Source of the DNA: Ignavibacterium sp.
GTDB taxonomy: Bacteria; Bacteroidota; Ignavibacteria; Ignavibacteriales; Ignavibacteriaceae
Reading direction: 5' to 3'
NCBI GenBank assembly: GCA_032027145.1
Contig: JAVSMP010000001.1
Location: 2,547,116 to 2,611,115, forward strand
Length of the DNA stretch: 64,000 nucleotides
A program made the translations under genes and the position numbers. Numbering within the stretch: the stretch's first letter is position 1; each line of letters begins with the position of its first letter. Positions 1 through 64,000 of the stretch are shown here, piece after piece. The notes beneath the pieces were generated by a model. That model worked only from the letters and a program-made list of their open reading frames with translations. It was not told where the DNA came from and did no database searches.

Positions 1-151
1 CTTCCTTTAAATGTGCATAGTTTGTATGGCAACCTTCACACGATGCCACTGATTTAAGTGAAATATCAATAGGTTGTTCTTCCTTATCTTCTGAACAACC
101 AAAAAACAAAGAAATTGTTGGGATTAAAAGTAGTAATAGTGATTTTCTCAT
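1..151 (-). CDS. Putative heme-binding lipoprotein (N-terminal 50 residues only, gene runs off the window)
   Basis: The minus strand from the ATG at 151 stays open to the window edge. It encodes a charged start (MRKS), a leucine-rich hydrophobic stretch and a lipobox FFGC around residues 16-19, as in lipoproteins cut by signal peptidase II. An acidic linker follows, then a CEGCH motif at about residues 38-42, the covalent heme-attachment signature of c-type cytochromes. I infer a cell-envelope cytochrome or multiheme lipoprotein. With only 50 residues visible, the number of hemes and the family cannot be stated. It is transcribed away from the dehydrogenase operon. Confidence 0.6.
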   Translation of the reverse strand, partial: MRKSLLLLLIPTISLFFGCSEDKEEQPIDISLKSVASCEGCHTNYAHLKE

Positions 152-236
152 TTTTGTTACCTTAGTGGTTACTATAAATTAGATTTACTCAATATTCAAG
201 CTTTATGCCATTGATAATTTGAAATAACAAGCATTA

Positions 237-268
237 TTTTTGACAATTATAAAGGGTTGCTACATTTG
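237..268 (+). promoter_or_regulatory. Bacteroidota-type promoter candidate (TTTTTG, 18 nt, TACATTTG)
   Basis: The -7 box TACATTTG at 261-268 fits TAnnTTTG exactly. TTTTTG ends at 242, leaving an 18-nt spacer, which is normal for the primary sigma factor of Bacteroidota. It lies about 490 bases upstream of the first dehydrogenase gene and just before a tiny reading frame, so it may drive a small transcript rather than the operon. Confidence 0.4.
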
Positions 269-289
269 TTTTTATCAAAATTAGGAACT

Positions 290-355
290 ATGAATAATCT
301 TCTCCATTTATGGGAATCAATAATTGTCTGTGTTAAGTATAGGTTTTTGAAGTAG
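290..355 (+). CDS. Possible 21-residue peptide behind a promoter-like site
   Basis: An ATG at 290 is preceded at 8 nt by AGGA and opens a 21-codon frame ending in TAG at 353-355. The peptide is hydrophobic in the middle with a basic tail (ends KYRFLK). A good promoter match lies 22 nt upstream of the ATG. A leader peptide, a small membrane peptide or chance are all possible; no family is recognised. Confidence 0.2.
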   Translation: MNNLLHLWESIIVCVKYRFLK

Positions 356-618
356 ATAAATGGGGAATAAATTCAAGCAAAATTATTTCTATGTCAACAT
401 TCTGGTTTTATTAAAATCTGATTCTTAAAAATGAGATTAAGCAATAGTTATTCATCACTCTTGTGTTATAAACTTATCTGATAATGTAGCCGAAATAATT
501 AGATTGATCTAAATTAAACTGTAAAGAAAAATTTCCGCGATCACTTGTTAATGAAATCTTAATCTTTACTATTTTAAAAAGCTGTTAAATATAGTTCTAC
601 ATCTCAATCGAAAAAATA

Positions 619-652
619 TTTTGCAGCAAGAACAACTTGAGTGATACTTTTG
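619..652 (+). promoter_or_regulatory. Distal promoter candidate for the 2-oxoacid dehydrogenase operon
   Basis: TTTTG at 619-623 is followed 21 nt later by TACTTTTG at 645-652, matching the Bacteroidota -33/-7 pattern. Transcription would start near 659 and give a leader of about 95 nt before the lpdA-like start. Confidence 0.4.
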
Positions 653-712
653 CTTCTTAAACTGTAAAACGGAAAAGTGACCTATTACTTTTTATTTTCT
701 AATCGTACTGCC

Positions 713-720
713 TATATTTG
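713..720 (+). promoter_or_regulatory. Proximal -7 box candidate (TATATTTG) for the dehydrogenase operon
   Basis: This is an exact TAnnTTTG match 35 nt before the ATG at 756. No clear TTG is present at the -33 distance, only a T-rich run at 688-699. It may be a second, weaker or activated start point in tandem with the site at 619-652. Confidence 0.35.
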
Positions 721-755
721 GATTACAGATATCAACTAATCAAGGTTAAAAAAAA

Positions 756-2159
756 ATGTCAGATAATTATCAGATTGCTATTCTTGGTGGAGGTCCCGGA
801 GGGTATGTTGCGGCAATCAGAGCAGCACAATTGGGATTCAAGTCGGTGATAATAGATAAAGATAACCTAGGTGGAATTTGTTTGAATTGGGGTTGTATTC
901 CTACCAAGTCGCTTTTAAAAAATGCTGAGATTTACGATAGCATTAAAAATCATGGTAAAGATTTCGGTTTGTACACAAAGGAGCTTTCATTTAATTTTAA
1001 TGAAATTATTAAAAGAAGCCGTGACATCTCGGATAGGATTACAAAAAACGTTGAGCTATTAATCAAGAAAAACAAGATTGATTGGGTTCGTGGATTTGGT
1101 AAACTGATCAGTCAGAATCAGATACAGATATTAGATACAGAGGGAAAAAATTCTAATACTATTACTGCTGATAATATTATAATTGCAACAGGTGCCCGCC
1201 CAAAAACTCTTCCGAATATCCCAATTGATAGAAAAAAAATTATCACAAGTACTGAAGCAATGAATCTTGATGAACAGCCAAAAGAGCTGATAATTATCGG
1301 TGCCGGTGCAATTGGAATTGAGTTTGCATTTTTTTACTCTGTTCTAGGAACAAAAGTAACAGTAATTGAAATGCTCGAAAATATTCTTCCCATTGAGGAT
1401 AAAGAAGTATCTCAGGCACTTGAAAAAAGTTTTAAGAAGAGAGGTATTGAAATTTATACCAAAACAACAGTTGAGAAGGCAGAAGTTAAAGGTCAGAAAG
1501 TTAATGTTACTATAAATCAAAACGGACTGAAAAAAGAATTATCTGCTGATAAAGTTTTAAGTGCAATTGGCGTTACAGGTAATGTTGAAGGCTTTGGTTT
1601 AGAAGAGTTAGGAATTGAATTATATAGAAATCATATAAAAGTTGATAAACGAAATTACCGGACAAATATTCCAAATATTTATGCTATTGGAGATGTAATT
1701 GGTCCGCCTTGGTTAGCTCACGTAGCTTCTGCTGAGGGAATACATTGTGTAGAGATGTTAAAAGGAATTAATAAACCTGAAATTGATTATGATAACATTC
1801 CAGGTTGTACCTACTGCCAGCCGCAGGTTGCAAGTGTAGGATTAACCGAAACAAAGGCAAAGGAACTTGGTTATGAATTAAAGATTGGTAAATTTCCATT
1901 TATGGCAAGCGGAAAAGCTTTTGCAGTAGGTGAGCGGGAAGGTTTTGTAAAATTAATTTTTGATGCAAAGTATGGTGAATTGCTTGGCGGTCATATTATT
2001 GGGAGTGAGGCAACGGAACTTATTGCTGAAGTTGCCTTAGCGCGTGCTATGGAAGTTACAGGACATTCTATTATAAATACAATTCATGCTCATCCAACAC
2101 TTTCGGAATCAATAATGGAAGCAGCAGCTAATGCTTATGGTGAGGCAATTCATATTTAA
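756..2159 (+). CDS. lpdA: Dihydrolipoyl dehydrogenase (E3 of a 2-oxoacid dehydrogenase complex)
   Basis: A flavoprotein that reoxidises the dihydrolipoyl groups of E2 and passes electrons to NAD+. The 467 residues match the usual E3 length. The N-terminal FAD-binding glycine motif (ILGGGPGG) is at residues 9-16. The redox-active disulfide pair sits in CLNWGC, followed by IPTK, near residues 43-52. A second nucleotide-binding glycine motif (IIGAGAIGIE) is near 180-189. The C-terminal dimer domain carries the HAHPTLSE motif with the catalytic His-Glu pair. An AAGG ribosome-binding sequence precedes the ATG by about ten bases. It is first in an operon with fused E1 (43-nt gap) and E2, so it very probably serves this complex. 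Confidence 0.95.
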   Translation: MSDNYQIAILGGGPGGYVAAIRAAQLGFKSVIIDKDNLGGICLNWGCIPTKSLLKNAEIYDSIKNHGKDFGLYTKELSFNFNEIIKRSRDISDRITKNVELLIKKNKIDWVRGFGKLISQNQIQILDTEGKNSNTITADNIIIATGARPKTLPNIPIDRKKIITSTEAMNLDEQPKELIIIGAGAIGIEFAFFYSVLGTKVTVIEMLENILPIEDKEVSQALEKSFKKRGIEIYTKTTVEKAEVKGQKVNVTINQNGLKKELSADKVLSAIGVTGNVEGFGLEELGIELYRNHIKVDKRNYRTNIPNIYAIGDVIGPPWLAHVASAEGIHCVEMLKGINKPEIDYDNIPGCTYCQPQVASVGLTETKAKELGYELKIGKFPFMASGKAFAVGEREGFVKLIFDAKYGELLGGHIIGSEATELIAEVALARAMEVTGHSIINTIHAHPTLSESIMEAAANAYGEAIHI

Positions 2160-2202
2160 ATTATTAAATATCAAATTTTAATATCTTAAACAAAAGGATA
2201 TA

Positions 2203-4308
2203 ATGTCAAAAAATATTACTTCAACACAGGCTAAATCGAAAGATAAAACTTCAATGAAACCAACAAACGGTAAGAATGATTTTATTAAAATCGGTAAAAA
2301 AGATTTTGATAAAGAAAAATTGCTATATGTTTTAAGAACCATGTTAAATGCCCGTAATGTTAATAACAAAGCAATGAATTTATTAAGACAGGGAAAAACT
2401 TTTTTTCATATTTCCAGTTCAGGGCACGAAGCAATTCAATTAGCAATCGGCTTATCTCTTGATCCAAAAAAAGATTGGATGTTTCCATACTACAGAGACC
2501 TGGCTGCAATAATAACTGCAGGAATATCTGTTAAAGAAGTCTTCCTTGGCAGTTTTGCAAAAATTGATGATCCTTCAAGTGGCGGAAGACAAATGCCAAC
2601 ACATTGGGGTGCAAGAAATTTTAATATGCCTTCCCAATCTTCACCAACAGGTACACAATTTTTACAGGCGGTTGGTGCTGCTTTGTCTATTGTAAAGCGG
2701 GGAGAAAAAAACGTTGCTTATGTAAGCAGCGGCGAAGGAACTACTTCACAAGGCGAGTTTCACGAAGCAGTCAATTGGGCAAGCAGGGAAAAACTACCTG
2801 TGCTTTTTGTTATTCAGAATAACAAGTATGCAATTTCTGTTAAAGTTTCAGATCAAAGCGGCGGTAAAGATAATTCTATTGCAGAGATGATGGCTGGATA
2901 TCATAATCTTTTCAGAGCCAGAATTGATGGAACAGAATTTATTACTTCTTATGAGAAAGTTCAGGAGGCAATTGAATATATAAAATCTGGGAAAGGTCCT
3001 GCGTTGATTGAAGCAGATGTTGTCAGATTGGATTCACATTCTTCATCAGACGATCATAGAAAATACAGAGATAAGAAAGAACTTGAAGAAGACTTGAAAC
3101 AATGCCCGATTGAGAAATTTGCTCGACTATTAATTTCAAAAAATATTATTACACAAACTGAATACGAAACTGTAAAACAGAATTCTATTGATGAAATTAA
3201 TGAAGAAGCAGATAAAGCAATAATAGCTGCTGATCCAAAACCGGCAGATGCAGAAACTTTTGTGTTTGATGAAAGCGGATTTAAAGAAACACTTAATTAT
3301 GAATCCTCAGTTCCATCAGGTGATAAGATTGTAATGGTTGATGCAATAAATCATGCGTTGCATGAAGAGATGGAAAAAAATCCTGATATGTACATTTTTG
3401 GTGAAGATATTGAAGATGCAAAAGGCGGAGTATTTACTGCTACAAAAGGATTATCAGCACGATTTACCAGAAAAAGAGTATTTAATTCCCCGCTTGCAGA
3501 AGCAAGTATAATGGGTGTTGCTGTTGGGATGGCTTTGACAGGAATGAAACCTGTTGTTGAAATTCAATTTGGAGATTATATCTGGCCTGCTTTTATGCAA
3601 ATGCGAAATGAGTTGGCATCAATTAGATACAGATCAAATAATGCTTGGTCTGCACCGGTAGTTACAAGGGTTGCTGTTGGCGGATATATTCACGGCGGAT
3701 TGTGCCATTCACAAAGTATCGAAAGTTTTTTTGCACATATTCCTGGAATATTAATTGCTTTTCCGAGCAATGCTGCTGATGCAAAAGGATTATTGAAAAC
3801 TGCCTGCAGAATTAAAGACCCAGTTTTGTTTTGTGAGCATAAAGGTTTGTACAGACAAAGCTACGCTATCACTCCTGAACCTGATGAAAATTATTTGTTA
3901 CCGTTTGGTAAAGCCAAAGTAGTAAAAGAAGGAACAGATGTTACCGTTGTATCCTGGGGAGTTTCTCTTTGGGATTCTATGCTGGCTGCAAAAAAACTTG
4001 AGGATGAAAATTACTCTGTTGAAGTAATAGATTTGAGAACTATTGTTCCGTTGGATGAAGAGACAATTTTTAACTCAGTAAAGAAAACTAATAAAGTTAT
4101 TATCATCCACGAAGACACTTTGTTTGCTGGATTTGGAGCTGAAATTGCTGCAAAGATTGCTGACAATTGTTTCCAATACTTAGATGCTCCTGTAAAACGT
4201 ATTGGTGCAAAGGATTCGCATATCCCTTATTCACCTATACTTGAAAATGAAATTCTCCCGAATCGTGAAGAAATTTTTAACGGAATAAAAAGTTTATTGA
4301 AGTATTAA
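2203..4308 (+). CDS. 2-oxoacid dehydrogenase E1, fused alpha and beta subunits (branched-chain type likely)
   Basis: Thiamine-diphosphate enzyme that decarboxylates a 2-oxoacid and acylates the E2 lipoyl group. The 701 residues combine what are usually two polypeptides: an alpha-like half (about 45-330) and a beta-like half (about 370-701). In the alpha half the ThDP motif starts with GEG near residue 174 and ends with NN about 30 residues later; the usual first motif is GDG. The beta half contains the expected FGEDIEDAKGGVF and RVFNSPLAEASIMG segments. A lysine-rich stretch of about 25 residues leads the protein. AAAGGA precedes the ATG. The fused layout is common for Bacteroidota enzymes annotated as branched-chain 2-oxoacid dehydrogenase, but pyruvate cannot be excluded. 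Confidence 0.9.
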   Translation: MSKNITSTQAKSKDKTSMKPTNGKNDFIKIGKKDFDKEKLLYVLRTMLNARNVNNKAMNLLRQGKTFFHISSSGHEAIQLAIGLSLDPKKDWMFPYYRDLAAIITAGISVKEVFLGSFAKIDDPSSGGRQMPTHWGARNFNMPSQSSPTGTQFLQAVGAALSIVKRGEKNVAYVSSGEGTTSQGEFHEAVNWASREKLPVLFVIQNNKYAISVKVSDQSGGKDNSIAEMMAGYHNLFRARIDGTEFITSYEKVQEAIEYIKSGKGPALIEADVVRLDSHSSSDDHRKYRDKKELEEDLKQCPIEKFARLLISKNIITQTEYETVKQNSIDEINEEADKAIIAADPKPADAETFVFDESGFKETLNYESSVPSGDKIVMVDAINHALHEEMEKNPDMYIFGEDIEDAKGGVFTATKGLSARFTRKRVFNSPLAEASIMGVAVGMALTGMKPVVEIQFGDYIWPAFMQMRNELASIRYRSNNAWSAPVVTRVAVGGYIHGGLCHSQSIESFFAHIPGILIAFPSNAADAKGLLKTACRIKDPVLFCEHKGLYRQSYAITPEPDENYLLPFGKAKVVKEGTDVTVVSWGVSLWDSMLAAKKLEDENYSVEVIDLRTIVPLDEETIFNSVKKTNKVIIIHEDTLFAGFGAEIAAKIADNCFQYLDAPVKRIGAKDSHIPYSPILENEILPNREEIFNGIKSLLKY

Positions 4309-4369
4309 TTTGAATTTTAAATCTTTGATAATATTTACTTAGAATATAAAATCTTATAAGAGGAATTAT

Positions 4370-6034
4370 ATGGACGTAATTATGCCCAAAATGGGTGAGA
4401 GCGTAAATGAAGGAACAATAATCAAATGGCATAAAAAAGTTGGAGAACTGGTAAAACGAGATGAAATTATTTTTGAAATAAGTACTGATAAAGTTGATAC
4501 TGAGATTCCTGCTGCAGAATCAGGTGTGCTGTCTGAAATATTGGTAAAAGAAGGGGAAACGGTTGAAGTGGGAAGTGTAGTTGCAAGAATTCAGACTTCT
4601 GAAGAACCGGAAAAAGATATTCCGTCTCAGGAAGTTAAATTACAAAGTATAACAAAACCAGCTGCTGAATCTGTTGAAAAAAGTGAAGATGTAGTTAAAG
4701 AAATTCCCAAATCGTCAACAGACAGTATGATCGAAATAGCAATGCCAAAAATGGGTGAATCAATTGTTGAGGGAACAATAATTAAATGGCATAAGAAAAC
4801 CGGTGATGCTGTAAAGAAAGATGAAACAATTTTTGAAATAAGTACTGATAAAGTTGATACTGAAATTCCATCTCCGGAAAGCGGAGTATTGGTTGAAATT
4901 TTAGTAGGCGAACAAGAAACTGTTGCAGTTGGAACTGTTGTTGCAAAGTTAGCTGTTGGCTCAGCTGTTAAAACTGCACCAGCAGTGCAGCAGGAAGTTA
5001 TAAAGGAAAAACCTTTTATTGAAAAACCAGTTTCTTTACAGAATAATATTTCTGAAACTGTTAAAAAATCTTCTGAAGAAAAGGGAAGCAGCGCTGACTT
5101 TTATTCACCGCTGGTACTAAGCGTTGCCCAAAAAGAAAATATAAGTTTAGATGAACTTAAATCAATTGATGGAACCGGTTTGGAGGGAAGAGTAACTAAA
5201 AAAGATATTTTAAATTATGTAGAGAAAAGAAAAACTACTAAGGCTCAGCTTCAGTTTAAAAAAGAAATTAAAACTGCTTCACCTGCACCAGAATTTATTC
5301 CTGCATTATCACCGGTTGTGTACAGCGATGCAGATGTTGACAGAATTCCAATGGATAACATACGTCAGCGGATAATGGATCATATGGTGCTCAGCAGGGA
5401 TACTTCTGTTCATGTAACTGGGCTGGTTGAAGTTGATATGACAAGAATTCATAATTTTATAAATTCTAAAAAAGATGAATTATTAAAAAATGAAAATGCT
5501 AAACTGACATACATGGCTTTTATTGCTGATGCTGTTGTTAAATCATTAAAAAAATATCCATTAGTAAATTCTTCTATTGACGGCAATGTAATACTTCAGA
5601 AGAAATTTATTAATCTTGGTATTGCAGTAGCAATCGAACCAACCGGATTAATTGTCCCGAATATTAAAGGAGCAGGCGATAGAAATATAATTGGACTTGC
5701 AAGAGCAATTACAGATTTAGCTAACAGATCCCGTACAAAAAGATTGACTCCGGATGATATTTCAAACGGAACATTTACAATTACAAATTACGGAGTCTTT
5801 GGAACTGTATTCGGAACACCAATTATCAATCAACCTGAAGTTGCAATACTTGGAGTTGGTGCTGTCCAGAAAAAACCTGTTGTTATAGAAGTGAATGATT
5901 CAGATACAATTGCGATAAGACATATTATGGCTTTGACATTGTCCCACGATCATCGGTTAGTTGATGGTATGTTAGGCGGATTGTTCCTGAAGAATGTTAA
6001 AGAAATATTAGAAAATTTTGACGGCAGCTTATAA
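4370..6034 (+). CDS. 2-oxoacid dehydrogenase E2 (dihydrolipoyl acyltransferase) with two lipoyl domains
   Basis: Core acyltransferase that accepts the acyl group from E1 and moves it to CoA. Two lipoyl domains (about residues 1-75 and 120-197) each show the STDKVDTEIP motif, whose lysines (about 41 and 161) should be lipoylated. A proline/alanine/charged linker leads to a peripheral subunit-binding domain (about 243-285), then the catalytic domain. The active-site motif SHDHRLVDG is near residues 525-533. AAGAGG lies ten bases before the ATG. It closes the E3-E1-E2 operon, 61 nt after E1. Together with an enoyl-CoA hydratase elsewhere in the window it fits branched-chain amino acid breakdown, though substrate choice is inferred. 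Confidence 0.93.
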   Translation: MDVIMPKMGESVNEGTIIKWHKKVGELVKRDEIIFEISTDKVDTEIPAAESGVLSEILVKEGETVEVGSVVARIQTSEEPEKDIPSQEVKLQSITKPAAESVEKSEDVVKEIPKSSTDSMIEIAMPKMGESIVEGTIIKWHKKTGDAVKKDETIFEISTDKVDTEIPSPESGVLVEILVGEQETVAVGTVVAKLAVGSAVKTAPAVQQEVIKEKPFIEKPVSLQNNISETVKKSSEEKGSSADFYSPLVLSVAQKENISLDELKSIDGTGLEGRVTKKDILNYVEKRKTTKAQLQFKKEIKTASPAPEFIPALSPVVYSDADVDRIPMDNIRQRIMDHMVLSRDTSVHVTGLVEVDMTRIHNFINSKKDELLKNENAKLTYMAFIADAVVKSLKKYPLVNSSIDGNVILQKKFINLGIAVAIEPTGLIVPNIKGAGDRNIIGLARAITDLANRSRTKRLTPDDISNGTFTITNYGVFGTVFGTPIINQPEVAILGVGAVQKKPVVIEVNDSDTIAIRHIMALTLSHDHRLVDGMLGGLFLKNVKEILENFDGSL

Positions 6035-6537
6035 TTTTTTACAGTGCTTAACAAAAAGATATACTGTTTCCTGTGCTGTAAAATTGTTTATCAACTTAAA
6101 ATTATTTTGAAGAAATAAAATATTTAACCTGCTTGTTTTTTTTTTGAGAGCATTCCATCTCTACTCCTTTGGAAGATAAAATTAGAGAGAGTCGCTTTAT
6201 TTGATCAAAGATTGATATTTATGTTATTTATCTGCTATAGTTTTAGTGGATTAGCTGATTAATGATAAGATTCCCAATTTTAGATGTAAGGCGACTATTG
6301 AAAACTATTTTTTCAGAAATTTCAATTACCTCCTTTTTCATTCCATTGAAAAATGCTGATTGTTCAGGCATAAAAAACGAGATACTGAAATAATCTGCAT
6401 TTGGCAGACAGAATAATATTCCAAAAGCTGGATGCTCAAATAATTTCTTCTAACTTTTAATTTTTTATTACTGCTTAACATGTTATTTTTAAGCCCTTAA
6501 TATTTATTAGTTAACTAAAAATAAAGTAATCTTGTTA
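6035..6537. other. 503-base intergenic region between the dehydrogenase and surface-protein operons
   Basis: AT-rich. No strong terminator: only an 8-bp inverted pair (TTTTACAG at 6037-6044 and CTGTAAAA at 6076-6083) with a 31-nt loop. No exact TAnnTTTG box was found near the downstream start. On the minus strand, 6243-6449 stays open for 68 codons and is listed as a possible remnant. Confidence 0.5.
6243..6449 (-). pseudogene. Possible decayed gene tail (68 open codons without a good start)
   Basis: On the minus strand the frame opens right after a TAG at 6450-6452 and ends in TAA at 6243-6245. The translation looks protein-like (for example PAFGILFCLPNADYF, then a lysine/glutamate-rich amphipathic stretch) but has no ATG before about residue 27. 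A chance open frame in AT-rich DNA is quite possible. No family is recognised. Confidence 0.15.
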
Positions 6538-8652
6538 ATGAAGTTTTTTTATAAAGTAATTTATTTAATTTTGTTCTGCACTGCATTAGTAACCGCTCAG
6601 CAAACCCTTCAAACTCTATCAAAAACATTATATGATGATTCAAAATTTACGAATTCAGGAAATATCGGATTATCTGTTACAAATTTTGGAATGTATGGCA
6701 GCGGCTGGGTTGGATGGCCAAATACACCATCCTGCGAGTATCCCATTGGCAGCGGGATAGAACATCTTTTTGCAGGCGGACTTTGGGTTGGCGGTTTTAA
6801 AAAAGACAGTGTAAATAGTACTTCCTATACCGGTCCTTTTGTTTCCACAGCAGTTATTGATGTTTCAACAATAAGTTCAAACCGAGGCGGTGGATTTGAA
6901 TATACAAATTCACAGTCAGATAAAATTACAGAGCGATCAAACTTGCTTGATTCAAGATTCTATAATCCGGATGCTATCTCTCATCAGGATTTTCTGATGG
7001 ATTTTGCTGATACAAATAAAAGATATTTGAATGGACAGATTATTCCCGAGCATATCCCTTACGGTATTTCTGTTCATCAGGAAACTTATACCTGGAATTT
7101 CCCATTTGCTGATTTTTTTGTAATTCTGAATTATTCAATTAAAAATGTAACCAATAAATATCTTGATAGTTTTTATGTCGGTTTATGGACTGATGCCGTA
7201 GTACGAAATACAAAACTTACTGGACGACCAAGTGGAACTGCATTTTATTCGCATGGCGGTGACGGTTTTATTGATTCGCTTAATATGGCTTATGAGTTTG
7301 ATGTTGATGGTGACCCCGGTTTTACTGATAGTTATATAGGAGTAATATTTTTAGGTTCTTCGCCAACAATAGAAGATAGTTTTGTGATCCCCGCAGGAGA
7401 TACATTAACAGGAACAAGTTTCAACTCGTGGACTCATGGTAATACATCTGATCCTGATTTTTTTGCTCCTCAAGATGATGATGATCGGTACAGAAAAATG
7501 CAGGGATATTTTGGAGGTAATAAAAGATATAATCATGGAATTTCTCCCGGTGTATTAAAGTTAGCATCTAACCGATCAGTTATGATAACCAGAGGATATT
7601 TTAGAAACTTAGCACCAGGCGATTCTATTAATGTTGTCTTTGCAATTGTCTGTGCTAAAAAATATGGCAACGATCCTGCATCGCTTGATTTACCTGAACA
7701 AAGAAGTATTTTAACAAATAATGCAGACTGGGCATTAAGAGCTTATTTTGGCAATGATCGAAATAGAAACGGCATTATTGAACCCGAAGAAGATATTTAT
7801 GGCGATGGTAAGATTCACAGATATATTTTACCTGCACCGCCAAATTCTCCAATCGTAAAAGTAATTCCTGAAAGTAATAAAACTACAATTTATTGGGATA
7901 AAAGAGCTGAGAGCTCTGTTGATCCAATTTCAGGTTTGAAAGATTTTGCCGGATACAGAATATACAGAACGCAGGCTGGATTTGATCTTACTGAAAAACA
8001 GGATATCTTAAAATCATTAATTTTACTGCTGCAAGTAGATAGTGCCGGATCAACAGGTTTTAATACAGGTTTTTCGGCAGTTGAATTAACAGAACCAGTT
8101 ACCTTTCCAAACGATACAACCAGATATTTTTACAAAATGGAAATAACTAATTTGTTAAATGGCTGGCAGTATTTATTCTCTGTTACAGCATTTGATAAAG
8201 GTGATCTTGTTAATAATCTTGAACCGCTTGAATCGAGTTTATTAGTTAATCTTAAAAGGGTATTGCCCGGTACTCCTGCAGTAGAAGATGAAAATGTTGA
8301 AGTTGGTGTTTATCCGAATCCATATTATGGTAATGCAATATGGGATGGAAGTTCTGAGCGATTGAGAAAAATTTATTTTTATAATTTGCCTGCTGAGTGT
8401 GATATTACAATTTATACTCTTTCAGGTGATATTGTTAAAAGAATGGAGCATTCTTCTACACAAAACGGAAGTAATATAAGATGGTTTGAACAGTACGCAA
8501 GCGATAATAAGCAGCAGTTTGCAGGCGGTGAACATAGCTGGGATTTAATTACTGATGATGATCAGGCAATTGCATCCGGCTTGTATCTATTTACTGTTAA
8601 GAACAGAAATAATGGAAATATTAAAACAGGAAAATTTTTAGTAATTAAATAA
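6538..8652 (+). CDS. Large secreted protein with FN3-like region and variant T9SS-type C-terminal domain
   Basis: A 704-residue exported protein of unknown function. The ATG at 6538 is preferred over an in-frame TTG at 6532 because it starts directly with a lysine and hydrophobic signal peptide ending near ALVTAQ. The middle is beta-rich without a recognised enzyme motif. Near residue 415 is an EF-hand-like calcium loop (DRNRNGIIEPEE). A fibronectin type III-like segment follows (about 435-570). The last 110 residues begin YPNPYYG and end in GLYLFTVKN and GKFLVIK. This resembles T9SS type A or FlgD-like sorting domains but lacks the exact NPFNP of the other cargos. It opens a seven-gene run, with the next gene 20 nt downstream. 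Confidence 0.7.
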   Translation: MKFFYKVIYLILFCTALVTAQQTLQTLSKTLYDDSKFTNSGNIGLSVTNFGMYGSGWVGWPNTPSCEYPIGSGIEHLFAGGLWVGGFKKDSVNSTSYTGPFVSTAVIDVSTISSNRGGGFEYTNSQSDKITERSNLLDSRFYNPDAISHQDFLMDFADTNKRYLNGQIIPEHIPYGISVHQETYTWNFPFADFFVILNYSIKNVTNKYLDSFYVGLWTDAVVRNTKLTGRPSGTAFYSHGGDGFIDSLNMAYEFDVDGDPGFTDSYIGVIFLGSSPTIEDSFVIPAGDTLTGTSFNSWTHGNTSDPDFFAPQDDDDRYRKMQGYFGGNKRYNHGISPGVLKLASNRSVMITRGYFRNLAPGDSINVVFAIVCAKKYGNDPASLDLPEQRSILTNNADWALRAYFGNDRNRNGIIEPEEDIYGDGKIHRYILPAPPNSPIVKVIPESNKTTIYWDKRAESSVDPISGLKDFAGYRIYRTQAGFDLTEKQDILKSLILLLQVDSAGSTGFNTGFSAVELTEPVTFPNDTTRYFYKMEITNLLNGWQYLFSVTAFDKGDLVNNLEPLESSLLVNLKRVLPGTPAVEDENVEVGVYPNPYYGNAIWDGSSERLRKIYFYNLPAECDITIYTLSGDIVKRMEHSSTQNGSNIRWFEQYASDNKQQFAGGEHSWDLITDDDQAIASGLYLFTVKNRNNGNIKTGKFLVIK

Positions 8653-8672
8653 TCATTTAATCGGAGAGCAAA

Positions 8673-10922
8673 ATGAAAAAAAGATTTAAAAACCTGATTT
8701 CAATGTTTGGGATGCTGACATTGTTGTTGTTTGTTTTTAATACTACAGGATTAAGTCAAAGCTATCCATTGGTAACATTGTATGACATTAATTATATCGC
8801 AGATTCAACTCTATATCCAAATTTTCCTTTTTCACCATTAGCTGGTGATACTGTTAGAGTAAGAGGAGTTGCTATGGTAAGAACTGTAGTTGGTTCTGAT
8901 GAACCTGGTGTAGGTGATAGAAGACCGGTGATTTGGGCTGGTCCAAGATGGTCTTGTTATATTCAGGATAAAGATAATCCTGAATGGAGAGGATTAGTGG
9001 TTTTGCAGGAAGACACATCAAGTGCTAATGCGCAGCAGACTCTTTTTGATTTAGCTGATACCGCAACAGTATATGAATTTACTGGAGTAGTAAAACCATA
9101 TTTTCAAACAACACAGCTGTTGTTGATAACCAGTCCGGTTCCAATTCCAATTGAAGAAATTGAAGTTTTACCTGAGCGACCTGCACCAACTCAAATTACA
9201 ATAGAAGATTTATATACAGGTACATCCGGCAATTACTCTATGAGAAAATATATGAATACTTATGTTGAGTTAGTTGCAGATGCAAATCATAATCTTATTA
9301 CTTCTGACAGAGTTACAGGTACAGGTTCTACATCAGGAAATTTTAAAATCAATGATGGACAGGGCAGATATATTATAGTATATGCCCAATCTACATATTT
9401 TAAGATGAATTCAGACGGTATCAGACCGGATTATGAATCACCTGTAAACGGAACCTATCTATCTTATATACGCGGTATCCTTACAATGAGGTCAAATGCT
9501 AATATAGGCGTTGATTATTGGTTAGTTCCTTTATATCCGGAAGATTTAGGTGATCCTTTAATTTTACCGCCGTCAGTAACTAATGTTACAAGAAATTTGG
9601 TATTAGTTGCACCAAATCAGTCGGTTGATGTAAGCTGTATCGCTAAAGGAGTTCAGGCAGATCTTCAGAGTGTTAAAATATTTTATAGAGTAAACAATGG
9701 TACACTTGATTCAGTAGATATGGCAGCAACATCTGGCGATACTTTGTTTACCGGTACAATACCAGGGGTTTCTGCTGATTCTGCTTTTGTTGATTTTTAT
9801 ATTAGAGCAACTGATCTTAATGGAACTTCAATGACCAATCCATTTAATCCTAATACTTCAAGATATTTTTATTTTGTATTAAACAGACCTTTAACAATAA
9901 GAGAAGTTCAGTATTCTCCGTTTGGCAATGGATTAAGCGGATATTACAATTATCCTGTTACTGTTTCCGGAATTGTAACCGCTGATACTGTTGGCAGATT
10001 TACTAGTACAGGTTTTGGTGCACCAAGCAGCGCAAATAGAATAATAATTCAAGATGGAACCGGAACCTGGAGCGGAATATGGCTGAATGCTGCTAATACA
10101 ACTAAAGATGTTTTTGGATTAAAGATGGGTGACTTTGTTACAGTAACAGGTGTTGTTAAAGAAGACTATGATGTTACACGTCTTGACAATATCTCCGTGC
10201 TGGATATTAACTCAAATAACAATCCGCTGCCGGAGGCAACCGTAGTAACAACTGGAAGCATCGGTACATTACCCTCAAATAATGTAGCAGCAGAACAATG
10301 GGAATCTGTATTAATTAAATTTGAAAATGTTAGTATTACAGATGTTAATGCAGATGGAAATCCGGGACCCGACCCGGGAAGCGGCAGCAGCAGAAATTTT
10401 GGTGAGATTGTTATTAATGACGGTACCGGTAATGTCAGATGTGAATTACAGGATGGCAATCATAAATATCATAATGATTGGAATGCTAACTTAGGTAATA
10501 ATCCTAATTTCGTTTCTGTTGATAGCGGAGCAACATTAACAAGTCTTACAGGATATTTATACTTTTCACACAGTTATTACAAATTAGTACCAAGAATTAC
10601 TGATGATTTTAATAATTACACTGTAGTTAGTGTTGATGATCAGAGTAATTTAATTCCAGGCAGCTTTACAGTTAATCAAAATTATCCTAATCCATTTAAT
10701 CCTTCAACGGTGATTTCATACTCTATTCCGAATGAAGCATTTGTTACGGTTAAAGTATATAATGTGTTAGGTCAGGAAGTAGCAACACTGTTGAATGATA
10801 TTCAGTCTGCCGGTGTTCATAAAATAAATTTCAACGCTTCTAAACTTTCATCAGGAATTTATTTTTATAGCGTAAAAGCTGATAATCATTCAGATGTTAA
10901 GAAAATGATTCTTATGAAATAA
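8673..10922 (+). CDS. T9SS-secreted protein with OB-fold-like domains
   Basis: A 749-residue secreted protein. A signal peptide of about 29 residues is followed by repeated segments of the kind (GDTVRVRGVAMV, GDFVTVTGVVKEDY) seen in OB-fold nucleic-acid-binding modules of bacterial extracellular nucleases. No nuclease active site was recognised in this protein. A central beta-sandwich region (about 300-410) resembles Ig-like domains. The C-terminus is a clear T9SS type A sorting domain: NQNYPNPFNPST, then VYNVLGQEV, then SSGIYFYSV and a terminal KKMILMK. GGAGAG precedes the ATG. It sits 20 nt behind the previous gene and should be translocated and anchored by the T9SS. The substrate is unknown; an accessory binding protein is my inference. 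Confidence 0.72.
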   Translation: MKKRFKNLISMFGMLTLLLFVFNTTGLSQSYPLVTLYDINYIADSTLYPNFPFSPLAGDTVRVRGVAMVRTVVGSDEPGVGDRRPVIWAGPRWSCYIQDKDNPEWRGLVVLQEDTSSANAQQTLFDLADTATVYEFTGVVKPYFQTTQLLLITSPVPIPIEEIEVLPERPAPTQITIEDLYTGTSGNYSMRKYMNTYVELVADANHNLITSDRVTGTGSTSGNFKINDGQGRYIIVYAQSTYFKMNSDGIRPDYESPVNGTYLSYIRGILTMRSNANIGVDYWLVPLYPEDLGDPLILPPSVTNVTRNLVLVAPNQSVDVSCIAKGVQADLQSVKIFYRVNNGTLDSVDMAATSGDTLFTGTIPGVSADSAFVDFYIRATDLNGTSMTNPFNPNTSRYFYFVLNRPLTIREVQYSPFGNGLSGYYNYPVTVSGIVTADTVGRFTSTGFGAPSSANRIIIQDGTGTWSGIWLNAANTTKDVFGLKMGDFVTVTGVVKEDYDVTRLDNISVLDINSNNNPLPEATVVTTGSIGTLPSNNVAAEQWESVLIKFENVSITDVNADGNPGPDPGSGSSRNFGEIVINDGTGNVRCELQDGNHKYHNDWNANLGNNPNFVSVDSGATLTSLTGYLYFSHSYYKLVPRITDDFNNYTVVSVDDQSNLIPGSFTVNQNYPNPFNPSTVISYSIPNEAFVTVKVYNVLGQEVATLLNDIQSAGVHKINFNASKLSSGIYFYSVKADNHSDVKKMILMK

Positions 10923-10975
10923 AGATCGTAAGAAAAATGTGATATAATTGATAAATCAGTTTAGGTAGAATTATT

Positions 10976-12553
10976 TTGGAAGTAAAACCAGGATTCAAAT
11001 TTAACTATTCAAGAGCTTCTTTTTTACGGCGGGCTTATAATCTAAAAATAGTTTTAGGTTTAAGCCTTGCTGTATTATTAATGTTAAGTTCTTGTTATGA
11101 TGAAATGCCAAATAACCCAATTACAAATAAGGCACCGGTTACCAGAGTTTTTTTATATCCTGATTCGAGTATTTCTAATCAGCCAAGTAAAATTAATCTG
11201 CATTGGTCAGGTGATGATCCGGATGGATTGATAATTGGTTATTATTTCTCTTTTGATGGTGTTAACTGGACTTTTACAACTAAAAGCGATAGTTCGTTTG
11301 AATTAAAAATCGGTGCAGTTGATACTACTTTTATTTTTCTGGTTGCTGCAGTAGATAACTCGGGCAATGAAAAATATGATTCACAGGTTTTTCAGAATAA
11401 TATAAATTTTGGTGCTGAACCATTTGCAGATAAAAATGGAAATGGAATCTGGGATATTGGCGAAGATTATACAGATATCGGTATCATTGATCCTAATCCT
11501 GCAAGAATTGTTTTGCCAATTGTGAATTCTGCACCAGTCATATCCTGGAATGTATTAAGTACTATTCCGGATGTGTCTTATCCTGCAATGACTTTTGGCT
11601 GGGATATTTTCGACCTTGATGGAAATGAAACTATAACCAATATTAAAATTGCACTTAATGATACCACTAATGCTGTTTTATTAAATGGGGGAGTAAGAAA
11701 AATAACAGTCAGAACAAAGGATTTTTCCAATTCCAATCCTTTGATGGATATTTACATCGATGGTAATCCAAATAATATTGCCCCTGTTAAACTGCCTGGT
11801 CTTATCTTCGATTCAAATAACAGATTTTATGTTCAGGCAGAAGACATTTCAGGAGCGAAATCTGAATGGATATCACTTCCTGATACATCAAGAAACTGGC
11901 ATGTAAAAAAGCCTAAAGGTAAAGTTTTAATAGTTGATGACTATATCTTGCTTGATGATGCTGCACAGTTTTACTCAAATATGATGGATAGTCTTGGATT
12001 AACTAACAAATTTGATATTCTTGACCTGAATATAAATATACTGCCATACCTGAATACTACATTTTTAGAAACTATTAAATTATATGATGGAATTATTTGG
12101 TACACAGATAATGATCCTTCATTAGATGTAGCAAATGTAACGGTTCAGAATTATTTAGACGATGGCGGTAAAATATTTTTCTCAATGCAGTTTCCCAATG
12201 ATATTGATCTGCAAATGATTGAAGGATTTTTACCAATTGAATCAGATACAAGTTACTACAAATCTTCTATCGGAATAAATACAAGTATTGCTTCGCACGA
12301 TTCACTTAATTATCCACACCTGCTTACTTACCGGTCATTCTCGCGGGTAAGATCATTTAAGTTAAAAGATGTTGGTGTTAAACCGTTGTATTATTTTCCG
12401 AGTGGTGTATTAAACGGACATATCGGATTTGAAACTAGCAGCAAGAACTTGTTTTTTATTGGTGGTCCATTACAACGACTTGATGGTAAACCGGGCAGTA
12501 TTAAAAAATTATTATTTCAAGTACTATTTCAGGATTTTAATTTAACATTATGA
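10976..12553 (+). CDS. Lipoprotein with Ig/FN3-like domains and a GATase-like C-terminal region
   Basis: The only usable start is TTG at 10976, giving a long basic N-terminus (about 24 residues, including RR) before a hydrophobic stretch and lipobox LSSC near residues 37-40. Residues 50-130 resemble an Ig/FN3-like fold. An EF-hand-like loop (DKNGNGIWDIGE) lies near 155. From about 315 the sequence KGKVLIVDDYILLDDA and a later YLDDGGKIFFSMQ stretch resemble a flavodoxin/glutamine-amidotransferase-like fold of the DUF4350 sort, without a clear catalytic triad. Its stop overlaps the TonB-receptor start by 4 nt (ATGA), so the two are translationally coupled. Probably a surface-exposed or periplasmic partner of the receptor. 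Confidence 0.65.
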   Translation: MEVKPGFKFNYSRASFLRRAYNLKIVLGLSLAVLLMLSSCYDEMPNNPITNKAPVTRVFLYPDSSISNQPSKINLHWSGDDPDGLIIGYYFSFDGVNWTFTTKSDSSFELKIGAVDTTFIFLVAAVDNSGNEKYDSQVFQNNINFGAEPFADKNGNGIWDIGEDYTDIGIIDPNPARIVLPIVNSAPVISWNVLSTIPDVSYPAMTFGWDIFDLDGNETITNIKIALNDTTNAVLLNGGVRKITVRTKDFSNSNPLMDIYIDGNPNNIAPVKLPGLIFDSNNRFYVQAEDISGAKSEWISLPDTSRNWHVKKPKGKVLIVDDYILLDDAAQFYSNMMDSLGLTNKFDILDLNINILPYLNTTFLETIKLYDGIIWYTDNDPSLDVANVTVQNYLDDGGKIFFSMQFPNDIDLQMIEGFLPIESDTSYYKSSIGINTSIASHDSLNYPHLLTYRSFSRVRSFKLKDVGVKPLYYFPSGVLNGHIGFETSSKNLFFIGGPLQRLDGKPGSIKKLLFQVLFQDFNLTL

Positions 12554-15423
12554 AATTTTATTTACTGAAAAAAAGACTGTCATTTAAGTTTTGTGCTTCT
12601 TCTGCAAAAAATATTAAAACATTATTCCTGATTTTAATATTGTTTTCTGTAAGCCAATTGGAGTTGAAGGCACAAACTGCTGCACTCACTGGAAAGATAA
12701 CAGACAAAGAAACCGGAGAGGCTCTGCCAGGTGTAAATATTATTTTAAAAGGTACCTACTATGGCGCCGCTACTGATGTTAATGGTAAATTCAGTATTCT
12801 ATCAATAAATCCCGGTACTTATAATGTAGAAGTTTCTCTGATTGGATATAAGTCAGTTCAGTTTACCGGTTATCAGTTTAGTGCAGGACAAACAAAAAAG
12901 CTTGATGTTGAACTTGAAGAAACCGTTCTTACACTTGGGCAGGATGTTGTAGTTGTTGGTGAAAAACCACTTATGGATGTTGAAGAAACACAAAGTAAAA
13001 GAACTATTTCCAAAGATGAAATCGAGCTTTCTGCAGTTGAAAACATTACAGACCTTGTTAGTATGCAGGCAGGTGTAATAAAATCTGATAATGAAATTCA
13101 TATCAGAGGCGGACGCTCATACGAAAATGCTTTTCTGCTGGATGGTGTTTCTGTTCAGGATCCGCTTGCAGGTACCGGATTTGGGCTGCAGTTAAGTGCT
13201 AATTCAATTGAAGAAGTTGAGATCATTACCGGAGGTTATAACGCTGAGTATGGACAGGCTACTTCGGGTGTTGTGAATGTTAGAACCAGAGAAGGCGGCG
13301 AAAAATATCATGGCGCAATTTCTTACAAAACTGATCATCTTGGAAGTTCACAATCTAATTTTGTTTTTAATACTGATATTCTGGAAGCAAACCTTAACGG
13401 ACCAGAGCCGATTACTTCGTTTTTATTGCCAGCACTTGGATTAAAACTACCAGGCGAATTAACATTCTTTGGAAATTTTTACGGCGGTTTAACTGACGGA
13501 ATTGCTCAGGGTTATATTAAAAAGAAAGCAAATAAAGTTTACTCTTCTATATTCAAAGGCTCTGATTTTGCACCAAGAGCAGAAAACAATTGGTTTTGGA
13601 TGGGTAAATTTACTTATAAATATTCACCGACTTTAAAGTTTAATTATTCAATAAATCAATCTGTAAATATTAATCAGAACTCTCAATCATTACAGTCAAA
13701 TCTTGAATATGTTGAGCCGAGCCCCGGTTACCAATTTACATATCAAAATATTTTAGATAGTGCCAATACATATACTCATAATAATATTTATCAAACCTTC
13801 AGTTTAACACATACACTTAATAATAAAACATTTTATGAGTTGAAGATAAATTACTTCTTTACTCATTTAAGAGCTGATGCAAATGGAAAGAAATGGTATC
13901 AATATAACGAACCGAAGGATATTCCTAATTTTCCTATCCAATACTATAATACAAACAGAGATACACTTGGAATAATACCTGGAGATGGGTTTTGGGATTT
14001 AGGAAATCCATCTACCTGGCATGACCATTATGTTGAAGAGTTTTCTATCAGAGGTGATCTCACAAGCTTTTTTGATGAAAAGAACAAATTTAAAGCAGGC
14101 TTCGATTTTCACTTTCAGGAAATGCAGTCAATTGATATCTATCAGCCTTGGGTCGGTGAACTTGGATTTAACAATGATATTTATAAAGTGCATCCGGCTA
14201 TGGGCTCATTCTATGCTCAGGATAATATTAATTTCAGCGGGATGATACTTAATTTTGGTCTGAGATTAGATTATTGGTTCCCCGGTAAATATGTTGATGA
14301 TGCAATTGATAACCCGGATGTAATTACTATTCCAGATCAGATAAGAGATTCTTATAAAGAAAACTCATTCAGTTGGTTTGGGAACCGAAGATTTAAAGCG
14401 AGATTAAGCCCACGTTTAGGAATATCACATCCTGTTTCTGATAATCAAACATTGTTTTTCTCTTATGGACATTTTAGTAAATGGCCAAAACCACAGTTTG
14501 TCTATGCAAAGTTAAATCCTGTAAGTGCTCAATCGTCTTATCAAAAGTTTGGCAATCCCAATTTAAATCCTGAAACCACCGTTGCTTATGAACTTGGACT
14601 TAAAACCCAGTTTACTAATGATGATGTTCTTACAATTACCGCTTATTACAAAGATATATTTGAATATGTAAGCACACGCTCTGCTAAAATCAATTCTATC
14701 AGATTATCATCACAAAGTTTTACAACTTATGTTAATTCGGATTATGCACGTTCAAGAGGAGTTGAGATCGAATATAAAAAGCGAATTGGAAGATGGTTTA
14801 CCGGTTCGGCAGATTTCACTTATTCGATTGTAACAGGTAAAAGCACAACTCCTGATGAGGGTGTTTTAGTGTTGAAAGGCGATATTAATGAATCAGTAAA
14901 AGAACTTTATATGTCCTGGGACCGGCCAGTTAGCTTTTCTATATTTGCAAATTTTTATGTTGAAAGGGATAATGCACTATTCGGTTTTGGCAATGGAATA
15001 CTTGATGATTACAATATAAGCGTTCGTTCTCAGTTTCGGTCCGGTAAAAGATATACACCGGTAGTCTTTACTGGCTATGATGCACAAACCGGCAGACCTG
15101 AATATGAATCCAGCAGATATGACAGATATAGCAAAATAGGAAATGATTGGTTCTGGATAGATCTTAATTTTGAAAAATATTTTTCAATAGGTCAATTCAA
15201 GTTTTCAATTATTCTGGAAATAAATAATCTTCTGGACACAAAAAACTCAGCTATAATTAATCCTGTAACAGGCAAAGCTTATGAATATGGCGATCCTACT
15301 CCGATTTCGTGGAATGATCCTTTATACCCTGATTTACAGGCACCAATTTCTGCGTATCCTTTTAATCCGGCAAGATATTTAACAAGAAGGAATATCAAGT
15401 TTGGTGTGAGCTTAAAATTTTAA
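12550..15423 (+). CDS. TonB-dependent outer-membrane receptor with carboxypeptidase-regulatory-like domain
   Basis: An outer-membrane active-uptake gate of 957 residues. The signal peptide ends near LKAQ (about residue 42). A carboxypeptidase D regulatory-like domain follows (about 45-125: LTGKITDKETGEALPGVNI and the usual continuation). The plug domain (about 145-240) contains IHIRGGRSYENAFLLDG. The remainder is a beta barrel, ending in an aromatic residue (KFGVSLKF), the usual outer-membrane assembly signal. This is the SusC/CirA-like layout, but no SusD-type lipoprotein accompanies it. It overlaps the upstream lipoprotein by 4 nt, and a PorV-like gene lies 21 nt downstream. The ligand is unknown; the neighbours suggest a product of extracellular phosphodiester cleavage. 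Confidence 0.9.
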   Translation: MKFYLLKKRLSFKFCASSAKNIKTLFLILILFSVSQLELKAQTAALTGKITDKETGEALPGVNIILKGTYYGAATDVNGKFSILSINPGTYNVEVSLIGYKSVQFTGYQFSAGQTKKLDVELEETVLTLGQDVVVVGEKPLMDVEETQSKRTISKDEIELSAVENITDLVSMQAGVIKSDNEIHIRGGRSYENAFLLDGVSVQDPLAGTGFGLQLSANSIEEVEIITGGYNAEYGQATSGVVNVRTREGGEKYHGAISYKTDHLGSSQSNFVFNTDILEANLNGPEPITSFLLPALGLKLPGELTFFGNFYGGLTDGIAQGYIKKKANKVYSSIFKGSDFAPRAENNWFWMGKFTYKYSPTLKFNYSINQSVNINQNSQSLQSNLEYVEPSPGYQFTYQNILDSANTYTHNNIYQTFSLTHTLNNKTFYELKINYFFTHLRADANGKKWYQYNEPKDIPNFPIQYYNTNRDTLGIIPGDGFWDLGNPSTWHDHYVEEFSIRGDLTSFFDEKNKFKAGFDFHFQEMQSIDIYQPWVGELGFNNDIYKVHPAMGSFYAQDNINFSGMILNFGLRLDYWFPGKYVDDAIDNPDVITIPDQIRDSYKENSFSWFGNRRFKARLSPRLGISHPVSDNQTLFFSYGHFSKWPKPQFVYAKLNPVSAQSSYQKFGNPNLNPETTVAYELGLKTQFTNDDVLTITAYYKDIFEYVSTRSAKINSIRLSSQSFTTYVNSDYARSRGVEIEYKKRIGRWFTGSADFTYSIVTGKSTTPDEGVLVLKGDINESVKELYMSWDRPVSFSIFANFYVERDNALFGFGNGILDDYNISVRSQFRSGKRYTPVVFTGYDAQTGRPEYESSRYDRYSKIGNDWFWIDLNFEKYFSIGQFKFSIILEINNLLDTKNSAIINPVTGKAYEYGDPTPISWNDPLYPDLQAPISAYPFNPARYLTRRNIKFGVSLKF

Positions 15424-15444
15424 AAGTAGAATTATAACCAAGTG

Positions 15445-16425
15445 ATGAAAAAAATATTTGCAATAACTATTATCAGTTTTCTATTAACTTCAACTGGATT
15501 TAGTCAGCTTTTTCCTGTACTTGGCGGTCAGCGCGCCGGTATATCAGCAGCTCAGTTTCTTAAAATCGGAGTAGGCGGCAGAGCAACCGCAATGGGTGAT
15601 GCTTTTGTAGCTGTTGCGAATGATGCTTCTTCGCTTTACTGGAACCCCGCCGGTTTAACACAATTTGCTGAGAATCAGATAATGTTCTCACATAACAATT
15701 GGGTAGTTGATATTAATCATGACTTTTTGGGTGCTGTTTATCATCTTGATGAAACTAATGCCTTTGGTGTTTCTTTCGTTGCGCTTACAATGCAGGATAT
15801 GCCGGTAACAACCGAATTTGCTCCGTTTGGAACTGGAGAATATTTTGGATTTAGTGATATCTCTATTGCTGTAACGTATTCAAGAAAAATGACTGACAAA
15901 TTTAGTTTTGGAGGAACAGTAAGATATATTGAAGAAACTCTTGATAAGTTGAAAATGCGTGGCTTTATGATAGACCTTGGCACTTATTATTGGACAGGAC
16001 TTGGATCTTCAAGATTTGCAGTTGCTGTTTCAAATTTTGGCAGCAATTTAGCACCTGATGGCGAAATTATTTTAATTGGAAAAAGGAAGAAATCTGAATG
16101 GCAGGATTTTGCACCGCCAACTATATTCAGAATTGGATTTGCGATTGAACCTTATGAGGATGAAGAACACGCAGTTACAACTTCAATACAACTTAATCAT
16201 CCTAACGATAATAGTGAAAATATAGTTACCGGTGTTGAGTATAACTGGAAAAAAACTTTTTACCTTAGAGCCGGATATAAGTTTAATGTCGATGAACAAA
16301 ACATTTCAATTGGCGCTGGTGTAAATGTTCCTGTTAGTATAGCAAATGTTAGTTTGGATTATGCGTATTCAAATTTTGTAAGATTAGGTTCAGCTCACAG
16401 ATTTTCAATTCTGTTGGGATTGTAG
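15445..16425 (+). CDS. PorV/PorQ-family outer-membrane protein (T9SS-associated)
   Basis: A 326-residue outer-membrane barrel of the FadL-like PorV family. In characterised T9SS systems PorV carries cargo from the translocon to the attachment complex at the cell surface. The family segment GVGGRATAMGDAFVAVAND followed by SSLYWNPAGL is at about residues 35-65. A signal peptide ends near TGFSQ. ATG at 15445 is preferred over an in-frame GTG three bases upstream. The C-terminus (RFSILLGL) fits a barrel strand. Placing a PorV paralogue inside an operon with T9SS cargos and a TonB receptor suggests dedicated export or surface assembly. Whether this is the main PorV of the cell cannot be told from this window. 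Confidence 0.82.
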   Translation: MKKIFAITIISFLLTSTGFSQLFPVLGGQRAGISAAQFLKIGVGGRATAMGDAFVAVANDASSLYWNPAGLTQFAENQIMFSHNNWVVDINHDFLGAVYHLDETNAFGVSFVALTMQDMPVTTEFAPFGTGEYFGFSDISIAVTYSRKMTDKFSFGGTVRYIEETLDKLKMRGFMIDLGTYYWTGLGSSRFAVAVSNFGSNLAPDGEIILIGKRKKSEWQDFAPPTIFRIGFAIEPYEDEEHAVTTSIQLNHPNDNSENIVTGVEYNWKKTFYLRAGYKFNVDEQNISIGAGVNVPVSIANVSLDYAYSNFVRLGSAHRFSILLGL

Positions 16426-16479
16426 AATAATCGAATTAATTATTTTATGGTTGGAAATTTGAAAAACAAAATTTATAAA

Positions 16480-17568
16480 ATGAAGAAATATTTACTTTCA
16501 CTTTTTGGAATTCTCGTTTTTATTAGCTGCTCTGATAAGTTTGATATTACACAATTCGATCAATATACTGGTAATATTAATATCGGAGGAGATACTTTAT
16601 ATATTCAAAATGGAGAACCCTGGGGCGGATTTAATAATCCGCGTGCAATACTGATGGGTAAAGAGCCGTTTATTTATGTTTGCGATACTGATAATAACAG
16701 GATTGTTATGCTTGATGTTGCCGGACAATGGCATGGTTCTTTGTCTATTAAAAAGCCAGTTGCCATTGCTCAGGATTATCATCTTAATCTTTATGTGTGT
16801 GCTGATTTTGATACTGCAAATGTTACCTACAGTGCGCTTTACAAAATAAACTTATTTGCTGCGGGTCATCAAATAGAAAATGCGCCGGTAGTCAGGATAC
16901 TTCCCTTACGTGATTCTGATTTTAACCTTCAAAGAAAATATACTGCAGTTACAGTTTTTTATGACAATTCATTATATGTTGCCAGAACCGGTCCGAATAA
17001 CTCAAGTATTTCCAATCCTGATAATTCAATTTTCAAGATAGCGCCTAAGAAACTTAATGCCGGCGGTGATTTATTAGTGCCAAAAGATAAAGATACACTT
17101 ACGATTGGAAGAGTTCCGTTTATTGATCCGTTAAACCGCGGTTTAATTTCTGCCAACGGAATTAATTCAATGACTTCTTTTAATAAAAGAAATATAGATT
17201 TTATTGCTACATTAGCGGGTGAATCAAGTTTTAAGGCACAATGGTTTTATTTTTATTCTTCGGGAATTGAAGAAAGATATTACAGTAAATTTGATCCTGT
17301 TATTGATGGAGTTGCTTTTGTTAAACCAAACAGATTTCAGGCACCAACCGGCTCTTGTATTGATCCTTCAGGAAATATTTTTATCGCAGATGCCGGCAAA
17401 GACAGTGTGTTAAAGTTTAATTCGAGCGGCGTTGAAATGCATTCCTTTGGAGGATCGGAATTTTTTATTGAACCAGCCGGTGTGGCTTTTTTTGATAAAG
17501 TACTATTTGTACTTGATGCTGGTAAAAATCAGATTCTAAGATTTAAATTATCAACAGATACACAATGA
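16480..17568 (+). CDS. NHL-repeat-like beta-propeller lipoprotein
   Basis: I place the start at the ATG at 16480, not the in-frame ATG at 16447, because it gives a compact lipoprotein signal (MKKYLLSLFGILVFISC). The 362-residue product contains NHL/SMP-30-like propeller segments: residues 60-75 (YVCDTDNNRIVMLD), and near the end PTGSCIDPSGNIFIADAGKD and PAGVAFFDKVLFVLDAGKN. Such propellers usually bind proteins or ligands; no catalytic motif is visible. It follows the PorV-like gene by 54 nt and overlaps the next start by 4 nt (ATGA), so it belongs to the surface operon and is probably made in step with the secreted PLD-like protein. Confidence 0.7.
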   Translation: MKKYLLSLFGILVFISCSDKFDITQFDQYTGNINIGGDTLYIQNGEPWGGFNNPRAILMGKEPFIYVCDTDNNRIVMLDVAGQWHGSLSIKKPVAIAQDYHLNLYVCADFDTANVTYSALYKINLFAAGHQIENAPVVRILPLRDSDFNLQRKYTAVTVFYDNSLYVARTGPNNSSISNPDNSIFKIAPKKLNAGGDLLVPKDKDTLTIGRVPFIDPLNRGLISANGINSMTSFNKRNIDFIATLAGESSFKAQWFYFYSSGIEERYYSKFDPVIDGVAFVKPNRFQAPTGSCIDPSGNIFIADAGKDSVLKFNSSGVEMHSFGGSEFFIEPAGVAFFDKVLFVLDAGKNQILRFKLSTDTQ

Positions 17569-20500
17569 AACTTCTTAATATTTTTTTATTTGCATTTCTG
17601 TTAGTCAGCAGTGCTTTTTCACAGCCGATAATAATTAATGAAATTTATAATTCAAGTACAACTGATGAATGGATTGAATTATTAGTAGTTCAGGATAGTC
17701 TTGATTTGAGGAACTGGGATATAAGAGATTTTAGCAGTACTGGCAATCCACAGGCGCCGCTTAGTTTTTCTTCAAATACTTTATGGAGTAATTTGAGAAA
17801 AGGCACAATTATTATTATTGCCCGCGCCGAAAATACTTTTTCAGAAGATCTTGATCCCAGTGATTATTTACTGATTGTTAAATCCAGTAATGCAATTTAT
17901 TTATCAGGTACTCCGTTTTCATTTGCCGGAACTTCTGATGCGTTGCAGATTAGAAATTCTTCTCAAGTCCATCAGTTTGGTGTATCCTGGGGAACAAATA
18001 ATGCTAATAGTATTCCTAATCCTAAAGTTCATTTTACAAGTGCATCTTCCAGCGGAACTTCAATAATATTTATTCAAGATGATGTATCTAAGTTAACAAA
18101 CACAGCTAACTGGACGATTAATGCAGGTTCGTCAATGGGGTTGGGTAATTCTGCAGCAAATATTGCCTGGATAAATTCATTAAGAACAAAGTTGGAAGGA
18201 TCAGGCACTGCAACACTTTTACCCCAGATTGTTGTTGGTGATTCGATAATTGATTTAAATTTTACCTATAAAAAAAATCCGCTGTACAATATCAATTCTT
18301 TGCGGATTATTATACCTGAAGATTTTTTGTGGTCTCAATCTCAATCTGAAATTAATTATTCAAACTTCACTTCCAACTTGAGTGTCAATGGAGATACAAT
18401 ATTTTTTAGTAATATAAATTTTATCAGTGATACTGTAGCTATAACAGTAAATGAAGTTACTGCACCTCATTATACAGGCAGATATAAGATTAAATTTCAG
18501 TCAGGGGTAAACTTAGTCCTTGCAGATGTTAGTCCGCTGCCGTCACTATTGGTTTATGGTGCTCCGATTCCTATTGCAGATGCTAAAATTAATGATAACA
18601 CAGGAATAGGTTTAAGATTAGGCGATCTTGTTACTTTAAGAGGTATTGTAACTGTCAGTAATCAATTTGGAGGACCAAGTTACATTCAGGATAATACGGG
18701 AGGCATTTCTGTTTTTGGTTCAGCTTTTTCAAATGCTGTGCAAATAGGTGATGAAGTACTGGTTACCGGTACTGTTGCTCAGTTTAACGGACTTAATCAG
18801 ATAGAAAACCCAACACTCCATTCAATCATCAGTTCAGGCAACACTGTTGAACCCCTTATTACTACTCCGGCAGCTTTAAGCGGTGATGGTATAAATGGAG
18901 TTGAAAACTTTGAAGGAAAATTGGTAAGAGTTAACGGAGTTGTTGTATCTGAATTAAATGGAAATTCAGTAAGTAACTGGGCTTATAAAAATTATAAACT
19001 TACAGGCTCAAATCCTTCAGATACTGTACAGATTAGGATTGATAACGATACACAGATTATCGGTCTCGTTGCTCCTGCAGCAAAGTTCGATGTTATTGGA
19101 GTCCTTAGTCAATACAAACCTTCTTTACCTTTTATCGGTGGATATCAAATAATGCCGCGGGTACCTGCAGATATTCTGTCTAACGGACCAATAATAGAAA
19201 AATATCCTGAAGAAGTTAATCTTACAAGCAATTCTATTTCCTTGGAATGGACAACTATAAATCCAGGTACTTCAAGAATACGATATGGCGTAACAACTAA
19301 TTATGAACTTGGCGTGGTTGAACTTGATAATGTATTAAGAACAAATCATTACCTTACTGTTGATGAACTTGAAGCAGCAACAATCTATCATCTTCAGGTC
19401 TTTTCTGTTGCAAATGGAGATACAAGTTTTTCCAGTGATATAGTTTCAAGTACTGCTTCAGCATTTCCAACCACAGGCGAAATCCTGGTCTATTTTAACA
19501 AATCAATTAATACTTCTGTATCATCCGGAATTAATGCAAATGGAAATGCCAATTTTCAAAATATTCTTATTGATAGAATTAATAATGCAAAACGATCTAT
19601 TGATGCCGCACTTTACAGCTTAAGCGGAACAGTGGGTGCAAATATTGCAGCTGCTCTTCTAAGTGCTAAAAACCGAGGGGTTAAAATCCGAGTAATCGGT
19701 GAGTATGATAACAGAACTACTGCACCATGGAATACTTTAATCAATAACGGAATACCTTATATAAATGATAGATTCGGCAATAACGACGGAAGCGGAATTC
19801 ATCATAATAAGTTTTTCATCATAGATTATCGCGGCGGTATGCCTGATAGTGTTTGGGTTATCACCGGAAGTTGGAATCCAACTGACCCAGGAACAAATGA
19901 TGACAGACAAAATCTTATACTTATTCAGGATGTTGCTCTAGCCGGTGCTTATACATTGGAATTTAATGAGGAGTGGGGTAGTGATACTGATTCTCCAAAT
20001 GCTGCAAATTCAAGATTTGGACCAAGAAAACTTAACAACACACCGCATAATTTTGTAATTGCCGGTAATAAAGTTCAATTATATTTTAGCCCGAGTGACG
20101 GAACAACTGCAAAGATAGGAAGAACACTTGGCAAAGCTGAGAAATCCATAAATGTGGCATTACTTTCGTTTACAAGACGTGATCTTGCAGATACTATTAT
20201 TACAGTAAAAAACAAAGGTTCTAAAACAAGGGTGATATTAAGTAATAATACCGATACAGGCAGTCAATTTTTTTATATGCAATCTGCTGGAGTAGATATA
20301 AGATTAAAAGGATTTACTACTGGTTTATTGCATCATAAATATGCTGTGGTTGATGCCGAACCATTTGGATATAATGCTTCAGTTATTACCGGATCTCATA
20401 ACTGGTCATCTTCTGCAGAAAATGTTAATGATGAAAACACATTGATTATTCAAGATGCGCAAACTGCTAATTTTTATTTGCAGGAATTTGCCGCAAGATA

Positions 20501-20828
20501 TTATGAAGCAGGCGGACAGGATTCTTTAGTAACAAGTATTGAGGAAATTACTGAGACAATTCCTGTTCAATTTAATTTGTACCAGAACTATCCGAACCCG
20601 TTTAATCCTGTTACAAATATTAGATTTGACGTGCCGTTTACTCAAAAAATCGAACTCTCCGTTTTCGATCTGCTTGGACAAAAAATTAAAGAGTTATATA
20701 ACGATGTTATAAATGCAGGTTCATATACGGTTGAGTTTAATGCAGGTGATCTTGCAAGCGGAGTTTATTTTTATAAAATTCAGTCAGAATCATTTACTGA
20801 TGCTAAGAAGCTTTTATTACTGAAGTAG
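17565..20828 (+). CDS. T9SS-secreted phospholipase D/nuclease-like protein (lamin-tail, OB-fold, FN3, two HKD domains)
   Basis: A 1087-residue secreted multidomain protein. After a signal peptide (ends SSAFSQ) comes a lamin-tail-like domain (about 20-150: IINEIYNSSTTDEWIELLV). An OB-fold-like domain (about 340-430: LGDLVTLRGIVTVSNQ) and an FN3-like domain (about 545-640) follow. Two phospholipase D catalytic modules come next. The first has HNKFFIID near residue 745 with GSWN downstream; the second has HHKYAVVD near 923 with GSHN. Each supplies the His-Lys-Asp signature, so both half-sites look intact. The last 85 residues are a T9SS sorting domain (NYPNPFNPVTNI, ending AKKLLLLK). PLD-family enzymes cut phosphodiester bonds in lipids or nucleic acids. 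Lamin-tail and OB-fold modules are familiar in bacterial extracellular nucleases, which tilts my inference toward DNA/RNA. Last gene of the operon. Confidence 0.85.
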   Translation: MKLLNIFLFAFLLVSSAFSQPIIINEIYNSSTTDEWIELLVVQDSLDLRNWDIRDFSSTGNPQAPLSFSSNTLWSNLRKGTIIIIARAENTFSEDLDPSDYLLIVKSSNAIYLSGTPFSFAGTSDALQIRNSSQVHQFGVSWGTNNANSIPNPKVHFTSASSSGTSIIFIQDDVSKLTNTANWTINAGSSMGLGNSAANIAWINSLRTKLEGSGTATLLPQIVVGDSIIDLNFTYKKNPLYNINSLRIIIPEDFLWSQSQSEINYSNFTSNLSVNGDTIFFSNINFISDTVAITVNEVTAPHYTGRYKIKFQSGVNLVLADVSPLPSLLVYGAPIPIADAKINDNTGIGLRLGDLVTLRGIVTVSNQFGGPSYIQDNTGGISVFGSAFSNAVQIGDEVLVTGTVAQFNGLNQIENPTLHSIISSGNTVEPLITTPAALSGDGINGVENFEGKLVRVNGVVVSELNGNSVSNWAYKNYKLTGSNPSDTVQIRIDNDTQIIGLVAPAAKFDVIGVLSQYKPSLPFIGGYQIMPRVPADILSNGPIIEKYPEEVNLTSNSISLEWTTINPGTSRIRYGVTTNYELGVVELDNVLRTNHYLTVDELEAATIYHLQVFSVANGDTSFSSDIVSSTASAFPTTGEILVYFNKSINTSVSSGINANGNANFQNILIDRINNAKRSIDAALYSLSGTVGANIAAALLSAKNRGVKIRVIGEYDNRTTAPWNTLINNGIPYINDRFGNNDGSGIHHNKFFIIDYRGGMPDSVWVITGSWNPTDPGTNDDRQNLILIQDVALAGAYTLEFNEEWGSDTDSPNAANSRFGPRKLNNTPHNFVIAGNKVQLYFSPSDGTTAKIGRTLGKAEKSINVALLSFTRRDLADTIITVKNKGSKTRVILSNNTDTGSQFFYMQSAGVDIRLKGFTTGLLHHKYAVVDAEPFGYNASVITGSHNWSSSAENVNDENTLIIQDAQTANFYLQEFAARYYEAGGQDSLVTSIEEITETIPVQFNLYQNYPNPFNPVTNIRFDVPFTQKIELSVFDLLGQKIKELYNDVINAGSYTVEFNAGDLASGVYFYKIQSESFTDAKKLLLLK

Positions 20829-21358
20829 TATTAAAAAAATCTGCTGATGCTTTTGCCGTTAATATCAGCCAGATATTTTTGTAATCAGGTTTAGTAAGTC
20901 AGGAACTCTTATAAGAAAAGGTTCTGAATAATATTATTTGGTTTTTATCCAGCCGCATTAAAGACAATACCTTTTATATTTGATAAAATCATTCTACTGC
21001 TTGAGATTAAGTTTCAAATTAAACCAAATATTGAAAAATCTGAGTACATCTAAATCTTATAAACTTATTGATTTTTCATTATTTACCATTTAGTTTTATA
21101 TAAATGCCTGCTTTCGGAAAACAAAAGTAATCTACGTTCAATTTTTTACAGAGATAATTCTTGATAAAACTAAAATTATTTTCAGTGAATTTTAGCACTA
21201 TGAATGAAAAAGTTCGTTTTAAGTCTTGAAATCACACTTTTTGAAGAAAGAACAAATACTAAAGCAAAGTTCTGTATGCAAACACCATAAGAATTATTTT
21301 TATTCAAAATTTTAAAAATTATTGACTTTTCAGTGTTTATTACTCATATTTCAAAGTA
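20829..21358. other. 530-base AT-rich intergenic region
   Basis: It begins with an imperfect hairpin likely to end the surface operon (listed separately). On the minus strand 21079-21231 stays open for 50 codons, but without an ATG or recognisable similarity, so I do not call a gene. The downstream ATG at 21359 has no evident ribosome-binding site. TTG at 21322-21324 and TATTTC at 21347-21352 form only a poor promoter match. Confidence 0.5.
20833..20880 (+). terminator. Probable terminator of the surface operon
   Basis: AAAAAATCTGCTGAT (20834-20848) pairs with ATCAGCCAGATATTTTT (20864-20880) with one bulged C and one further bulge, ending in five T residues. It starts just 5 nt after the stop codon. 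Confidence 0.5.
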
Positions 21359-22189
21359 ATGAACAGAGAATTTAGACTGAAAACAAATGAGGGTAATGTT
21401 CTTGATATTTCTGTCAATGGATTAGAAAACATTAATAAAGCTCATTGTTTGATTTTAGTGCACGGTTTTAAAGGATTTAAGGATTGGGGCTTTTTTCCGT
21501 TTACATCTGAGCAGCTATCTAAATGTGGATACTTTGTTGTTTCTTTCAATTTTTCGCATAATGGGGTTGACAAAACAGGTTCGGATTTATTTGATGTTGA
21601 GAGTTTTGCAAAAAACACAGTATCTCTGGAAGTATCTGAACTTGTTCAAATTATCAAAGCTTGTAAATCGGGATTTTTTGGAAATACTGTTGCTCAAAAG
21701 ATTGGATTGATTGGTCATAGCCGGGGCGGCGGAACAGCAATTCTAAGTAGTCTGATTGAAGAAGCTGATGTATATGTTGTTTGGGCGTCGATTGCAAAAT
21801 TTGATAGATATACCGAAAGGCAAAAAGTTGAATGGAGAAACAAAGGAACAATGCATATTGTAAATTCACGCACAAAGCAAACGTTACTGATGAATGTTGA
21901 AATGCTGGAAGATATAGAGAAAAATAAAGAAAATTCATTAAGTATTAAAAAAGCAGTAAACAATCTGAACAAACCCTTATTAATTATTCATGGAACTGAA
22001 GATCTTACAGTTCCTGTTACTGAAGGTGAACAAATTTATAACTGGAGTAACAAATCAATTACAGAGTTTAAAAAGATTCCCGCTTGCGGACATACTTTTG
22101 ATATTGTGCATCCTTTTACCGGCAGTAATAAGAAATTTGATCTGGTCATTCAGACAACAAAAGAGTTCCTGAATGTAAATTTTATTTAA
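21359..22189 (+). CDS. Alpha/beta-hydrolase (esterase or dienelactone-hydrolase-like)
   Basis: A 276-residue soluble hydrolase with no signal peptide. The oxyanion-hole region reads LILVHGFKGFKDWGFF (about residues 31-46). The nucleophile elbow is GHSRGGG near residue 121, with Ser as nucleophile. The acid is probably the Asp in HGTEDLTVP (about 213-221), and the base the His in ACGHTFD near 242. The substrate is unknown. The ATG lies without a clear Shine-Dalgarno sequence, as is common in Bacteroidota. The membrane Fe-S reductase gene begins 24 nt downstream, so co-transcription is likely although no functional link is obvious. Confidence 0.8.
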   Translation: MNREFRLKTNEGNVLDISVNGLENINKAHCLILVHGFKGFKDWGFFPFTSEQLSKCGYFVVSFNFSHNGVDKTGSDLFDVESFAKNTVSLEVSELVQIIKACKSGFFGNTVAQKIGLIGHSRGGGTAILSSLIEEADVYVVWASIAKFDRYTERQKVEWRNKGTMHIVNSRTKQTLLMNVEMLEDIEKNKENSLSIKKAVNNLNKPLLIIHGTEDLTVPVTEGEQIYNWSNKSITEFKKIPACGHTFDIVHPFTGSNKKFDLVIQTTKEFLNVNFI

Positions 22190-22213
22190 TCCTGATTTTT
22201 TAGATTTAATTTA

Positions 22214-24214
22214 ATGGAATTAAAAAACATAATATTCATACTGATTTTTATTATAACCTTTGCTTTTTTCGGTTATAGTGTTAATAATCTCATAAAATAT
22301 CTTAAGGTTGCAAAAAAGAAGGACGATAGATTTGATGATATTCCGACAAGATTGAAAAGAGTATGGAATATTGCCTTTGCTCAAACAAAACTATTGCGTG
22401 AACCACTTGCCGGTCTGCTCCATCTTTTAATTTTTTGGGGATTTGTTCTGTTTATTTTTGCTGTACTAGAAAGTATTATACAAGGATTCTATTCATCATT
22501 TTCACTTTCCTTTCTCGGAGCGTTTTATTCTTTAATTACTGTGGTTCAGGATATTTTTGGATTACTGGTGATTGGTTCAGTTCTGCTTTCACTTTACAGA
22601 AGATATATCCAAAAAGTACCTAGATTGCAGGTTGATAAACATGGGATGAAAGATGCTGCTTTTATTCTTATCCTTATTATGTTTATTGTAATATCAATGT
22701 ATGGTCAAAATGCTTCCGGGTTTGCCAATAATGGAATGATGTATCATCCGCACGAATTAAGACCGATCTCTTCATTTATAGCTGGAATATTTTTTAACGG
22801 TCAAACTGCAAATACACTAGTTCTTTATGAAATATTTTGGTGGATGCATGTTTTAATGATATTTGGATTCTTAAACTATCTTCCATACTCTAAACACTTA
22901 CATATTTTAACCTCAATTCCTAATGTGTTCTTCGCTAATCTTGATCCGGTCAGGAATACACTTAAGAAAATTGATCTCGAAGATGAAAATATTGAAACAT
23001 TTGGAGTTGCAGATATTGATCAGTTTAGCTGGAAGCAAATATTGGATGGATATTCCTGTACCGAATGCGGAAGATGTACTTGGAATTGTCCTGCAAACAT
23101 TGTAGGTAAGTCGTTATCACCAAGGGAGTTAATTGTAGACATCAGAAGAAGAACTTTTGATAAAGCTCCATTGATTGTTGAAGGGAAAACTGAGGGTGAG
23201 CTTTATGAAAAAACTTTAATTCATAATTACATTTCGGATAAAGTACTGTGGCAGTGCACTACTTGTTTAGCTTGTGTTCAAGAGTGTCCGGTAATGATTG
23301 AACATGTTGATTCAATTGTAGATATGAGAAGGAATTTAGTTTTAACAGAATCAGAATTTCCGCCGCAATTAAATCCTGTATTTAAGAGCCTTGAAACTAA
23401 TTACACTCCGTGGGCATTTAATGCTGCGGATAGAGCAGCCTGGGCTGAAGGAATGAACATAAAAACGATGGCAGAAGATAAGGATGGTGAAGTTTTATTC
23501 TGGGTTGGCTGTGCTGGTTCATTTGATGACAGATATAAAAAAGTTACAAAAGCTTTTGCCACTATAATGCAGAAAGCAGGCATTGATTTCAGAATACTTG
23601 GAACTGAAGAGAAATGTAACGGTGATACAGCAAGGAGATTGGGTAACGAATATTTAGCCCAAATGATGATGCGCGAGAATATTGAAACCCTGAATAATTA
23701 CGGTGTAAAAAAAGTAGTAACAGCTTGTCCTCATTGTTTTCATTCATTAAAGAACGAGTTTCCTCAGTTCGGAGGTAATTATGAAGTTACTCATCATACT
23801 GTGTTTATAGAAGAGTTGATTGCAAAAGGCAAAATTCAGATTAAAGATGAATCTGAAAACCAAAAAGTTACATATCACGATTCATGTTACTTAGGCAGAT
23901 ATAATAATATTTATGATGCTCCAAGAAATTCGTTAAGTAAGGTTGCTGGTTTGGATATTGTTGAGATGAAAAGAAATAAGAGTAAAGGATTTTGCTGCGG
24001 AGCCGGAGGTGGAAGAATGTTTCTTGAAGATGATGAAGGTGGAAGGATAAATGAAGAAAGAACAAGAGAAGCCTTGGAAACAAATGCTGATACAATTGCT
24101 TCTGCCTGTCCGTTTTGTATGACAATGATAACTGATGGAGTAAAACATTTTGAAAAGACTGATGAAGTTGCTGTTAAAGATATTGCAGAAATAATTCTGG
24201 AAAACATAAAATAA
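22214..24214 (+). CDS. Membrane-bound heterodisulfide-reductase-like Fe-S oxidoreductase (HdrD/GlpC type, possible ETF:quinone oxidoreductase)
   Basis: A 666-residue redox protein. The N-terminal 240 residues form about five membrane segments resembling the cytochrome b-type NarI domain. Two 4Fe-4S motifs follow: CTECGRCTWNCP near 282 and CTTCLACVQECP near 347. Two cysteine-rich CCG domains come next: VGCAGSFDD near 430 with EKCNGDTARR, then HDSCYLGRYN near 557 with FCCGAGGGRMF near 593. This architecture matches HdrD-like proteins, some of which pass electrons from electron-transfer flavoprotein to menaquinone during acyl-CoA oxidation. No etfAB lies in this window, so that role is inferred from architecture only. 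Lactate or glycerol-3-phosphate oxidoreductase subunits are alternatives. Confidence 0.8.
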   Translation: MELKNIIFILIFIITFAFFGYSVNNLIKYLKVAKKKDDRFDDIPTRLKRVWNIAFAQTKLLREPLAGLLHLLIFWGFVLFIFAVLESIIQGFYSSFSLSFLGAFYSLITVVQDIFGLLVIGSVLLSLYRRYIQKVPRLQVDKHGMKDAAFILILIMFIVISMYGQNASGFANNGMMYHPHELRPISSFIAGIFFNGQTANTLVLYEIFWWMHVLMIFGFLNYLPYSKHLHILTSIPNVFFANLDPVRNTLKKIDLEDENIETFGVADIDQFSWKQILDGYSCTECGRCTWNCPANIVGKSLSPRELIVDIRRRTFDKAPLIVEGKTEGELYEKTLIHNYISDKVLWQCTTCLACVQECPVMIEHVDSIVDMRRNLVLTESEFPPQLNPVFKSLETNYTPWAFNAADRAAWAEGMNIKTMAEDKDGEVLFWVGCAGSFDDRYKKVTKAFATIMQKAGIDFRILGTEEKCNGDTARRLGNEYLAQMMMRENIETLNNYGVKKVVTACPHCFHSLKNEFPQFGGNYEVTHHTVFIEELIAKGKIQIKDESENQKVTYHDSCYLGRYNNIYDAPRNSLSKVAGLDIVEMKRNKSKGFCCGAGGGRMFLEDDEGGRINEERTREALETNADTIASACPFCMTMITDGVKHFEKTDEVAVKDIAEIILENIK

Positions 24215-24242
24215 TTAATTCACTAATTTATAGGAGGTTCGT

Positions 24243-24434
24243 ATGGAAAAATTTAATCAATTGGTACAATTCGTTCAAAGTTTGGAAGGTGATTTCCAAA
24301 AATTTTATGTGAAAGAACAAGCTGCTGCCGGTACAAGAGTACGCAAAGGTTTGAGCGATCTCAGAAAATTATGTCAGGAAATCAGAAATGATGTTCAGGC
24401 AGTAAAAGCTGCTAGAAAAGCTCCTAAACCATAA
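24243..24434 (+). CDS. Histone H1-like small basic protein
   Basis: 63 residues, rich in Lys/Arg toward the C-terminus (VKAARKAPKP). The core EQAAAGTRVRKGLSDLRKLC followed by QEIRNDVQ matches the small histone H1-like proteins (Hc1-like) widespread in Bacteroidota and Chlorobi. They are thought to bind DNA and help compact the nucleoid. The whole chain is predicted helical, probably a helical hairpin. A strong Shine-Dalgarno (AGGAGGT, about 6 nt before the ATG) is unusual among the A-rich leaders of its neighbours and suggests high expression. A clean terminator follows 25 nt after the stop. Confidence 0.82.
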   Translation: MEKFNQLVQFVQSLEGDFQKFYVKEQAAAGTRVRKGLSDLRKLCQEIRNDVQAVKAARKAPKP

Positions 24435-24458
24435 GAGCTTAAAATATTTGAATTATAA

Positions 24459-24492
24459 AAGGCTGAGTTAGAAATAGCTCAGCCTTGTTTTA
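24459..24492 (+). terminator. Rho-independent terminator after the histone H1-like gene
   Basis: AAGGCTGAG (24459-24467) and CTCAGCCTT (24478-24486) form a perfect 9-bp stem with a 10-nt loop, followed by TGTTTTAT. The capA-like ATG begins only 13 bases past the stem. Confidence 0.8.
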
Positions 24493-24498
24493 TATTGT

Positions 24499-25671
24499 AT
24501 GAAAAATTTAATTATCTCATTATCAGTTTTATCTACATTTGTATTTAATATTCCATCAACCCAAATACTTGATGATTATAAAAGTGCTGTCAGAACAGAT
24601 AGTACTATTACAATCACCATTTCTGTGGTTGGTGATTTAATGTGCCACAGTCCTCAATTTGAATATGCTAAAGTTGGTAAAGATAGTTTTGATTTTACTC
24701 CTACTTACAGAAATGTAAAAAGATATCTTGAATCATCCGATTTCACTTTCGGAAATCTGGAAACTGTTACTGCTGGGAAAAAAAACGGAGGTTTTACCGG
24801 ATATCCTTTTTTTAATTCACCATCTCAATATCTTGATGCACTAAAATCTGTTGGATTCGATTTACTTGTAACTGCTAATAATCATTCTATTGATAGAGGT
24901 GAAAATGGTGTGCTTTTAACAATTGATGAACTGATAAAACGCAATATTAATTATGTTGGCACTTATAGTTCTCAAACTGACCGGGATTCTGTAAGAGTGT
25001 ATGATATTAAAGGAATTAATATTGCTTTTCTTGCTTATAGTTATGGAACAAATGGTAATCCAATTCCAAAAGGGAAAAATTATTTAATTAATCTTATTGA
25101 TTTTAACTTAATTGAACAGGATATTAAAACAGCAAGAAATAATGGAGCTGAATTAGTTTTAGTTCATTATCATTTTGGAGATGAATATATCCGTGAGCCT
25201 GTTAAAGCTCAGAGAGATGCTGTTAATAAAGCGATTGAATTTGGAGCGGATATTATTATTGGAGGACATCCGCATGTTCTTCAGCCTGTGGATTTTTTTC
25301 GGACAGTAAATGGAAAGCTTGATACCGGATTTGTTGCCTATTCAATGGGAAACTTTATTTCAAACCAGAGAGATAGATTTAAAGATGCTGGTATTATTAT
25401 TACTCTGAATATCTTAAAAGATTTTAATGATAATAAAATTACTATCAATGAAGTAAATTATCTTCCCACCTGGGTATTTAAAGGAAATACTCTAAACGGC
25501 AGAGAATATGTGATAATTCCTTCTACATTTCAGAATGATTCAACCATAACTTTATCATTAGCAGATATAAAAAGAATGAATCAGGCATTTCAGGATACAA
25601 GGGATATAGTTAATAAATATTCAACAAATCCTAAGTTAAAAGAAATAATAGACATAAAAGAAATTGATTAG
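24499..25671 (+). CDS. CapA-family protein (poly-gamma-glutamate capsule type metallophosphatase-like)
   Basis: A 390-residue exported protein. After a hydrophobic N-terminus (MKNLIISLSVLSTFVFN) come the CapA/PGA_cap motifs: VVGDLMCHSPQ near 48, FGNLETVTAG near 84, VTANNHSIDRG near 120, LVHYHFGDEY near 222 and IIGGHPHVLQPVD near 253, ending in YSMGNFISNQRD. These provide the His/Asp/Asn residues of a calcineurin-like metal site. CapA proteins take part in poly-gamma-glutamate handling in Bacillus, but most homologues are uncharacterised, and no capB or capC is nearby. The ATG lies almost against the upstream terminator, leaving little room for a promoter or ribosome-binding site. Confidence 0.85.
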   Translation: MKNLIISLSVLSTFVFNIPSTQILDDYKSAVRTDSTITITISVVGDLMCHSPQFEYAKVGKDSFDFTPTYRNVKRYLESSDFTFGNLETVTAGKKNGGFTGYPFFNSPSQYLDALKSVGFDLLVTANNHSIDRGENGVLLTIDELIKRNINYVGTYSSQTDRDSVRVYDIKGINIAFLAYSYGTNGNPIPKGKNYLINLIDFNLIEQDIKTARNNGAELVLVHYHFGDEYIREPVKAQRDAVNKAIEFGADIIIGGHPHVLQPVDFFRTVNGKLDTGFVAYSMGNFISNQRDRFKDAGIIITLNILKDFNDNKITINEVNYLPTWVFKGNTLNGREYVIIPSTFQNDSTITLSLADIKRMNQAFQDTRDIVNKYSTNPKLKEIIDIKEID

Positions 25672-25758
25672 AAATTGAATTATCCTTAAATGCACTACGT
25701 TATTTTTTAAATCAATTATTTATATTAACCAATAAAAAGTATTAAAATATTATAACTG

Positions 25759-26745
25759 ATGTTTAAAGTTGGAAATGTTGAAATAGATAAAGCAATTCTT
25801 CTTGCACCAATGGAAGATGTTACAGATGTTTCATTTCGTTTGGTGTGCAAAGAGCTTGGTGCAGATGTAGTTTATACTGAATTTGTAAACTCTGAGGGAT
25901 TAGTCCGCTCAAATGAGCGAACACACAACAAACTTAAAATTATTGAAGCTGAAAGACCAGTTGGAATTCAGATCTATGGAAATAATATTGAATCAATGGT
26001 TGGTGCTGCAAAAATTGCAGATGCAGAAAATCCAGATATGATTGATATTAATGCCGGATGTTGGGTTAAAAATGTAGTTGGCAGCGGAGCAGGCTCAGCT
26101 TTACTAAAGGATATCCCGTACCTTACAAAACTTGTAAAAGCAGTTGTTGATTCAGTTGATAGCCCTGTAACTGTAAAAACGAGAATTGGCTGGGATAATA
26201 ATTCAATTCAAATTGTTGAAGTAGCAAAACGACTTGAAGATATTGGAATAAAGGCTTTAACTGTTCACTGCAGAACAAGATCAATGGGGCATAAAGGTGA
26301 TGCCGACTGGAGCTGGATTCCTAAAGTGAAGGAGTCAGTATCTATTCCGGTTGTTCTTAACGGAAATGTTCTTTATCCAGGAGATGTTAAACGCGCTTTC
26401 AGAGAAACTAACGCTGATGGTGTTATGATTGCCCGCGGAGCAATTGGTAATCCATGGATATTTTTGGAAGCTAAGGAAATTTTATCAAAAGGATATATCC
26501 AGACTAAAATTGACGATGAAAAGAAAATCAACACTTGCTTAAGACATTTAGAACTTGCCGTCGGAATAAAAGGCGAAAGACGAGCAGTAATTGAGCATAG
26601 AAAATTTTATTCAGGATATTTAAAAGGTATGCATCATGCATCTCGTGTCAGAAACGAGTTGATGCAGTACACAGAGTTAAATCCGGTTAAAGAAACTTTA
26701 TTCAGATTTTTAGAAGAGCTAAAGAAAACTGAATCTATATTCTAA
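25759..26745 (+). CDS. dusB: tRNA-dihydrouridine synthase
   Basis: An FMN-dependent enzyme that reduces uridine to dihydrouridine in the tRNA D-loop. The 328-residue TIM barrel begins with LAPMEDVTDVSFR (about 12-24), the Dus signature. It has the catalytic-cysteine loop DINAGCWVKNVVGSGAG near residue 94, FMN-contacting VKTRIGWD near 139 and VHCRTRSMGHKGDADW near 170. It also has NGNVLYPGDV and MIARGAIGNPWIF near 225. In most Dus proteins the catalytic Cys is followed by Pro (GCP); here it is Trp. Otherwise length and motifs fit DusB. It starts a run of closely spaced genes that continues to 35494. Confidence 0.92.
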   Translation: MFKVGNVEIDKAILLAPMEDVTDVSFRLVCKELGADVVYTEFVNSEGLVRSNERTHNKLKIIEAERPVGIQIYGNNIESMVGAAKIADAENPDMIDINAGCWVKNVVGSGAGSALLKDIPYLTKLVKAVVDSVDSPVTVKTRIGWDNNSIQIVEVAKRLEDIGIKALTVHCRTRSMGHKGDADWSWIPKVKESVSIPVVLNGNVLYPGDVKRAFRETNADGVMIARGAIGNPWIFLEAKEILSKGYIQTKIDDEKKINTCLRHLELAVGIKGERRAVIEHRKFYSGYLKGMHHASRVRNELMQYTELNPVKETLFRFLEELKKTESIF

Positions 26746-26766
26746 CTATAATATTTATGATGATAA

Positions 26767-27378
26767 TTGTTGAATCACTTTACTACAAATAGCTTTGCAC
26801 GAGTTATATCAACCATTTTAGTTCCGCCATCTTTTACTATTATCATTTTTACCATATTTGCTTTCACACTTGAAATTGACTTATCAAAAAAAATCCTGAC
26901 ATTCGTGATACCCTTTGTTTTTGGTTTTGCATCACCTATTGCATTGTTTTTATATCTGAGAAAAAAGGGAAAACTTGCTGATCAGGATGCTTCAATTAAA
27001 GAAGAAAGAACTTTCCCGTTTTTAATCGCAATTGTTTTTTATTTTATTGGATTATTGTTAATGATAAAATTCAATCTTAATATTATTTCAATCGCATTTT
27101 GGTTTTGTTATATTTCTATCACAATAATTACAATATTTATTAATAAATATTGGAAGATAAGTGCTCATTCAATGGGAGTTTCGGGTCCTTTTGCAGTACT
27201 AATTTTTGTTTTTGGCTGGATTGGTTTATTGCTTCTCCCGATTGTTTTTCTTGTCGGCTGGTCAAGGGTAAAATTAAAATGTCATAGTATTGCACAAGTT
27301 ATAACAGGAATTTTAGTAGCATTTATATCAGTTTACCTTCAAATGTATTATATAACTAAATACATAATCAATTTATGA
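26767..27378 (+). CDS. PAP2-like integral membrane phosphatase-family protein
   Basis: A 203-residue protein with about six hydrophobic segments. No ATG is available in frame near the start; adjacent TTG codons at 26767 and 26770 are the candidates. The motifs KISAHSMGVSGP near 134 and VGWSRVKLKCHSIAQVITG near 163 match the second and third PAP2 phosphatase motifs (SxxxxH-type and SRxxxxxHxxxQV). The lysine-arginine first motif is not clear: KLADQDASIKEERT near 70 could be a divergent form. Lipid or isoprenoid phosphate hydrolysis is possible, but activity is uncertain. The next gene overlaps its stop by 4 nt. Confidence 0.6.
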   Translation: MLNHFTTNSFARVISTILVPPSFTIIIFTIFAFTLEIDLSKKILTFVIPFVFGFASPIALFLYLRKKGKLADQDASIKEERTFPFLIAIVFYFIGLLLMIKFNLNIISIAFWFCYISITIITIFINKYWKISAHSMGVSGPFAVLIFVFGWIGLLLLPIVFLVGWSRVKLKCHSIAQVITGILVAFISVYLQMYYITKYIINL

Positions 27379-28127
27379 TAAAATCTGAAATTATAAATAA
27401 TACAGCGGTTATAACTCTAAACCGACCTGAAAAAAGAAATGCTTTACATCCCTTTATGGTTGAGCAGATGAAAGGAAGTCTTAAAGAGTTTGCTGATAAT
27501 GATGTTGTTCATTCTTTAATCATAACTGGTGAAGGTAATACTTTTTGCGCAGGTGCTGATTTAGAATATCTGAATAACTTATCTGATAATAATGCAATTG
27601 AAAACTATGATGATTCAAGATCACTTGCAGAAATGTATTTAACGATATACGAATTTCCAAAACCAACAATTGCAGCAGTTAATGGAGCAGCAATTGCCGG
27701 CGGTTGTGGGCTGGCTTCTGTTTGTGATTTTATTTTAGCTCATCCCGAAGAAAGTAAATTTGGTTACAGCGAAGTAAAAATTGGATTTATACCTGCTATA
27801 GTTTCAATATTTTTAATTAAAAGAATTGGAGAGGGAATGGCAAAACAATTGCTTTTGGAAGGAGATAGAATTTCAGGAAAGAGAGCTTATGAAATCGGTT
27901 TTGTAAATTATTTAAGCGAAAATGTATTTGAAAAATCTCTGTCACTTTCAGAAAAATTAAATAAAAACTCATTCGCAAGCATAAAGCAGACTAAACAAAT
28001 GATTAATCAGATTTCTAATCTTTCTGTCCGCGAAGCAGTTAATCATTGTATAAATCTTAATGTGATAAGCCGTTCAACTGCAGATTTTAAAAATGGGATT
28101 AATTCTTTTTTAAATAAGGATAAGTAA
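27375..28127 (+). CDS. Enoyl-CoA hydratase/isomerase family protein
   Basis: A crotonase-fold enzyme of 250 residues. The oxyanion-hole segments are GNTFCAGADLEYL near 58 and NGAAIAGGCGLASVCDF near 100. A catalytic glutamate is expected in FGYSEVKIGFIPA near 132. The stretch IPAIVSIFLIKRIGE resembles methylglutaconyl-CoA hydratases of leucine breakdown, which would agree with the 2-oxoacid dehydrogenase operon, but substrate cannot be fixed by eye. It overlaps the PAP2-like gene by 4 nt and directly abuts apt. Confidence 0.85.
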   Translation: MIKSEIINNTAVITLNRPEKRNALHPFMVEQMKGSLKEFADNDVVHSLIITGEGNTFCAGADLEYLNNLSDNNAIENYDDSRSLAEMYLTIYEFPKPTIAAVNGAAIAGGCGLASVCDFILAHPEESKFGYSEVKIGFIPAIVSIFLIKRIGEGMAKQLLLEGDRISGKRAYEIGFVNYLSENVFEKSLSLSEKLNKNSFASIKQTKQMINQISNLSVREAVNHCINLNVISRSTADFKNGINSFLNKDK

Positions 28128-28652
28128 ATGGATTTAAAATCTTACATCAGGAATATTGAAAATTTTCCCAAACCGGGCATTATGTTTCGTGATATAACAA
28201 CCCTGCTTAAAAATCCTTTAGTATTTAATTATACTCTTGATTTATTATTTTCTTTGATTAAAGATAAAAAAATCGATAAAGTAGTCGGTATAGAATCACG
28301 CGGATTTATTTTTGGTGCAGTATTGGCTTATAAACTTAATGCCGGATTTATTCCTGTGCGAAAACCGGGAAAACTACCCGCCGAAAAAGTTGCAATCTCT
28401 TATTCGCTTGAATATGGAGAGGATAAACTCGAAATTCATAAAGATGCTATTAAACCGGGAGATAAAGTATTAATCCATGATGATCTGCTTGCAACCGGCG
28501 GAACAATGAATGCAGTATGCAGCTTAATTGAAAAGCTTGGCGGTGAAATTGTTCAATTGTCTTTTGTTATTGAATTATCCTTCTTACAAGGAAGGGAGAA
28601 ATTAAAAAAGTATGATATTCGTTCTATTGTCAATTATGTTGATGAAAAATAA
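28128..28652 (+). CDS. apt: Adenine phosphoribosyltransferase
   Basis: A purine-salvage enzyme that makes AMP from adenine and PRPP. The 174-residue length is typical. The N-terminal FPKPGIMFRDITTLL, the IESRGFIFGAVLAY loop and the PRPP-binding VLIHDDLLATGGTMNAV (about residues 116-132) are all present, as is RKPGKLPAEK of the flexible catalytic loop. The start directly follows the stop of the crotonase gene, with AAGGATAAGTAA as leader. Confidence 0.95.
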   Translation: MDLKSYIRNIENFPKPGIMFRDITTLLKNPLVFNYTLDLLFSLIKDKKIDKVVGIESRGFIFGAVLAYKLNAGFIPVRKPGKLPAEKVAISYSLEYGEDKLEIHKDAIKPGDKVLIHDDLLATGGTMNAVCSLIEKLGGEIVQLSFVIELSFLQGREKLKKYDIRSIVNYVDEK

Positions 28653-28666
28653 ATATCTGGATAAAA

Positions 28667-29638
28667 TTGAAAGAAGTACAATTCATAAAAAACAATTCAG
28701 AACGATGGAAAGAAGTAGAATTATTCCTTTCTAAAAAGACTTCTTTTCAGGACCCGGATAAATTAGCTGAATTATTTATTCAATTAACAGATGATCTATC
28801 CTACTCTAAAACATTTTATCCTGCAAGTAAAACAACAGAATACTTGAACTCAATTACTGCAAAACTGCATCAATCTGTTTATAAGAATAGAAAAGAAAAA
28901 AAAAGCAGAATAATTTCTTTTTGGCAGTACGAATTGCCACTAGTTTTTTTTAGGCGAAGAAAAGAATTACTCATTTCATTTTTTGTTTTTCTAACTTCAA
29001 TTTTAATTGGAGTAATATCGTCAACTGGTGATACAGGTTTTGTAAGATTAATTCTTGGCGATTCTTATGTTAATATGACTTTAGAGAATATTAAACAGGG
29101 TGATCCGCTTGCAGTTTATAAAAAGGTGAATGGCATTGATATGTTTATGGGGATTACTTTCAACAATATCAGGGTCTCGTTTTTTACATTTATGGCCGGG
29201 TTACTTTTATCTATTGGAACAATTTTGTTGCTGCTTTATAACGGAATTATGCTCGGTACTTTTCATCATCTGTTTTATTCACAAAATCTGTTGTTAAAAT
29301 CACTATCTGTTGTTTGGATACACGGAACATTAGAAATTTCATCTATAATAATTGCCGGTGCAGCCGGTTTAATTCTTGGTAATTCTATACTATTTCCTAA
29401 AACTTATTCAAGACGACAGTTCTTTTTATTATCAGCAAAAGATGGAATAAAAATTATTGTTGGACTGATTCCGCTCTTTATTATTGCAGGATTCCTTGAA
29501 TCTTTTGTTACCCGATTTACAGATATGCCGATAATAATTAACATTCTGATAATTGGTGGTTCAATAACTTTTATTGTGTGGTACGTAATACTTTATCCTA
29601 TTAAGTTAAAGAAAAAGGGAAACTATGACACAAAGTAA
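28667..29638 (+). CDS. SpoIIM-family (stage II sporulation protein M-like) membrane protein
   Basis: 323 residues from a TTG start at 28667. It has a soluble N-terminal region of about 100 residues, then roughly five membrane segments. The segment FNNIRVSFFTFMAGLLLSIGT near 165-185 and the WIHGTLEISSIIIAGAAGL segment near 217 are hallmarks of the SpoIIM/DUF95 family. In non-sporulating bacteria this family is regularly found beside RDD, MoxR and DUF58 genes, as here. Its biochemical role is unknown. The next gene overlaps it by 14 nt. Confidence 0.82.
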   Translation: MKEVQFIKNNSERWKEVELFLSKKTSFQDPDKLAELFIQLTDDLSYSKTFYPASKTTEYLNSITAKLHQSVYKNRKEKKSRIISFWQYELPLVFFRRRKELLISFFVFLTSILIGVISSTGDTGFVRLILGDSYVNMTLENIKQGDPLAVYKKVNGIDMFMGITFNNIRVSFFTFMAGLLLSIGTILLLLYNGIMLGTFHHLFYSQNLLLKSLSVVWIHGTLEISSIIIAGAAGLILGNSILFPKTYSRRQFFLLSAKDGIKIIVGLIPLFIIAGFLESFVTRFTDMPIIINILIIGGSITFIVWYVILYPIKLKKKGNYDTK

Positions 29639-30530
29639 AATAGAATTTAAGCGTTATCGTGATCTTGGACAGATACTTAATTCAACTTTTGAATTTATCA
29701 GACAGAATTTTTTATCATTGTTAAAGTCACTTGTCTTTCTTGTAGGACCTTTTTTGCTGATAACCGGAATATTATTAGGTTTTTATCAAAAGAGTGTATT
29801 TACAATTTTTCAGATAACTTCGATTTCTCAAATGGGAATAGTCATTTTATTAATGATTATTTCAATATTATTTACAATGCAAATGATGTTAACTACGGTA
29901 TATTCTTATATTTTGATTTATCTGTCTAAACCTGAGTTTACACCAATTTCAATCGAAGAGGTTTGGGAAGGTGTTAAACAAAACTTTTTCAAGATTCTCG
30001 CTTTAACAGCATTAATATTTTTCTTGACTCTGATATACCTGTTACTCTTTTCATTGATTATTGCGGCTGTTTCAAGTGGTACATCCAGTATAGGCTTAGT
30101 AATGTTGTTGTTTTTAATATTATTTATTTTTCTAATTTTCTTAATGGTAAAGGTGTGTTTGGCTTATATGATAATGCTGTATGAAAGAACTGGAATCTGG
30201 ATATCAATTCAACGATCGTTTTATTTAGTTAAAAATAAATGGTGGTTTTCTTTCGGAGTGATCTTTGTGTTAGTAATAATTCAGTCTTTAATGGGTTTTA
30301 TTTTCCAGATACCACAATACATCGTAATGTTTGCAACAATGTTCAACTCCATTGATGGCAGCGGGGTTTCGGGAGTAACAGAGATTTTGATTATGTTAAC
30401 CTCTGTCTTTGCAACGTTTCAATATCTTTTAACTACAATTCTAATTATTGCATTTGCATTTTTATATTTTAGTTTAGTTGAACAAAAAGAAGCAAAAGGT
30501 TTAATTGAAAAAATTGAATCTATTCAATAA
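29625..30530 (+). CDS. Multi-pass membrane protein of the SpoIIM-MoxR cluster
   Basis: 301 residues with about six hydrophobic segments and a short charged N-terminus (KIEFKRYRDLGQILNSTFEF). That opening is common to membrane proteins near SpoIIM/DUF4129 genes in Bacteroidota. No catalytic motif is seen. It overlaps SpoIIM by 14 nt upstream and the DUF4129 gene by 26 nt downstream, so it is firmly part of this operon. Function unknown. Confidence 0.65.
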   Translation: MTQSKIEFKRYRDLGQILNSTFEFIRQNFLSLLKSLVFLVGPFLLITGILLGFYQKSVFTIFQITSISQMGIVILLMIISILFTMQMMLTTVYSYILIYLSKPEFTPISIEEVWEGVKQNFFKILALTALIFFLTLIYLLLFSLIIAAVSSGTSSIGLVMLLFLILFIFLIFLMVKVCLAYMIMLYERTGIWISIQRSFYLVKNKWWFSFGVIFVLVIIQSLMGFIFQIPQYIVMFATMFNSIDGSGVSGVTEILIMLTSVFATFQYLLTTILIIAFAFLYFSLVEQKEAKGLIEKIESIQ

Positions 30531-31281
30531 TAAAATATTTTTAGTCTGCCTTTTTGTATTGGTAAGTAATGTTGTTCTTTCGGTTCAATATGAAGAATAC
30601 TTTCCCAATGCTGCATCAGCTTCTGAAATCAGAAGAAGTTTTAATTTGGATACATCTAATATTGAAGTTAGACAACTTGATTCTCAAATAATAAAATCAT
30701 ATTTGAAGGACAAAGATTTCAGATACTTTGAAAATCCCGAAGACACTAAAACATTATGGGAAAAGTTTCAGGATTGGATTCAGAAACAAATTGATAAACT
30801 CTTTTCTCTTGATCCTGAAGGAATAAGACAGAGTATCATTCAATATTTATTAATTGCGTTTGCTATTCTGGCTTTAATCTATGGATTTTACAGAAATGAA
30901 ATAAAGGGTTTGTTCTTTGGAAATCAAAGTATTAAACAAATAATTATTAAAGAAGAGATTGAAGACATTCATTCAATTGATTTCAATAAAATGATTGATG
31001 AAGCAGTTCAAAATAAAAACTACAGATATGCAGTTAGACTTAATTATCTAAGAATACTGAAATTGTTATCCGATAAACAAATAATTAATTGGAAACCCGA
31101 AAAAACAAATCACGAATATTTAAGGGAAATAAAATCAAAAACTTTGTTTTCTTCTTTTTCTATAATTACAAATGATTTTGAAAATATTTGGTACGGCGGA
31201 TTTATAGTTGATCAGAATAATTATTCTTTATTGATTGCAAGATATAAAGATGTTAATTCATTATTGGAGAAATATCAATAA
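30505..31281 (+). CDS. DUF4129-domain membrane protein
   Basis: 258 residues from a TTG start that overlaps the upstream gene by 26 nt. It has a signal-like N-terminus (KKLNLFNNKIFLVCLFVLVSN), a periplasmic stretch, a membrane segment near 108-130 and a cytoplasmic C-terminal domain. The C-terminal segment (NYRYAVRLNYLRILKLLSD, then NHEYLREI) is typical of DUF4129. These proteins accompany MoxR ATPases and DUF58 proteins in many bacteria; the role is not established. Its stop overlaps the next ATG by 1 nt (TAATG). Confidence 0.75.
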   Translation: MKKLNLFNNKIFLVCLFVLVSNVVLSVQYEEYFPNAASASEIRRSFNLDTSNIEVRQLDSQIIKSYLKDKDFRYFENPEDTKTLWEKFQDWIQKQIDKLFSLDPEGIRQSIIQYLLIAFAILALIYGFYRNEIKGLFFGNQSIKQIIIKEEIEDIHSIDFNKMIDEAVQNKNYRYAVRLNYLRILKLLSDKQIINWKPEKTNHEYLREIKSKTLFSSFSIITNDFENIWYGGFIVDQNNYSLLIARYKDVNSLLEKYQ

Positions 31282-32462
31282 TGAAAACTTATAAATTTGT
31301 TATACCTGTTATTATTGTTGCGGTATTATTTCTGGTATTTAAACTTTTTACTCCAGAGCCTACCAATTGGGAGCAAAGTTATTCAAAAAATGATAAAACT
31401 CCTTATGGCTCTTATATACTTTATGAACAATTAAATCATCTGTTTCCCGGCAAAAACATCGAATCAACAAACCTGCCGTTTTATAATATTTCGATTCAAA
31501 GAAAGATTGAAGACAAGAACATCATTATTATCTGTAACAATTTCAATCCTGATGAACTTGATGCGAAAGTATTATTTGAACTGTTAAATAATGGTAATGA
31601 TGTTTTTATTGCCTCAGCCTCTTTTGGTACTATACTTTCTGATTCCCTTAAAATACAAACTTACTTTTCTTACTTTAACAATTCTGATTCAGTTGGAATT
31701 AATTTTGTAAATCCGGCATTGAAAAGAGAAAACAATTACAGTTTTAAGAAAGGGAACTATGACCATTATTTCTATATGTTTGATACTGCTAAAGCAATAG
31801 TATTAGGAATAAATGAACAGGATGCACCTAATTATATAAAGATGAAAATAGGCAGCGGAACATTATTCTTACACACAATCCCTAATGTTTTTACAAATTA
31901 TAACCTCTTGAACAAAGAAAGAGACTATATTTTTACAAGTTTATCATATCTAAAAGTCAGAGATGTTATCTGGGATGAATATTATAAGGAAGTAAATAAA
32001 TATCAAAGCACCCCGATACGGTATATCTTAAGTCAGCCTTCGTTAAAATGGGGATACTTTACATTTCTTTTTGCAATGGTTCTGTTTGTGATATTTAAAG
32101 GAAAGAGGGAGCAGAGAATAATTCCTGTAATTAAACCATTAACAAATACTACGTTAGAGTTTATTCAAACAGTTGGAAATGTATATTTGAAACAGTCAAA
32201 TCATAAAAATATTGCAAAGAAGAGAATCGTTTATTTTTTAGATCATATAAGAAACAAATATGCGATGCGTACAACAGAATTAAATAATGATGTAATTAAA
32301 CAACTATCCGAAAAAAGCAATTATGATGTAAGTGAATTAAATAAAATCAGGAATATTATAACTATTGTTGACAGCTCTTCTTCAGTAAAAAAAGAAACCT
32401 TGATTGAACTAAATACTCTATTAGAAAATTTTTATTTAAAAACAGGTGCTTATGGAAAATAA
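31281..32462 (+). CDS. DUF4350-domain membrane-anchored protein
   Basis: 393 residues. An N-terminal anchor (YKFVIPVIIVAVLFLVFKLF) precedes a DUF4350-like region: SYSKNDKTPYGSYILYEQL near 35-53 and later LLNNGNDVFIASASFG. A second membrane segment lies near 255 (GYFTFLFAMVLFVIFKGKR), followed by a helical cytoplasmic tail. The fold of DUF4350 is related to glutamine-amidotransferase-like domains but is thought not to be catalytic. It lies between DUF4129 (1-nt overlap) and moxR (11-nt overlap). Confidence 0.72.
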   Translation: MKTYKFVIPVIIVAVLFLVFKLFTPEPTNWEQSYSKNDKTPYGSYILYEQLNHLFPGKNIESTNLPFYNISIQRKIEDKNIIIICNNFNPDELDAKVLFELLNNGNDVFIASASFGTILSDSLKIQTYFSYFNNSDSVGINFVNPALKRENNYSFKKGNYDHYFYMFDTAKAIVLGINEQDAPNYIKMKIGSGTLFLHTIPNVFTNYNLLNKERDYIFTSLSYLKVRDVIWDEYYKEVNKYQSTPIRYILSQPSLKWGYFTFLFAMVLFVIFKGKREQRIIPVIKPLTNTTLEFIQTVGNVYLKQSNHKNIAKKRIVYFLDHIRNKYAMRTTELNNDVIKQLSEKSNYDVSELNKIRNIITIVDSSSSVKKETLIELNTLLENFYLKTGAYGK

Positions 32463-33426
32463 TTTGTCAAACAGAACAGACTTAACTGAATTACAAAATT
32501 CAATTGAAAAAGTTAAAACAGAAATAAAGAAAATTATAGTAGGGCAGGATAAAGTAATTGAGCTGCTGCTTGCCGCTGTTTTTGCAGATGGACATGTTTT
32601 AATTGAAGGCGTTCCTGGTATTGCAAAAACACTGATTGCAAAAATCTTGACAAAGACAATATCAGCAGATTTTTCGCGCATACAATTTACCCCGGACTTA
32701 ATGCCTTCGGATATCCTTGGTACTTCAATTTTTAATATGAAGTCATCAGAGTTTGAATTCAAGAAAGGTCCCATATTTGCAAACATCATTTTGATAGATG
32801 AGATCAACAGATCACCCGCTAAAACTCAAGCTGCTTTATTTGAGGTGATGGAAGAAAAGCAAATTACAATTGACGGCAAAACTTATAAAATGAATGAGCC
32901 ATTTATTGTGTTTGCCACTCAAAATCCTATAGAACACGAAGGAACATATAAACTTCCTGAAGCACAGCTCGATAGATTTTTATTTAAGATTGAAATGAAT
33001 TATCCGGAACTTTCAGAAGAGATTAAAATATTACTCGAATTCAACAACAGGAAATCTGTAAACGATTTAGACCAAATAAATAAGATATTTACACAATCTG
33101 ATTTAAATAACTTCAGGTCAATCATAAGATCAATCCATATTGAAGAAAAGATAGCATCTTATATTGCCAGCATTGTTAATCAGACAAGAAAATCAGGTGA
33201 TTTATATCTTGGTGCTTCACCAAGAGCTTCAATCGCAATTATGATGGGTGCAAAATCATTGGCAGCAATAAAAGGCAGGGATTTTGTTATTCCTGATGAT
33301 GTTAAAGAAATTACCTATCCTGCTCTAAGACACAGAGTTATGCTTACCGCAGAAAAAGAAATGGAAGGGAAAAATCCTGATGATATTTTACAACAAATAT
33401 TGAATCGTGTTGAGGTGCCGAGGTAA
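32452..33426 (+). CDS. MoxR-family AAA+ ATPase
   Basis: A 324-residue ATPase believed to remodel or load partners of the DUF58/vWA type. I choose ATG at 32452 over the in-frame GTG at 32446. Walker A is GVPGIAKT near residue 46. Walker B is IILIDEINRSPAKTQAAL near 107-124, followed by MEEKQITIDG. Sensor-type FVFATQNPIEHEGTYKLPEA near 150 is typical of MoxR. The C-terminal lid contains GASPRASIAIMMGAKS near 250. It sits between DUF4350 and DUF58 with overlaps on both sides. Confidence 0.93.
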   Translation: MENNLSNRTDLTELQNSIEKVKTEIKKIIVGQDKVIELLLAAVFADGHVLIEGVPGIAKTLIAKILTKTISADFSRIQFTPDLMPSDILGTSIFNMKSSEFEFKKGPIFANIILIDEINRSPAKTQAALFEVMEEKQITIDGKTYKMNEPFIVFATQNPIEHEGTYKLPEAQLDRFLFKIEMNYPELSEEIKILLEFNNRKSVNDLDQINKIFTQSDLNNFRSIIRSIHIEEKIASYIASIVNQTRKSGDLYLGASPRASIAIMMGAKSLAAIKGRDFVIPDDVKEITYPALRHRVMLTAEKEMEGKNPDDILQQILNRVEVPR

Positions 33427-34757
33427 TGAAATTCTTAAAAGAATTTTATCTCACCTCCCGCTTTTTATTGATTACAGCAATTATAGTGCTGTTGTTTTTC
33501 TTTGGTTATTTTTTCGATCCGTTATTTTTTACCGCAAAAATATTATTGATATCATTTATTACGGTAATATTTGTTGAAACATTAATTCTTTTTACAAATA
33601 AAAAAAATATTTTTGCCGAAAGAGTTTTATCAGAACGGCTTTCTAACGGTGATGATAATGAAATTAAAATTGTTGTAACTAACAATTATACATTTGATGT
33701 TAATATCCGGATTATTGATGAACTGCCATTCATTTTTCAGATAAGAGATTTTGAAATATTTTCAAAAATTAAACAAGGAAATACAAAGATATTTTCTTTC
33801 ATAATTCATCCGGTTAAAAGAGGTGAATATCAGTTTGGTTATTTAAATATATATGTCTCAACAATCTTGAATATAGTAAGCAGAAGATTAAGGATTGATC
33901 AAAGTAAAAGTGTCAAAGTATATCCTTCGTATATTCAGATGAGAAAATATCAGATCATGGCTATATCAGACAGGCTGATTGAAGTTGGTGTAAAGAAAGT
34001 AAGGAAAATCGGTCACTCGATGGAATTTGAACAGATTAAAGATTATGTAAGAGGAGATGACTATCGTACAATTAATTGGAAAGCAACTGCAAGAAAAAGA
34101 CAACTGATGGTTAATCATTACGTTGATGAAAGAGCACAGCAGATTTATTCAATTATTGATATGGGCAGAACAATGAAGATGCCTTTTAATAAAATGTCGT
34201 TGTTGGATTATGCAATAAACACTTCACTTGTTATCTCAAATATTGCTTTGTTGAAGCAGGATAAAGCAGGAATAGTAACATTTAACAGTAAAGTAAACTC
34301 TATGTTGCCGGCTGAAAGAAATTCCGTTCAAATGAAAAAAATACTTGATTTGTTATATAAACAAGAAACAGATTATCTGGAATCAGATTATGAAAGACTT
34401 GCCGGAGTTATAAGAACGAAAATAAAACAAAGAAGTTTATTGCTCTTCTTTACTAACTTTGAAACTGCTAACTCGTTAAAGCGACAATTACCTTATTTTA
34501 ATAGCCTCGCAAAGTCTCATCTGCTGATTGTTATATTCTTTTTTAATGTAGGATTGGATGAGCTTCTTTATGGTAAAGCAAAATCCCTCGATGAAATCTA
34601 TCATAAAACAATTGCAGAAAAATTCGCTTATGAAAAAAGAGTTATTCGAAAAGAATTAGCTTTGCTTGGAATACAATCTATTTTAACTACTCCTCAAAAA
34701 TTATCAATTAATACGATAAATAAATATTTGGAATTAAAAGCCAGAGCTATGATTTAA
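33426..34757 (+). CDS. DUF58-domain protein (vWA-like MoxR partner)
   Basis: 443 residues. Two membrane segments lie in the first 60 residues, then a beta-rich region, then the DUF58 signature IGHSMEFEQIKDYVRGDDY near 196-214 and INWKATARKRQLMVNHY. The C-terminal half resembles a von Willebrand A fold (IYSIIDMGRTMKMPF, a possible metal-site start with DMGRT in place of DxSxS). DUF58 proteins are the usual neighbours of MoxR ATPases. Start and stop each overlap neighbouring genes by 1 nt. Confidence 0.87.
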   Translation: MKFLKEFYLTSRFLLITAIIVLLFFFGYFFDPLFFTAKILLISFITVIFVETLILFTNKKNIFAERVLSERLSNGDDNEIKIVVTNNYTFDVNIRIIDELPFIFQIRDFEIFSKIKQGNTKIFSFIIHPVKRGEYQFGYLNIYVSTILNIVSRRLRIDQSKSVKVYPSYIQMRKYQIMAISDRLIEVGVKKVRKIGHSMEFEQIKDYVRGDDYRTINWKATARKRQLMVNHYVDERAQQIYSIIDMGRTMKMPFNKMSLLDYAINTSLVISNIALLKQDKAGIVTFNSKVNSMLPAERNSVQMKKILDLLYKQETDYLESDYERLAGVIRTKIKQRSLLLFFTNFETANSLKRQLPYFNSLAKSHLLIVIFFFNVGLDELLYGKAKSLDEIYHKTIAEKFAYEKRVIRKELALLGIQSILTTPQKLSINTINKYLELKARAMI

Positions 34758-35494
34758 TGGAAAAGATTGGAATTGAAACTACCCAGAATGTTGATATTAA
34801 TTATAGAATTGCCAGCTTAGGTGATCGGGTAATAGCTCAAATTCTTGATACGTTAATAATCTGGGGATACTTCTTTGCACTAATTATTTTATGGATATAT
34901 CTATTTGATTCATATTCTAACAGTCCTTACTTCTATCCGGTAGCTCTGTTTATAATACTTTTTCTGCCTGCGTTTTTATATGATTTTATTTTCGAAGTAT
35001 TTTTTAATGGTCAATCACTTGGAAAAAAAATAATGAAGATAAAGGTTGTAAAAATTGATGGAACACAACCGGGTATTGGCAGTTATTTCTTAAGATGGAT
35101 TCTTAAACCAATAGATGTTTTTTTTACTTATGGCGCTGTAGCAATTATAACTATTCTGATTAATGGAAAAGGTCAGCGCCTTGGTGATCTAGCTGCTAAT
35201 ACAACTGTTATCAAAATAAAAGCATACGTTAAACTTGAAGATATTTTAGTCCCGGAGTTGAAGGAAAATTATAATACAGAATATCCTCAGGTAAGTGTTT
35301 TATCAGATAATGATATTCAAATAATTAAAGATGTACTTAGTCACAAAGTTGATACAAACCAGATTGTATATCAAAACCTGATTGACAAAACTAAAGAACG
35401 AATTGCACTGAAGATGGGCGTTGAACCTGATACAAACGGAATAAGATTTCTAAATACTGTTATTAGGGATTACACTCATTTAAATTCTAAGTAA
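34757..35494 (+). CDS. RDD-family membrane protein
   Basis: 245 residues. The family motif is in IASLGDRVIAQILDTLIIW near residues 18-36, with the usual Arg and Asp pair. Two or three membrane segments follow, with the conserved GQSLGKKIMKIKVVKIDG near 88-105. The C-terminal 90 residues are soluble. RDD proteins are poorly understood; some act in ion or metabolite transport. It is the last gene of the SpoIIM-MoxR operon and overlaps the convergent rsmI stop by 8 nt. Confidence 0.85.
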   Translation: MEKIGIETTQNVDINYRIASLGDRVIAQILDTLIIWGYFFALIILWIYLFDSYSNSPYFYPVALFIILFLPAFLYDFIFEVFFNGQSLGKKIMKIKVVKIDGTQPGIGSYFLRWILKPIDVFFTYGAVAIITILINGKGQRLGDLAANTTVIKIKAYVKLEDILVPELKENYNTEYPQVSVLSDNDIQIIKDVLSHKVDTNQIVYQNLIDKTKERIALKMGVEPDTNGIRFLNTVIRDYTHLNSK

Positions 35495-36173
35495 GATTTT
35501 TGATTTTCCAGTTTTGGGGTGCAATTACAACTACAAATTCTCCCTTAACAACTTTATCTGAAAAATTCAGTAAAACATCTTTTGCAAATCCGCGCCAGGT
35601 TTCTTCAAACTTTTTTGTGATCTCTCTGCAAACGACAATATATCTTTCAGGCAGAAATTCATTAAGTTCATTCAGAAGCTTTTCAATTCTATACATTGAT
35701 TCATACAGAACAATTGTCCGTTCTTCTGCTGCTAATTGTTTAAGTTTTGTCTGACGCCCTTTTTTTTGTGGGAGAAATCCTTCAAACACAAAAGAATCTG
35801 TGGGTAATCCGCTCATGCTTAAGGCTGATAAAACTGCAGAAGCGCCTGGAATAGGGATGACCTCAATTTCATTTTCAATACAAGCTGAAACTAATCTGAT
35901 CCCAGGATCCGAAATCAACGGAGTGCCCGCATCTGAAATTAAAGCTACAGATTGATTTGATTTTAGTCTGGTGATTATTGATTGAATTTTATGACTTTCG
36001 TTTACAGCATTTAAAGAAACAAGATCTTTGTTGATTCCGTAGTGATTAAGAAGATTTACAGAAACTCTTGTATCCTCACATAAGATAAAATCCACTTCTT
36101 TAAGAGTTTCTATAGCTCTCAAAGTAATATCCTTAAGATTGCCGATCGGAGTGCTTACAATGTATAATTTCAT
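35487..36173 (-). CDS. rsmI: 16S rRNA (cytidine-1402-2'-O)-methyltransferase
   Basis: Methylates the ribose of C1402 in the ribosomal decoding site using S-adenosylmethionine. The 228 residues start with YIVSTPIGNLKDITLRAIE and contain CEDTRVSVNLLNHYGI near 33, ALISDAGTPLISDPG near 79 and GLPTDSFVFEGFLPQKKGR near 118. These are the RsmI family motifs. Length is slightly short because the C-terminal helical extension seen in some homologues is missing. It is downstream of the lysine transaminase gene on the same strand, with a hairpin between them. Confidence 0.93.
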   Translation of the reverse strand: MKLYIVSTPIGNLKDITLRAIETLKEVDFILCEDTRVSVNLLNHYGINKDLVSLNAVNESHKIQSIITRLKSNQSVALISDAGTPLISDPGIRLVSACIENEIEVIPIPGASAVLSALSMSGLPTDSFVFEGFLPQKKGRQTKLKQLAAEERTIVLYESMYRIEKLLNELNEFLPERYIVVCREITKKFEETWRGFAKDVLLNFSDKVVKGEFVVVIAPQNWKIKNLT

Positions 36174-36184
36174 ACTCTAAATTA

Positions 36185-36218
36185 CTTTAAAACAGCAACG
36201 GCTCCAACTTAGGAGCCG
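36185..36218 (-). terminator. Probable terminator between the lysine transaminase gene and rsmI (minus strand)
   Basis: CGGCTCC (36199-36205) and GGAGCCG (36212-36218) form a 7-bp GC-rich stem with a 6-nt loop. Read on the minus strand it follows the transaminase stop by about 27 nt and is followed, after a short spacer, by TTTT near 36190. The T tract is short, so termination may be partial. Confidence 0.5.
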
Positions 36219-36245
36219 CACCGTGCAAGTAGTTTATTTATATTG

Positions 36246-37610
36246 TTATTTTGACGAGACTAATTTCAGAACTTTTCTAACAATATTCAAGCCCTTATCT
36301 ATTTCATCTTTAGTAATTGTTAGTGGAGGTCTGAAACGAACAGATTTCTCACCACAGCCCAGTATTATTAATTTCTCTTTGTAGCATATATTTCTAAACT
36401 TATCCCTTTGTTCACTTGATGGAAAATCAAATGAACACATCAAGCCTAAACCTCTGACATTTGAAAGTAGTTGAGGAAATTCATTTTTAATTTTCATCAG
36501 TTCACTTTTTAAATGCTCACCAACTATCCTTGCATTTTCGACAAGATTATCTTTTTGAATTACATCAAGAATGAACTTGGCTCTAACCATATCAGTAAGA
36601 TTTGCACCCCAGGTTGAGTTAATTCTGCTTGAGACTTTAAAAACGTGATCATTAATGTCATCAATTCTATCTGAAACCATTATACCGCAAACCTGTGCTT
36701 TTTTACCGAAAGCGATTATATCCGGTTTAACATAATACTCGTATGCCCAGAATTTTCCTGTTAATCCAAAACCTGTCTGCACTTCATCAAACATTAATAG
36801 AATTTCATTTTCATCTGCAATCTGTCGTAGTTGTTTAAAGAATTCCGGTCTGAAAAAATTATCTCCGCCTTCGCCTTGTACTGGTTCGATAATTATTACT
36901 GCAATATCATCGGGATTATTTTTTATCGCCTGATTAATTTGTTGAATAGCGGTTTCTTCACTTTTGATAATTTCGTCTAAATTATTTTCTAAAGGAAACT
37001 TAATTTTAGGATTATCAATTCTTGGCCAGTTAAATTTTGGAAACAATTTTACCTTAGTCGGGTCAGTGTTTGTTAAAGACATTGTATAACCGCTACGTCC
37101 ATGGAATGCCTCTTTAAAGTGAATGACCTGATGACCTTTTTCTTCTTTATAACCTTTGAGAAAGTTTTTTCTGACCTTCCAGTCAAAGGCTACCTTCAAA
37201 CCGTTCTCAACTGCAAGCGCACCGCCTGAAATGAAAAATAAATACTTCATATAATCTGGTTTTGCAACTTTAGCGAATGTTTCAACAAAGTCAGCCATAT
37301 ATGTAGTATAAATATCAGAGTTTGATGGTTTGTTAACTGCAACTTTACCAAGTGTGCATTTTATTTTATCAGAATTAAGGAATGGATGATTTAATCCAAT
37401 TGCAGAAGATGCAAAGAATGTAAAAAAATCATAATACTCATCTCCAGTAACCTGATCAACTAAGGTTATTCCGTTACTTTTCTCCAAGTCTAATACGATT
37501 TCAAAACCATCAGCCAATATATGTTTGCTTAATACAGAAAGAACATCTTTAGCATCTATTTCAGGTTTATAAATATTTGAAGTTATTTTATCAGAAATTA
37601 AAGAATTCAT
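36246..37610 (-). CDS. lat: L-lysine 6-transaminase
   Basis: A PLP enzyme that moves the epsilon-amino group of lysine to 2-oxoglutarate, giving aminoadipate semialdehyde (which cyclises to piperideine-6-carboxylate). The 454 residues match lysine 6-transaminases better than ornithine-type aminotransferases: YYDFFTFFASSAIGLNHP near 60-77, FISGGALAVENGLKVAFDWK near 124-143 and FKEAFHGRSGYTMSLTN near 165. Cofactor-binding MFDEVQTGFGLTGKFW is near 278 and the PLP lysine lies in AFGKKAQVCG near 302. GAGGAG lies 7-12 nt before the ATG. The next enzyme of the pathway is encoded at 44840. Confidence 0.88.
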   Translation of the reverse strand: MNSLISDKITSNIYKPEIDAKDVLSVLSKHILADGFEIVLDLEKSNGITLVDQVTGDEYYDFFTFFASSAIGLNHPFLNSDKIKCTLGKVAVNKPSNSDIYTTYMADFVETFAKVAKPDYMKYLFFISGGALAVENGLKVAFDWKVRKNFLKGYKEEKGHQVIHFKEAFHGRSGYTMSLTNTDPTKVKLFPKFNWPRIDNPKIKFPLENNLDEIIKSEETAIQQINQAIKNNPDDIAVIIIEPVQGEGGDNFFRPEFFKQLRQIADENEILLMFDEVQTGFGLTGKFWAYEYYVKPDIIAFGKKAQVCGIMVSDRIDDINDHVFKVSSRINSTWGANLTDMVRAKFILDVIQKDNLVENARIVGEHLKSELMKIKNEFPQLLSNVRGLGLMCSFDFPSSEQRDKFRNICYKEKLIILGCGEKSVRFRPPLTITKDEIDKGLNIVRKVLKLVSSK

Positions 37611-38194
37611 TTTTGACTCCTCTTTAAGGTTAAAACTATTGGAAATTATAATTGAAGAGCAGGGGACAATTAGAATAGATTTTCGAAGCTGGATACGAAA
37701 TAACTTCGTAGAGAGAATTTTAGATTTTTATTCCAAGTAATCATAATTTTTTTATTCTTAGTTCCAATATACACAAAAACTGCTGATAATTTCAATTTGG
37801 ATTTAATGAAAAATATTGGTTGAGGTTGCTGCTGTAAGCTCTGAATTAAGACTTTGAATGATGCTTAAATTAAACTCTTCCTTCCAATGGATTTTAGATT
37901 ATGCAAGAAATTGCAGGATTAAAATTCTTTGTATTTTTTCAGTAGACTCCAATTATCAAATTATTGAATAATATTCTTTGATTTTGATTAAAAAAATGAG
38001 TAAATACTGAACAATATTTAGATTTGTTTAATAAAAGGGATTATTTTTAACTATTCGGTAACCGACAAAATATACTTTGGCTTAAGATTTATTTTTAATA
38101 AAGTATTACTGAAAAAATCTTTCAATTGAAAAAGAAGACTTGCTTTCCAAGCTTAATTAATAAATAAACAATAAATAAAAATAGGGAGAGTCAA
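37611..38194. other. 584-base intergenic region between divergent lat and the giant surface-protein gene
   Basis: AT-rich, no gene recognised. It contains an exact TAnnTTTG box at 38019-38026 without a clear -33 partner. A near-match TATACTTTG lies at 38071-38079, directly behind an 11-nt inverted repeat TCGGTAACCGA (38055-38065), which might be an operator for the surface-protein gene. GGGAGAG precedes the ATG at 38195. Confidence 0.4.
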
Positions 38195-41100
38195 ATGAGA
38201 CACACTTTACGCAGGTTACTTTTTGTTCTTTTTGCTCTGCTGCTTATGTATCCTGTACATACATTTGCACAACTAACAGGCAATTTTACAATCCCTGGTA
38301 CTCCTTTTTCCACAATTAAAGAAGCAATAGATTCTTTGAATCTTGTGGGAGTCGGAGCAGGCGATGTTACTTTTAACATTGCTGCCGGATATACAGAAAC
38401 CGCACCGGCAAATGGCTATTTACTCGGAAGTACAGTTTTGAATGCTACCACTTCAGCAAGTAATCAGATTGTATTTCAAAAAAGCAGTACCGGAGTTAAT
38501 CCGTTGATTACTGCATTTACTCCTGGAACATCCACCACTGTTGATGGAATCTGGAAAATACAAGGAACAGATTATGTTACAATTGATGGGATAGATCTAC
38601 AGGAGAATTCAAGTAATATTACAGCTACTGAGCTAATGGAATGGGGATACGCTTTAGTAAAACTGAATAATACTGCACCATTTGATGGCTGCCAGTATGT
38701 TACTATAAAAAACTGTACTATTACTTTAAGTAATTTAAATACCAGTTCTGTTGGTATTTATGCAGGAAATCATATTGCAACAGCTACTACTTCTTTAACT
38801 ATAACAGACCCTTCTGATGCAATGAATAATTGCGGGTTCTATAGTAATACCATAAACAGTGCTTATACAGGCATCAGATTAGGTGGCTATGCTGCTACAT
38901 CACCATTTACCCTTTACGATCAAAACAATGATATTGGTAGTATTGGAGGAAATACAATTACTAATTTTGGTGGTGGAAGTGCTACAGCTTATGGAATATA
39001 TTCTATTTATCAGAATAATATTAATGTTGAAAATAATTCTATAAGTGGTACTGGAGCTTCAACTCTTTATGGGATTTTTTGTTCTACGGGTACAAGTTCA
39101 AATGTTGATATTGTAAATAACTACATAACAGTTTCCAGTACTGCTACAGCAAGCGCTCTTTATGGTATCAATAATGCTATGGGTTCAACTGCTGCAGGAA
39201 ATACTGTTAACATCATTAATAACACTGTTGAAAACTGCCAATATCTTACTGCTACCAGCGGAACTTTCTATTCTATTTATAATACTGCTTCAGCAGAAAA
39301 TGTAAATATAATTCAGAATACTGTTAATAATAATATATCGGCAGGAACAGGTGGATTTTATGGTATTTACAGTGGAGCCTGCCCTAACTTGCTTGTTCAG
39401 CAGAATACCGTTAGTAATAACCAGAAAACAGGTGCTTCAGGCAGTATGTATCTTTCTTATGCAAGTACATCTATTGTTAATTATCACAACAATAATCTTT
39501 TTAATAATAGTATTCCAAATAGCAGTGGAACAACTGCTGCAACAATATATGGGTACTATAATTTTGGCTCTCCGACAGTTGAAAATATACATCACAATAA
39601 TATTTATAATAATTCTGTTAGTGGTACAAATACTTCTACTACTTCTTATAATGATGGTATTTACTCAAATACAATTGCTGGCGATGTAAAAAGTATATTT
39701 AATAATAATATTTATGGGCTTACGGCAGTATCAGGTAGTGTAAATGGAATTCGTACTAGTCTTGGTAATGCCAGTATTTATAATAACGATATCTATAATC
39801 TTACAAATAATACTGCTGCAACTACTGCTGCCTCTGTAAACGGAATTACAATTGCTTCTGGAAATCCGGTATATTTTTACAACAATTTTATATCTGATTT
39901 AAAAGCTCCTCAATCAGCAGGCACAGATGCTATCAGAGGAATAAATATTACAAGTGCAACTGCTTCCTCGGTTATTGGTTTGTATTATAATACAATATTC
40001 CTTAATGCTTTATCCACAGGTGCAAACTTTGGAAGCTCAGGTGTTTTTCATACAACAAGTGGTACAGCTACAACAGCATCACTTGATATGAGAAATAACA
40101 TTATTGTTAATACTTCTACACCATCCGGTACAGGTTTAACAGTTGCCTATAGAAGAAGCAGCACTACATTAACAAATTACAATAGTGCATCTAATAACAA
40201 TGATTTTTATGCAGGATTACCTTCAGCAACAAACCTGATATTTTCAGATGGTACTAACTTTGATTCAACAATTGCTGATTATAAAACAAGAGTTAGTCCA
40301 AGAGATGCTGCTTCTTTCAGTGAGAATCCACCTTTTGAAGATATAACTACAGCACCTTTTGATCTTCATCTAAAGACTAATGTACCTACTCAAATTGAAA
40401 GCGGGGGCATTCCGATAAGCTCACCAATAGCAGTAGTTGAGGATTTTGACGGAGATACAAGAAATGCTTCTACTCCCGATATTGGTGCTGATGAGTTTTC
40501 TGGTATGGGATTAGACTTATCTTCTCCTCTTATTTCATATACACCTCTATTGAATACAAGCTCACTTTCTAGCAGAACTTTAACAGCAACAATCGTTGAT
40601 GCCAGCGGAGTACCAACTTCCGGTTTAGGATTACCTGTCTTATATTGGAAAATAGGAGTAAGCGGAAGTTATACTTCAGCTACCGGAACTTATTTAAGCG
40701 GAGATGATTATTCCTTTACATTTGGTAGTGGTGTAGTATTGAATGATACAGTATTTTATTACATTGTTGCACAGGATAATGCCTCTGTACCAAATGTAGG
40801 AGCATCACCTTCTAGCGGAGCTGGTGGTTTTACTGCTAATCCGCCTGCTGCATCAATACCGCCAACTGATCCCAGCGATTATTTTATTATTGATGTTCCG
40901 CTTGCCGGCGATTATACTGTCGGGACAGCATTGTTTAACCGGATTACTGGTCTAAATTTATCATTTGAAAAAGTAGTAAATAAGGTAGTGAAAGAAGTTG
41001 ATGTTTTAGTTGCAGCCCCTGAAATAAAAGATGAAAAGGGACAAGTTACCCAAAAGACTTCTGCAGCTCCAATTACTGAAAAACAACTAATGGAAGTTGA

Positions 41101-44100
41101 AGAAACTACCTGGATTGCTTATTCAAATGGACAACCATATACGGGCGATTTATATGTAAAGAAATCTGAACATCCTGAATTGAATTTCCCGGACGGTGTA
41201 GATGGTATTTATTCTACCATCACTGCAGCTGTTGCTGATTTGAATCTTCGAGGTGTTTCTGCTCCGGTCAGATTCTTATTAACAGATGCATCATATTCAA
41301 GTGGTGAAACATTCCCTATAACAGTTTATATTACAAATAATGCACTTCCTACCGCAACAAATACTGTTACCTTTAAACCAAATACAGGTGTAACAGCTAC
41401 AATTACTGGCTCAACTGCACAAAATGTGTTTGGTATATATGATAGTTATGTAACCATTGATGGCTCAAATACTGTTGGTGGTACAAGCAGAGATTTAACT
41501 ATTATCAACAGTTATACAGGCGGAAGTTTCAATCTTGGAGTTGTCTTATGGAACGGCGGTGGTAAAGTTGCAACCAACACTACTGTTAAAAATTGTATTA
41601 TTGAAGGTTCTCCAACACCTACAAGCAGTTACGGTTTGTTTCTAAATGCAAACGGTGGTGCTTATCATAATACTTCTTTTATTAACAATAAAATTCAAAA
41701 TGTAAGAGTAGGAATTCAATTTGTTGGTGTTGACGGAAGTAAGACTAATGACGGTTTAATTTCCGGGAACATAATTGGAGAAGTTACTAAGCCAATAAAA
41801 CAAGGTGGTATTCTTGCTGGTTATGTTGATAATTTAACAATTACTGAAAATGATATTTTTGGTGAGATTGATGGTAATACCAATACCGCTCAATATGGAA
41901 TTTCATTATTAGCTGGCTCAACATCCAGTAAGATTACCAAAAATAAAATCCACGATTTCTACTATACTGGTACATCAGGATACGGATGCTTTGGGATCCG
42001 GTATAATTCTGATGCAACAACCGTTACCGAGATATCTAATAACTTTATTAGTAATATTAAATCTGATGGCGATGTTTCAAGTCAAAATTTCTCTCCGTCT
42101 GGTATTTATATTATCTCCGGTGGAAACATAAACTTGTATTATAATTCAATTTATATGTCTGGCAGTACACTTGGAAGAGGTACCACCTACAACGGAAGAA
42201 GTATCTGTGTTTCAATTGCATCGGGTATTACTTTATTGGACTTCAGGAATAACATATTCCAGAATTCAATGGATTCATATCCTGGCTCAACAAGAACTAA
42301 TACTACATTCGGTGTTTACTCTGCAAGTGCCAACACTGCTTTTACAGATATAAACTATAACGATTATTTTGTAGATGGCGTCGGACCAAGAGTTGGTTAT
42401 CTTGGTGGTGACCAAACTGATCTCACAGCCTGGCAGACTGCTACCGGTAAAGATGTAAACAGTATCTCAGCAAATCCTCAATTTGAAAGTACAACTGATT
42501 TACATATTCAAACACAGTATAATGTTGTAGATGGTAAAGCTCAGCCTATTGCTGCAGTTCTTACAGACATTGATAATGATTCAAGAAACGCAACTACACC
42601 TGATATAGGTGCTGATGAATACACTTTTGTTTTACCAACAGTTGTTGATCCTACCGCTGTTTCTGCAATTGCAATCAGTGGAGAACAGATAGATATTTCG
42701 TTTACACCAAATCCAAGCAATAATAATGTTGTAATTGTATATAATCTTACTGGCACATTCACTGCACCAACCGGTACTCCAACAGTTGGTCAGCCATTAG
42801 CAGGTGGTGAAGTTATTGCAATAACAACAACCGCTCCATTCTCGCATTTAGGGTTAACTCAGTTAACAACTTATTATTATAAGTTATTCTCTTATGATGG
42901 AACTGATTACTCACCAGGTGTTTCAGCAAACGCTACAACACCTTGTTTACCAATATCTACTTTCCCCTGGAACGAAAGTTTCGAGACTGTTACAATACCT
43001 GCATTTCCTGATTGCTGGTTTAGGGAGAATGGTGATTGGGTAACAACAAATAATGCTAATTCTACTTATGATGCAGATGCCCGCACTGGTACACAATTCT
43101 TGCGTGAATCTTATACAGCAACAAATGAATATATGTGGACTCCTGGTTTCCAACTTACAGCAGGAACATTATATGATTTCTCATTCTGGTGGGCAGGGGA
43201 TAATTACGCAGGTTGGACAGGAGATGTATTTATGAATACATCACAAGTATCAACAGGTGCTGCTCAGATTGGAACTTCATTTGTTGAAAGTGGAACGACA
43301 ACTACAAAAACATATCAGCAATTTTTATATACATTTGCACCATCAGCAAATGGAACATATTATTTTGCTATCAGAGTTAACGCCACTGGAGTTCCATGGT
43401 ACTTAAGTTTTGACGATTTCAGTTTTGATGTTGCACAGGTTCCAACAGCACCATCCAACTTAACGGCAGTAGCAGATACATTTGCAATATTGTTGAATTG
43501 GGATGATAACTCTGCAACTGAACTTGGATTTAAGATTGAGAGAAAAAATGGTGATTCTTTAAGTGTTGATCCATTTGTTGAAATTGATTCAGTTGGTGCA
43601 AATGTAACTTCTTACAATGATTTAGGCAGGACACCAAATACTACTTATACTTACAGAGTAAGAGCATTTAATCAGCTTGGTTTCTCACTATATAGTAATG
43701 AAGTAACAGCTACTACAATAATCCCAGTTGAATTAACTTCATTTGCAGCTAACATTAGTGAAAGTGAAGTGTTGATATCCTGGACAACTGCTACTGAATT
43801 GAATAACAAGGGATTTGATCTTGAAAGAAAACTCGATGGCGAATGGCAGAAGTTAGCATTCATTGAAGGAATGGGAACTAAGTTAGAAGAAACAAAATAT
43901 TCGTACAACGATAAGTTTTCTTATACATCATATCAGGGAACAGCACAGTATAGACTGAAACAAATCGATTACAATGGAACTATTTCTTATTCAAATGTTA
44001 TCTCAGTTGAGTTAGATTTTACTCCAAAAGAATATGCTTTGTATCAGAACTATCCTAATCCTTTCAATCCTGCAACTTTAATTAAATTTGCATTGCCTTT

Positions 44101-44308
44101 CGAGAGCAGTGTTAAAATTTTAGTTTACAATTTGCTAGGCGAAAAGGTTGATATACTGTTTGAAGGAACAAAAGAAGCTGGTTATCACGATATAAATTGG
44201 AATGCCGGTAAATTAGCATCTGGCATCTATTTATATACTATTGAAGCAAATTCTTTAGATGGAACAAAGAACTTTTCTTCTGTAAAGAAAATGATGCTGA
44301 TGAAGTAA
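38195..44308 (+). CDS. Giant T9SS-secreted surface protein with two beta-helix modules and FN3-like domains
   Basis: A 2037-residue exported protein. A signal peptide (ends HTFAQ) is followed by a long right-handed parallel beta-helix (about 20-745) rich in Asn/Thr/Ser turns with many NNTI-, NNNI- and YGI-type rungs. It closes with RNASTPDIGADEF near 755. An Ig-like domain (about 775-870) and a lysine-rich linker (about 925-985) precede a second beta-helix (about 1010-1450) that closes with RNATTPDIGADEY. Then come an FN3-like domain, a jelly-roll region starting FPWNESFE (about 1588), an FN3 domain (about 1745-1845) and a T9SS sorting domain (QNYPNPFNPATLI, ending KKMMLMK). It may be an adhesin or polysaccharide-binding/lyase-like protein; no catalytic residues could be assigned. 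Confidence 0.82.
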   Translation: MRHTLRRLLFVLFALLLMYPVHTFAQLTGNFTIPGTPFSTIKEAIDSLNLVGVGAGDVTFNIAAGYTETAPANGYLLGSTVLNATTSASNQIVFQKSSTGVNPLITAFTPGTSTTVDGIWKIQGTDYVTIDGIDLQENSSNITATELMEWGYALVKLNNTAPFDGCQYVTIKNCTITLSNLNTSSVGIYAGNHIATATTSLTITDPSDAMNNCGFYSNTINSAYTGIRLGGYAATSPFTLYDQNNDIGSIGGNTITNFGGGSATAYGIYSIYQNNINVENNSISGTGASTLYGIFCSTGTSSNVDIVNNYITVSSTATASALYGINNAMGSTAAGNTVNIINNTVENCQYLTATSGTFYSIYNTASAENVNIIQNTVNNNISAGTGGFYGIYSGACPNLLVQQNTVSNNQKTGASGSMYLSYASTSIVNYHNNNLFNNSIPNSSGTTAATIYGYYNFGSPTVENIHHNNIYNNSVSGTNTSTTSYNDGIYSNTIAGDVKSIFNNNIYGLTAVSGSVNGIRTSLGNASIYNNDIYNLTNNTAATTAASVNGITIASGNPVYFYNNFISDLKAPQSAGTDAIRGINITSATASSVIGLYYNTIFLNALSTGANFGSSGVFHTTSGTATTASLDMRNNIIVNTSTPSGTGLTVAYRRSSTTLTNYNSASNNNDFYAGLPSATNLIFSDGTNFDSTIADYKTRVSPRDAASFSENPPFEDITTAPFDLHLKTNVPTQIESGGIPISSPIAVVEDFDGDTRNASTPDIGADEFSGMGLDLSSPLISYTPLLNTSSLSSRTLTATIVDASGVPTSGLGLPVLYWKIGVSGSYTSATGTYLSGDDYSFTFGSGVVLNDTVFYYIVAQDNASVPNVGASPSSGAGGFTANPPAASIPPTDPSDYFIIDVPLAGDYTVGTALFNRITGLNLSFEKVVNKVVKEVDVLVAAPEIKDEKGQVTQKTSAAPITEKQLMEVEETTWIAYSNGQPYTGDLYVKKSEHPELNFPDGVDGIYSTITAAVADLNLRGVSAPVRFLLTDASYSSGETFPITVYITNNALPTATNTVTFKPNTGVTATITGSTAQNVFGIYDSYVTIDGSNTVGGTSRDLTIINSYTGGSFNLGVVLWNGGGKVATNTTVKNCIIEGSPTPTSSYGLFLNANGGAYHNTSFINNKIQNVRVGIQFVGVDGSKTNDGLISGNIIGEVTKPIKQGGILAGYVDNLTITENDIFGEIDGNTNTAQYGISLLAGSTSSKITKNKIHDFYYTGTSGYGCFGIRYNSDATTVTEISNNFISNIKSDGDVSSQNFSPSGIYIISGGNINLYYNSIYMSGSTLGRGTTYNGRSICVSIASGITLLDFRNNIFQNSMDSYPGSTRTNTTFGVYSASANTAFTDINYNDYFVDGVGPRVGYLGGDQTDLTAWQTATGKDVNSISANPQFESTTDLHIQTQYNVVDGKAQPIAAVLTDIDNDSRNATTPDIGADEYTFVLPTVVDPTAVSAIAISGEQIDISFTPNPSNNNVVIVYNLTGTFTAPTGTPTVGQPLAGGEVIAITTTAPFSHLGLTQLTTYYYKLFSYDGTDYSPGVSANATTPCLPISTFPWNESFETVTIPAFPDCWFRENGDWVTTNNANSTYDADARTGTQFLRESYTATNEYMWTPGFQLTAGTLYDFSFWWAGDNYAGWTGDVFMNTSQVSTGAAQIGTSFVESGTTTTKTYQQFLYTFAPSANGTYYFAIRVNATGVPWYLSFDDFSFDVAQVPTAPSNLTAVADTFAILLNWDDNSATELGFKIERKNGDSLSVDPFVEIDSVGANVTSYNDLGRTPNTTYTYRVRAFNQLGFSLYSNEVTATTIIPVELTSFAANISESEVLISWTTATELNNKGFDLERKLDGEWQKLAFIEGMGTKLEETKYSYNDKFSYTSYQGTAQYRLKQIDYNGTISYSNVISVELDFTPKEYALYQNYPNPFNPATLIKFALPFESSVKILVYNLLGEKVDILFEGTKEAGYHDINWNAGKLASGIYLYTIEANSLDGTKNFSSVKKMMLMK

Positions 44309-44334
44309 TTCTTTGTTAGTTATCTTGTTAATTA

Positions 44335-44364
44335 AGCCGCTCAGTTTTGAGCGGCTTTTTTTTT
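44335..44364 (+). terminator. Strong rho-independent terminator after the giant surface-protein gene
   Basis: AGCCGCTCA (44335-44343) pairs perfectly with TGAGCGGCT (44348-44356) across a 4-nt loop, followed by nine T residues. It cleanly isolates the downstream regulator gene. Confidence 0.92.
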
Positions 44365-44386
44365 GTTGATTTTTGTTATTGGAATA

Positions 44387-44403
44387 GTTACACTTAGTGT
44401 AAC
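44387..44403 (+). promoter_or_regulatory. Palindromic operator candidate for the Rrf2 regulator
   Basis: GTTACAC (44387-44393) and GTGTAAC (44397-44403) are perfect inverted 7-mers around TTA, ending 13 nt before the regulator ATG. Rrf2 proteins are dimers that bind such dyads, often in their own promoters, so autoregulation of this gene and the downstream dehydrogenase is likely. Confidence 0.6.
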
Positions 44404-44416
44404 AATTACAAAAATT

Positions 44417-44830
44417 ATGTCTGCATCCACAAAATTATCAACATCTGTAAAAGCTTTATGTTTTCTCGCAGAAAATTCCATATCAAAAAACAGTAATGAT
44501 ATTGCAGATGCTATTGGAATTAACGCTTCCAAAATAAGAAGACTAATGGCTATGCTTGGAAAAGCCGGAATTGTTAAAAGCGATAGTGGAATGCTGGGCG
44601 GCTTTTCTTTAAATAAAACACCGGATAAAATTCATTTACAGGAAATTTATTGTGCTATTGAAGATAGAAAAGCTTTTTATCTTAATGTAAATAAAGAGAA
44701 GTTAAATCAATCTTCAAATTCAAAAAAGATTAATAACTTCTTTCTTAATCTGTTTTCTGATATTCAGGTTGAAATTGAAAATAAAATGGAAAATATAACA
44801 TTAAATGACATATTAAATAATATTAAATAA
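44417..44830 (+). CDS. Rrf2-family transcriptional regulator
   Basis: 137 residues from the ATG at 44417. An upstream in-frame ATG at 44363 would lie inside the terminator and operator and is rejected. A winged helix-turn-helix occupies residues 5-70 (STSVKALCFLAEN, then IADAIGINASKIRRLMAMLG and the wing SDSGMLGGFSLNK). This matches the Rrf2 fold. The three clustered cysteines that bind Fe-S in IscR or NsrR are absent; only Cys15 and Cys79 remain, so a thiol-redox or small-molecule signal is more likely. The gene lies 9 nt before the aldehyde dehydrogenase gene and behind a palindromic site. Confidence 0.88.
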   Translation: MSASTKLSTSVKALCFLAENSISKNSNDIADAIGINASKIRRLMAMLGKAGIVKSDSGMLGGFSLNKTPDKIHLQEIYCAIEDRKAFYLNVNKEKLNQSSNSKKINNFFLNLFSDIQVEIENKMENITLNDILNNIK

Positions 44831-44839
44831 GGAGTGAAT

Positions 44840-46372
44840 ATGGAATTCTTAAAAAGACTTGGTATTAAAGAAAAAAACTTTGGATGCTGTACTGGTACAG
44901 TATGGAATAAAACTACTGATCAGGGAGAATTGAAAATTTATTCTCCTGCTACCGGCGAGTTTATTGCTTCAGTTTATCAGGCTTCTGAAGACGATTTTAA
45001 TAACCTGCTTGATGTAACTGATAAAGCATTTATATTTTGGAGAACATTACCAGCACCTAAAAGGGGGGAGATAGTAAGACAAATAGCCAATAAGTTAAGG
45101 GAGTTTAAAAAAGACCTTGGTACTCTTGTGTCATTTGAAATGGGGAAATCATTACAAGAAGGAATGGGTGAAGTTCAGGAGATGATTGATATTTGTGATT
45201 TTGCAGTAGGACAATCGAGACAGCTTTATGGTTTTACAATGCAGTCAGAAAGACCAATGCACAGAATGTATGATCAATACCATCCCCTGGGTACTGTATG
45301 TACAATTTCAGCTTTTAATTTTCCGGTTGCAGTTTGGTCATGGAATGCTATGATAGCGGCAGTTTGCGGCGATGTAAATATCTGGAAACCTTCTTCCAAG
45401 GTCCCGCTTTCAGCCATTGCTTGTCAGAATATTTTAAAAGATGTATTGATTGAAAACAATCTGCCCGAAGGAATATTTACTTTGATAATTGGTAAAGGTT
45501 CTACTATTGGTGAGAAAATACTTAATGAAAAACGTATTCCATTAATTTCAGTAACAGGTTCTACAAATGTTGGAAGACATGCAGCTGAAGTAATCGCAAA
45601 AAGATTTGGTAGGGCAATTCTTGAGCTTGGCGGAAATAATGCAATCATAATGACTCCTGATGCAGATTTAAAAATGGCAATGCCTGCAGTTGTGTTTGGG
45701 GCAGTCGGCACTGCCGGACAGAGATGTACAACCACAAGAAGGTTAATTGTGCACGAGTCTATTTATAATAAAGTAAAAGATGCTTTAATTAAAGCTTATA
45801 GTGGATTGAAAATTGGAAATCCACTGGATGAAAATAATCATGTTGGTCCGCTTATAGATAAAACAGCTGTAAAAGATTTTACTAATGCTCTTAAGCAGGT
45901 TCAGGAAGAAGGCGGAAAAATTGTTTATGGTGGAACTGTACTGGAAGGCGAACAATACAAGTCTGGTTCTTATGTGGTTCCTGCAATTGTTGAAGCAGAA
46001 AATCACTATAAAATTGTTCAGGAAGAAACATTTGCTCCAATATTATATCTGATAAAATATTCCGGAGATGTTAAAAATGCTATTGAATTACAGAATGGAG
46101 TTGTTCAAGGCTTATCTTCTTCCATATTTACAAACAATATGCGTGAGGTTGAAATGTTCCTTTCTGCAGAAGGTTCTGATTGTGGAATTGCAAACGTGAA
46201 TATAGGTACTTCAGGTGCAGAAATAGGCGGAGCTTTTGGTGGTGAAAAGGAAACCGGCGGCGGTAGAGAATCGGGTTCTGATGCCTGGAAGACTTATATG
46301 CGAAGACAAACCAATACAATAAACTTCGGAACAAAACTTCCATTAGCTCAAGGGATTAAATTCGATATTTAA
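44840..46372 (+). CDS. ALDH7-family aldehyde dehydrogenase (aminoadipate-semialdehyde/piperideine-6-carboxylate dehydrogenase)
   Basis: An NAD(P)-dependent enzyme expected to oxidise aminoadipate semialdehyde to 2-aminoadipate. The 510 residues carry antiquitin-type (ALDH7) features: YGFTMQSERPMHRMYDQYHP near 132-151, then ISAFNFPVAVWSWNAMIAAV. The general-base Glu is in ILELGGNNA near 262 and the nucleophile Cys in TAGQRCTTTRR near 296. ATG at 44840 follows AAGGAG at the right distance; an in-frame GTG at 44834 overlaps that ribosome-binding site and is rejected. It forms an operon with the Rrf2 regulator. The lysine 6-transaminase that would make its substrate is encoded at 36246-37610. Confidence 0.87.
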   Translation: MEFLKRLGIKEKNFGCCTGTVWNKTTDQGELKIYSPATGEFIASVYQASEDDFNNLLDVTDKAFIFWRTLPAPKRGEIVRQIANKLREFKKDLGTLVSFEMGKSLQEGMGEVQEMIDICDFAVGQSRQLYGFTMQSERPMHRMYDQYHPLGTVCTISAFNFPVAVWSWNAMIAAVCGDVNIWKPSSKVPLSAIACQNILKDVLIENNLPEGIFTLIIGKGSTIGEKILNEKRIPLISVTGSTNVGRHAAEVIAKRFGRAILELGGNNAIIMTPDADLKMAMPAVVFGAVGTAGQRCTTTRRLIVHESIYNKVKDALIKAYSGLKIGNPLDENNHVGPLIDKTAVKDFTNALKQVQEEGGKIVYGGTVLEGEQYKSGSYVVPAIVEAENHYKIVQEETFAPILYLIKYSGDVKNAIELQNGVVQGLSSSIFTNNMREVEMFLSAEGSDCGIANVNIGTSGAEIGGAFGGEKETGGGRESGSDAWKTYMRRQTNTINFGTKLPLAQGIKFDI

Positions 46373-46388
46373 GATTTCCAATTGTAAA

Positions 46389-46431
46389 AAAGGGAAGTAA
46401 GGTTGTAAAATTTTACTTCCCTTTATGTTTT
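46389..46431 (+). terminator. Rho-independent terminator after the ALDH7-family gene
   Basis: AAAGGGAAGTAA (46389-46400) and TTACTTCCCTTT (46413-46424) form a perfect 12-bp stem with a 12-nt loop, followed by ATGTTTTT. It starts 17 nt after the stop codon. Confidence 0.85.
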
Positions 46432-46610
46432 TATTTCAAATTTCTATAAGAAAAAATTACCTGAATTATTTTCCGCTTTTATTAATTCGTTTTTCACTTG
46501 AAATCTCAAACAACGATTAAGTTACTTTGGTCAATTCTGTCATGTTCAATTGCTGATACATTTCATTAAGTGGCCTGACATTTGTTTATACGGGAATAAA
46601 AAATATTGAA

Positions 46611-47336
46611 ATGAATTTAGATATAACCAAAATAACTTCTTGCGGATCTGATTGGGAAACTAATCGGTACACTTTTTTACAAACCTTAAAAAGCTGGAGA
46701 AGTGAAATCCATCAAAATAAACTTTATCCGGTAATTGAATATGTTGATCAACTGCAATTAAGATTTAATGATATACTTAATGAAAACATTGAATCAAAAT
46801 CCTGGTTGGAAAATGAAGTAAGGGGAACTTTTGTAGATAATAAACTTGTGATCCTCGAGAAAGCTCATCAGATAAGCTCACAATTGGATAAGTTAATTGA
46901 CTTTGTAAAATGGGCATTAAATGAAAATCAGGAAATCCTAAATGAAGCAGGAATAGTTAAACAATTTGTTTGTGAGAATATTGATATATCTGCCTGCTGT
47001 AATAAGGATAAATACAGAGGGAAGGGATATATTTTAATTCCGGATAATATATTAAGTGTTTATAAAATATATCTTTATGATCTTTCTATAAACTGGTCTA
47101 TAAATAATCCTGTTGAATATCTGGAAATGACATTGCTCAGATCTATTCCTGTAAAATTAGTCAGTCAATCACTTGAAGAATTAATGAACGAATTTGTAGA
47201 AAACTCCAGAACATTGTTTGATCCGATGATATATGTTTGCAGAACTGAACTTGATTTTCCATTCAAGGAAACAATGTTTCCTGTAATTAAAGAAAAATTA
47301 TTAGCATCAGTTAACGGATTAGAACCTTATCTTTAA
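46611..47336 (+). CDS. Hypothetical helical protein of unknown family
   Basis: A 241-residue soluble protein, predicted mostly alpha-helical, with no signal peptide or membrane segment. A region near 125-135 reads ENIDISACCNKDKYRGKGYI, with a vicinal cysteine pair that could bind a metal, but no known motif is completed. I do not recognise the family. It stands alone between the terminator of the ALDH operon and the convergent protease gene, whose stop codon overlaps its own within a shared TTAA. Codon use looks like its neighbours, so I believe it is real. Confidence 0.65.
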   Translation: MNLDITKITSCGSDWETNRYTFLQTLKSWRSEIHQNKLYPVIEYVDQLQLRFNDILNENIESKSWLENEVRGTFVDNKLVILEKAHQISSQLDKLIDFVKWALNENQEILNEAGIVKQFVCENIDISACCNKDKYRGKGYILIPDNILSVYKIYLYDLSINWSINNPVEYLEMTLLRSIPVKLVSQSLEELMNEFVENSRTLFDPMIYVCRTELDFPFKETMFPVIKEKLLASVNGLEPYL

Positions 47337-49408
47337 CCGGATGTAAGCATAATCAGATCAGATAAAATTTTTCCGGTTTCATCAAGAATAAAATCTTTCT
47401 TTTGATTATCAATAACCCGAACTTCGCCATCTAAAAGTTCAATTTCTGTATTTCCGTCTGTTTCATCATTCCTTGCATATTTTCTTTGTTCTTCATTTTC
47501 TTTTTCGATCTTTCTTTTATCTTCATTCAAAGAAATTGAAGTTTTAAGTTTATTTTCCTGATATAACTTAATATCCTCTTTCAAATAGTTAAAATCCTGA
47601 TCATTAGAAATTCTAACATCGTGTTTAATCTTTAATTCGGGGATAAATTTCTTCAGATCTTCAAATTTGTTAAATGAAGCCGGATTAATTTCATCGTAAG
47701 GCAAAGCACTTGGTTCAGCGCTTTCACCAAAGTCTTTCGGGTCAATCGCTGAGGGAAAAGTTATGTCAGGAATAACCCCAAGATTCTGAGTACTGGCACC
47801 GCTTACTCTATAATATTTTGCGATAGTAATCTTAAGCTGACCAAGGGTATTATTTTTATTTGAAGAAACTCTGTTCAGATCTATAAGATTTTGAACTGTA
47901 CCTTTACCAAAAGTTTGTTCTCCAATAATAATTCCTCTTTGATAATCCTGAATTGCTCCCGCAAAAATTTCTGAAGCTGAAGCACTAAATCTATTTACAA
48001 GCACTGCCAGTGGTCCATCATACACTATTTGTGGATCTGGATCTTTTGCAATATCAATTTTTCCATCTGAATTTTTAACCTGAACCACTGGTCCATCTTT
48101 TATAAACAGACCTGTTAACTCAATTGCTTCCTGCAACGAGCCGCCGCCATCTTCTCTCAGGTCAATGATAATTCCTGAAATATTTTCTTTGGATAAAGAG
48201 TCGATAAGTTTTCTTACATCACGGGTAGTACTTCTAAAATCTCCGTCTCCTTTTCTTTGAGCTTCAAAATCACTATAGAATTTAGGAATATCAATAACTC
48301 CTATTCTAAAAGGTTTATCATCATTAAGGATTTCTAGTACTTTACCTGTAGCTGCCTGATCTTCAAGTTTAATTTTATCCCTAACTAAGGTTATCTCGAT
48401 AGGTTTGGAATTTAAATCGCTGCCGGCTTTGATAATTTGTAACCTTACCGTTGTACCGGATTTGCCTCGTATTAGCTTTACCGCGTCTGTAATCCGCCAT
48501 CCTATTATATCTTCAAATTCACCGTCATTGCCTTGTGCAACTCCAATAATTTTATCGTCTGCTTTAAGTAATTTGCTTTTATGTGCAGGACCACCGGGAA
48601 TAATTTCAACTATCTTCGTATAATCATCTTCAGTTTGTAGCCTTGCACCAATACCCTCAAGTGAAAGACTCATATCGATTTTAAAATTTTCAGAGGAAAC
48701 TGGTGATAAATAATTTGTATGCGGGTCAATATTTTCTGTAAAAGAATTCATTGCAAATTGAAATACATCTTCCGGTTTGTATTGATTTATAAAATTTGCC
48801 AGATTTCTATAACGCTTTCTAAGTGTCTTTTGAATAAACTCCCAATCCTTACCATTTAACTTATATGTAAGTGCATCATTTTTCAGTCGTTTCCTCCATA
48901 GCTCATCCAACTCAGATTTATCTTTAGCCCAGTTTGATTTATCACGATTATATTCAAAACTTTCATCGGCAGAATAATCGAATTCAGTATTCAACAGCGA
49001 ATCAATTATATGCAGTCTCTCGTTGAACCTTTGACGATACAGATTAAATGTTTCAAAGTAAAAATCCAGATTGCCATCAAGCAGATTATCATCTAGTTTA
49101 TCTTTATAAAAAGTAAGTTTATCTATATCCGATTTTAAAAAATAATTTTTCCCATTATCTAAAACTTTCAGATACCGATCAAAGATCTTTTCAGATAACG
49201 AATCATTTATTTCAATTTGTTTGTAATGATAACGCGACAATAGTGAAACAAGTAATTGGCTTTCGATTTTATAATGATTAAGCGGCTGAAGTATTGTAAG
49301 TGTATCTCTCGAATCTGTATGTGATATAACACTTCGAGAGCCAGAAATCGAAAAACTTAATGTTAAGATTGTGATTAAACCTAATAATACTATGTTTATT
49401 TTTTTCAT
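47333..49408 (-). CDS. prc: Carboxy-terminal processing (tail-specific) protease, S41 family
   Basis: A periplasmic serine protease that degrades or trims proteins from their C-terminus. The 691-residue length matches Prc/Tsp rather than the shorter CtpA. It has an N-terminal signal sequence, an N-terminal helical region and a PDZ domain near 245-340 (LEGIGARLQTEDDYTKIVEI and GPAHKSKLLKADDKI). The S41 core includes IIDLREDGGGSLQEAIELTG near 408. The catalytic Ser is in SASASEIFAGA near 478 and the Lys in TFGKGTVQN near 501. The charged C-terminal region matches the tail-domain extension of Prc. It converges on the hypothetical gene upstream in coordinate order. Confidence 0.92.
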   Translation of the reverse strand: MKKINIVLLGLITILTLSFSISGSRSVISHTDSRDTLTILQPLNHYKIESQLLVSLLSRYHYKQIEINDSLSEKIFDRYLKVLDNGKNYFLKSDIDKLTFYKDKLDDNLLDGNLDFYFETFNLYRQRFNERLHIIDSLLNTEFDYSADESFEYNRDKSNWAKDKSELDELWRKRLKNDALTYKLNGKDWEFIQKTLRKRYRNLANFINQYKPEDVFQFAMNSFTENIDPHTNYLSPVSSENFKIDMSLSLEGIGARLQTEDDYTKIVEIIPGGPAHKSKLLKADDKIIGVAQGNDGEFEDIIGWRITDAVKLIRGKSGTTVRLQIIKAGSDLNSKPIEITLVRDKIKLEDQAATGKVLEILNDDKPFRIGVIDIPKFYSDFEAQRKGDGDFRSTTRDVRKLIDSLSKENISGIIIDLREDGGGSLQEAIELTGLFIKDGPVVQVKNSDGKIDIAKDPDPQIVYDGPLAVLVNRFSASASEIFAGAIQDYQRGIIIGEQTFGKGTVQNLIDLNRVSSNKNNTLGQLKITIAKYYRVSGASTQNLGVIPDITFPSAIDPKDFGESAEPSALPYDEINPASFNKFEDLKKFIPELKIKHDVRISNDQDFNYLKEDIKLYQENKLKTSISLNEDKRKIEKENEEQRKYARNDETDGNTEIELLDGEVRVIDNQKKDFILDETGKILSDLIMLTSG

Positions 49409-49549
49409 TAAGTGCTCAGACTAATAAATAAATGTAAAAACTCATCTAACTTGCACAATAAATATACAATTAGTTCAGAAATTTCAAGATATTAAGACTT
49501 CTGTGACGAATAATGTGTTCCCTAACAAATAAAGTTTAGTTACAGAAAA

Positions 49550-50113
49550 ATGATTAAAAACTTTTTTAACTTTGATCAGAAGTTTAATAATGGTTTGGTA
49601 ATGGCAAAAGTAAGAGAAATATTAAGAAGAAAAGCGCAATATACAGACCCGTTAAGTGCATCTGTTGAAGATATATTTTCCGATATTCAAAATAGTATTG
49701 AAAATAAAGATGAGGTTGAAGTTATTGAGAAGGACGGGAAAAAGATTTTTGTCTTTAATGATCCGCTTTTTTCACGAGAACCAAGGAGTATAATAAATTA
49801 TTCTATCTTCAGGGGTAAATGGGAGTTTGAACCTCTTGAGGATATTGACGAGACTGATTCTGATAAATGTGCTATCCAATTTACACCTCTAAATGATTCT
49901 GCAAAAATTATCATCGCTTTCAAGTCACTAAAAGACAGAGTAGAGTTTATGAATTCTATTTATGCAAATGAAGAGATGAAACAGATTGGTAGTGGAATGA
50001 GTTTTGAAAAGTTAGCTAATTCTAAAGTGTTACAAACTACCGGCGGTTTATTGGGATTAACTGTGGCTGGTTATGGATTATATAAAATGTTTTCGAAAAA
50101 AGATGAAGAATAA
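49550..50113 (+). CDS. Hypothetical protein with C-terminal hydrophobic segment
   Basis: 187 residues, no recognised family. The first 150 residues are charged and mixed alpha/beta (for example VEVIEKDGKKIFVFNDPLF near 62). The C-terminus has a small hydrophobic glycine-rich segment (TGGLLGLTVAGYGLYKMF near 164-181) followed by SKKDEE, which may be a tail anchor. Start at the first ATG gives a phenylalanine-rich opening (NFFNFDQKFNN); the ATG at codon 18 is an alternative. It is a single-gene unit between divergent prc and convergent purB. Confidence 0.6.
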   Translation: MIKNFFNFDQKFNNGLVMAKVREILRRKAQYTDPLSASVEDIFSDIQNSIENKDEVEVIEKDGKKIFVFNDPLFSREPRSIINYSIFRGKWEFEPLEDIDETDSDKCAIQFTPLNDSAKIIIAFKSLKDRVEFMNSIYANEEMKQIGSGMSFEKLANSKVLQTTGGLLGLTVAGYGLYKMFSKKDEE

Positions 50114-50179
50114 TTTGTAATAACTTTACTCGATTATTACATATCTGTTTACTACAACGTAATTATTTTACCTGATCAG

Positions 50180-51487
50180 CTACAATTCATCTTTGTAGAT
50201 TGTTCTGTTGAAAATATAATCGACATTTTTCAGCATATTCTTACTTTCAAAAATTCCAGCTATTTCAGATTCAGATATTACATTTTTTATGTTATCAGAT
50301 TTTAACAGCTCATCCCTTAGATTCAGTGATTGATCCTGCCATACTTTCATAGCACAATCCTGAACTAATTTATATGCATCTTCTCGTGAAATACCTTTTG
50401 AAACAAGTTTTAGAAGTACTGTCTGAGAATAAATTAAACCTCTGGTCAGATTTAAATTCTTAATCATATTTTCAGGATATATGATTAAATTAGAAATTAA
50501 TCTAATCATCAGATCCAACATATAATCCAGGGCAATACAACTATCCGGAATAATTATTCTTTCAACTGATGAATGTGATATATCGCGTTCGTGCCATAGT
50601 GGGATATTTTCCAAAGCCGCTATTGAATTGCTTCTTAGAATTCTAGCTAATCCGGTTATTCTTTCACTAATGATTGGATTACGTTTATGCGGCATAGCTG
50701 AAGAACCTTTTTGACCTTTGGAAAAATATTCTTCTGCCTCAAGTACTTCGGTACGTTGCAAATGTCTGATTTCAACCGCTATTTTCTCTAAAGTTGCACC
50801 TATAATAGCGATAACAGACATAAACTCAGCATGTCTGTCTCTTTGGATTACTTGTGTTGATATCGGGGCAGGTTTTAAACCCATTTTATTGCAAACATAT
50901 TCTTCAACCTTGGGTGAAAGATGTTCGAAAGTTCCGACTGCACCGGAAATCTGTCCGACACTTATTGTTTCAACAGCACTGTTTAGTCTTTCAATATTTC
51001 TTTTTGTTTCTTCGTACCATAAAGCAAACTTTAATCCCATTGTTGTAGCTTCAGCGTGTATTCCGTGAGATCTGCCGACACAGATAGTATTTTTATGTTC
51101 TAATGCTCTTTTCTTTAATGTAGATTTCAAATCAGATAATCTGGTTAATAGTAAATTGCCTGCTACTTTCATTTGATAAGAAAGTGTTGTGTCAAGAATA
51201 TCGGAAGAAGTCATACCATAGTGAATGTGTCTTGATTCAGGTCCAACATATTCGGCAACATTAGTCAGAAAAGCTATTACATCATGCTTAGTAGTCTCTT
51301 CTATTTCCAGAATCCGTTTTACATCAAAGTTAGCTTTAGTTTTAATCACATTAACATCTTCAGCAGGAATTTCGCCCAATTGAGCACGAGCTTCACAAGC
51401 ATATATTTCAATATTAAGCCAAGTTTCAAATTTAAATTTGTCATCCCATATTTTTCCCATTTCAGGAAGAGTATATCTTTCAATCAT
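50180..51487 (-). CDS. purB: Adenylosuccinate lyase
   Basis: Purine-biosynthesis enzyme that releases fumarate from SAICAR and from adenylosuccinate. The 435-residue protein has the fumarase/aspartase superfamily signature GSSAMPHKRNPI near residue 264. It also has GMTSSDILDTTLSYQM near 85 and GRSHGIHAEATTMG near 138, with the catalytic His. Length and motifs agree with the bacterial PurB of about 430 residues. Its start overlaps the stop of the HtrA-like protease gene, forming a plsY-htrA-purB operon on the minus strand. Confidence 0.95.
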   Translation of the reverse strand: MIERYTLPEMGKIWDDKFKFETWLNIEIYACEARAQLGEIPAEDVNVIKTKANFDVKRILEIEETTKHDVIAFLTNVAEYVGPESRHIHYGMTSSDILDTTLSYQMKVAGNLLLTRLSDLKSTLKKRALEHKNTICVGRSHGIHAEATTMGLKFALWYEETKRNIERLNSAVETISVGQISGAVGTFEHLSPKVEEYVCNKMGLKPAPISTQVIQRDRHAEFMSVIAIIGATLEKIAVEIRHLQRTEVLEAEEYFSKGQKGSSAMPHKRNPIISERITGLARILRSNSIAALENIPLWHERDISHSSVERIIIPDSCIALDYMLDLMIRLISNLIIYPENMIKNLNLTRGLIYSQTVLLKLVSKGISREDAYKLVQDCAMKVWQDQSLNLRDELLKSDNIKNVISESEIAGIFESKNMLKNVDYIFNRTIYKDEL

Positions 51488-52674
51488 TATTTTTTATCCA
51501 GTTTCATTTTTTTTGTTAACTCCGAGTTATCTCTGATTATCTTAACAGAAATTTCCTGTCCGGCTCTGAATTCCTGAAACACTCCAAAAATTGTCTGCTC
51601 ATTATTAATCTTGTAACCTTCAATTTCTACAATAATATCGCCTGTTTTCAATCCTGCTCTATCAGCAGGGGTATTAGCGATAACTTTTGTAATTATTACT
51701 CCTTTAGTGTTTTTAAGATCATAATAATTAGCTATGCCTGCATCGATAGATTGAATGCTCATACCTATCTGAAAATCCCTATCAATCTTACCGCTGGTTT
51801 TAAGTTCAGTAACAATTCGTTTAACTTTATCTATTGGGATTGCGAATCCAAGTCCAATATTACCTTGATTGCCGCCGGCAGTATAAATTAAAGTATTCAT
51901 TCCAATTACCTGACCAATTGAATTTACTAATGCACCGCCGCTGTTACCTCCGTTTATTGCAGCATCTGTTTGAATCATATTTAAATAATATCTGTCATTT
52001 ATCGGCTCAAGGTTCATCCCAATTGCGGAGATAACTCCAAGTGTTACTGTAGGTTTATCGTTTAGTTCAAACAAACCGAAAGGATTACCTAATGCAATAA
52101 CCCATTCACCGATTATTAAATCGTTTGATGAACCCAATTCGACATAAGGTAAATCTTTTCCATCAATTTTTAGCAGACAAATATCTGAAGTTGGATCGCT
52201 GCCTATAATCTCTGCTTTATGATGTGAGCCGTCAGTCATTGTAATTGTAATTTCAGCAGCATTACCTGCTACGTGATCATTTGTAACAATGTAACCATCA
52301 GGTGAGATAATATATCCTGAGCCAAGTCCCTGTACCTTTTGATTATAATTACCTCTGTTTCCAAAAAATTGTCTGAAAAATGGGTCATCAAAAAAAGAGC
52401 TGAAGGGATCCCTTACCTTCCTAATCTCAATAACATTGATACCAACTATTGCGGGACTAACTTTCTGAACAGTTTCAGTAATAATATTTTTTCTTGAATT
52501 AGTTATATCATCGTTAAATTTTCTTGCTAACTCTAAATTTGTTAGAGTAAGATTTCCTTTTTTCTGAATGTTAACAAAATCGTTATTTATTTTTGAATTT
52601 AGATAGATGAATGCACCTGATACACCTATTATCAGTGAAATGACTGATGATATGAAGACTTTTTTACTAATCAT
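51487..52674 (-). CDS. Membrane-anchored HtrA/DegS-like serine protease with one PDZ domain
   Basis: 395 residues. An N-terminal membrane anchor (KKVFISSVISLIIGVSGAFIYL) holds a periplasmic trypsin-like domain. The catalytic triad is visible: His in VTNDHVAG near 133, Asp in DPTSDICLLK near 163 and Ser in NGGNSGGALV near 244. A single PDZ domain occupies about 285-390 (TPADRAGLKTGDIIVEIEG). One PDZ plus an anchor resembles DegS or HtrA-like quality-control proteases more than two-PDZ DegP. It overlaps plsY upstream by 8 nt and purB downstream by 1 nt. Confidence 0.92.
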   Translation of the reverse strand: MISKKVFISSVISLIIGVSGAFIYLNSKINNDFVNIQKKGNLTLTNLELARKFNDDITNSRKNIITETVQKVSPAIVGINVIEIRKVRDPFSSFFDDPFFRQFFGNRGNYNQKVQGLGSGYIISPDGYIVTNDHVAGNAAEITITMTDGSHHKAEIIGSDPTSDICLLKIDGKDLPYVELGSSNDLIIGEWVIALGNPFGLFELNDKPTVTLGVISAIGMNLEPINDRYYLNMIQTDAAINGGNSGGALVNSIGQVIGMNTLIYTAGGNQGNIGLGFAIPIDKVKRIVTELKTSGKIDRDFQIGMSIQSIDAGIANYYDLKNTKGVIITKVIANTPADRAGLKTGDIIVEIEGYKINNEQTIFGVFQEFRAGQEISVKIIRDNSELTKKMKLDKK

Positions 52675-53296
52675 TTGAATTCTTATTATTTTTTTTAATT
52701 ATTTCGTTTAATGGACCGATATGTTTGATGAAAACTAAAATTAATGTAACTGAAGATAACATTACTAATTCATTTACATTTTTATCAGTAATTATTGAGT
52801 ATTCTATATAAAAATTATTACCGATCATTACAGTTACTAATGTTAATATAGTTGCAAAAATATTTGCTATCAAAATATCTTTTTTAATTAAATAAAAAAC
52901 TAACCAGATAATTATCCATATTATTAATAGTAAAGGTGCCAGCACAAGGCTGCCGCCAGCAGCTGTTGCCAAACCGCGACCACCTTTAAAGTTAAGCCAT
53001 GGATTAAAACAATGTGCAAATATGGAGAATACAAGTGTTAAACCAGCAAAAGAAAACTTGTAACCAAATAATTGTAAAATAATTAAAACAGGAATAACTC
53101 CTTTCAGAAAATCAACAACAAAAACTAAAATACCCAGCATTTTTGAGCCTGATACCTCATAGGAATTCATTGCACCAACATTGCCGGTTCCGCTTTTTGT
53201 TACATCAATACCTTTTGCTTTCTTTAGAACAATATATGCTGTAGGAATTGACCCGAATAAATAGCCTAATAGACTGCTGATAAAGTAATCCAACAA
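52667..53296 (-). CDS. plsY: Acyl-phosphate:glycerol-3-phosphate acyltransferase
   Basis: Integral membrane enzyme that acylates glycerol-3-phosphate from acyl-phosphate in the first step of phospholipid synthesis. The 209-residue, five-segment protein has GSIPTAYIVLKKAKGIDV, then SGTGNVGAMN near residue 36, the glycine-rich FKGGRGLATAAGG near 103 and GNNFYIEY near 159. These correspond to the PlsY family motifs. It is the first gene of the plsY-htrA-purB unit. Confidence 0.94.
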   Translation of the reverse strand: MLDYFISSLLGYLFGSIPTAYIVLKKAKGIDVTKSGTGNVGAMNSYEVSGSKMLGILVFVVDFLKGVIPVLIILQLFGYKFSFAGLTLVFSIFAHCFNPWLNFKGGRGLATAAGGSLVLAPLLLIIWIIIWLVFYLIKKDILIANIFATILTLVTVMIGNNFYIEYSIITDKNVNELVMLSSVTLILVFIKHIGPLNEIIKKNNKNSND

Positions 53297-53362
53297 TAAA
53301 CCTATAATTGTGTTGTTTAAAGATAATTATTTTTCTGTAGTGAAATAAAGAGGGAAAATAAA

Positions 53363-53698
53363 TCAATAGGAAGCTATATTATGATCTTCACTTATAAGAT
53401 TACCGGATTTATCTCTTAGGTTACTAATAATGACTTTGTATTTACAGTTTGGAATATGTTTTTCTGTAAATAAAACAACCGCTGAATCACCGGGTACAAC
53501 TCCAATTTTGAAAATTCTAACGGGAGTATTATCATCTCTAAAAATAGTGTAATTGGAAATATCAAAAATACCATCTCTGGACATCGGCTCACTGAACCTA
53601 AGCAAAACTTTTGAAGTATCAGCAACAGACTGGGGATAAACCTCGCAAAAGAATCCGGTTGCAAAAATGATGATAATTAATAAAAGTGTTTTAAGCAT
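53363..53698 (-). CDS. Small secreted Ig-like (Big_5-type) domain protein
   Basis: 111 residues. A signal peptide (LLLIIIIFATGFFCEVYPQ) is followed by a single beta-sandwich. VLLRFSEPMSRDGIFDISNYTIF and its C-terminal YKVIISNLRDKSGNLI resemble Big_5/SbsA-type Ig domains of secreted proteins. There is a Cys in the signal region (FFCEV), so a lipoprotein is possible but the lipobox is poor. No sorting domain. Function unknown. It lies downstream of the tRNA pair on the same strand. Confidence 0.6.
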   Translation of the reverse strand: MLKTLLLIIIIFATGFFCEVYPQSVADTSKVLLRFSEPMSRDGIFDISNYTIFRDDNTPVRIFKIGVVPGDSAVVLFTEKHIPNCKYKVIISNLRDKSGNLISEDHNIASY

Positions 53699-53723
53699 TT
53701 TGAAATAGTTTTGATATAATATC

Positions 53724-53786
53724 TCACCACTTGTATGCCAGATTAAAACCTACAGAAAATTTGTTTTAAAATAAATTGAGATAGAA
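53724..53786 (-). pseudogene. Possible tail remnant of an outer-membrane barrel protein
   Basis: On the minus strand a short frame reads NKFSVGFNLAYKW followed by TGA at 53724-53726. Upstream in the same frame, after one TAA, it reads SIFYLNLF. Alternating hydrophobic residues ending in a terminal Trp look like the final strand of an outer-membrane barrel. It sits between tRNA-Cys and the small Ig-like gene. Very short, so chance is possible. Confidence 0.15.
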
Positions 53787-53853
53787 AATTGAGTCTCAAA
53801 AAAAGAACAATCAGATAGATGTTTCAAAAGTAGAGAAAGAGAATTGAATATTG

Positions 53854-53927
53854 AGGCGCCGGTCGGATTCGAACCGACGAATAAAGGTTTTGCAGACCTT
53901 CCCCTTAAGCCACTTGGGTACAGCGCC
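53854..53927 (-). tRNA. tRNA-Cys (anticodon GCA)
   Basis: The minus-strand sequence folds as a cloverleaf. The acceptor stem GGCGCTG pairs with CGGCGCC including one G-U pair. The anticodon loop is TCTGCAAA with GCA, and the T-arm contains GGTTCGAATCC. The 3' CCA is not encoded. It is 38 nt downstream of tRNA-Gly on the same strand. Confidence 0.95.
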
Positions 53928-53942
53928 ATCATTATAAAAATA

Positions 53943-53964
53943 AAAATCCACCTAAGTGGATTTT
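53943..53964 (-). terminator. Hairpin in the spacer between tRNA-Gly and tRNA-Cys
   Basis: AAAATCCAC (53943-53951) and GTGGATTTT (53956-53964) form a perfect 9-bp stem with a 4-nt loop. On the minus strand it begins one base after tRNA-Gly ends and is followed by a T-rich run. It could be a terminator or a processing element. Confidence 0.4.
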
Positions 53965-53965
53965 G

Positions 53966-54038
<73 letters not shown>

Positions 54039-54115
54039 AATTAAATTAATCAACAAATCAAAAAACGTGGGCGAAATATAATATCCAGCAGTTTATTTTG
54101 CAATATTTTAAAATA

Positions 54116-54140
54116 AAAGAGCCGCAATAAGCGGCTCTTT
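54116..54140 (-). terminator. Terminator of the 587-residue T9SS cargo gene (minus strand)
   Basis: AAAGAGCCGC (54116-54125) and GCGGCTCTTT (54131-54140) make a perfect 10-bp stem with a 5-nt loop. On the minus strand it starts about 19 nt after the stop codon and is followed by TATTTTAAAA. Confidence 0.82.
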
Positions 54141-54159
54141 CTAAAAATGCAATTAAGAA

Positions 54160-55923
54160 TTACTTCATCAACATCATTTTAATCGCACTAACAGCATATG
54201 ATGTTTCCAGCTTGCAGATATAAATTCCACTTGGTAATGATGCAGCATCAAAAGTTGCGTTAAATGTTCCCGAAGTCATATACTCATTCTTTAGTACTGA
54301 AACTTCTTCACCTAACATATTATAAACTGCCAATTTAACTAATGATGGTTCTGTAATAGAGTATTTAATATTTGTTGTTGGGTTGAAGGGATTTGGATAA
54401 TTTTGTGCAACTCCAAATATAGTCGGGGCATTAACTTCAACAAATATTTCATCACTGTATTCAAAAGCTCCGCTAAAATCAACCTGTTTTAGTCTGTATG
54501 AATAATTTCCGTCAACTAAATCTACATCTGTATATGAATAGTGAGTTCTTTTGGTAGTTGTGCCTGCACCTTGAACTATTCCAATTGTAATAAACTGATC
54601 ATCAGCAAATTTTCTCTGAATTTCAAATCCATTATTATTTAATTCAGATTCAGTAGTCCAGTTTAGTGTTACTGTGTTTTTGTTAACATTAGCTGTAAAA
54701 GCTGAAAGTTCGACCGGAACAACATTGAGATCTTCTACTGCATAATCGTCGATAAACATTTGGCAATTAGCATTATCACCAAAGAAATCACTTGCGTGTA
54801 AAGTTTTTGGCGTTACTGTACCATTTGCACCAAGAGACCATTGCCAACTAAGAACTGAATTTCCATTAATTGTTATTATACCAAGATCAGCATCCAGGTC
54901 AACATTAACCTCTACAGGAAACCAGGTTGCTATAGGCCAGGTAAAAGTAACTGCTGTAGAAGATCCGCCAAACATTCTGCCATTTCCACCAAGATCAAAA
55001 TAGCATTCCATTGACCATTTAGTATTATTACCATCAAAAAGAGCAAGTGTATTGAAATATCCTGATTTACCTGCAGGAATATATGCGTAAAAGCTGATTT
55101 TATATTTTCCTGTTGAATATGGTGTAGATCCAAAAGTTTTTACCAAATCATTATCCTGAATTATAACTACAGAATTTGGAGAACTGTTTGAATAAGCATT
55201 GGAAACTAACGGGTCTTGACCGGCACCACCATCCCAGGTTGTCCAGAATGAAGGGTTCTGAGCAGCTAATCCTGTTCCGGCAGTGTAGGAATCAAAATTA
55301 TCGGCAAACAGAATTGAAGAAGAAACCGGAGAATCCTCAACAACTCCACGAATATTCCAATTATAATTTAAGCCAAAACCTGATAGATGTTCCCATACTC
55401 CAGTATCATTTACCCAATCACCATCCGGGTTTCCCGGTCCTGCATCGCATCCAAAAGGATAATTTGCTCCAGTTGAATCAGCAACTTCTAAACATATCCA
55501 TAAATCATTACCTGTAATTGGAATATAAGTGCTTAATTCAATTTCGTTCCATCCTGGCATGGTTAAAGATGATAAATTCAAAGGCTGATCCAATAAAAGT
55601 GCACCAGGAGCGGATGATGTACCGGTATCATAAATTTTTATTGTTAAACCTGTAGCAGCTTGAGCATAATAAAATTGAACAAATTGCAGTTCACCACTAC
55701 TTAAAGGACCTAAGATTGCGGTAGTGAATCTTGCGCCGCCAATAAAAGTCGTTCCTCCATCGCCAATTGCATTTGAATTATTGCCATCATAATTAATTGT
55801 TACAAGCGTTTCAGATACATTTGGAGATCCGCCCGGCTTTGTGTTCTGAAGAACTGAAAAATTTTGTGCAAAAGAAAAAGCAGAAAAGCATAATAAGAGG
55901 AAAAAGGTATTTAACTTTTTCAT
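54160..55923 (-). CDS. T9SS-secreted protein with jelly-roll-like domains
   Basis: 587 residues. A signal peptide ends in FSFAQ near residue 20. The first half is a beta-sandwich with ELSTYIPITGNDLWICLEVAD near 130, resembling carbohydrate-binding or adhesin jelly-rolls. A second concanavalin-like region (about 205-395: ILFADNFDSY) follows. An FN3-like domain begins PVELSAFTANV (about 400) and is followed by the T9SS sorting domain (AQNYPNPFNPTTNIKYS, ending IKMMLMK). No catalytic site is recognised. The FN3 plus sorting-domain tail is clearly related to that of the 2037-residue protein encoded at 38195-44308. Confidence 0.75.
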   Translation of the reverse strand: MKKLNTFFLLLCFSAFSFAQNFSVLQNTKPGGSPNVSETLVTINYDGNNSNAIGDGGTTFIGGARFTTAILGPLSSGELQFVQFYYAQAATGLTIKIYDTGTSSAPGALLLDQPLNLSSLTMPGWNEIELSTYIPITGNDLWICLEVADSTGANYPFGCDAGPGNPDGDWVNDTGVWEHLSGFGLNYNWNIRGVVEDSPVSSSILFADNFDSYTAGTGLAAQNPSFWTTWDGGAGQDPLVSNAYSNSSPNSVVIIQDNDLVKTFGSTPYSTGKYKISFYAYIPAGKSGYFNTLALFDGNNTKWSMECYFDLGGNGRMFGGSSTAVTFTWPIATWFPVEVNVDLDADLGIITINGNSVLSWQWSLGANGTVTPKTLHASDFFGDNANCQMFIDDYAVEDLNVVPVELSAFTANVNKNTVTLNWTTESELNNNGFEIQRKFADDQFITIGIVQGAGTTTKRTHYSYTDVDLVDGNYSYRLKQVDFSGAFEYSDEIFVEVNAPTIFGVAQNYPNPFNPTTNIKYSITEPSLVKLAVYNMLGEEVSVLKNEYMTSGTFNATFDAASLPSGIYICKLETSYAVSAIKMMLMK

Positions 55924-56057
55924 AAGTACTCCATGGTTATGTTAGTTGATATAGTTATTTAAAAGATTGAAATAGTTTCTTCTAAAAAGATGTAAATTAT
56001 TTTAATTTCTGATTGATATTAAATAATTTAAAAACAAACATCAAGAATTTTTAAATA

Positions 56058-56576
56058 TTATTTTCTTACTCCATGAATAAATCCCCTATAGGGTAAAGAA
56101 TGTTGAACAGTAATAAATGCTTTGGGATCTATTGATTCTATCAGCGAGATTACTTTTTTCTGATTTTTTCTCTGAACAATTACAACTAATAAAGATACAT
56201 CACCGGATACACCTGTAGCAGGAAGCTGAGTAACACCGTATTTTTCTTTTCGCAGAATATCTGCAATTTTTTCAGATGCGATTTTGGAAATGATATTAAG
56301 CTGGGCAAATCCTAATCCAATTTTTTGTTCAAGAGTAATTCCAAGAATATTTCCAAGTCCAAATCCAATAGAATAACCAAAGAGATTTAAGACCTGATCA
56401 AGATTTTGAAATATATATCTGATTGCAAAAACCCATATTAATACTTCTATTGTACCGGCAAGTCCTGCAAGATATTTACGCCCCTGAACAACAAGTATTG
56501 TACGCATTGTACCGATTGAGACATCACAAATACGCATCAGCATTATTAAAAGCGCACCGAAAACTGATTCTAACAT
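56058..56576 (-). CDS. UPF0316-family membrane protein (DUF2179 type)
   Basis: 172 residues. Three membrane segments lie in the first 90 residues (SVFGALLIMLMRICDVSIGT, then RTILVVQGRKYLAGLAGTIE). A soluble C-terminal domain follows (KYGVTQLPATGVSGDVSLL and VVIVQRKNQKKVISLIESID), typical of the DUF2179 domain. The family is widespread and uncharacterised. It is transcribed divergently from pcm. Confidence 0.85.
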   Translation of the reverse strand: MLESVFGALLIMLMRICDVSIGTMRTILVVQGRKYLAGLAGTIEVLIWVFAIRYIFQNLDQVLNLFGYSIGFGLGNILGITLEQKIGLGFAQLNIISKIASEKIADILRKEKYGVTQLPATGVSGDVSLLVVIVQRKNQKKVISLIESIDPKAFITVQHSLPYRGFIHGVRK

Positions 56577-56624
56577 TATAACCGTATTATTGTTATTGTA
56601 TTAAGTTACTTTTACAAAAAGTTT

Positions 56625-56632
56625 TATCTTTG
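56625..56632 (+). promoter_or_regulatory. -7 box candidate (TATCTTTG) for the pcm operon
   Basis: An exact TAnnTTTG match 31 nt before the pcm ATG at 56664. A TTG at 56596-56598 is 26 nt away, longer than ideal, so the -33 element is uncertain. Confidence 0.45.
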
Positions 56633-56663
56633 CTTTGTAAATCTAAAAAAAAACTTGGTTAAA

Positions 56664-57302
56664 ATGTTTAAAGTTCAACGTGAAGAATTAGTAGATGAAT
56701 TGACAAAAAAAGGAATTTCTGATTTAGCAGTAATTAAAGCAATTGGAAGTGTTGAAAGAGAAAAGTTCATCCCAAAGACTATGCGTCATTTTGCATATAA
56801 AGATGTAGCATTGCCGATTGGATATGAACAAACAATATCTCAACCATATACTGTAGCTTTTATGACTCAATTATTGAAAATTAAAAAACCTGGTTTAAAA
56901 GTTCTGGAAATTGGAACTGGTTCAGGCTATCAGGCTGCAATTTTGGATGAAATGGGATGTGATGTTTATAGTATTGAAAGGAATATGGATTTACATCATC
57001 GGGCTGCGAAACTTTTTGATAAACTGGGAATAAGAGTTCATGCAAAATATGGTGATGGAACGATTGGCTGGACAGAGTTTGCACCTTTTGATGGAATAAT
57101 TGTTACTGCCGGCTCACCAACCGTACCGCAAAAATTAAAAGATCAGTTAAGTATTGGAGGCAGGATGGTTATTCCTGTTGGTGATCGTGTTTCACAAAAA
57201 CTATATCTTTTGATAAAAAAATCTGATACCGAATTTGATTCTGAAGTAATTCCTGAATTTGCTTTTGTTCCTTTGATTGGACGAGAAGGTTGGAAAGTGT
57301 AA
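56664..57302 (+). CDS. pcm: Protein-L-isoaspartate O-methyltransferase
   Basis: SAM-dependent repair enzyme that methylates isoaspartyl residues in aged proteins. I choose the ATG at 56664; an in-frame TTG at 56655 is less likely. The 212 residues include EREKFIPKTMRHFAYKDVALP near 32-52 and SQPYTVAFMTQLL near 60. The SAM-binding motif VLEIGTGSGYQAAIL is near 77-91, and IIVTAGSPTVPQKL near 150. All are family hallmarks. Its end overlaps the miaA start by 13 nt. Confidence 0.94.
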   Translation: MFKVQREELVDELTKKGISDLAVIKAIGSVEREKFIPKTMRHFAYKDVALPIGYEQTISQPYTVAFMTQLLKIKKPGLKVLEIGTGSGYQAAILDEMGCDVYSIERNMDLHHRAAKLFDKLGIRVHAKYGDGTIGWTEFAPFDGIIVTAGSPTVPQKLKDQLSIGGRMVIPVGDRVSQKLYLLIKKSDTEFDSEVIPEFAFVPLIGREGWKV

Positions 57303-58219
57303 TTGTAATAGTTGGACCAACTTGTTCCGGGAAAACTAAATTAAGTTTAAAACTTGCTGAACTAATCAATTCAGAGATAATCTCTGCTGATAGCAGACAG
57401 ATTTTTAAACTTCTTGATATTGGAACTGCAAAGCCTGCAAGGGTAGAATTAAATAGAGTTAAACATCATTTAATTGATAAAATAAATCCTGATCAGGATT
57501 ATAATGCAAGCAAATTTGCTGTAGATGCCGTTGAGATAATTAAAAAACTTCTTGAGAGAAAGAAGATTCCAATCGTAGTCGGCGGATCAGGATTATATAT
57601 AAAAGCATTGATTGATGGAATAGCTGATTCTGCTGATACAAATTCTGAATTGAGAGCAGAATTACTTGCACTTCGAAATAAAAAAGGAAATGAGTATCTG
57701 TATAACGAGCTGAAAAAAGTTGATATGGTAAGCGCTGAAAAAATGCTTCCGCAAAACTGGAAAAGAGTAATCCGGGCTATTGAGGTTTTTAAACTTACCG
57801 GTAAACCAATCTGGCAGCATTATCAGAGTCAACAAACTGAAAGGGAATTTTCTTTTAATCAAATTGGGTTAAATTGGCAAAGAGAAATTCTTTATAATAA
57901 TATAGAAACCCGAGTTGATAAAATGATTGAAACCGGATTGATTGATGAAGTTAAAACTGTATTGGATATGGGATATTCAAGAACACTGAATGCATTGAAC
58001 ACTGTTGGCTATAAAGAAATAATAAAATATCTTGACAATCAAATTACTTTTAAAAGAGCTGTTGAGCTTATAAAAAGAAACACAAGACATTATGCTAAAA
58101 GGCAGATGACTTGGTTTAAAGCTGACAAAAGAATTAAATGGTTTAATATTAATGATGAAAGTGATTTAAATAATCTTGCTGAAAAAATTGCAAAGGAAGT
58201 AAATGAAAGAAAAAATTAA
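57290..58219 (+). CDS. miaA: tRNA dimethylallyltransferase
   Basis: Transfers dimethylallyl from DMAPP to A37 of tRNAs reading UNN codons. 309 residues from a TTG at 57290, inside the end of pcm; no ATG is available before the P-loop. Motifs: P-loop IVGPTCSGKTKLSLKLAE near 6-23, ISADSRQIFKLLDIGTAKP near 33-51, HHLIDKINPDQDYNASKFA near 62 and VVGGSGLYIKALIDGI near 98. Zinc-finger-type extensions are absent, as expected in bacteria. GAGAAGG lies just upstream of the start. Confidence 0.94.
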   Translation: MESVIVIVGPTCSGKTKLSLKLAELINSEIISADSRQIFKLLDIGTAKPARVELNRVKHHLIDKINPDQDYNASKFAVDAVEIIKKLLERKKIPIVVGGSGLYIKALIDGIADSADTNSELRAELLALRNKKGNEYLYNELKKVDMVSAEKMLPQNWKRVIRAIEVFKLTGKPIWQHYQSQQTEREFSFNQIGLNWQREILYNNIETRVDKMIETGLIDEVKTVLDMGYSRTLNALNTVGYKEIIKYLDNQITFKRAVELIKRNTRHYAKRQMTWFKADKRIKWFNINDESDLNNLAEKIAKEVNERKN

Positions 58220-59570
58220 AATTGCATCCGGACAAGGATTTTGGGGAGATCTAATCGATGCGCCGTATCATCAAGTTACAAAAGGCGATATTGATTATCT
58301 TGTAATGGACTATCTTGCTGAAGTAACTATGTCAATACTGCAAAAACAGAAGAATAAAAATCCTGAACTTGGTTATGCAAAAGATATTCCCGATTTGATG
58401 AAAAGAATTCTTCCGATTATTAAAGAAAATAATATTAAAGTAATAACAAACGGAGGGGGAGTTAATCCTGTTGCATGTGCAAATGCTGTTCTACAAACGG
58501 CAAAAAATCTTGGAATAAAAAAACTAAAAATTGGTGTAGTGCTTGGTGATAATATTAAAGATAATCTTGATGAATTAATTAATGAAGGCGCAAAATTAAA
58601 AAATATGGAAACAGATGAACCAATTGAATTGGTTAAAGATAAAATTTTAAGTGCAAATGTTTACTTTGGTGCCTTCCCGATCGTAGAAGCACTTGAAAAA
58701 GGTGCTGATATTATTATTACCGGAAGAACAACAGATACAGGATTAACTCTTGCTCCGATGATTTATGAATTTGGCTGGAAAAAAACTGACTACGATTTGC
58801 TTTCTGCCGGTACTGTTGCCGGGCATATACTGGAATGTGGTGCCCAATCAAGCGGCGGAAATTTTTTAGGTGATTGGCAATCAATACCAAATTTTGCCGA
58901 GATTGGATTTCCAATTGCAGAAGCTTATCCCAACGGTAATGTAATTATAACAAAGCATCCGAATACAGGAGGCAGAGTTTCATTTGAAACAGTTGCAGAA
59001 CAATTACTTTATGAAATAGGTGATCCGAAATCTTATATCACTCCGGATTGTGTTGCTGATTTTACATCTATTAAACTGCAGGATCTGGGAAATGATAAAG
59101 TAAAAGTATTTGATGTTAAAGGTTTCCCCGAAACTCAATTCTACAAGGTTTCATGTTCCTATGCTGATGGTTTCAGTGCAATATCTTCGTTAACTTATTC
59201 CTGGCCACAGGCACTTACTAAAGCAAAAGCCGCTGATGAAATTTTACGCAAGCGATTAGCTAATCTTAATTTGCAGTTTGATGAAATAAGAACAGAGTTT
59301 GTAGGTTACAATTCTACTCACGGACCATTAGCTAAAGAACTTGATGAAGAAGAAATAAATGAAATCGTTTTAAGAATTGGTGTAAGATCGCATGATTACA
59401 GCTCTGTAGAAAGATTTGGTAAGGAGATTGCTCCGCTTATTTTAACAGGACCGCCAAGCGTTACCGGTTTTGCCGGAGGAAGGCCTAAGCCTAGCGAAGT
59501 TGTTGCTTATTGGCCTGCACTTATTGATAACAAATTTGTAAAACCTATAATCACAATTATGGAGTTATAA
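58203..59570 (+). CDS. AtuA-family protein (DUF1446, acyclic terpene utilisation type)
   Basis: 455 residues. It opens with KIASGQGFWGDLIDAPYHQV and contains ITNGGGVNPVACANAVLQT near 79-97, ADIIITGRTTDTGLTLAPM near 167-185 and GHILECGAQSSGGNFLGDW near 205. These are typical of the AtuA/DUF1446 family. AtuA is genetically linked to acyclic terpene breakdown in Pseudomonas, but its reaction is not settled. It overlaps miaA by 17 nt. The small ferredoxin-fold partner domain, fused in many AtuA proteins, is encoded separately by the next gene. Confidence 0.85.
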   Translation: MKEKIKIASGQGFWGDLIDAPYHQVTKGDIDYLVMDYLAEVTMSILQKQKNKNPELGYAKDIPDLMKRILPIIKENNIKVITNGGGVNPVACANAVLQTAKNLGIKKLKIGVVLGDNIKDNLDELINEGAKLKNMETDEPIELVKDKILSANVYFGAFPIVEALEKGADIIITGRTTDTGLTLAPMIYEFGWKKTDYDLLSAGTVAGHILECGAQSSGGNFLGDWQSIPNFAEIGFPIAEAYPNGNVIITKHPNTGGRVSFETVAEQLLYEIGDPKSYITPDCVADFTSIKLQDLGNDKVKVFDVKGFPETQFYKVSCSYADGFSAISSLTYSWPQALTKAKAADEILRKRLANLNLQFDEIRTEFVGYNSTHGPLAKELDEEEINEIVLRIGVRSHDYSSVERFGKEIAPLILTGPPSVTGFAGGRPKPSEVVAYWPALIDNKFVKPIITIMEL

Positions 59571-59906
59571 ATGAGGAAAATTAAGTTGATTGAAATAGCT
59601 CATGGAAGAAGCGGCGACAAAGGTGATGCTGCTAATGTAGGTATAATTGCATATGATGATAATGGATATAATTTTATCAATAAATATCTTACTGCAGAAA
59701 AAGTTAAAAAACATTTTGAAGGAATATGCTTTGGCAAAGTTGAAAGGTTTGAATTACCAAACCTAAGAGCCTTGAATTTTTTGTTGCACAATACTCTTGG
59801 AGGAGGTGGAACAGTTTCACTAAAACACGATGCACAGGGAAAAACTTTAGCAGCAGCTTTACTCAGAATGGAATTAGAAATTGAAAATAATAATTTGGAG
59901 ATATAA
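59571..59906 (+). CDS. AtuA C-terminal ferredoxin-fold-like small protein
   Basis: 111 residues. It begins IKLIEIAHGRSGDKGDAANVG and ends with LLHNTLGGGGTVSLKHDAQG, both typical of the C-terminal domain of AtuA-like proteins. Here it is a stand-alone gene starting on the base after the stop of the larger AtuA gene, so the two products probably form one complex. Its stop shares one base with the prfB start (TAATG). Confidence 0.82.
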   Translation: MRKIKLIEIAHGRSGDKGDAANVGIIAYDDNGYNFINKYLTAEKVKKHFEGICFGKVERFELPNLRALNFLLHNTLGGGGTVSLKHDAQGKTLAAALLRMELEIENNNLEI

Positions 59907-61007
59907 TGTACGAAGAAGAGATTAAATCGTTGAATAATTATAAAGTTAGGATAGATAATTTACGGAGCTATCTTTGACGTTGACCGCAAAATAGCTAAGA
60001 CCGAAGAACTTCATAGAAAAACTGAAGAACCCAATTTCTGGAACGATCAACTGAATGCACAAAAAATTCTTCAGGAGATTAAAACGCTTCAAACCTGGAT
60101 TGACCTCTGGAAATCAGTTAACAAAAAAGCTGAAGAGGTTGATGAACTTATTCAACTTGCACAGATGGATGATGATGAAACTCTTTACGATGAGGTAAAT
60201 GCAGAATTAGATAAATTAGATAAGGCAATTGAAGATGCTGAGTTTAAAAATATGCTCAGTGGAAAAGATGATAATAAAAACTGCATATTAACTATTCATT
60301 CCGGTGCAGGTGGAACTGAAGCGCAGGATTGGGCTGATATGCTACTGAGGATGTATTTAAGATATGGTGAACAGAATGGATTTAAAATGACTATTCTTGA
60401 TATGCTGGATGGTGATGGAGCGGGGATTAAATCAGCAACAGTTGAAGTTGAAGGTGAATATGCTTATGGCTATCTTAAAGCTGAAAACGGAGTTCATCGC
60501 TTAGTCAGAATTTCTCCATTCGATTCAAATAAAAGGAGACACACTTCTTTTGCTTCTGTATTTGTAATTCCGGAAATTGATGATACAATAGAGATTGATA
60601 TAAATCCTGCTGATCTTAGAATTGATACTTATCGTTCCGGTGGTAAAGGCGGACAAAATGTAAACAAGGTTGAAACTGCTGTTAGAATTACTCATATCCC
60701 GACTGGAATAGTTGCTGCTTGCCAAACTGAACGATCTCAGCTTCAGAACAGAACAAATGCTATGAAACTTTTAAAATCAAGGTTATATCAGTTAGAATTA
60801 GATAAGCAAGCCGCTGAACAAGATGAAATTGAAAAGAATAAAATGAAAATTGAATGGGGCAGCCAGATAAGAAGTTATGTTTTTCATCCATACAATTTGG
60901 TAAAAGATCACAGAACTGATGAAGAAACTTCTGATGTACAGGGAGTGATGGATGGTGAGCTCGAAAGATTTATTAAAGCTTACTTGTTAAAAAATAATAA
61001 CCAGTAA
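59906..61007 (+). CDS. prfB: Peptide chain release factor 2, with programmed +1 frameshift
   Basis: Releases finished proteins at UGA and UAA codons. Translation starts at ATG 59906 and runs 23 codons to an in-frame TGA at 59975-59977 in the context TATCTTTGAC. Shifting +1 (skipping T at 59975) continues from GAC at 59976 to the stop at 61007, giving about 366 residues, the usual RF2 length. A GGAG tract at 59964-59967 upstream of CTT may act as the internal Shine-Dalgarno stimulator. Downstream the stop-recognition SPF motif ([13 protein letters not shown]) and the peptidyl-release GGQ motif ([10 protein letters not shown]) are present. UGA in the slip site lets RF2 levels regulate their own synthesis. 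Confidence 0.95.
59969..59978 (+). promoter_or_regulatory. prfB programmed +1 frameshift site (TATCTTTGAC)
   Basis: The slip codon CTT is followed by the poor terminator TGA-C, as in the classical RF2 autoregulatory site. The frame before it and the frame after it both encode conserved RF2 sequence, so this is recoding and not a sequencing error. Confidence 0.93.
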
Positions 61008-61024
61008 CTTTTTTACAAAGTTTT

Positions 61025-62542
61025 ATGAAATATACTCTTCTTTTAATATTCATTTTATATGTGATTGTTTTATCACTTTTCTCAAAAGGTAATTTTCCAG
61101 ATTCTGAATTTAACAACTCATATTTCCCATATCTGTCAGAAAGACCATTAACTGAAGATGGGTTTTATTCATTAAAGATTGCATGGAATATTGGAACAGG
61201 GAAGGGAATAACTTATAACTTTAATCAACCGACAACCGGTTTCCAGCCATTATATGTTTTTCTGCTTTCATTATTTGCTTTTATCATCTCTGATTTTGGA
61301 GGTGATAAAATTACTTTTTTGCGTTTTGTAATTCTGATCTCAGGTTTTACTGCATTGTTGTTATCATTTTTCATCTATCACTTAACAAAGCAGTTTGAAA
61401 GGAAAGAACATCATAATATTCTGTTGATCATAATATTACTGCTGGTTCTTTTTAATTTTAAAATACTTCTTAACCTGTTCAATGGATTGGAAACAGGGAT
61501 ATATTTGACTTTTCTTGTTCTTGCGATGATTCTGACTAAAAAAATTACTGAACAAAAGAAAAATTTAAGTCAGATATCTCTATTTGGATTTGTACTTGGA
61601 TTAACAGTTTTAGCAAGAATTGATTTTATACTTATTGCTGTATCGGTACTATTTACTTTATTGTTTACCGGAGCTTTAGGCAAAAAAGAATTTGCTCTGA
61701 TTTTGCTGATATTATTTCTCACTATTCTTCCATGGTTTTGTTTTGTTTTTATTACTCAACAAAGTATAATCCCTTCTTCTGCATCTGTTCAAACAGGATT
61801 GATAAGTATAGAGTTTTCATATCGTATTGATCAGTTCTTTTATTCGATATTTAGTAATTATCTACCATGGCTGCATTCTGGTTATACTCAATCGGTAATA
61901 ATTTATTTCTTTACACTAATCTTCATCGGATATTTGTACAAATACCAAAAAGTATTCGTTAAAAAGTTTTTTGAAATACCGGTTATAAAATTCTGGTCTG
62001 TTGCAATCTTTATTATTTCAGTTGTGTACTTACTATTTGCATCGCAACCATATTTCTTTTTCAGATATTTATCTGTCCATATATTGATTGCCATACCATT
62101 TTTAGCTTTACTGATTTTAAATTTACTTGAAAACAGAACAACAAAAATCAAATACAGCTTTATAACAATCGTTGTGCTGGTATTCTTCTTAAATACCGGA
62201 TATTATTTCCATTATCCAAAACAGATAACCAGTTTAGCTTTAAGAACATCTTTTTTAAAAGAAAACAATTTTAATAACGAAAAAGTCGGAATGGCTCAAA
62301 GCGGAATATCAGGATTTTTTTTCGATAACGTTATAAATCTTGATGGTAAGGTTAACGACAAAGCATTAAATGCAGTTAAAGGTAATTATTTATATAACTA
62401 TATTGCTAGCGAGAATATTTCCATACTGATTGAATGGAAGGAGTGGTTTGACGGTATATCTTCATCTGATCTGAAGCAGGATTGGCAAATATTTGATAAG
62501 CAAATTAAAGACAATAAAACTTTGGTAATGATAAAAAAATAA
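61025..62542 (+). CDS. GT-C-fold-like polytopic membrane protein (possible glycosyltransferase)
   Basis: 505 residues with roughly ten to eleven membrane segments. The first large loop carries LTEDGFYSLKIAWNIGTG near 42-59, then NFNQPTTGFQPLY. Acidic residues in this loop and the (N/T)GFQPL stretch recall GT-C glycosyltransferases that use lipid-linked sugars. No specific family can be named. The C-terminal 130 residues hold a small soluble domain. Start is 17 nt behind prfB, so it may be co-transcribed. Confidence 0.6.
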   Translation: MKYTLLLIFILYVIVLSLFSKGNFPDSEFNNSYFPYLSERPLTEDGFYSLKIAWNIGTGKGITYNFNQPTTGFQPLYVFLLSLFAFIISDFGGDKITFLRFVILISGFTALLLSFFIYHLTKQFERKEHHNILLIIILLLVLFNFKILLNLFNGLETGIYLTFLVLAMILTKKITEQKKNLSQISLFGFVLGLTVLARIDFILIAVSVLFTLLFTGALGKKEFALILLILFLTILPWFCFVFITQQSIIPSSASVQTGLISIEFSYRIDQFFYSIFSNYLPWLHSGYTQSVIIYFFTLIFIGYLYKYQKVFVKKFFEIPVIKFWSVAIFIISVVYLLFASQPYFFFRYLSVHILIAIPFLALLILNLLENRTTKIKYSFITIVVLVFFLNTGYYFHYPKQITSLALRTSFLKENNFNNEKVGMAQSGISGFFFDNVINLDGKVNDKALNAVKGNYLYNYIASENISILIEWKEWFDGISSSDLKQDWQIFDKQIKDNKTLVMIKK

Positions 62543-62549
62543 AATCTTT

Positions 62550-63560
62550 TTACTTTGCCTTTAAGTTATACTGATTTGCAAGATTTTTTAATCTTCTTGG
62601 ATAGTCGGTTTGCATTCCATTTATCCCCGATTTAATCAAGCATTCCATTTCACGTTTATCATTAATTGTACACCCGATAAGAAAATCTATTTTCTGTGTA
62701 TTCAAAGTTCTATTCAGTTTTAATCTCCTCCTAACATCGTACCAAATAACTCTTCTAAAAGTCATCCAACTAGCAATAGTAATTTGACGCGGTCTCATTA
62801 TAATTGCAACATTGTTATTATTTTTGGCGGCAACCTTAATTGTGCTGTGTATTTTGGGCATAAAGATAAAACCTGGCGGGATTTCAACATCCAAGCTATA
62901 ATTTAAGTCCGGGTATTTACTTTTTGCAATTTCCAGTACTTCTGGAAAGAAAGTTTCAACTATAAAGTTAGTCTTCAAATTGAATTCATTCTTATACGTA
63001 TCTAATTGTTCAAGGATAACTAAAATTAATTCTTTTTCATCTTTAGGAACTTTTATATCAAGAAAGACAAATTGTACTTGGGGTTTCTCTTTAAGCCAGA
63101 TAATAAACTCTTTTAAAGTCGGGATATGTGCATTGACGGGAAATGATTCACCTTTTTTAATATAGTTAAAATGTTTTCGCATCTCCTGTAAAGTCAACTC
63201 TGATGTTTTATTTCTAAATCCACTAAACGGTGCAGGAAAATCAGGTTTGTAAGCTACTTCTGGTTCAAGACCTTTTTCTCTTAATAACGCTACTAAATCA
63301 TCCGGATTCCAATCATGCCAAAGTATAACCACGTTATCTTTTGTTATACAAATATCAACTTCAAGTGAATTTGCACCTTCTCTGACAGCACGCTCGAAAG
63401 AGGGAATAGTATTTTCTGGTTCATTAACCGGAGATCCGCGATGCCCGCAAATCAGAAATAGATTATCTCTATCAACTTTAGAATAACTTATCGGACAAAA
63501 TCTAAAAAGTTCTTTAAACCATATCAGATATTTTAATAGTCTTCGTTTTAAACTTGCCAT
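62550..63560 (-). CDS. Glycerophosphodiester phosphodiesterase family protein
   Basis: 336 residues. The metal-binding and catalytic residues of the GDPD family are present: LICGHRGSPVNEPENTIPSF near 33-52, then SLEVDICITKDNVVILWHDW near 70-89. The C-terminal GINGMQTDYPRRL is the usual closing motif. No signal peptide is obvious, although a hydrophobic LLKYLIWFKELFRF is at the start and may associate with the membrane. It hydrolyses glycerophosphodiesters to glycerol-3-phosphate and alcohol. It converges on the GT-C-like gene with a 7-nt gap. Confidence 0.87.
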   Translation of the reverse strand: MASLKRRLLKYLIWFKELFRFCPISYSKVDRDNLFLICGHRGSPVNEPENTIPSFERAVREGANSLEVDICITKDNVVILWHDWNPDDLVALLREKGLEPEVAYKPDFPAPFSGFRNKTSELTLQEMRKHFNYIKKGESFPVNAHIPTLKEFIIWLKEKPQVQFVFLDIKVPKDEKELILVILEQLDTYKNEFNLKTNFIVETFFPEVLEIAKSKYPDLNYSLDVEIPPGFIFMPKIHSTIKVAAKNNNNVAIIMRPRQITIASWMTFRRVIWYDVRRRLKLNRTLNTQKIDFLIGCTINDKREMECLIKSGINGMQTDYPRRLKNLANQYNLKAK

Positions 63561-63634
63561 AATTATGTTTTATTGTGATTTTGCATTCAAAATTATTGCA
63601 TTAAAGTATCAGATAAAAATAAATCATTTACATT

Positions 63635-63988
63635 GTGAAAAAGAAAAAGAAGTTAACCCAGAAAAAGGATCAAACACACAAAGATTTTTTTAATAAAGTT
63701 TATAAGATCACAAAAAAGATTCCTTATGGTAAAGTAACAACTTATGGCGACATCGCTGAAGCTTGTGGGATTCGTTCTGCTGCAAGAACAGTTGGCTGGG
63801 CATTAAACGGTTGTGCATCTGATATTCCGGCTCACCGTGTTGTCAATCGTTATGGAGCATTAACAGGAAAATTTCATTTTGGAGATCCCAATCTGATGGA
63901 AGAACTTTTACGAAGCGAAGGAATTGAGTTTGATGAAAAAGGCTGTGTAAGACTGGATAAGCATCTTTGGAAACCAAAGAAAAAGTGA
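63635..63988 (+). CDS. Alkyltransferase-like protein (catalytically dead MGMT homologue)
   Basis: 117 residues from a GTG start, with a lysine-rich opening (KKKKKLTQKKDQTHK). The domain matches the DNA-binding C-terminal part of O6-alkylguanine transferases: KIPYGKVTTYGDIAEACG near 32-49 and ARTVGWALNGCA near 54. In active MGMT the next motif is PCHRV; here it is PAHRVV, so the alkyl-accepting cysteine is Ala. Alkyltransferase-like (ATL) proteins bind alkylated guanine without repairing it and flag it for nucleotide excision repair. The MGMT N-terminal domain is absent. Confidence 0.88.
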   Translation: MKKKKKLTQKKDQTHKDFFNKVYKITKKIPYGKVTTYGDIAEACGIRSAARTVGWALNGCASDIPAHRVVNRYGALTGKFHFGDPNLMEELLRSEGIEFDEKGCVRLDKHLWKPKKK

Positions 63989-64000
63989 TAATTGATTGAT

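Follow-up and report, generated by a model that had tools for sequence, protein, structure and literature searches.

A T9SS cargo protein of Ignavibacterium sp. carrying a tandem PLD unit is a candidate extracellular nuclease

The locus described here raises the question of what substrate, if any, is attacked by a large protein with an export tag that carries two phospholipase D (PLD) domains and is encoded directly behind a set of outer-membrane genes. It lies within a window of 64,000 nucleotides (the whole stretch of DNA that was analyzed) of the genome of the sediment-type bacterium Ignavibacterium sp.; this genome comprises 3,665,746 bases in a single contig. On balance, the product of the PLD gene (the window protein) is reasonably likely to be a nuclease candidate of the PLD superfamily that is exported via the T9SS and is either displayed on the cell surface or secreted. 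The features on which this reading draws are listed in Table 1.

Table 1. Features of the window protein and of the genes upstream of it, with positions in the window
Feature	Position	Strand	Basis or remarks
Core locus gene 1, 706 aa	6532..8652	+	No Pfam match; weak T9SS-type C-terminus
Core locus gene 2, 749-aa T9SS cargo with OB fold	8673..10922	+	PF01336 2.9e-7, Por_Secre_tail 1.9e-11; conserved
Core locus gene 3, 525 aa	10976..12553	+	No Pfam match; lipoprotein-like start
Core locus gene 4, TonB-dependent receptor	12550..15423	+	PF00593, PF07715, CarbopepD_reg_2
Core locus gene 5, PorV/PorQ-family outer-membrane barrel	15442..16425	+	NF033709 8.8e-69, above cut-off
Core locus gene 6, NHL-repeat lipoprotein-like protein	16447..17568	+	PF01436 6.4e-8
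Tandem-PLD T9SS cargo protein	17565..20828	+	1087 aa, ATG start
Probable signal peptide, aa 1-19, Q at +1	17565..17621	+	Sequence; model helix 2-14; putative cleavage site
LTD-type N-terminal module, aa ~20-144	17622..17996	+	Via relative L045; shared with two Endonuclease I proteins
DUF5689/OB-type module, aa 352-537	18618..19175	+	Pfam PF18942 1.2e-6; ExeM/NucH model overlap
Fibronectin type III module, aa 552-625	19218..19439	+	Pfam fn3 9.2e-5, slightly below cut-off
PLDc_2 domain 1	19566..19976	+	PF13091 2.2e-18
HKD motif 1, H747 to N771 (HNKx4D, x13, GSWN)	19803..19877	+	Sequence, family alignment
PLDc_2 domain 2	20121..20495	+	PF13091 5.3e-20
HKD motif 2, H923 to N946 (HHKx4D, x12, GSHN)	20331..20402	+	Sequence, family alignment
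T9SS type A C-terminal sorting domain (CTD), aa 1009-1083	20589..20813	+	PF18962 6e-11, TIGR04183 7.4e-11

Modular architecture and export tag

A preliminary description, made from the sequence, had presented the reading frame as a T9SS cargo in which lamin-tail, OB-fold, FN3 and two PLD modules are joined in one chain. Profile searches bore out most of this architecture: the sorting domain exceeded the cut-offs of both models (42.9 bits versus 27 for PF18962 and 41.9 versus 23 for TIGR04183), PLDc_2 was recovered in two stretches (jointly 1.6e-39), and the FN3 module and the slightly above-cut-off DUF5689 module were located between the N-terminus and the PLD domains. The OB-fold label draws on the DUF5689 match and on an overlap of aa 375 to 461 (2.1e-7) with the OB segment of NF033681, the model for ExeM/NucH. 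The score against that model, 30.2 bits versus a cut-off of 300, derives from the OB part only, and no EEP domain was found in the Pfam scan of the protein; the NucT models NF010490 to NF010493 gave at best 54.7 bits, the cut-off being 297.

The lamin-tail assignment survived in part. Reading a lamin tail directly from the window protein is ruled out by Pfam, which returned no lamin-tail domain (LTD) match in aa 1 to 345 even at an E value of 10, nor was there one in two close relatives; the label is owed to a single relative (L045), whose N-terminus is 61% identical and matches LTD (PF00932) at 1e-7, with 32.7 bits lying slightly below the cut-off of 34.3. A small profile-profile comparison with three clear LTDs yielded nothing (probability, 1.7%). 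Across the family, LTD was matched in 15 of 28 scanned longer members at an E value of 0.01.

T9SS-type C-terminal tags are abundant in the source genome (at least 150 matches), and the T9SS translocon component that was looked for, SprA, is encoded there (SprA_N above cut-off, 6.2e-50); the CTD of the window protein would direct export and surface anchoring. Elsewhere in the window, a 2037-aa reading frame at 38195-44308 has a T9SS tag match close to its C-terminus. DUF5689 matched the source genome solely at the window protein, and PLDc_2 matched one other frame, of 705 aa, twice and weakly.

Predicted fold of the tandem PLD unit

The two PLD halves align with each other (36 of 133 residues identical; E value, 4e-11). 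The full-length model of the window protein reached a mean pLDDT of 90.7 and a pTM of 0.55, which implies that the individual domains are confidently predicted and their mutual arrangement is not, while a model of the tandem unit alone (aa 634 to 992) was confident as a single-chain, bilobal structure (pLDDT, 96.8; pTM, 0.94). This model aligns across both halves (model residues 1 to 352 of 359, the histidines of the two HKD motifs falling at model positions 114 and 290) with PLD3, PLD4, SpPLD and the lipid PLDs, each of which is a single-chain pseudo-dimer, and the tandem unit is thus predicted to adopt a bilobal pseudo-dimer fold that spans both domains. Because both halves align with the single-chain enzymes PLD3 and PLD4, the two HKD sites very probably come together in a single active site within one chain, as the preliminary description had anticipated, and the superposition on PLD3 suggests that both histidines may lie within bonding reach of one phosphate; in SpPLD the two histidines are 6.7 A apart (PMC8004604). 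Both motifs of PLD3 form one central active site according to the available text of PMC10783504, which describes PLD-type nucleases as typically dimers with one HKD each, lipid PLDs as holding both in one chain, and PLD3 and PLD4 by name as exceptions, being nucleases with both HKD-type sites in one chain.

In the VIA-align ranking of the tandem model, PLD3 was placed first (Z score, 34.9; 2.8 A; 322 residues aligned) and PLD4 scored 34.0, the PLD3/PLD4 matches overall covering Z scores of 33.4 to 34.9, 2.7 to 2.9 A and 312 to 323 of the 359 residues. These were followed by SpPLD (32.9), vaccinia F13 (31.1) and the phosphatidylserine synthases (28 to 29.4), with polyphosphate kinase at about 26, PLD2 at 27.5, the Streptomyces PLDs at about 25 and the classical lipid PLDs in general at 25 to 27.5. 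The Foldseek E-value order differs, with SpPLD at the top and PLD3/PLD4 next. When a profile of the family (74 sequences) was compared with PDB sequences, the best matches were mouse Zucchini (1.3e-24), Nuc (4.9e-22), NucT (1.9e-12) and PLD3 (2.8e-11), and each PLD half alone matched Nuc/Zucchini best. The contrast between true PLD enzymes and dimeric Nuc-type nucleases, which the preliminary description had drawn, needs one refinement: the closest solved fold belongs to a third kind, the single-chain nucleases with tandem HKD sites, and the individual halves resemble Nuc and Zucchini most.

Kinship of fold alone does not show function, and the same fold would also suit a secreted phospholipase D that hydrolyzes or transphosphatidylates the phospholipids of lysed or neighboring cells. 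Two HKDs per chain are typical of lipid PLDs in the account given by PMC10783504, the scores of SpPLD and the phosphatidylserine synthases are substantial, and SpPLD is itself extracellular (PMC8004604, as far as its text is available). Such a role is nevertheless unlikely, since the classical lipid PLDs, true fold matches in themselves, lie 7 to 10 Z units below PLD3, and since the authors of the SpPLD study themselves raise nucleic acid cutting by SpPLD as a question in the accessible part of that paper (PMC8004604); the motif and module data given below point the same way.

Conservation of the HKD sites across the family

The preliminary description had noted two apparently intact HKD sites (HNK and HHK, with aspartate five residues after the lysine), and these proved to be a family trait. 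In the window protein, site 1 reads H747-N-K749-x4-D754 followed by G768-S-W-N771, and site 2 reads H923-H-K925-x4-D930 followed by G943-S-H-N946. Conservation was assessed in an alignment of 74 sequences, namely, the window protein and 73 relatives drawn from the best 80 loci, of which seven (L047, L078, L087, L088, L089, L094 and L098) were dropped as cut, partial or containing unknown bases, L098 being retained for one other comparison. The H, K and N residues of both sites are invariant (74/74), as expected if catalysis is retained; the aspartate of the first site is kept in all 74 sequences and that of the second in 72, N replacing it in the other two, so that 72 of the 74 retain both HKDs in full. 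Such invariance argues against a mainly structural surface adhesin whose PLD unit merely binds nucleic acid or lipid, a role for which the occurrence of LTD, OB and fn3 modules in T9SS proteins without recognized catalytic domains might speak but which we regard as highly improbable.

GS follows both the first and the second HKD in 63 of the 74 sequences, the other 11 having an SS-GS pair. The GG of classical lipid PLDs is hence absent after the first HKD throughout the alignment, which weighs against a lipid substrate; in the excerpted text of the SpPLD paper, nucleases are characterized by GS-GS and classical PLDs by GG (PMC8004604). The spacing from the aspartate to GS is 11 to 15 residues at site 1 and 11 to 14 at site 2 across the 74 sequences. 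In the textbook signature HxKx4Dx6GSxN this gap is 6 residues (PMC5714352, from the text available), and the stretches at aa 754-768 and 930-943 are about twice as long, a difference that holds family-wide. A further asymmetry concerns the Glu after GSxN, which is invariant in the second half (E957), while its first-half counterpart, position 782, is Q or N in 70 of the 74 sequences and E in 4; judging from the alignment, this suggests that the two half-sites may have different roles.

A Pfam scan covered 61 family members (L044, L050, L051, L053, L062, L065, L067, L068, L073, L077, L084, L091, L105 and L108 lying outside it) and found PLDc_2 in all 61, the T9SS tag in 59, DUF5689 in 38 and LTD in 16; in many members the protein is shorter, at about 780 aa, and starts at the OB module. 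The best 80 loci carry the labels Ignavibacteria, Bacteroidota, Balneolales, Saprospirales, Eisenbacteria, Fermentibacteria, KSB1, Calditrichota, Marinimicrobia and, in one case, Armatimonadetes, labels which may be wrong as the records are mostly metagenome bins. Among the named records at these loci, "Ignavibacteriota bacterium isolate IGN3" comes nearest to the PLD part (95%). In a survey of 296 genomes sampled from the phylum, with at most two candidates scored per genome, 86 gave a match to the window protein without its tag at an E value of 1e-20; 12 of these match outside the PLD part only, which by our reading of the table leaves 74 of 296 with the PLD part. A phage origin was considered and rejected, four phage records giving weak matches, all below 60% identity, as was membership of a defense system, for which the matches were confined to DrmC/DpdK, arose through the common PLD fold and reached at best 1.1e-9.

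Accessory modules in other exported proteins

The N-terminal module of the window protein recurs in two Endonuclease I proteins of the class, at 39% identity in L242 (genome G120) and 36% in L241 (G093), both with T9SS tag matches, and this sharing of accessory modules with Endonuclease I proteins again disfavors a lipid substrate. A 554-aa Endonuclease I frame in the source genome likewise has a T9SS tag match, and the organism therefore probably exports a further nuclease, to judge from its sequence. The modules are not confined to nucleases: in the source genome, LTD is also found alongside CotH, and in proteins that lack a recognized catalytic domain. Two T9SS proteins of that genome (L206 and L208) combine a CotH kinase domain with lamin-tail and sorting domains, and a 936-aa T9SS protein of another genome (L249 in G152) contains three copies of the OB module of the window protein and no recognized catalytic domain. 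Full activity of ExeM depends on all of its parts, namely, an LTD, a stretch holding two putative OB folds, and an EEP domain, going by the available text of PMC6085458; literature on Izemoplasmatales is cited beside ExeM (PMC8289736, likewise available in part).

Genomic context of the PLD gene

A 4-base overlap joins the ATG of the PLD gene to the stop codon of the NHL gene. The order of the six core genes (g6532, OB cargo, g10976, TonB, PorV-like and NHL) is found in most of the 20 loci fetched across the class, some lacking one gene or being cut. The TonB gene was detected in 93 of 149 class genomes (E value, 1e-100) and the NHL gene in 91 of 149 (E value, 1e-10); both thus occur in more than 60% of the sampled class genomes, mostly without an adjoining PLD gene. 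Compared with PDB sequences, the TonB receptor gave two short, weak matches only, with no hint of a substrate, and a scan for promoters and terminators returned counts close to the shuffled expectation. No link is apparent to the E1/E2 dehydrogenase genes (2203-6034) or to the Fe-S gene (22214).

The slot after the NHL gene was surveyed in 88 of the 91 NHL-bearing genomes (the window, the 20 loci and a further 67), the match in the other three (G136, G360 and G196) being so near the edge of a contig that little or no downstream sequence remains. A tandem PLD gene follows NHL in 29 of the 88 (1 + 7 + 21, respectively), directly in 18 and with a single intervening gene of about 600 aa in 11. As these 29 loci are spread over five families of the class, shared ancestry accounts for much of the co-occurrence. 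In three genomes (G051, G116 and G124; loci L122, L123 and L124) the NHL gene is followed instead by a T9SS-tagged EEP protein; no match to the window protein at an E value of 1e-20 was reported in G051 or G116, and that in G124 was confined to the region N-terminal to the PLD domains. Neither a PLD nor an EEP gene was seen in the slot in 56 of the 88, a figure that includes three loci too short to tell (L139, L160 and L171) and, for the 67 loci, depends on BLAST with the L122 to L124 proteins, by which remote EEP or Endonuclease I proteins could escape. The core locus and the PLD gene consequently do not form a strict unit.

The exchange is seen most closely within one genus, to which G062 and G051 both belong: between the NHL gene and a gene, homologous between the loci, whose sequence reads at its start like an ATP synthase beta subunit, G062 carries a tandem PLD (L141) and G051 a T9SS EEP protein (L122), and G180 (L126) has nothing between these flanks. 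The EEP protein of G124 precedes a triple-LTD protein, after which comes an Endonuclease I protein with fn3, LTD, DUF5689 and CTD. All three EEP loci belong to one family (f2) and may therefore represent a single event. EEP enzymes include phosphatases and sphingomyelinases, so the swap of PLD for EEP in the slot is by itself no proof of a nucleic acid substrate.

The position of the PLD gene in an outer-membrane locus could also suit a phosphodiesterase for some other envelope polymer, be it teichoic acid-like, LPS phosphate, polyphosphate or a phosphorylated exopolymer, given that PLD-fold enzymes are chemically versatile and that polyphosphate kinase is among the fold matches. No gene of the locus points to such a polymer, however, and the accessory modules are shared with nucleases, for which reasons we hold this improbable. 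Going beyond the nuclease reading, it is tempting to regard the whole locus as an outer-membrane system for nucleic acid capture and uptake, in which a fixed core (secreted OB-fold binder, TonB receptor, PorV-like barrel and NHL lipoprotein) serves an exchangeable nuclease slot that is occupied by a single-chain bacterial PLD3-like nuclease, by EEP with or without Endonuclease I, or is empty; this extension is speculative and rather doubtful.

Proposed function

Since the catalytic end of the window protein resembles the human lysosomal DNA-cutting enzymes PLD3 and PLD4, it probably acts in nucleic acid breakdown outside the cell; the step from fold to substrate is one that we infer from the model. 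In favor of a nuclease are the top rank of PLD3/PLD4 in the fold comparison, the nuclease matches of the profile, the prevalence of GS-GS, the modules common to Endonuclease I proteins, the EEP swap in the slot and the ExeM-like layout. Counting against it are SpPLD, which its authors class as a phospholipase D and which trails PLD3 by just 2 Z units, the fact that LTD is not nuclease-specific, the OB modules of L249 without a recognized catalytic domain, and scores far below the cut-offs of the NucT and ExeM/NucH models. In the proposed mechanism, the two HKD sites would lie opposite one another and form a single active site that needs no metal, in which one histidine would form a phospho-histidine with the nucleic acid phosphate and the other would act as acid/base. 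The LTD and OB modules may hold or position the nucleic acid, and the products would be taken up, possibly via the neighboring TonB and PorV-like proteins.

Comparison with known systems

The protein appears to represent a new combination, in which a tandem PLD catalytic unit is accompanied by an ExeM-like set of LTD and OB modules and exported via the T9SS, probably as a secreted nuclease; no published account of such an architecture was found in the open-licence PMC literature. ExeM/NucH is likewise exported and joins an LTD and an OB-type region to a phosphodiesterase domain (PMC6085458, in the text available), but that domain is of the EEP type, whereas the window protein has a tandem PLD and a T9SS tag. 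The Endonuclease I T9SS proteins of the class share with it the N-terminal module (L241 and L242) or LTD, DUF5689 and fn3 (L124), together with the CTD, and differ in having Endonuclease I, not PLD, as the catalytic domain. Nuc, NucT and Zucchini/PLD6, which include the best sequence match of each half and also have GS after the HKD, are homodimers with one HKD per chain, unlike the window protein with both in one chain; NucT is described in the accessible text of PMC5714352 as a salvage nuclease of H. pylori located outside the cytoplasm. SpPLD of Serratia plymuthica (7E0M) resembles the window protein as an extracellular single-chain, two-HKD fold with nuclease-like loops and a GS motif, yet has a GS-GT pair and is described as a phospholipase, and the available portion of that paper mentions no LTD, OB or T9SS modules (PMC8004604).

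The best structural match is provided by PLD3 and PLD4, lysosomal 5'-3' exonucleases which likewise have two HKD-type sites per chain, a bilobal fold and a location outside the cytoplasm. They differ in sequence (about 18% identity), in the second site, which is HKE in PLD3 (PMC10783504, from the part available), in the spacing from aspartate to GS (6 residues versus 11 to 15 and 11 to 14 in the family), and in being membrane anchored, while the window protein has LTD, OB and fn3 modules and a T9SS tag instead. If the window protein is a nuclease, it would be open to ordinary expression and assay, and its position after a conserved TonB/PorV-type locus would offer a handle on the use of extracellular DNA by little-cultivated bacteria; it would then constitute a bacterial secreted counterpart of the single-chain PLD3/PLD4 type, found across many Ignavibacteria, Bacteroidota and neighboring phyla.
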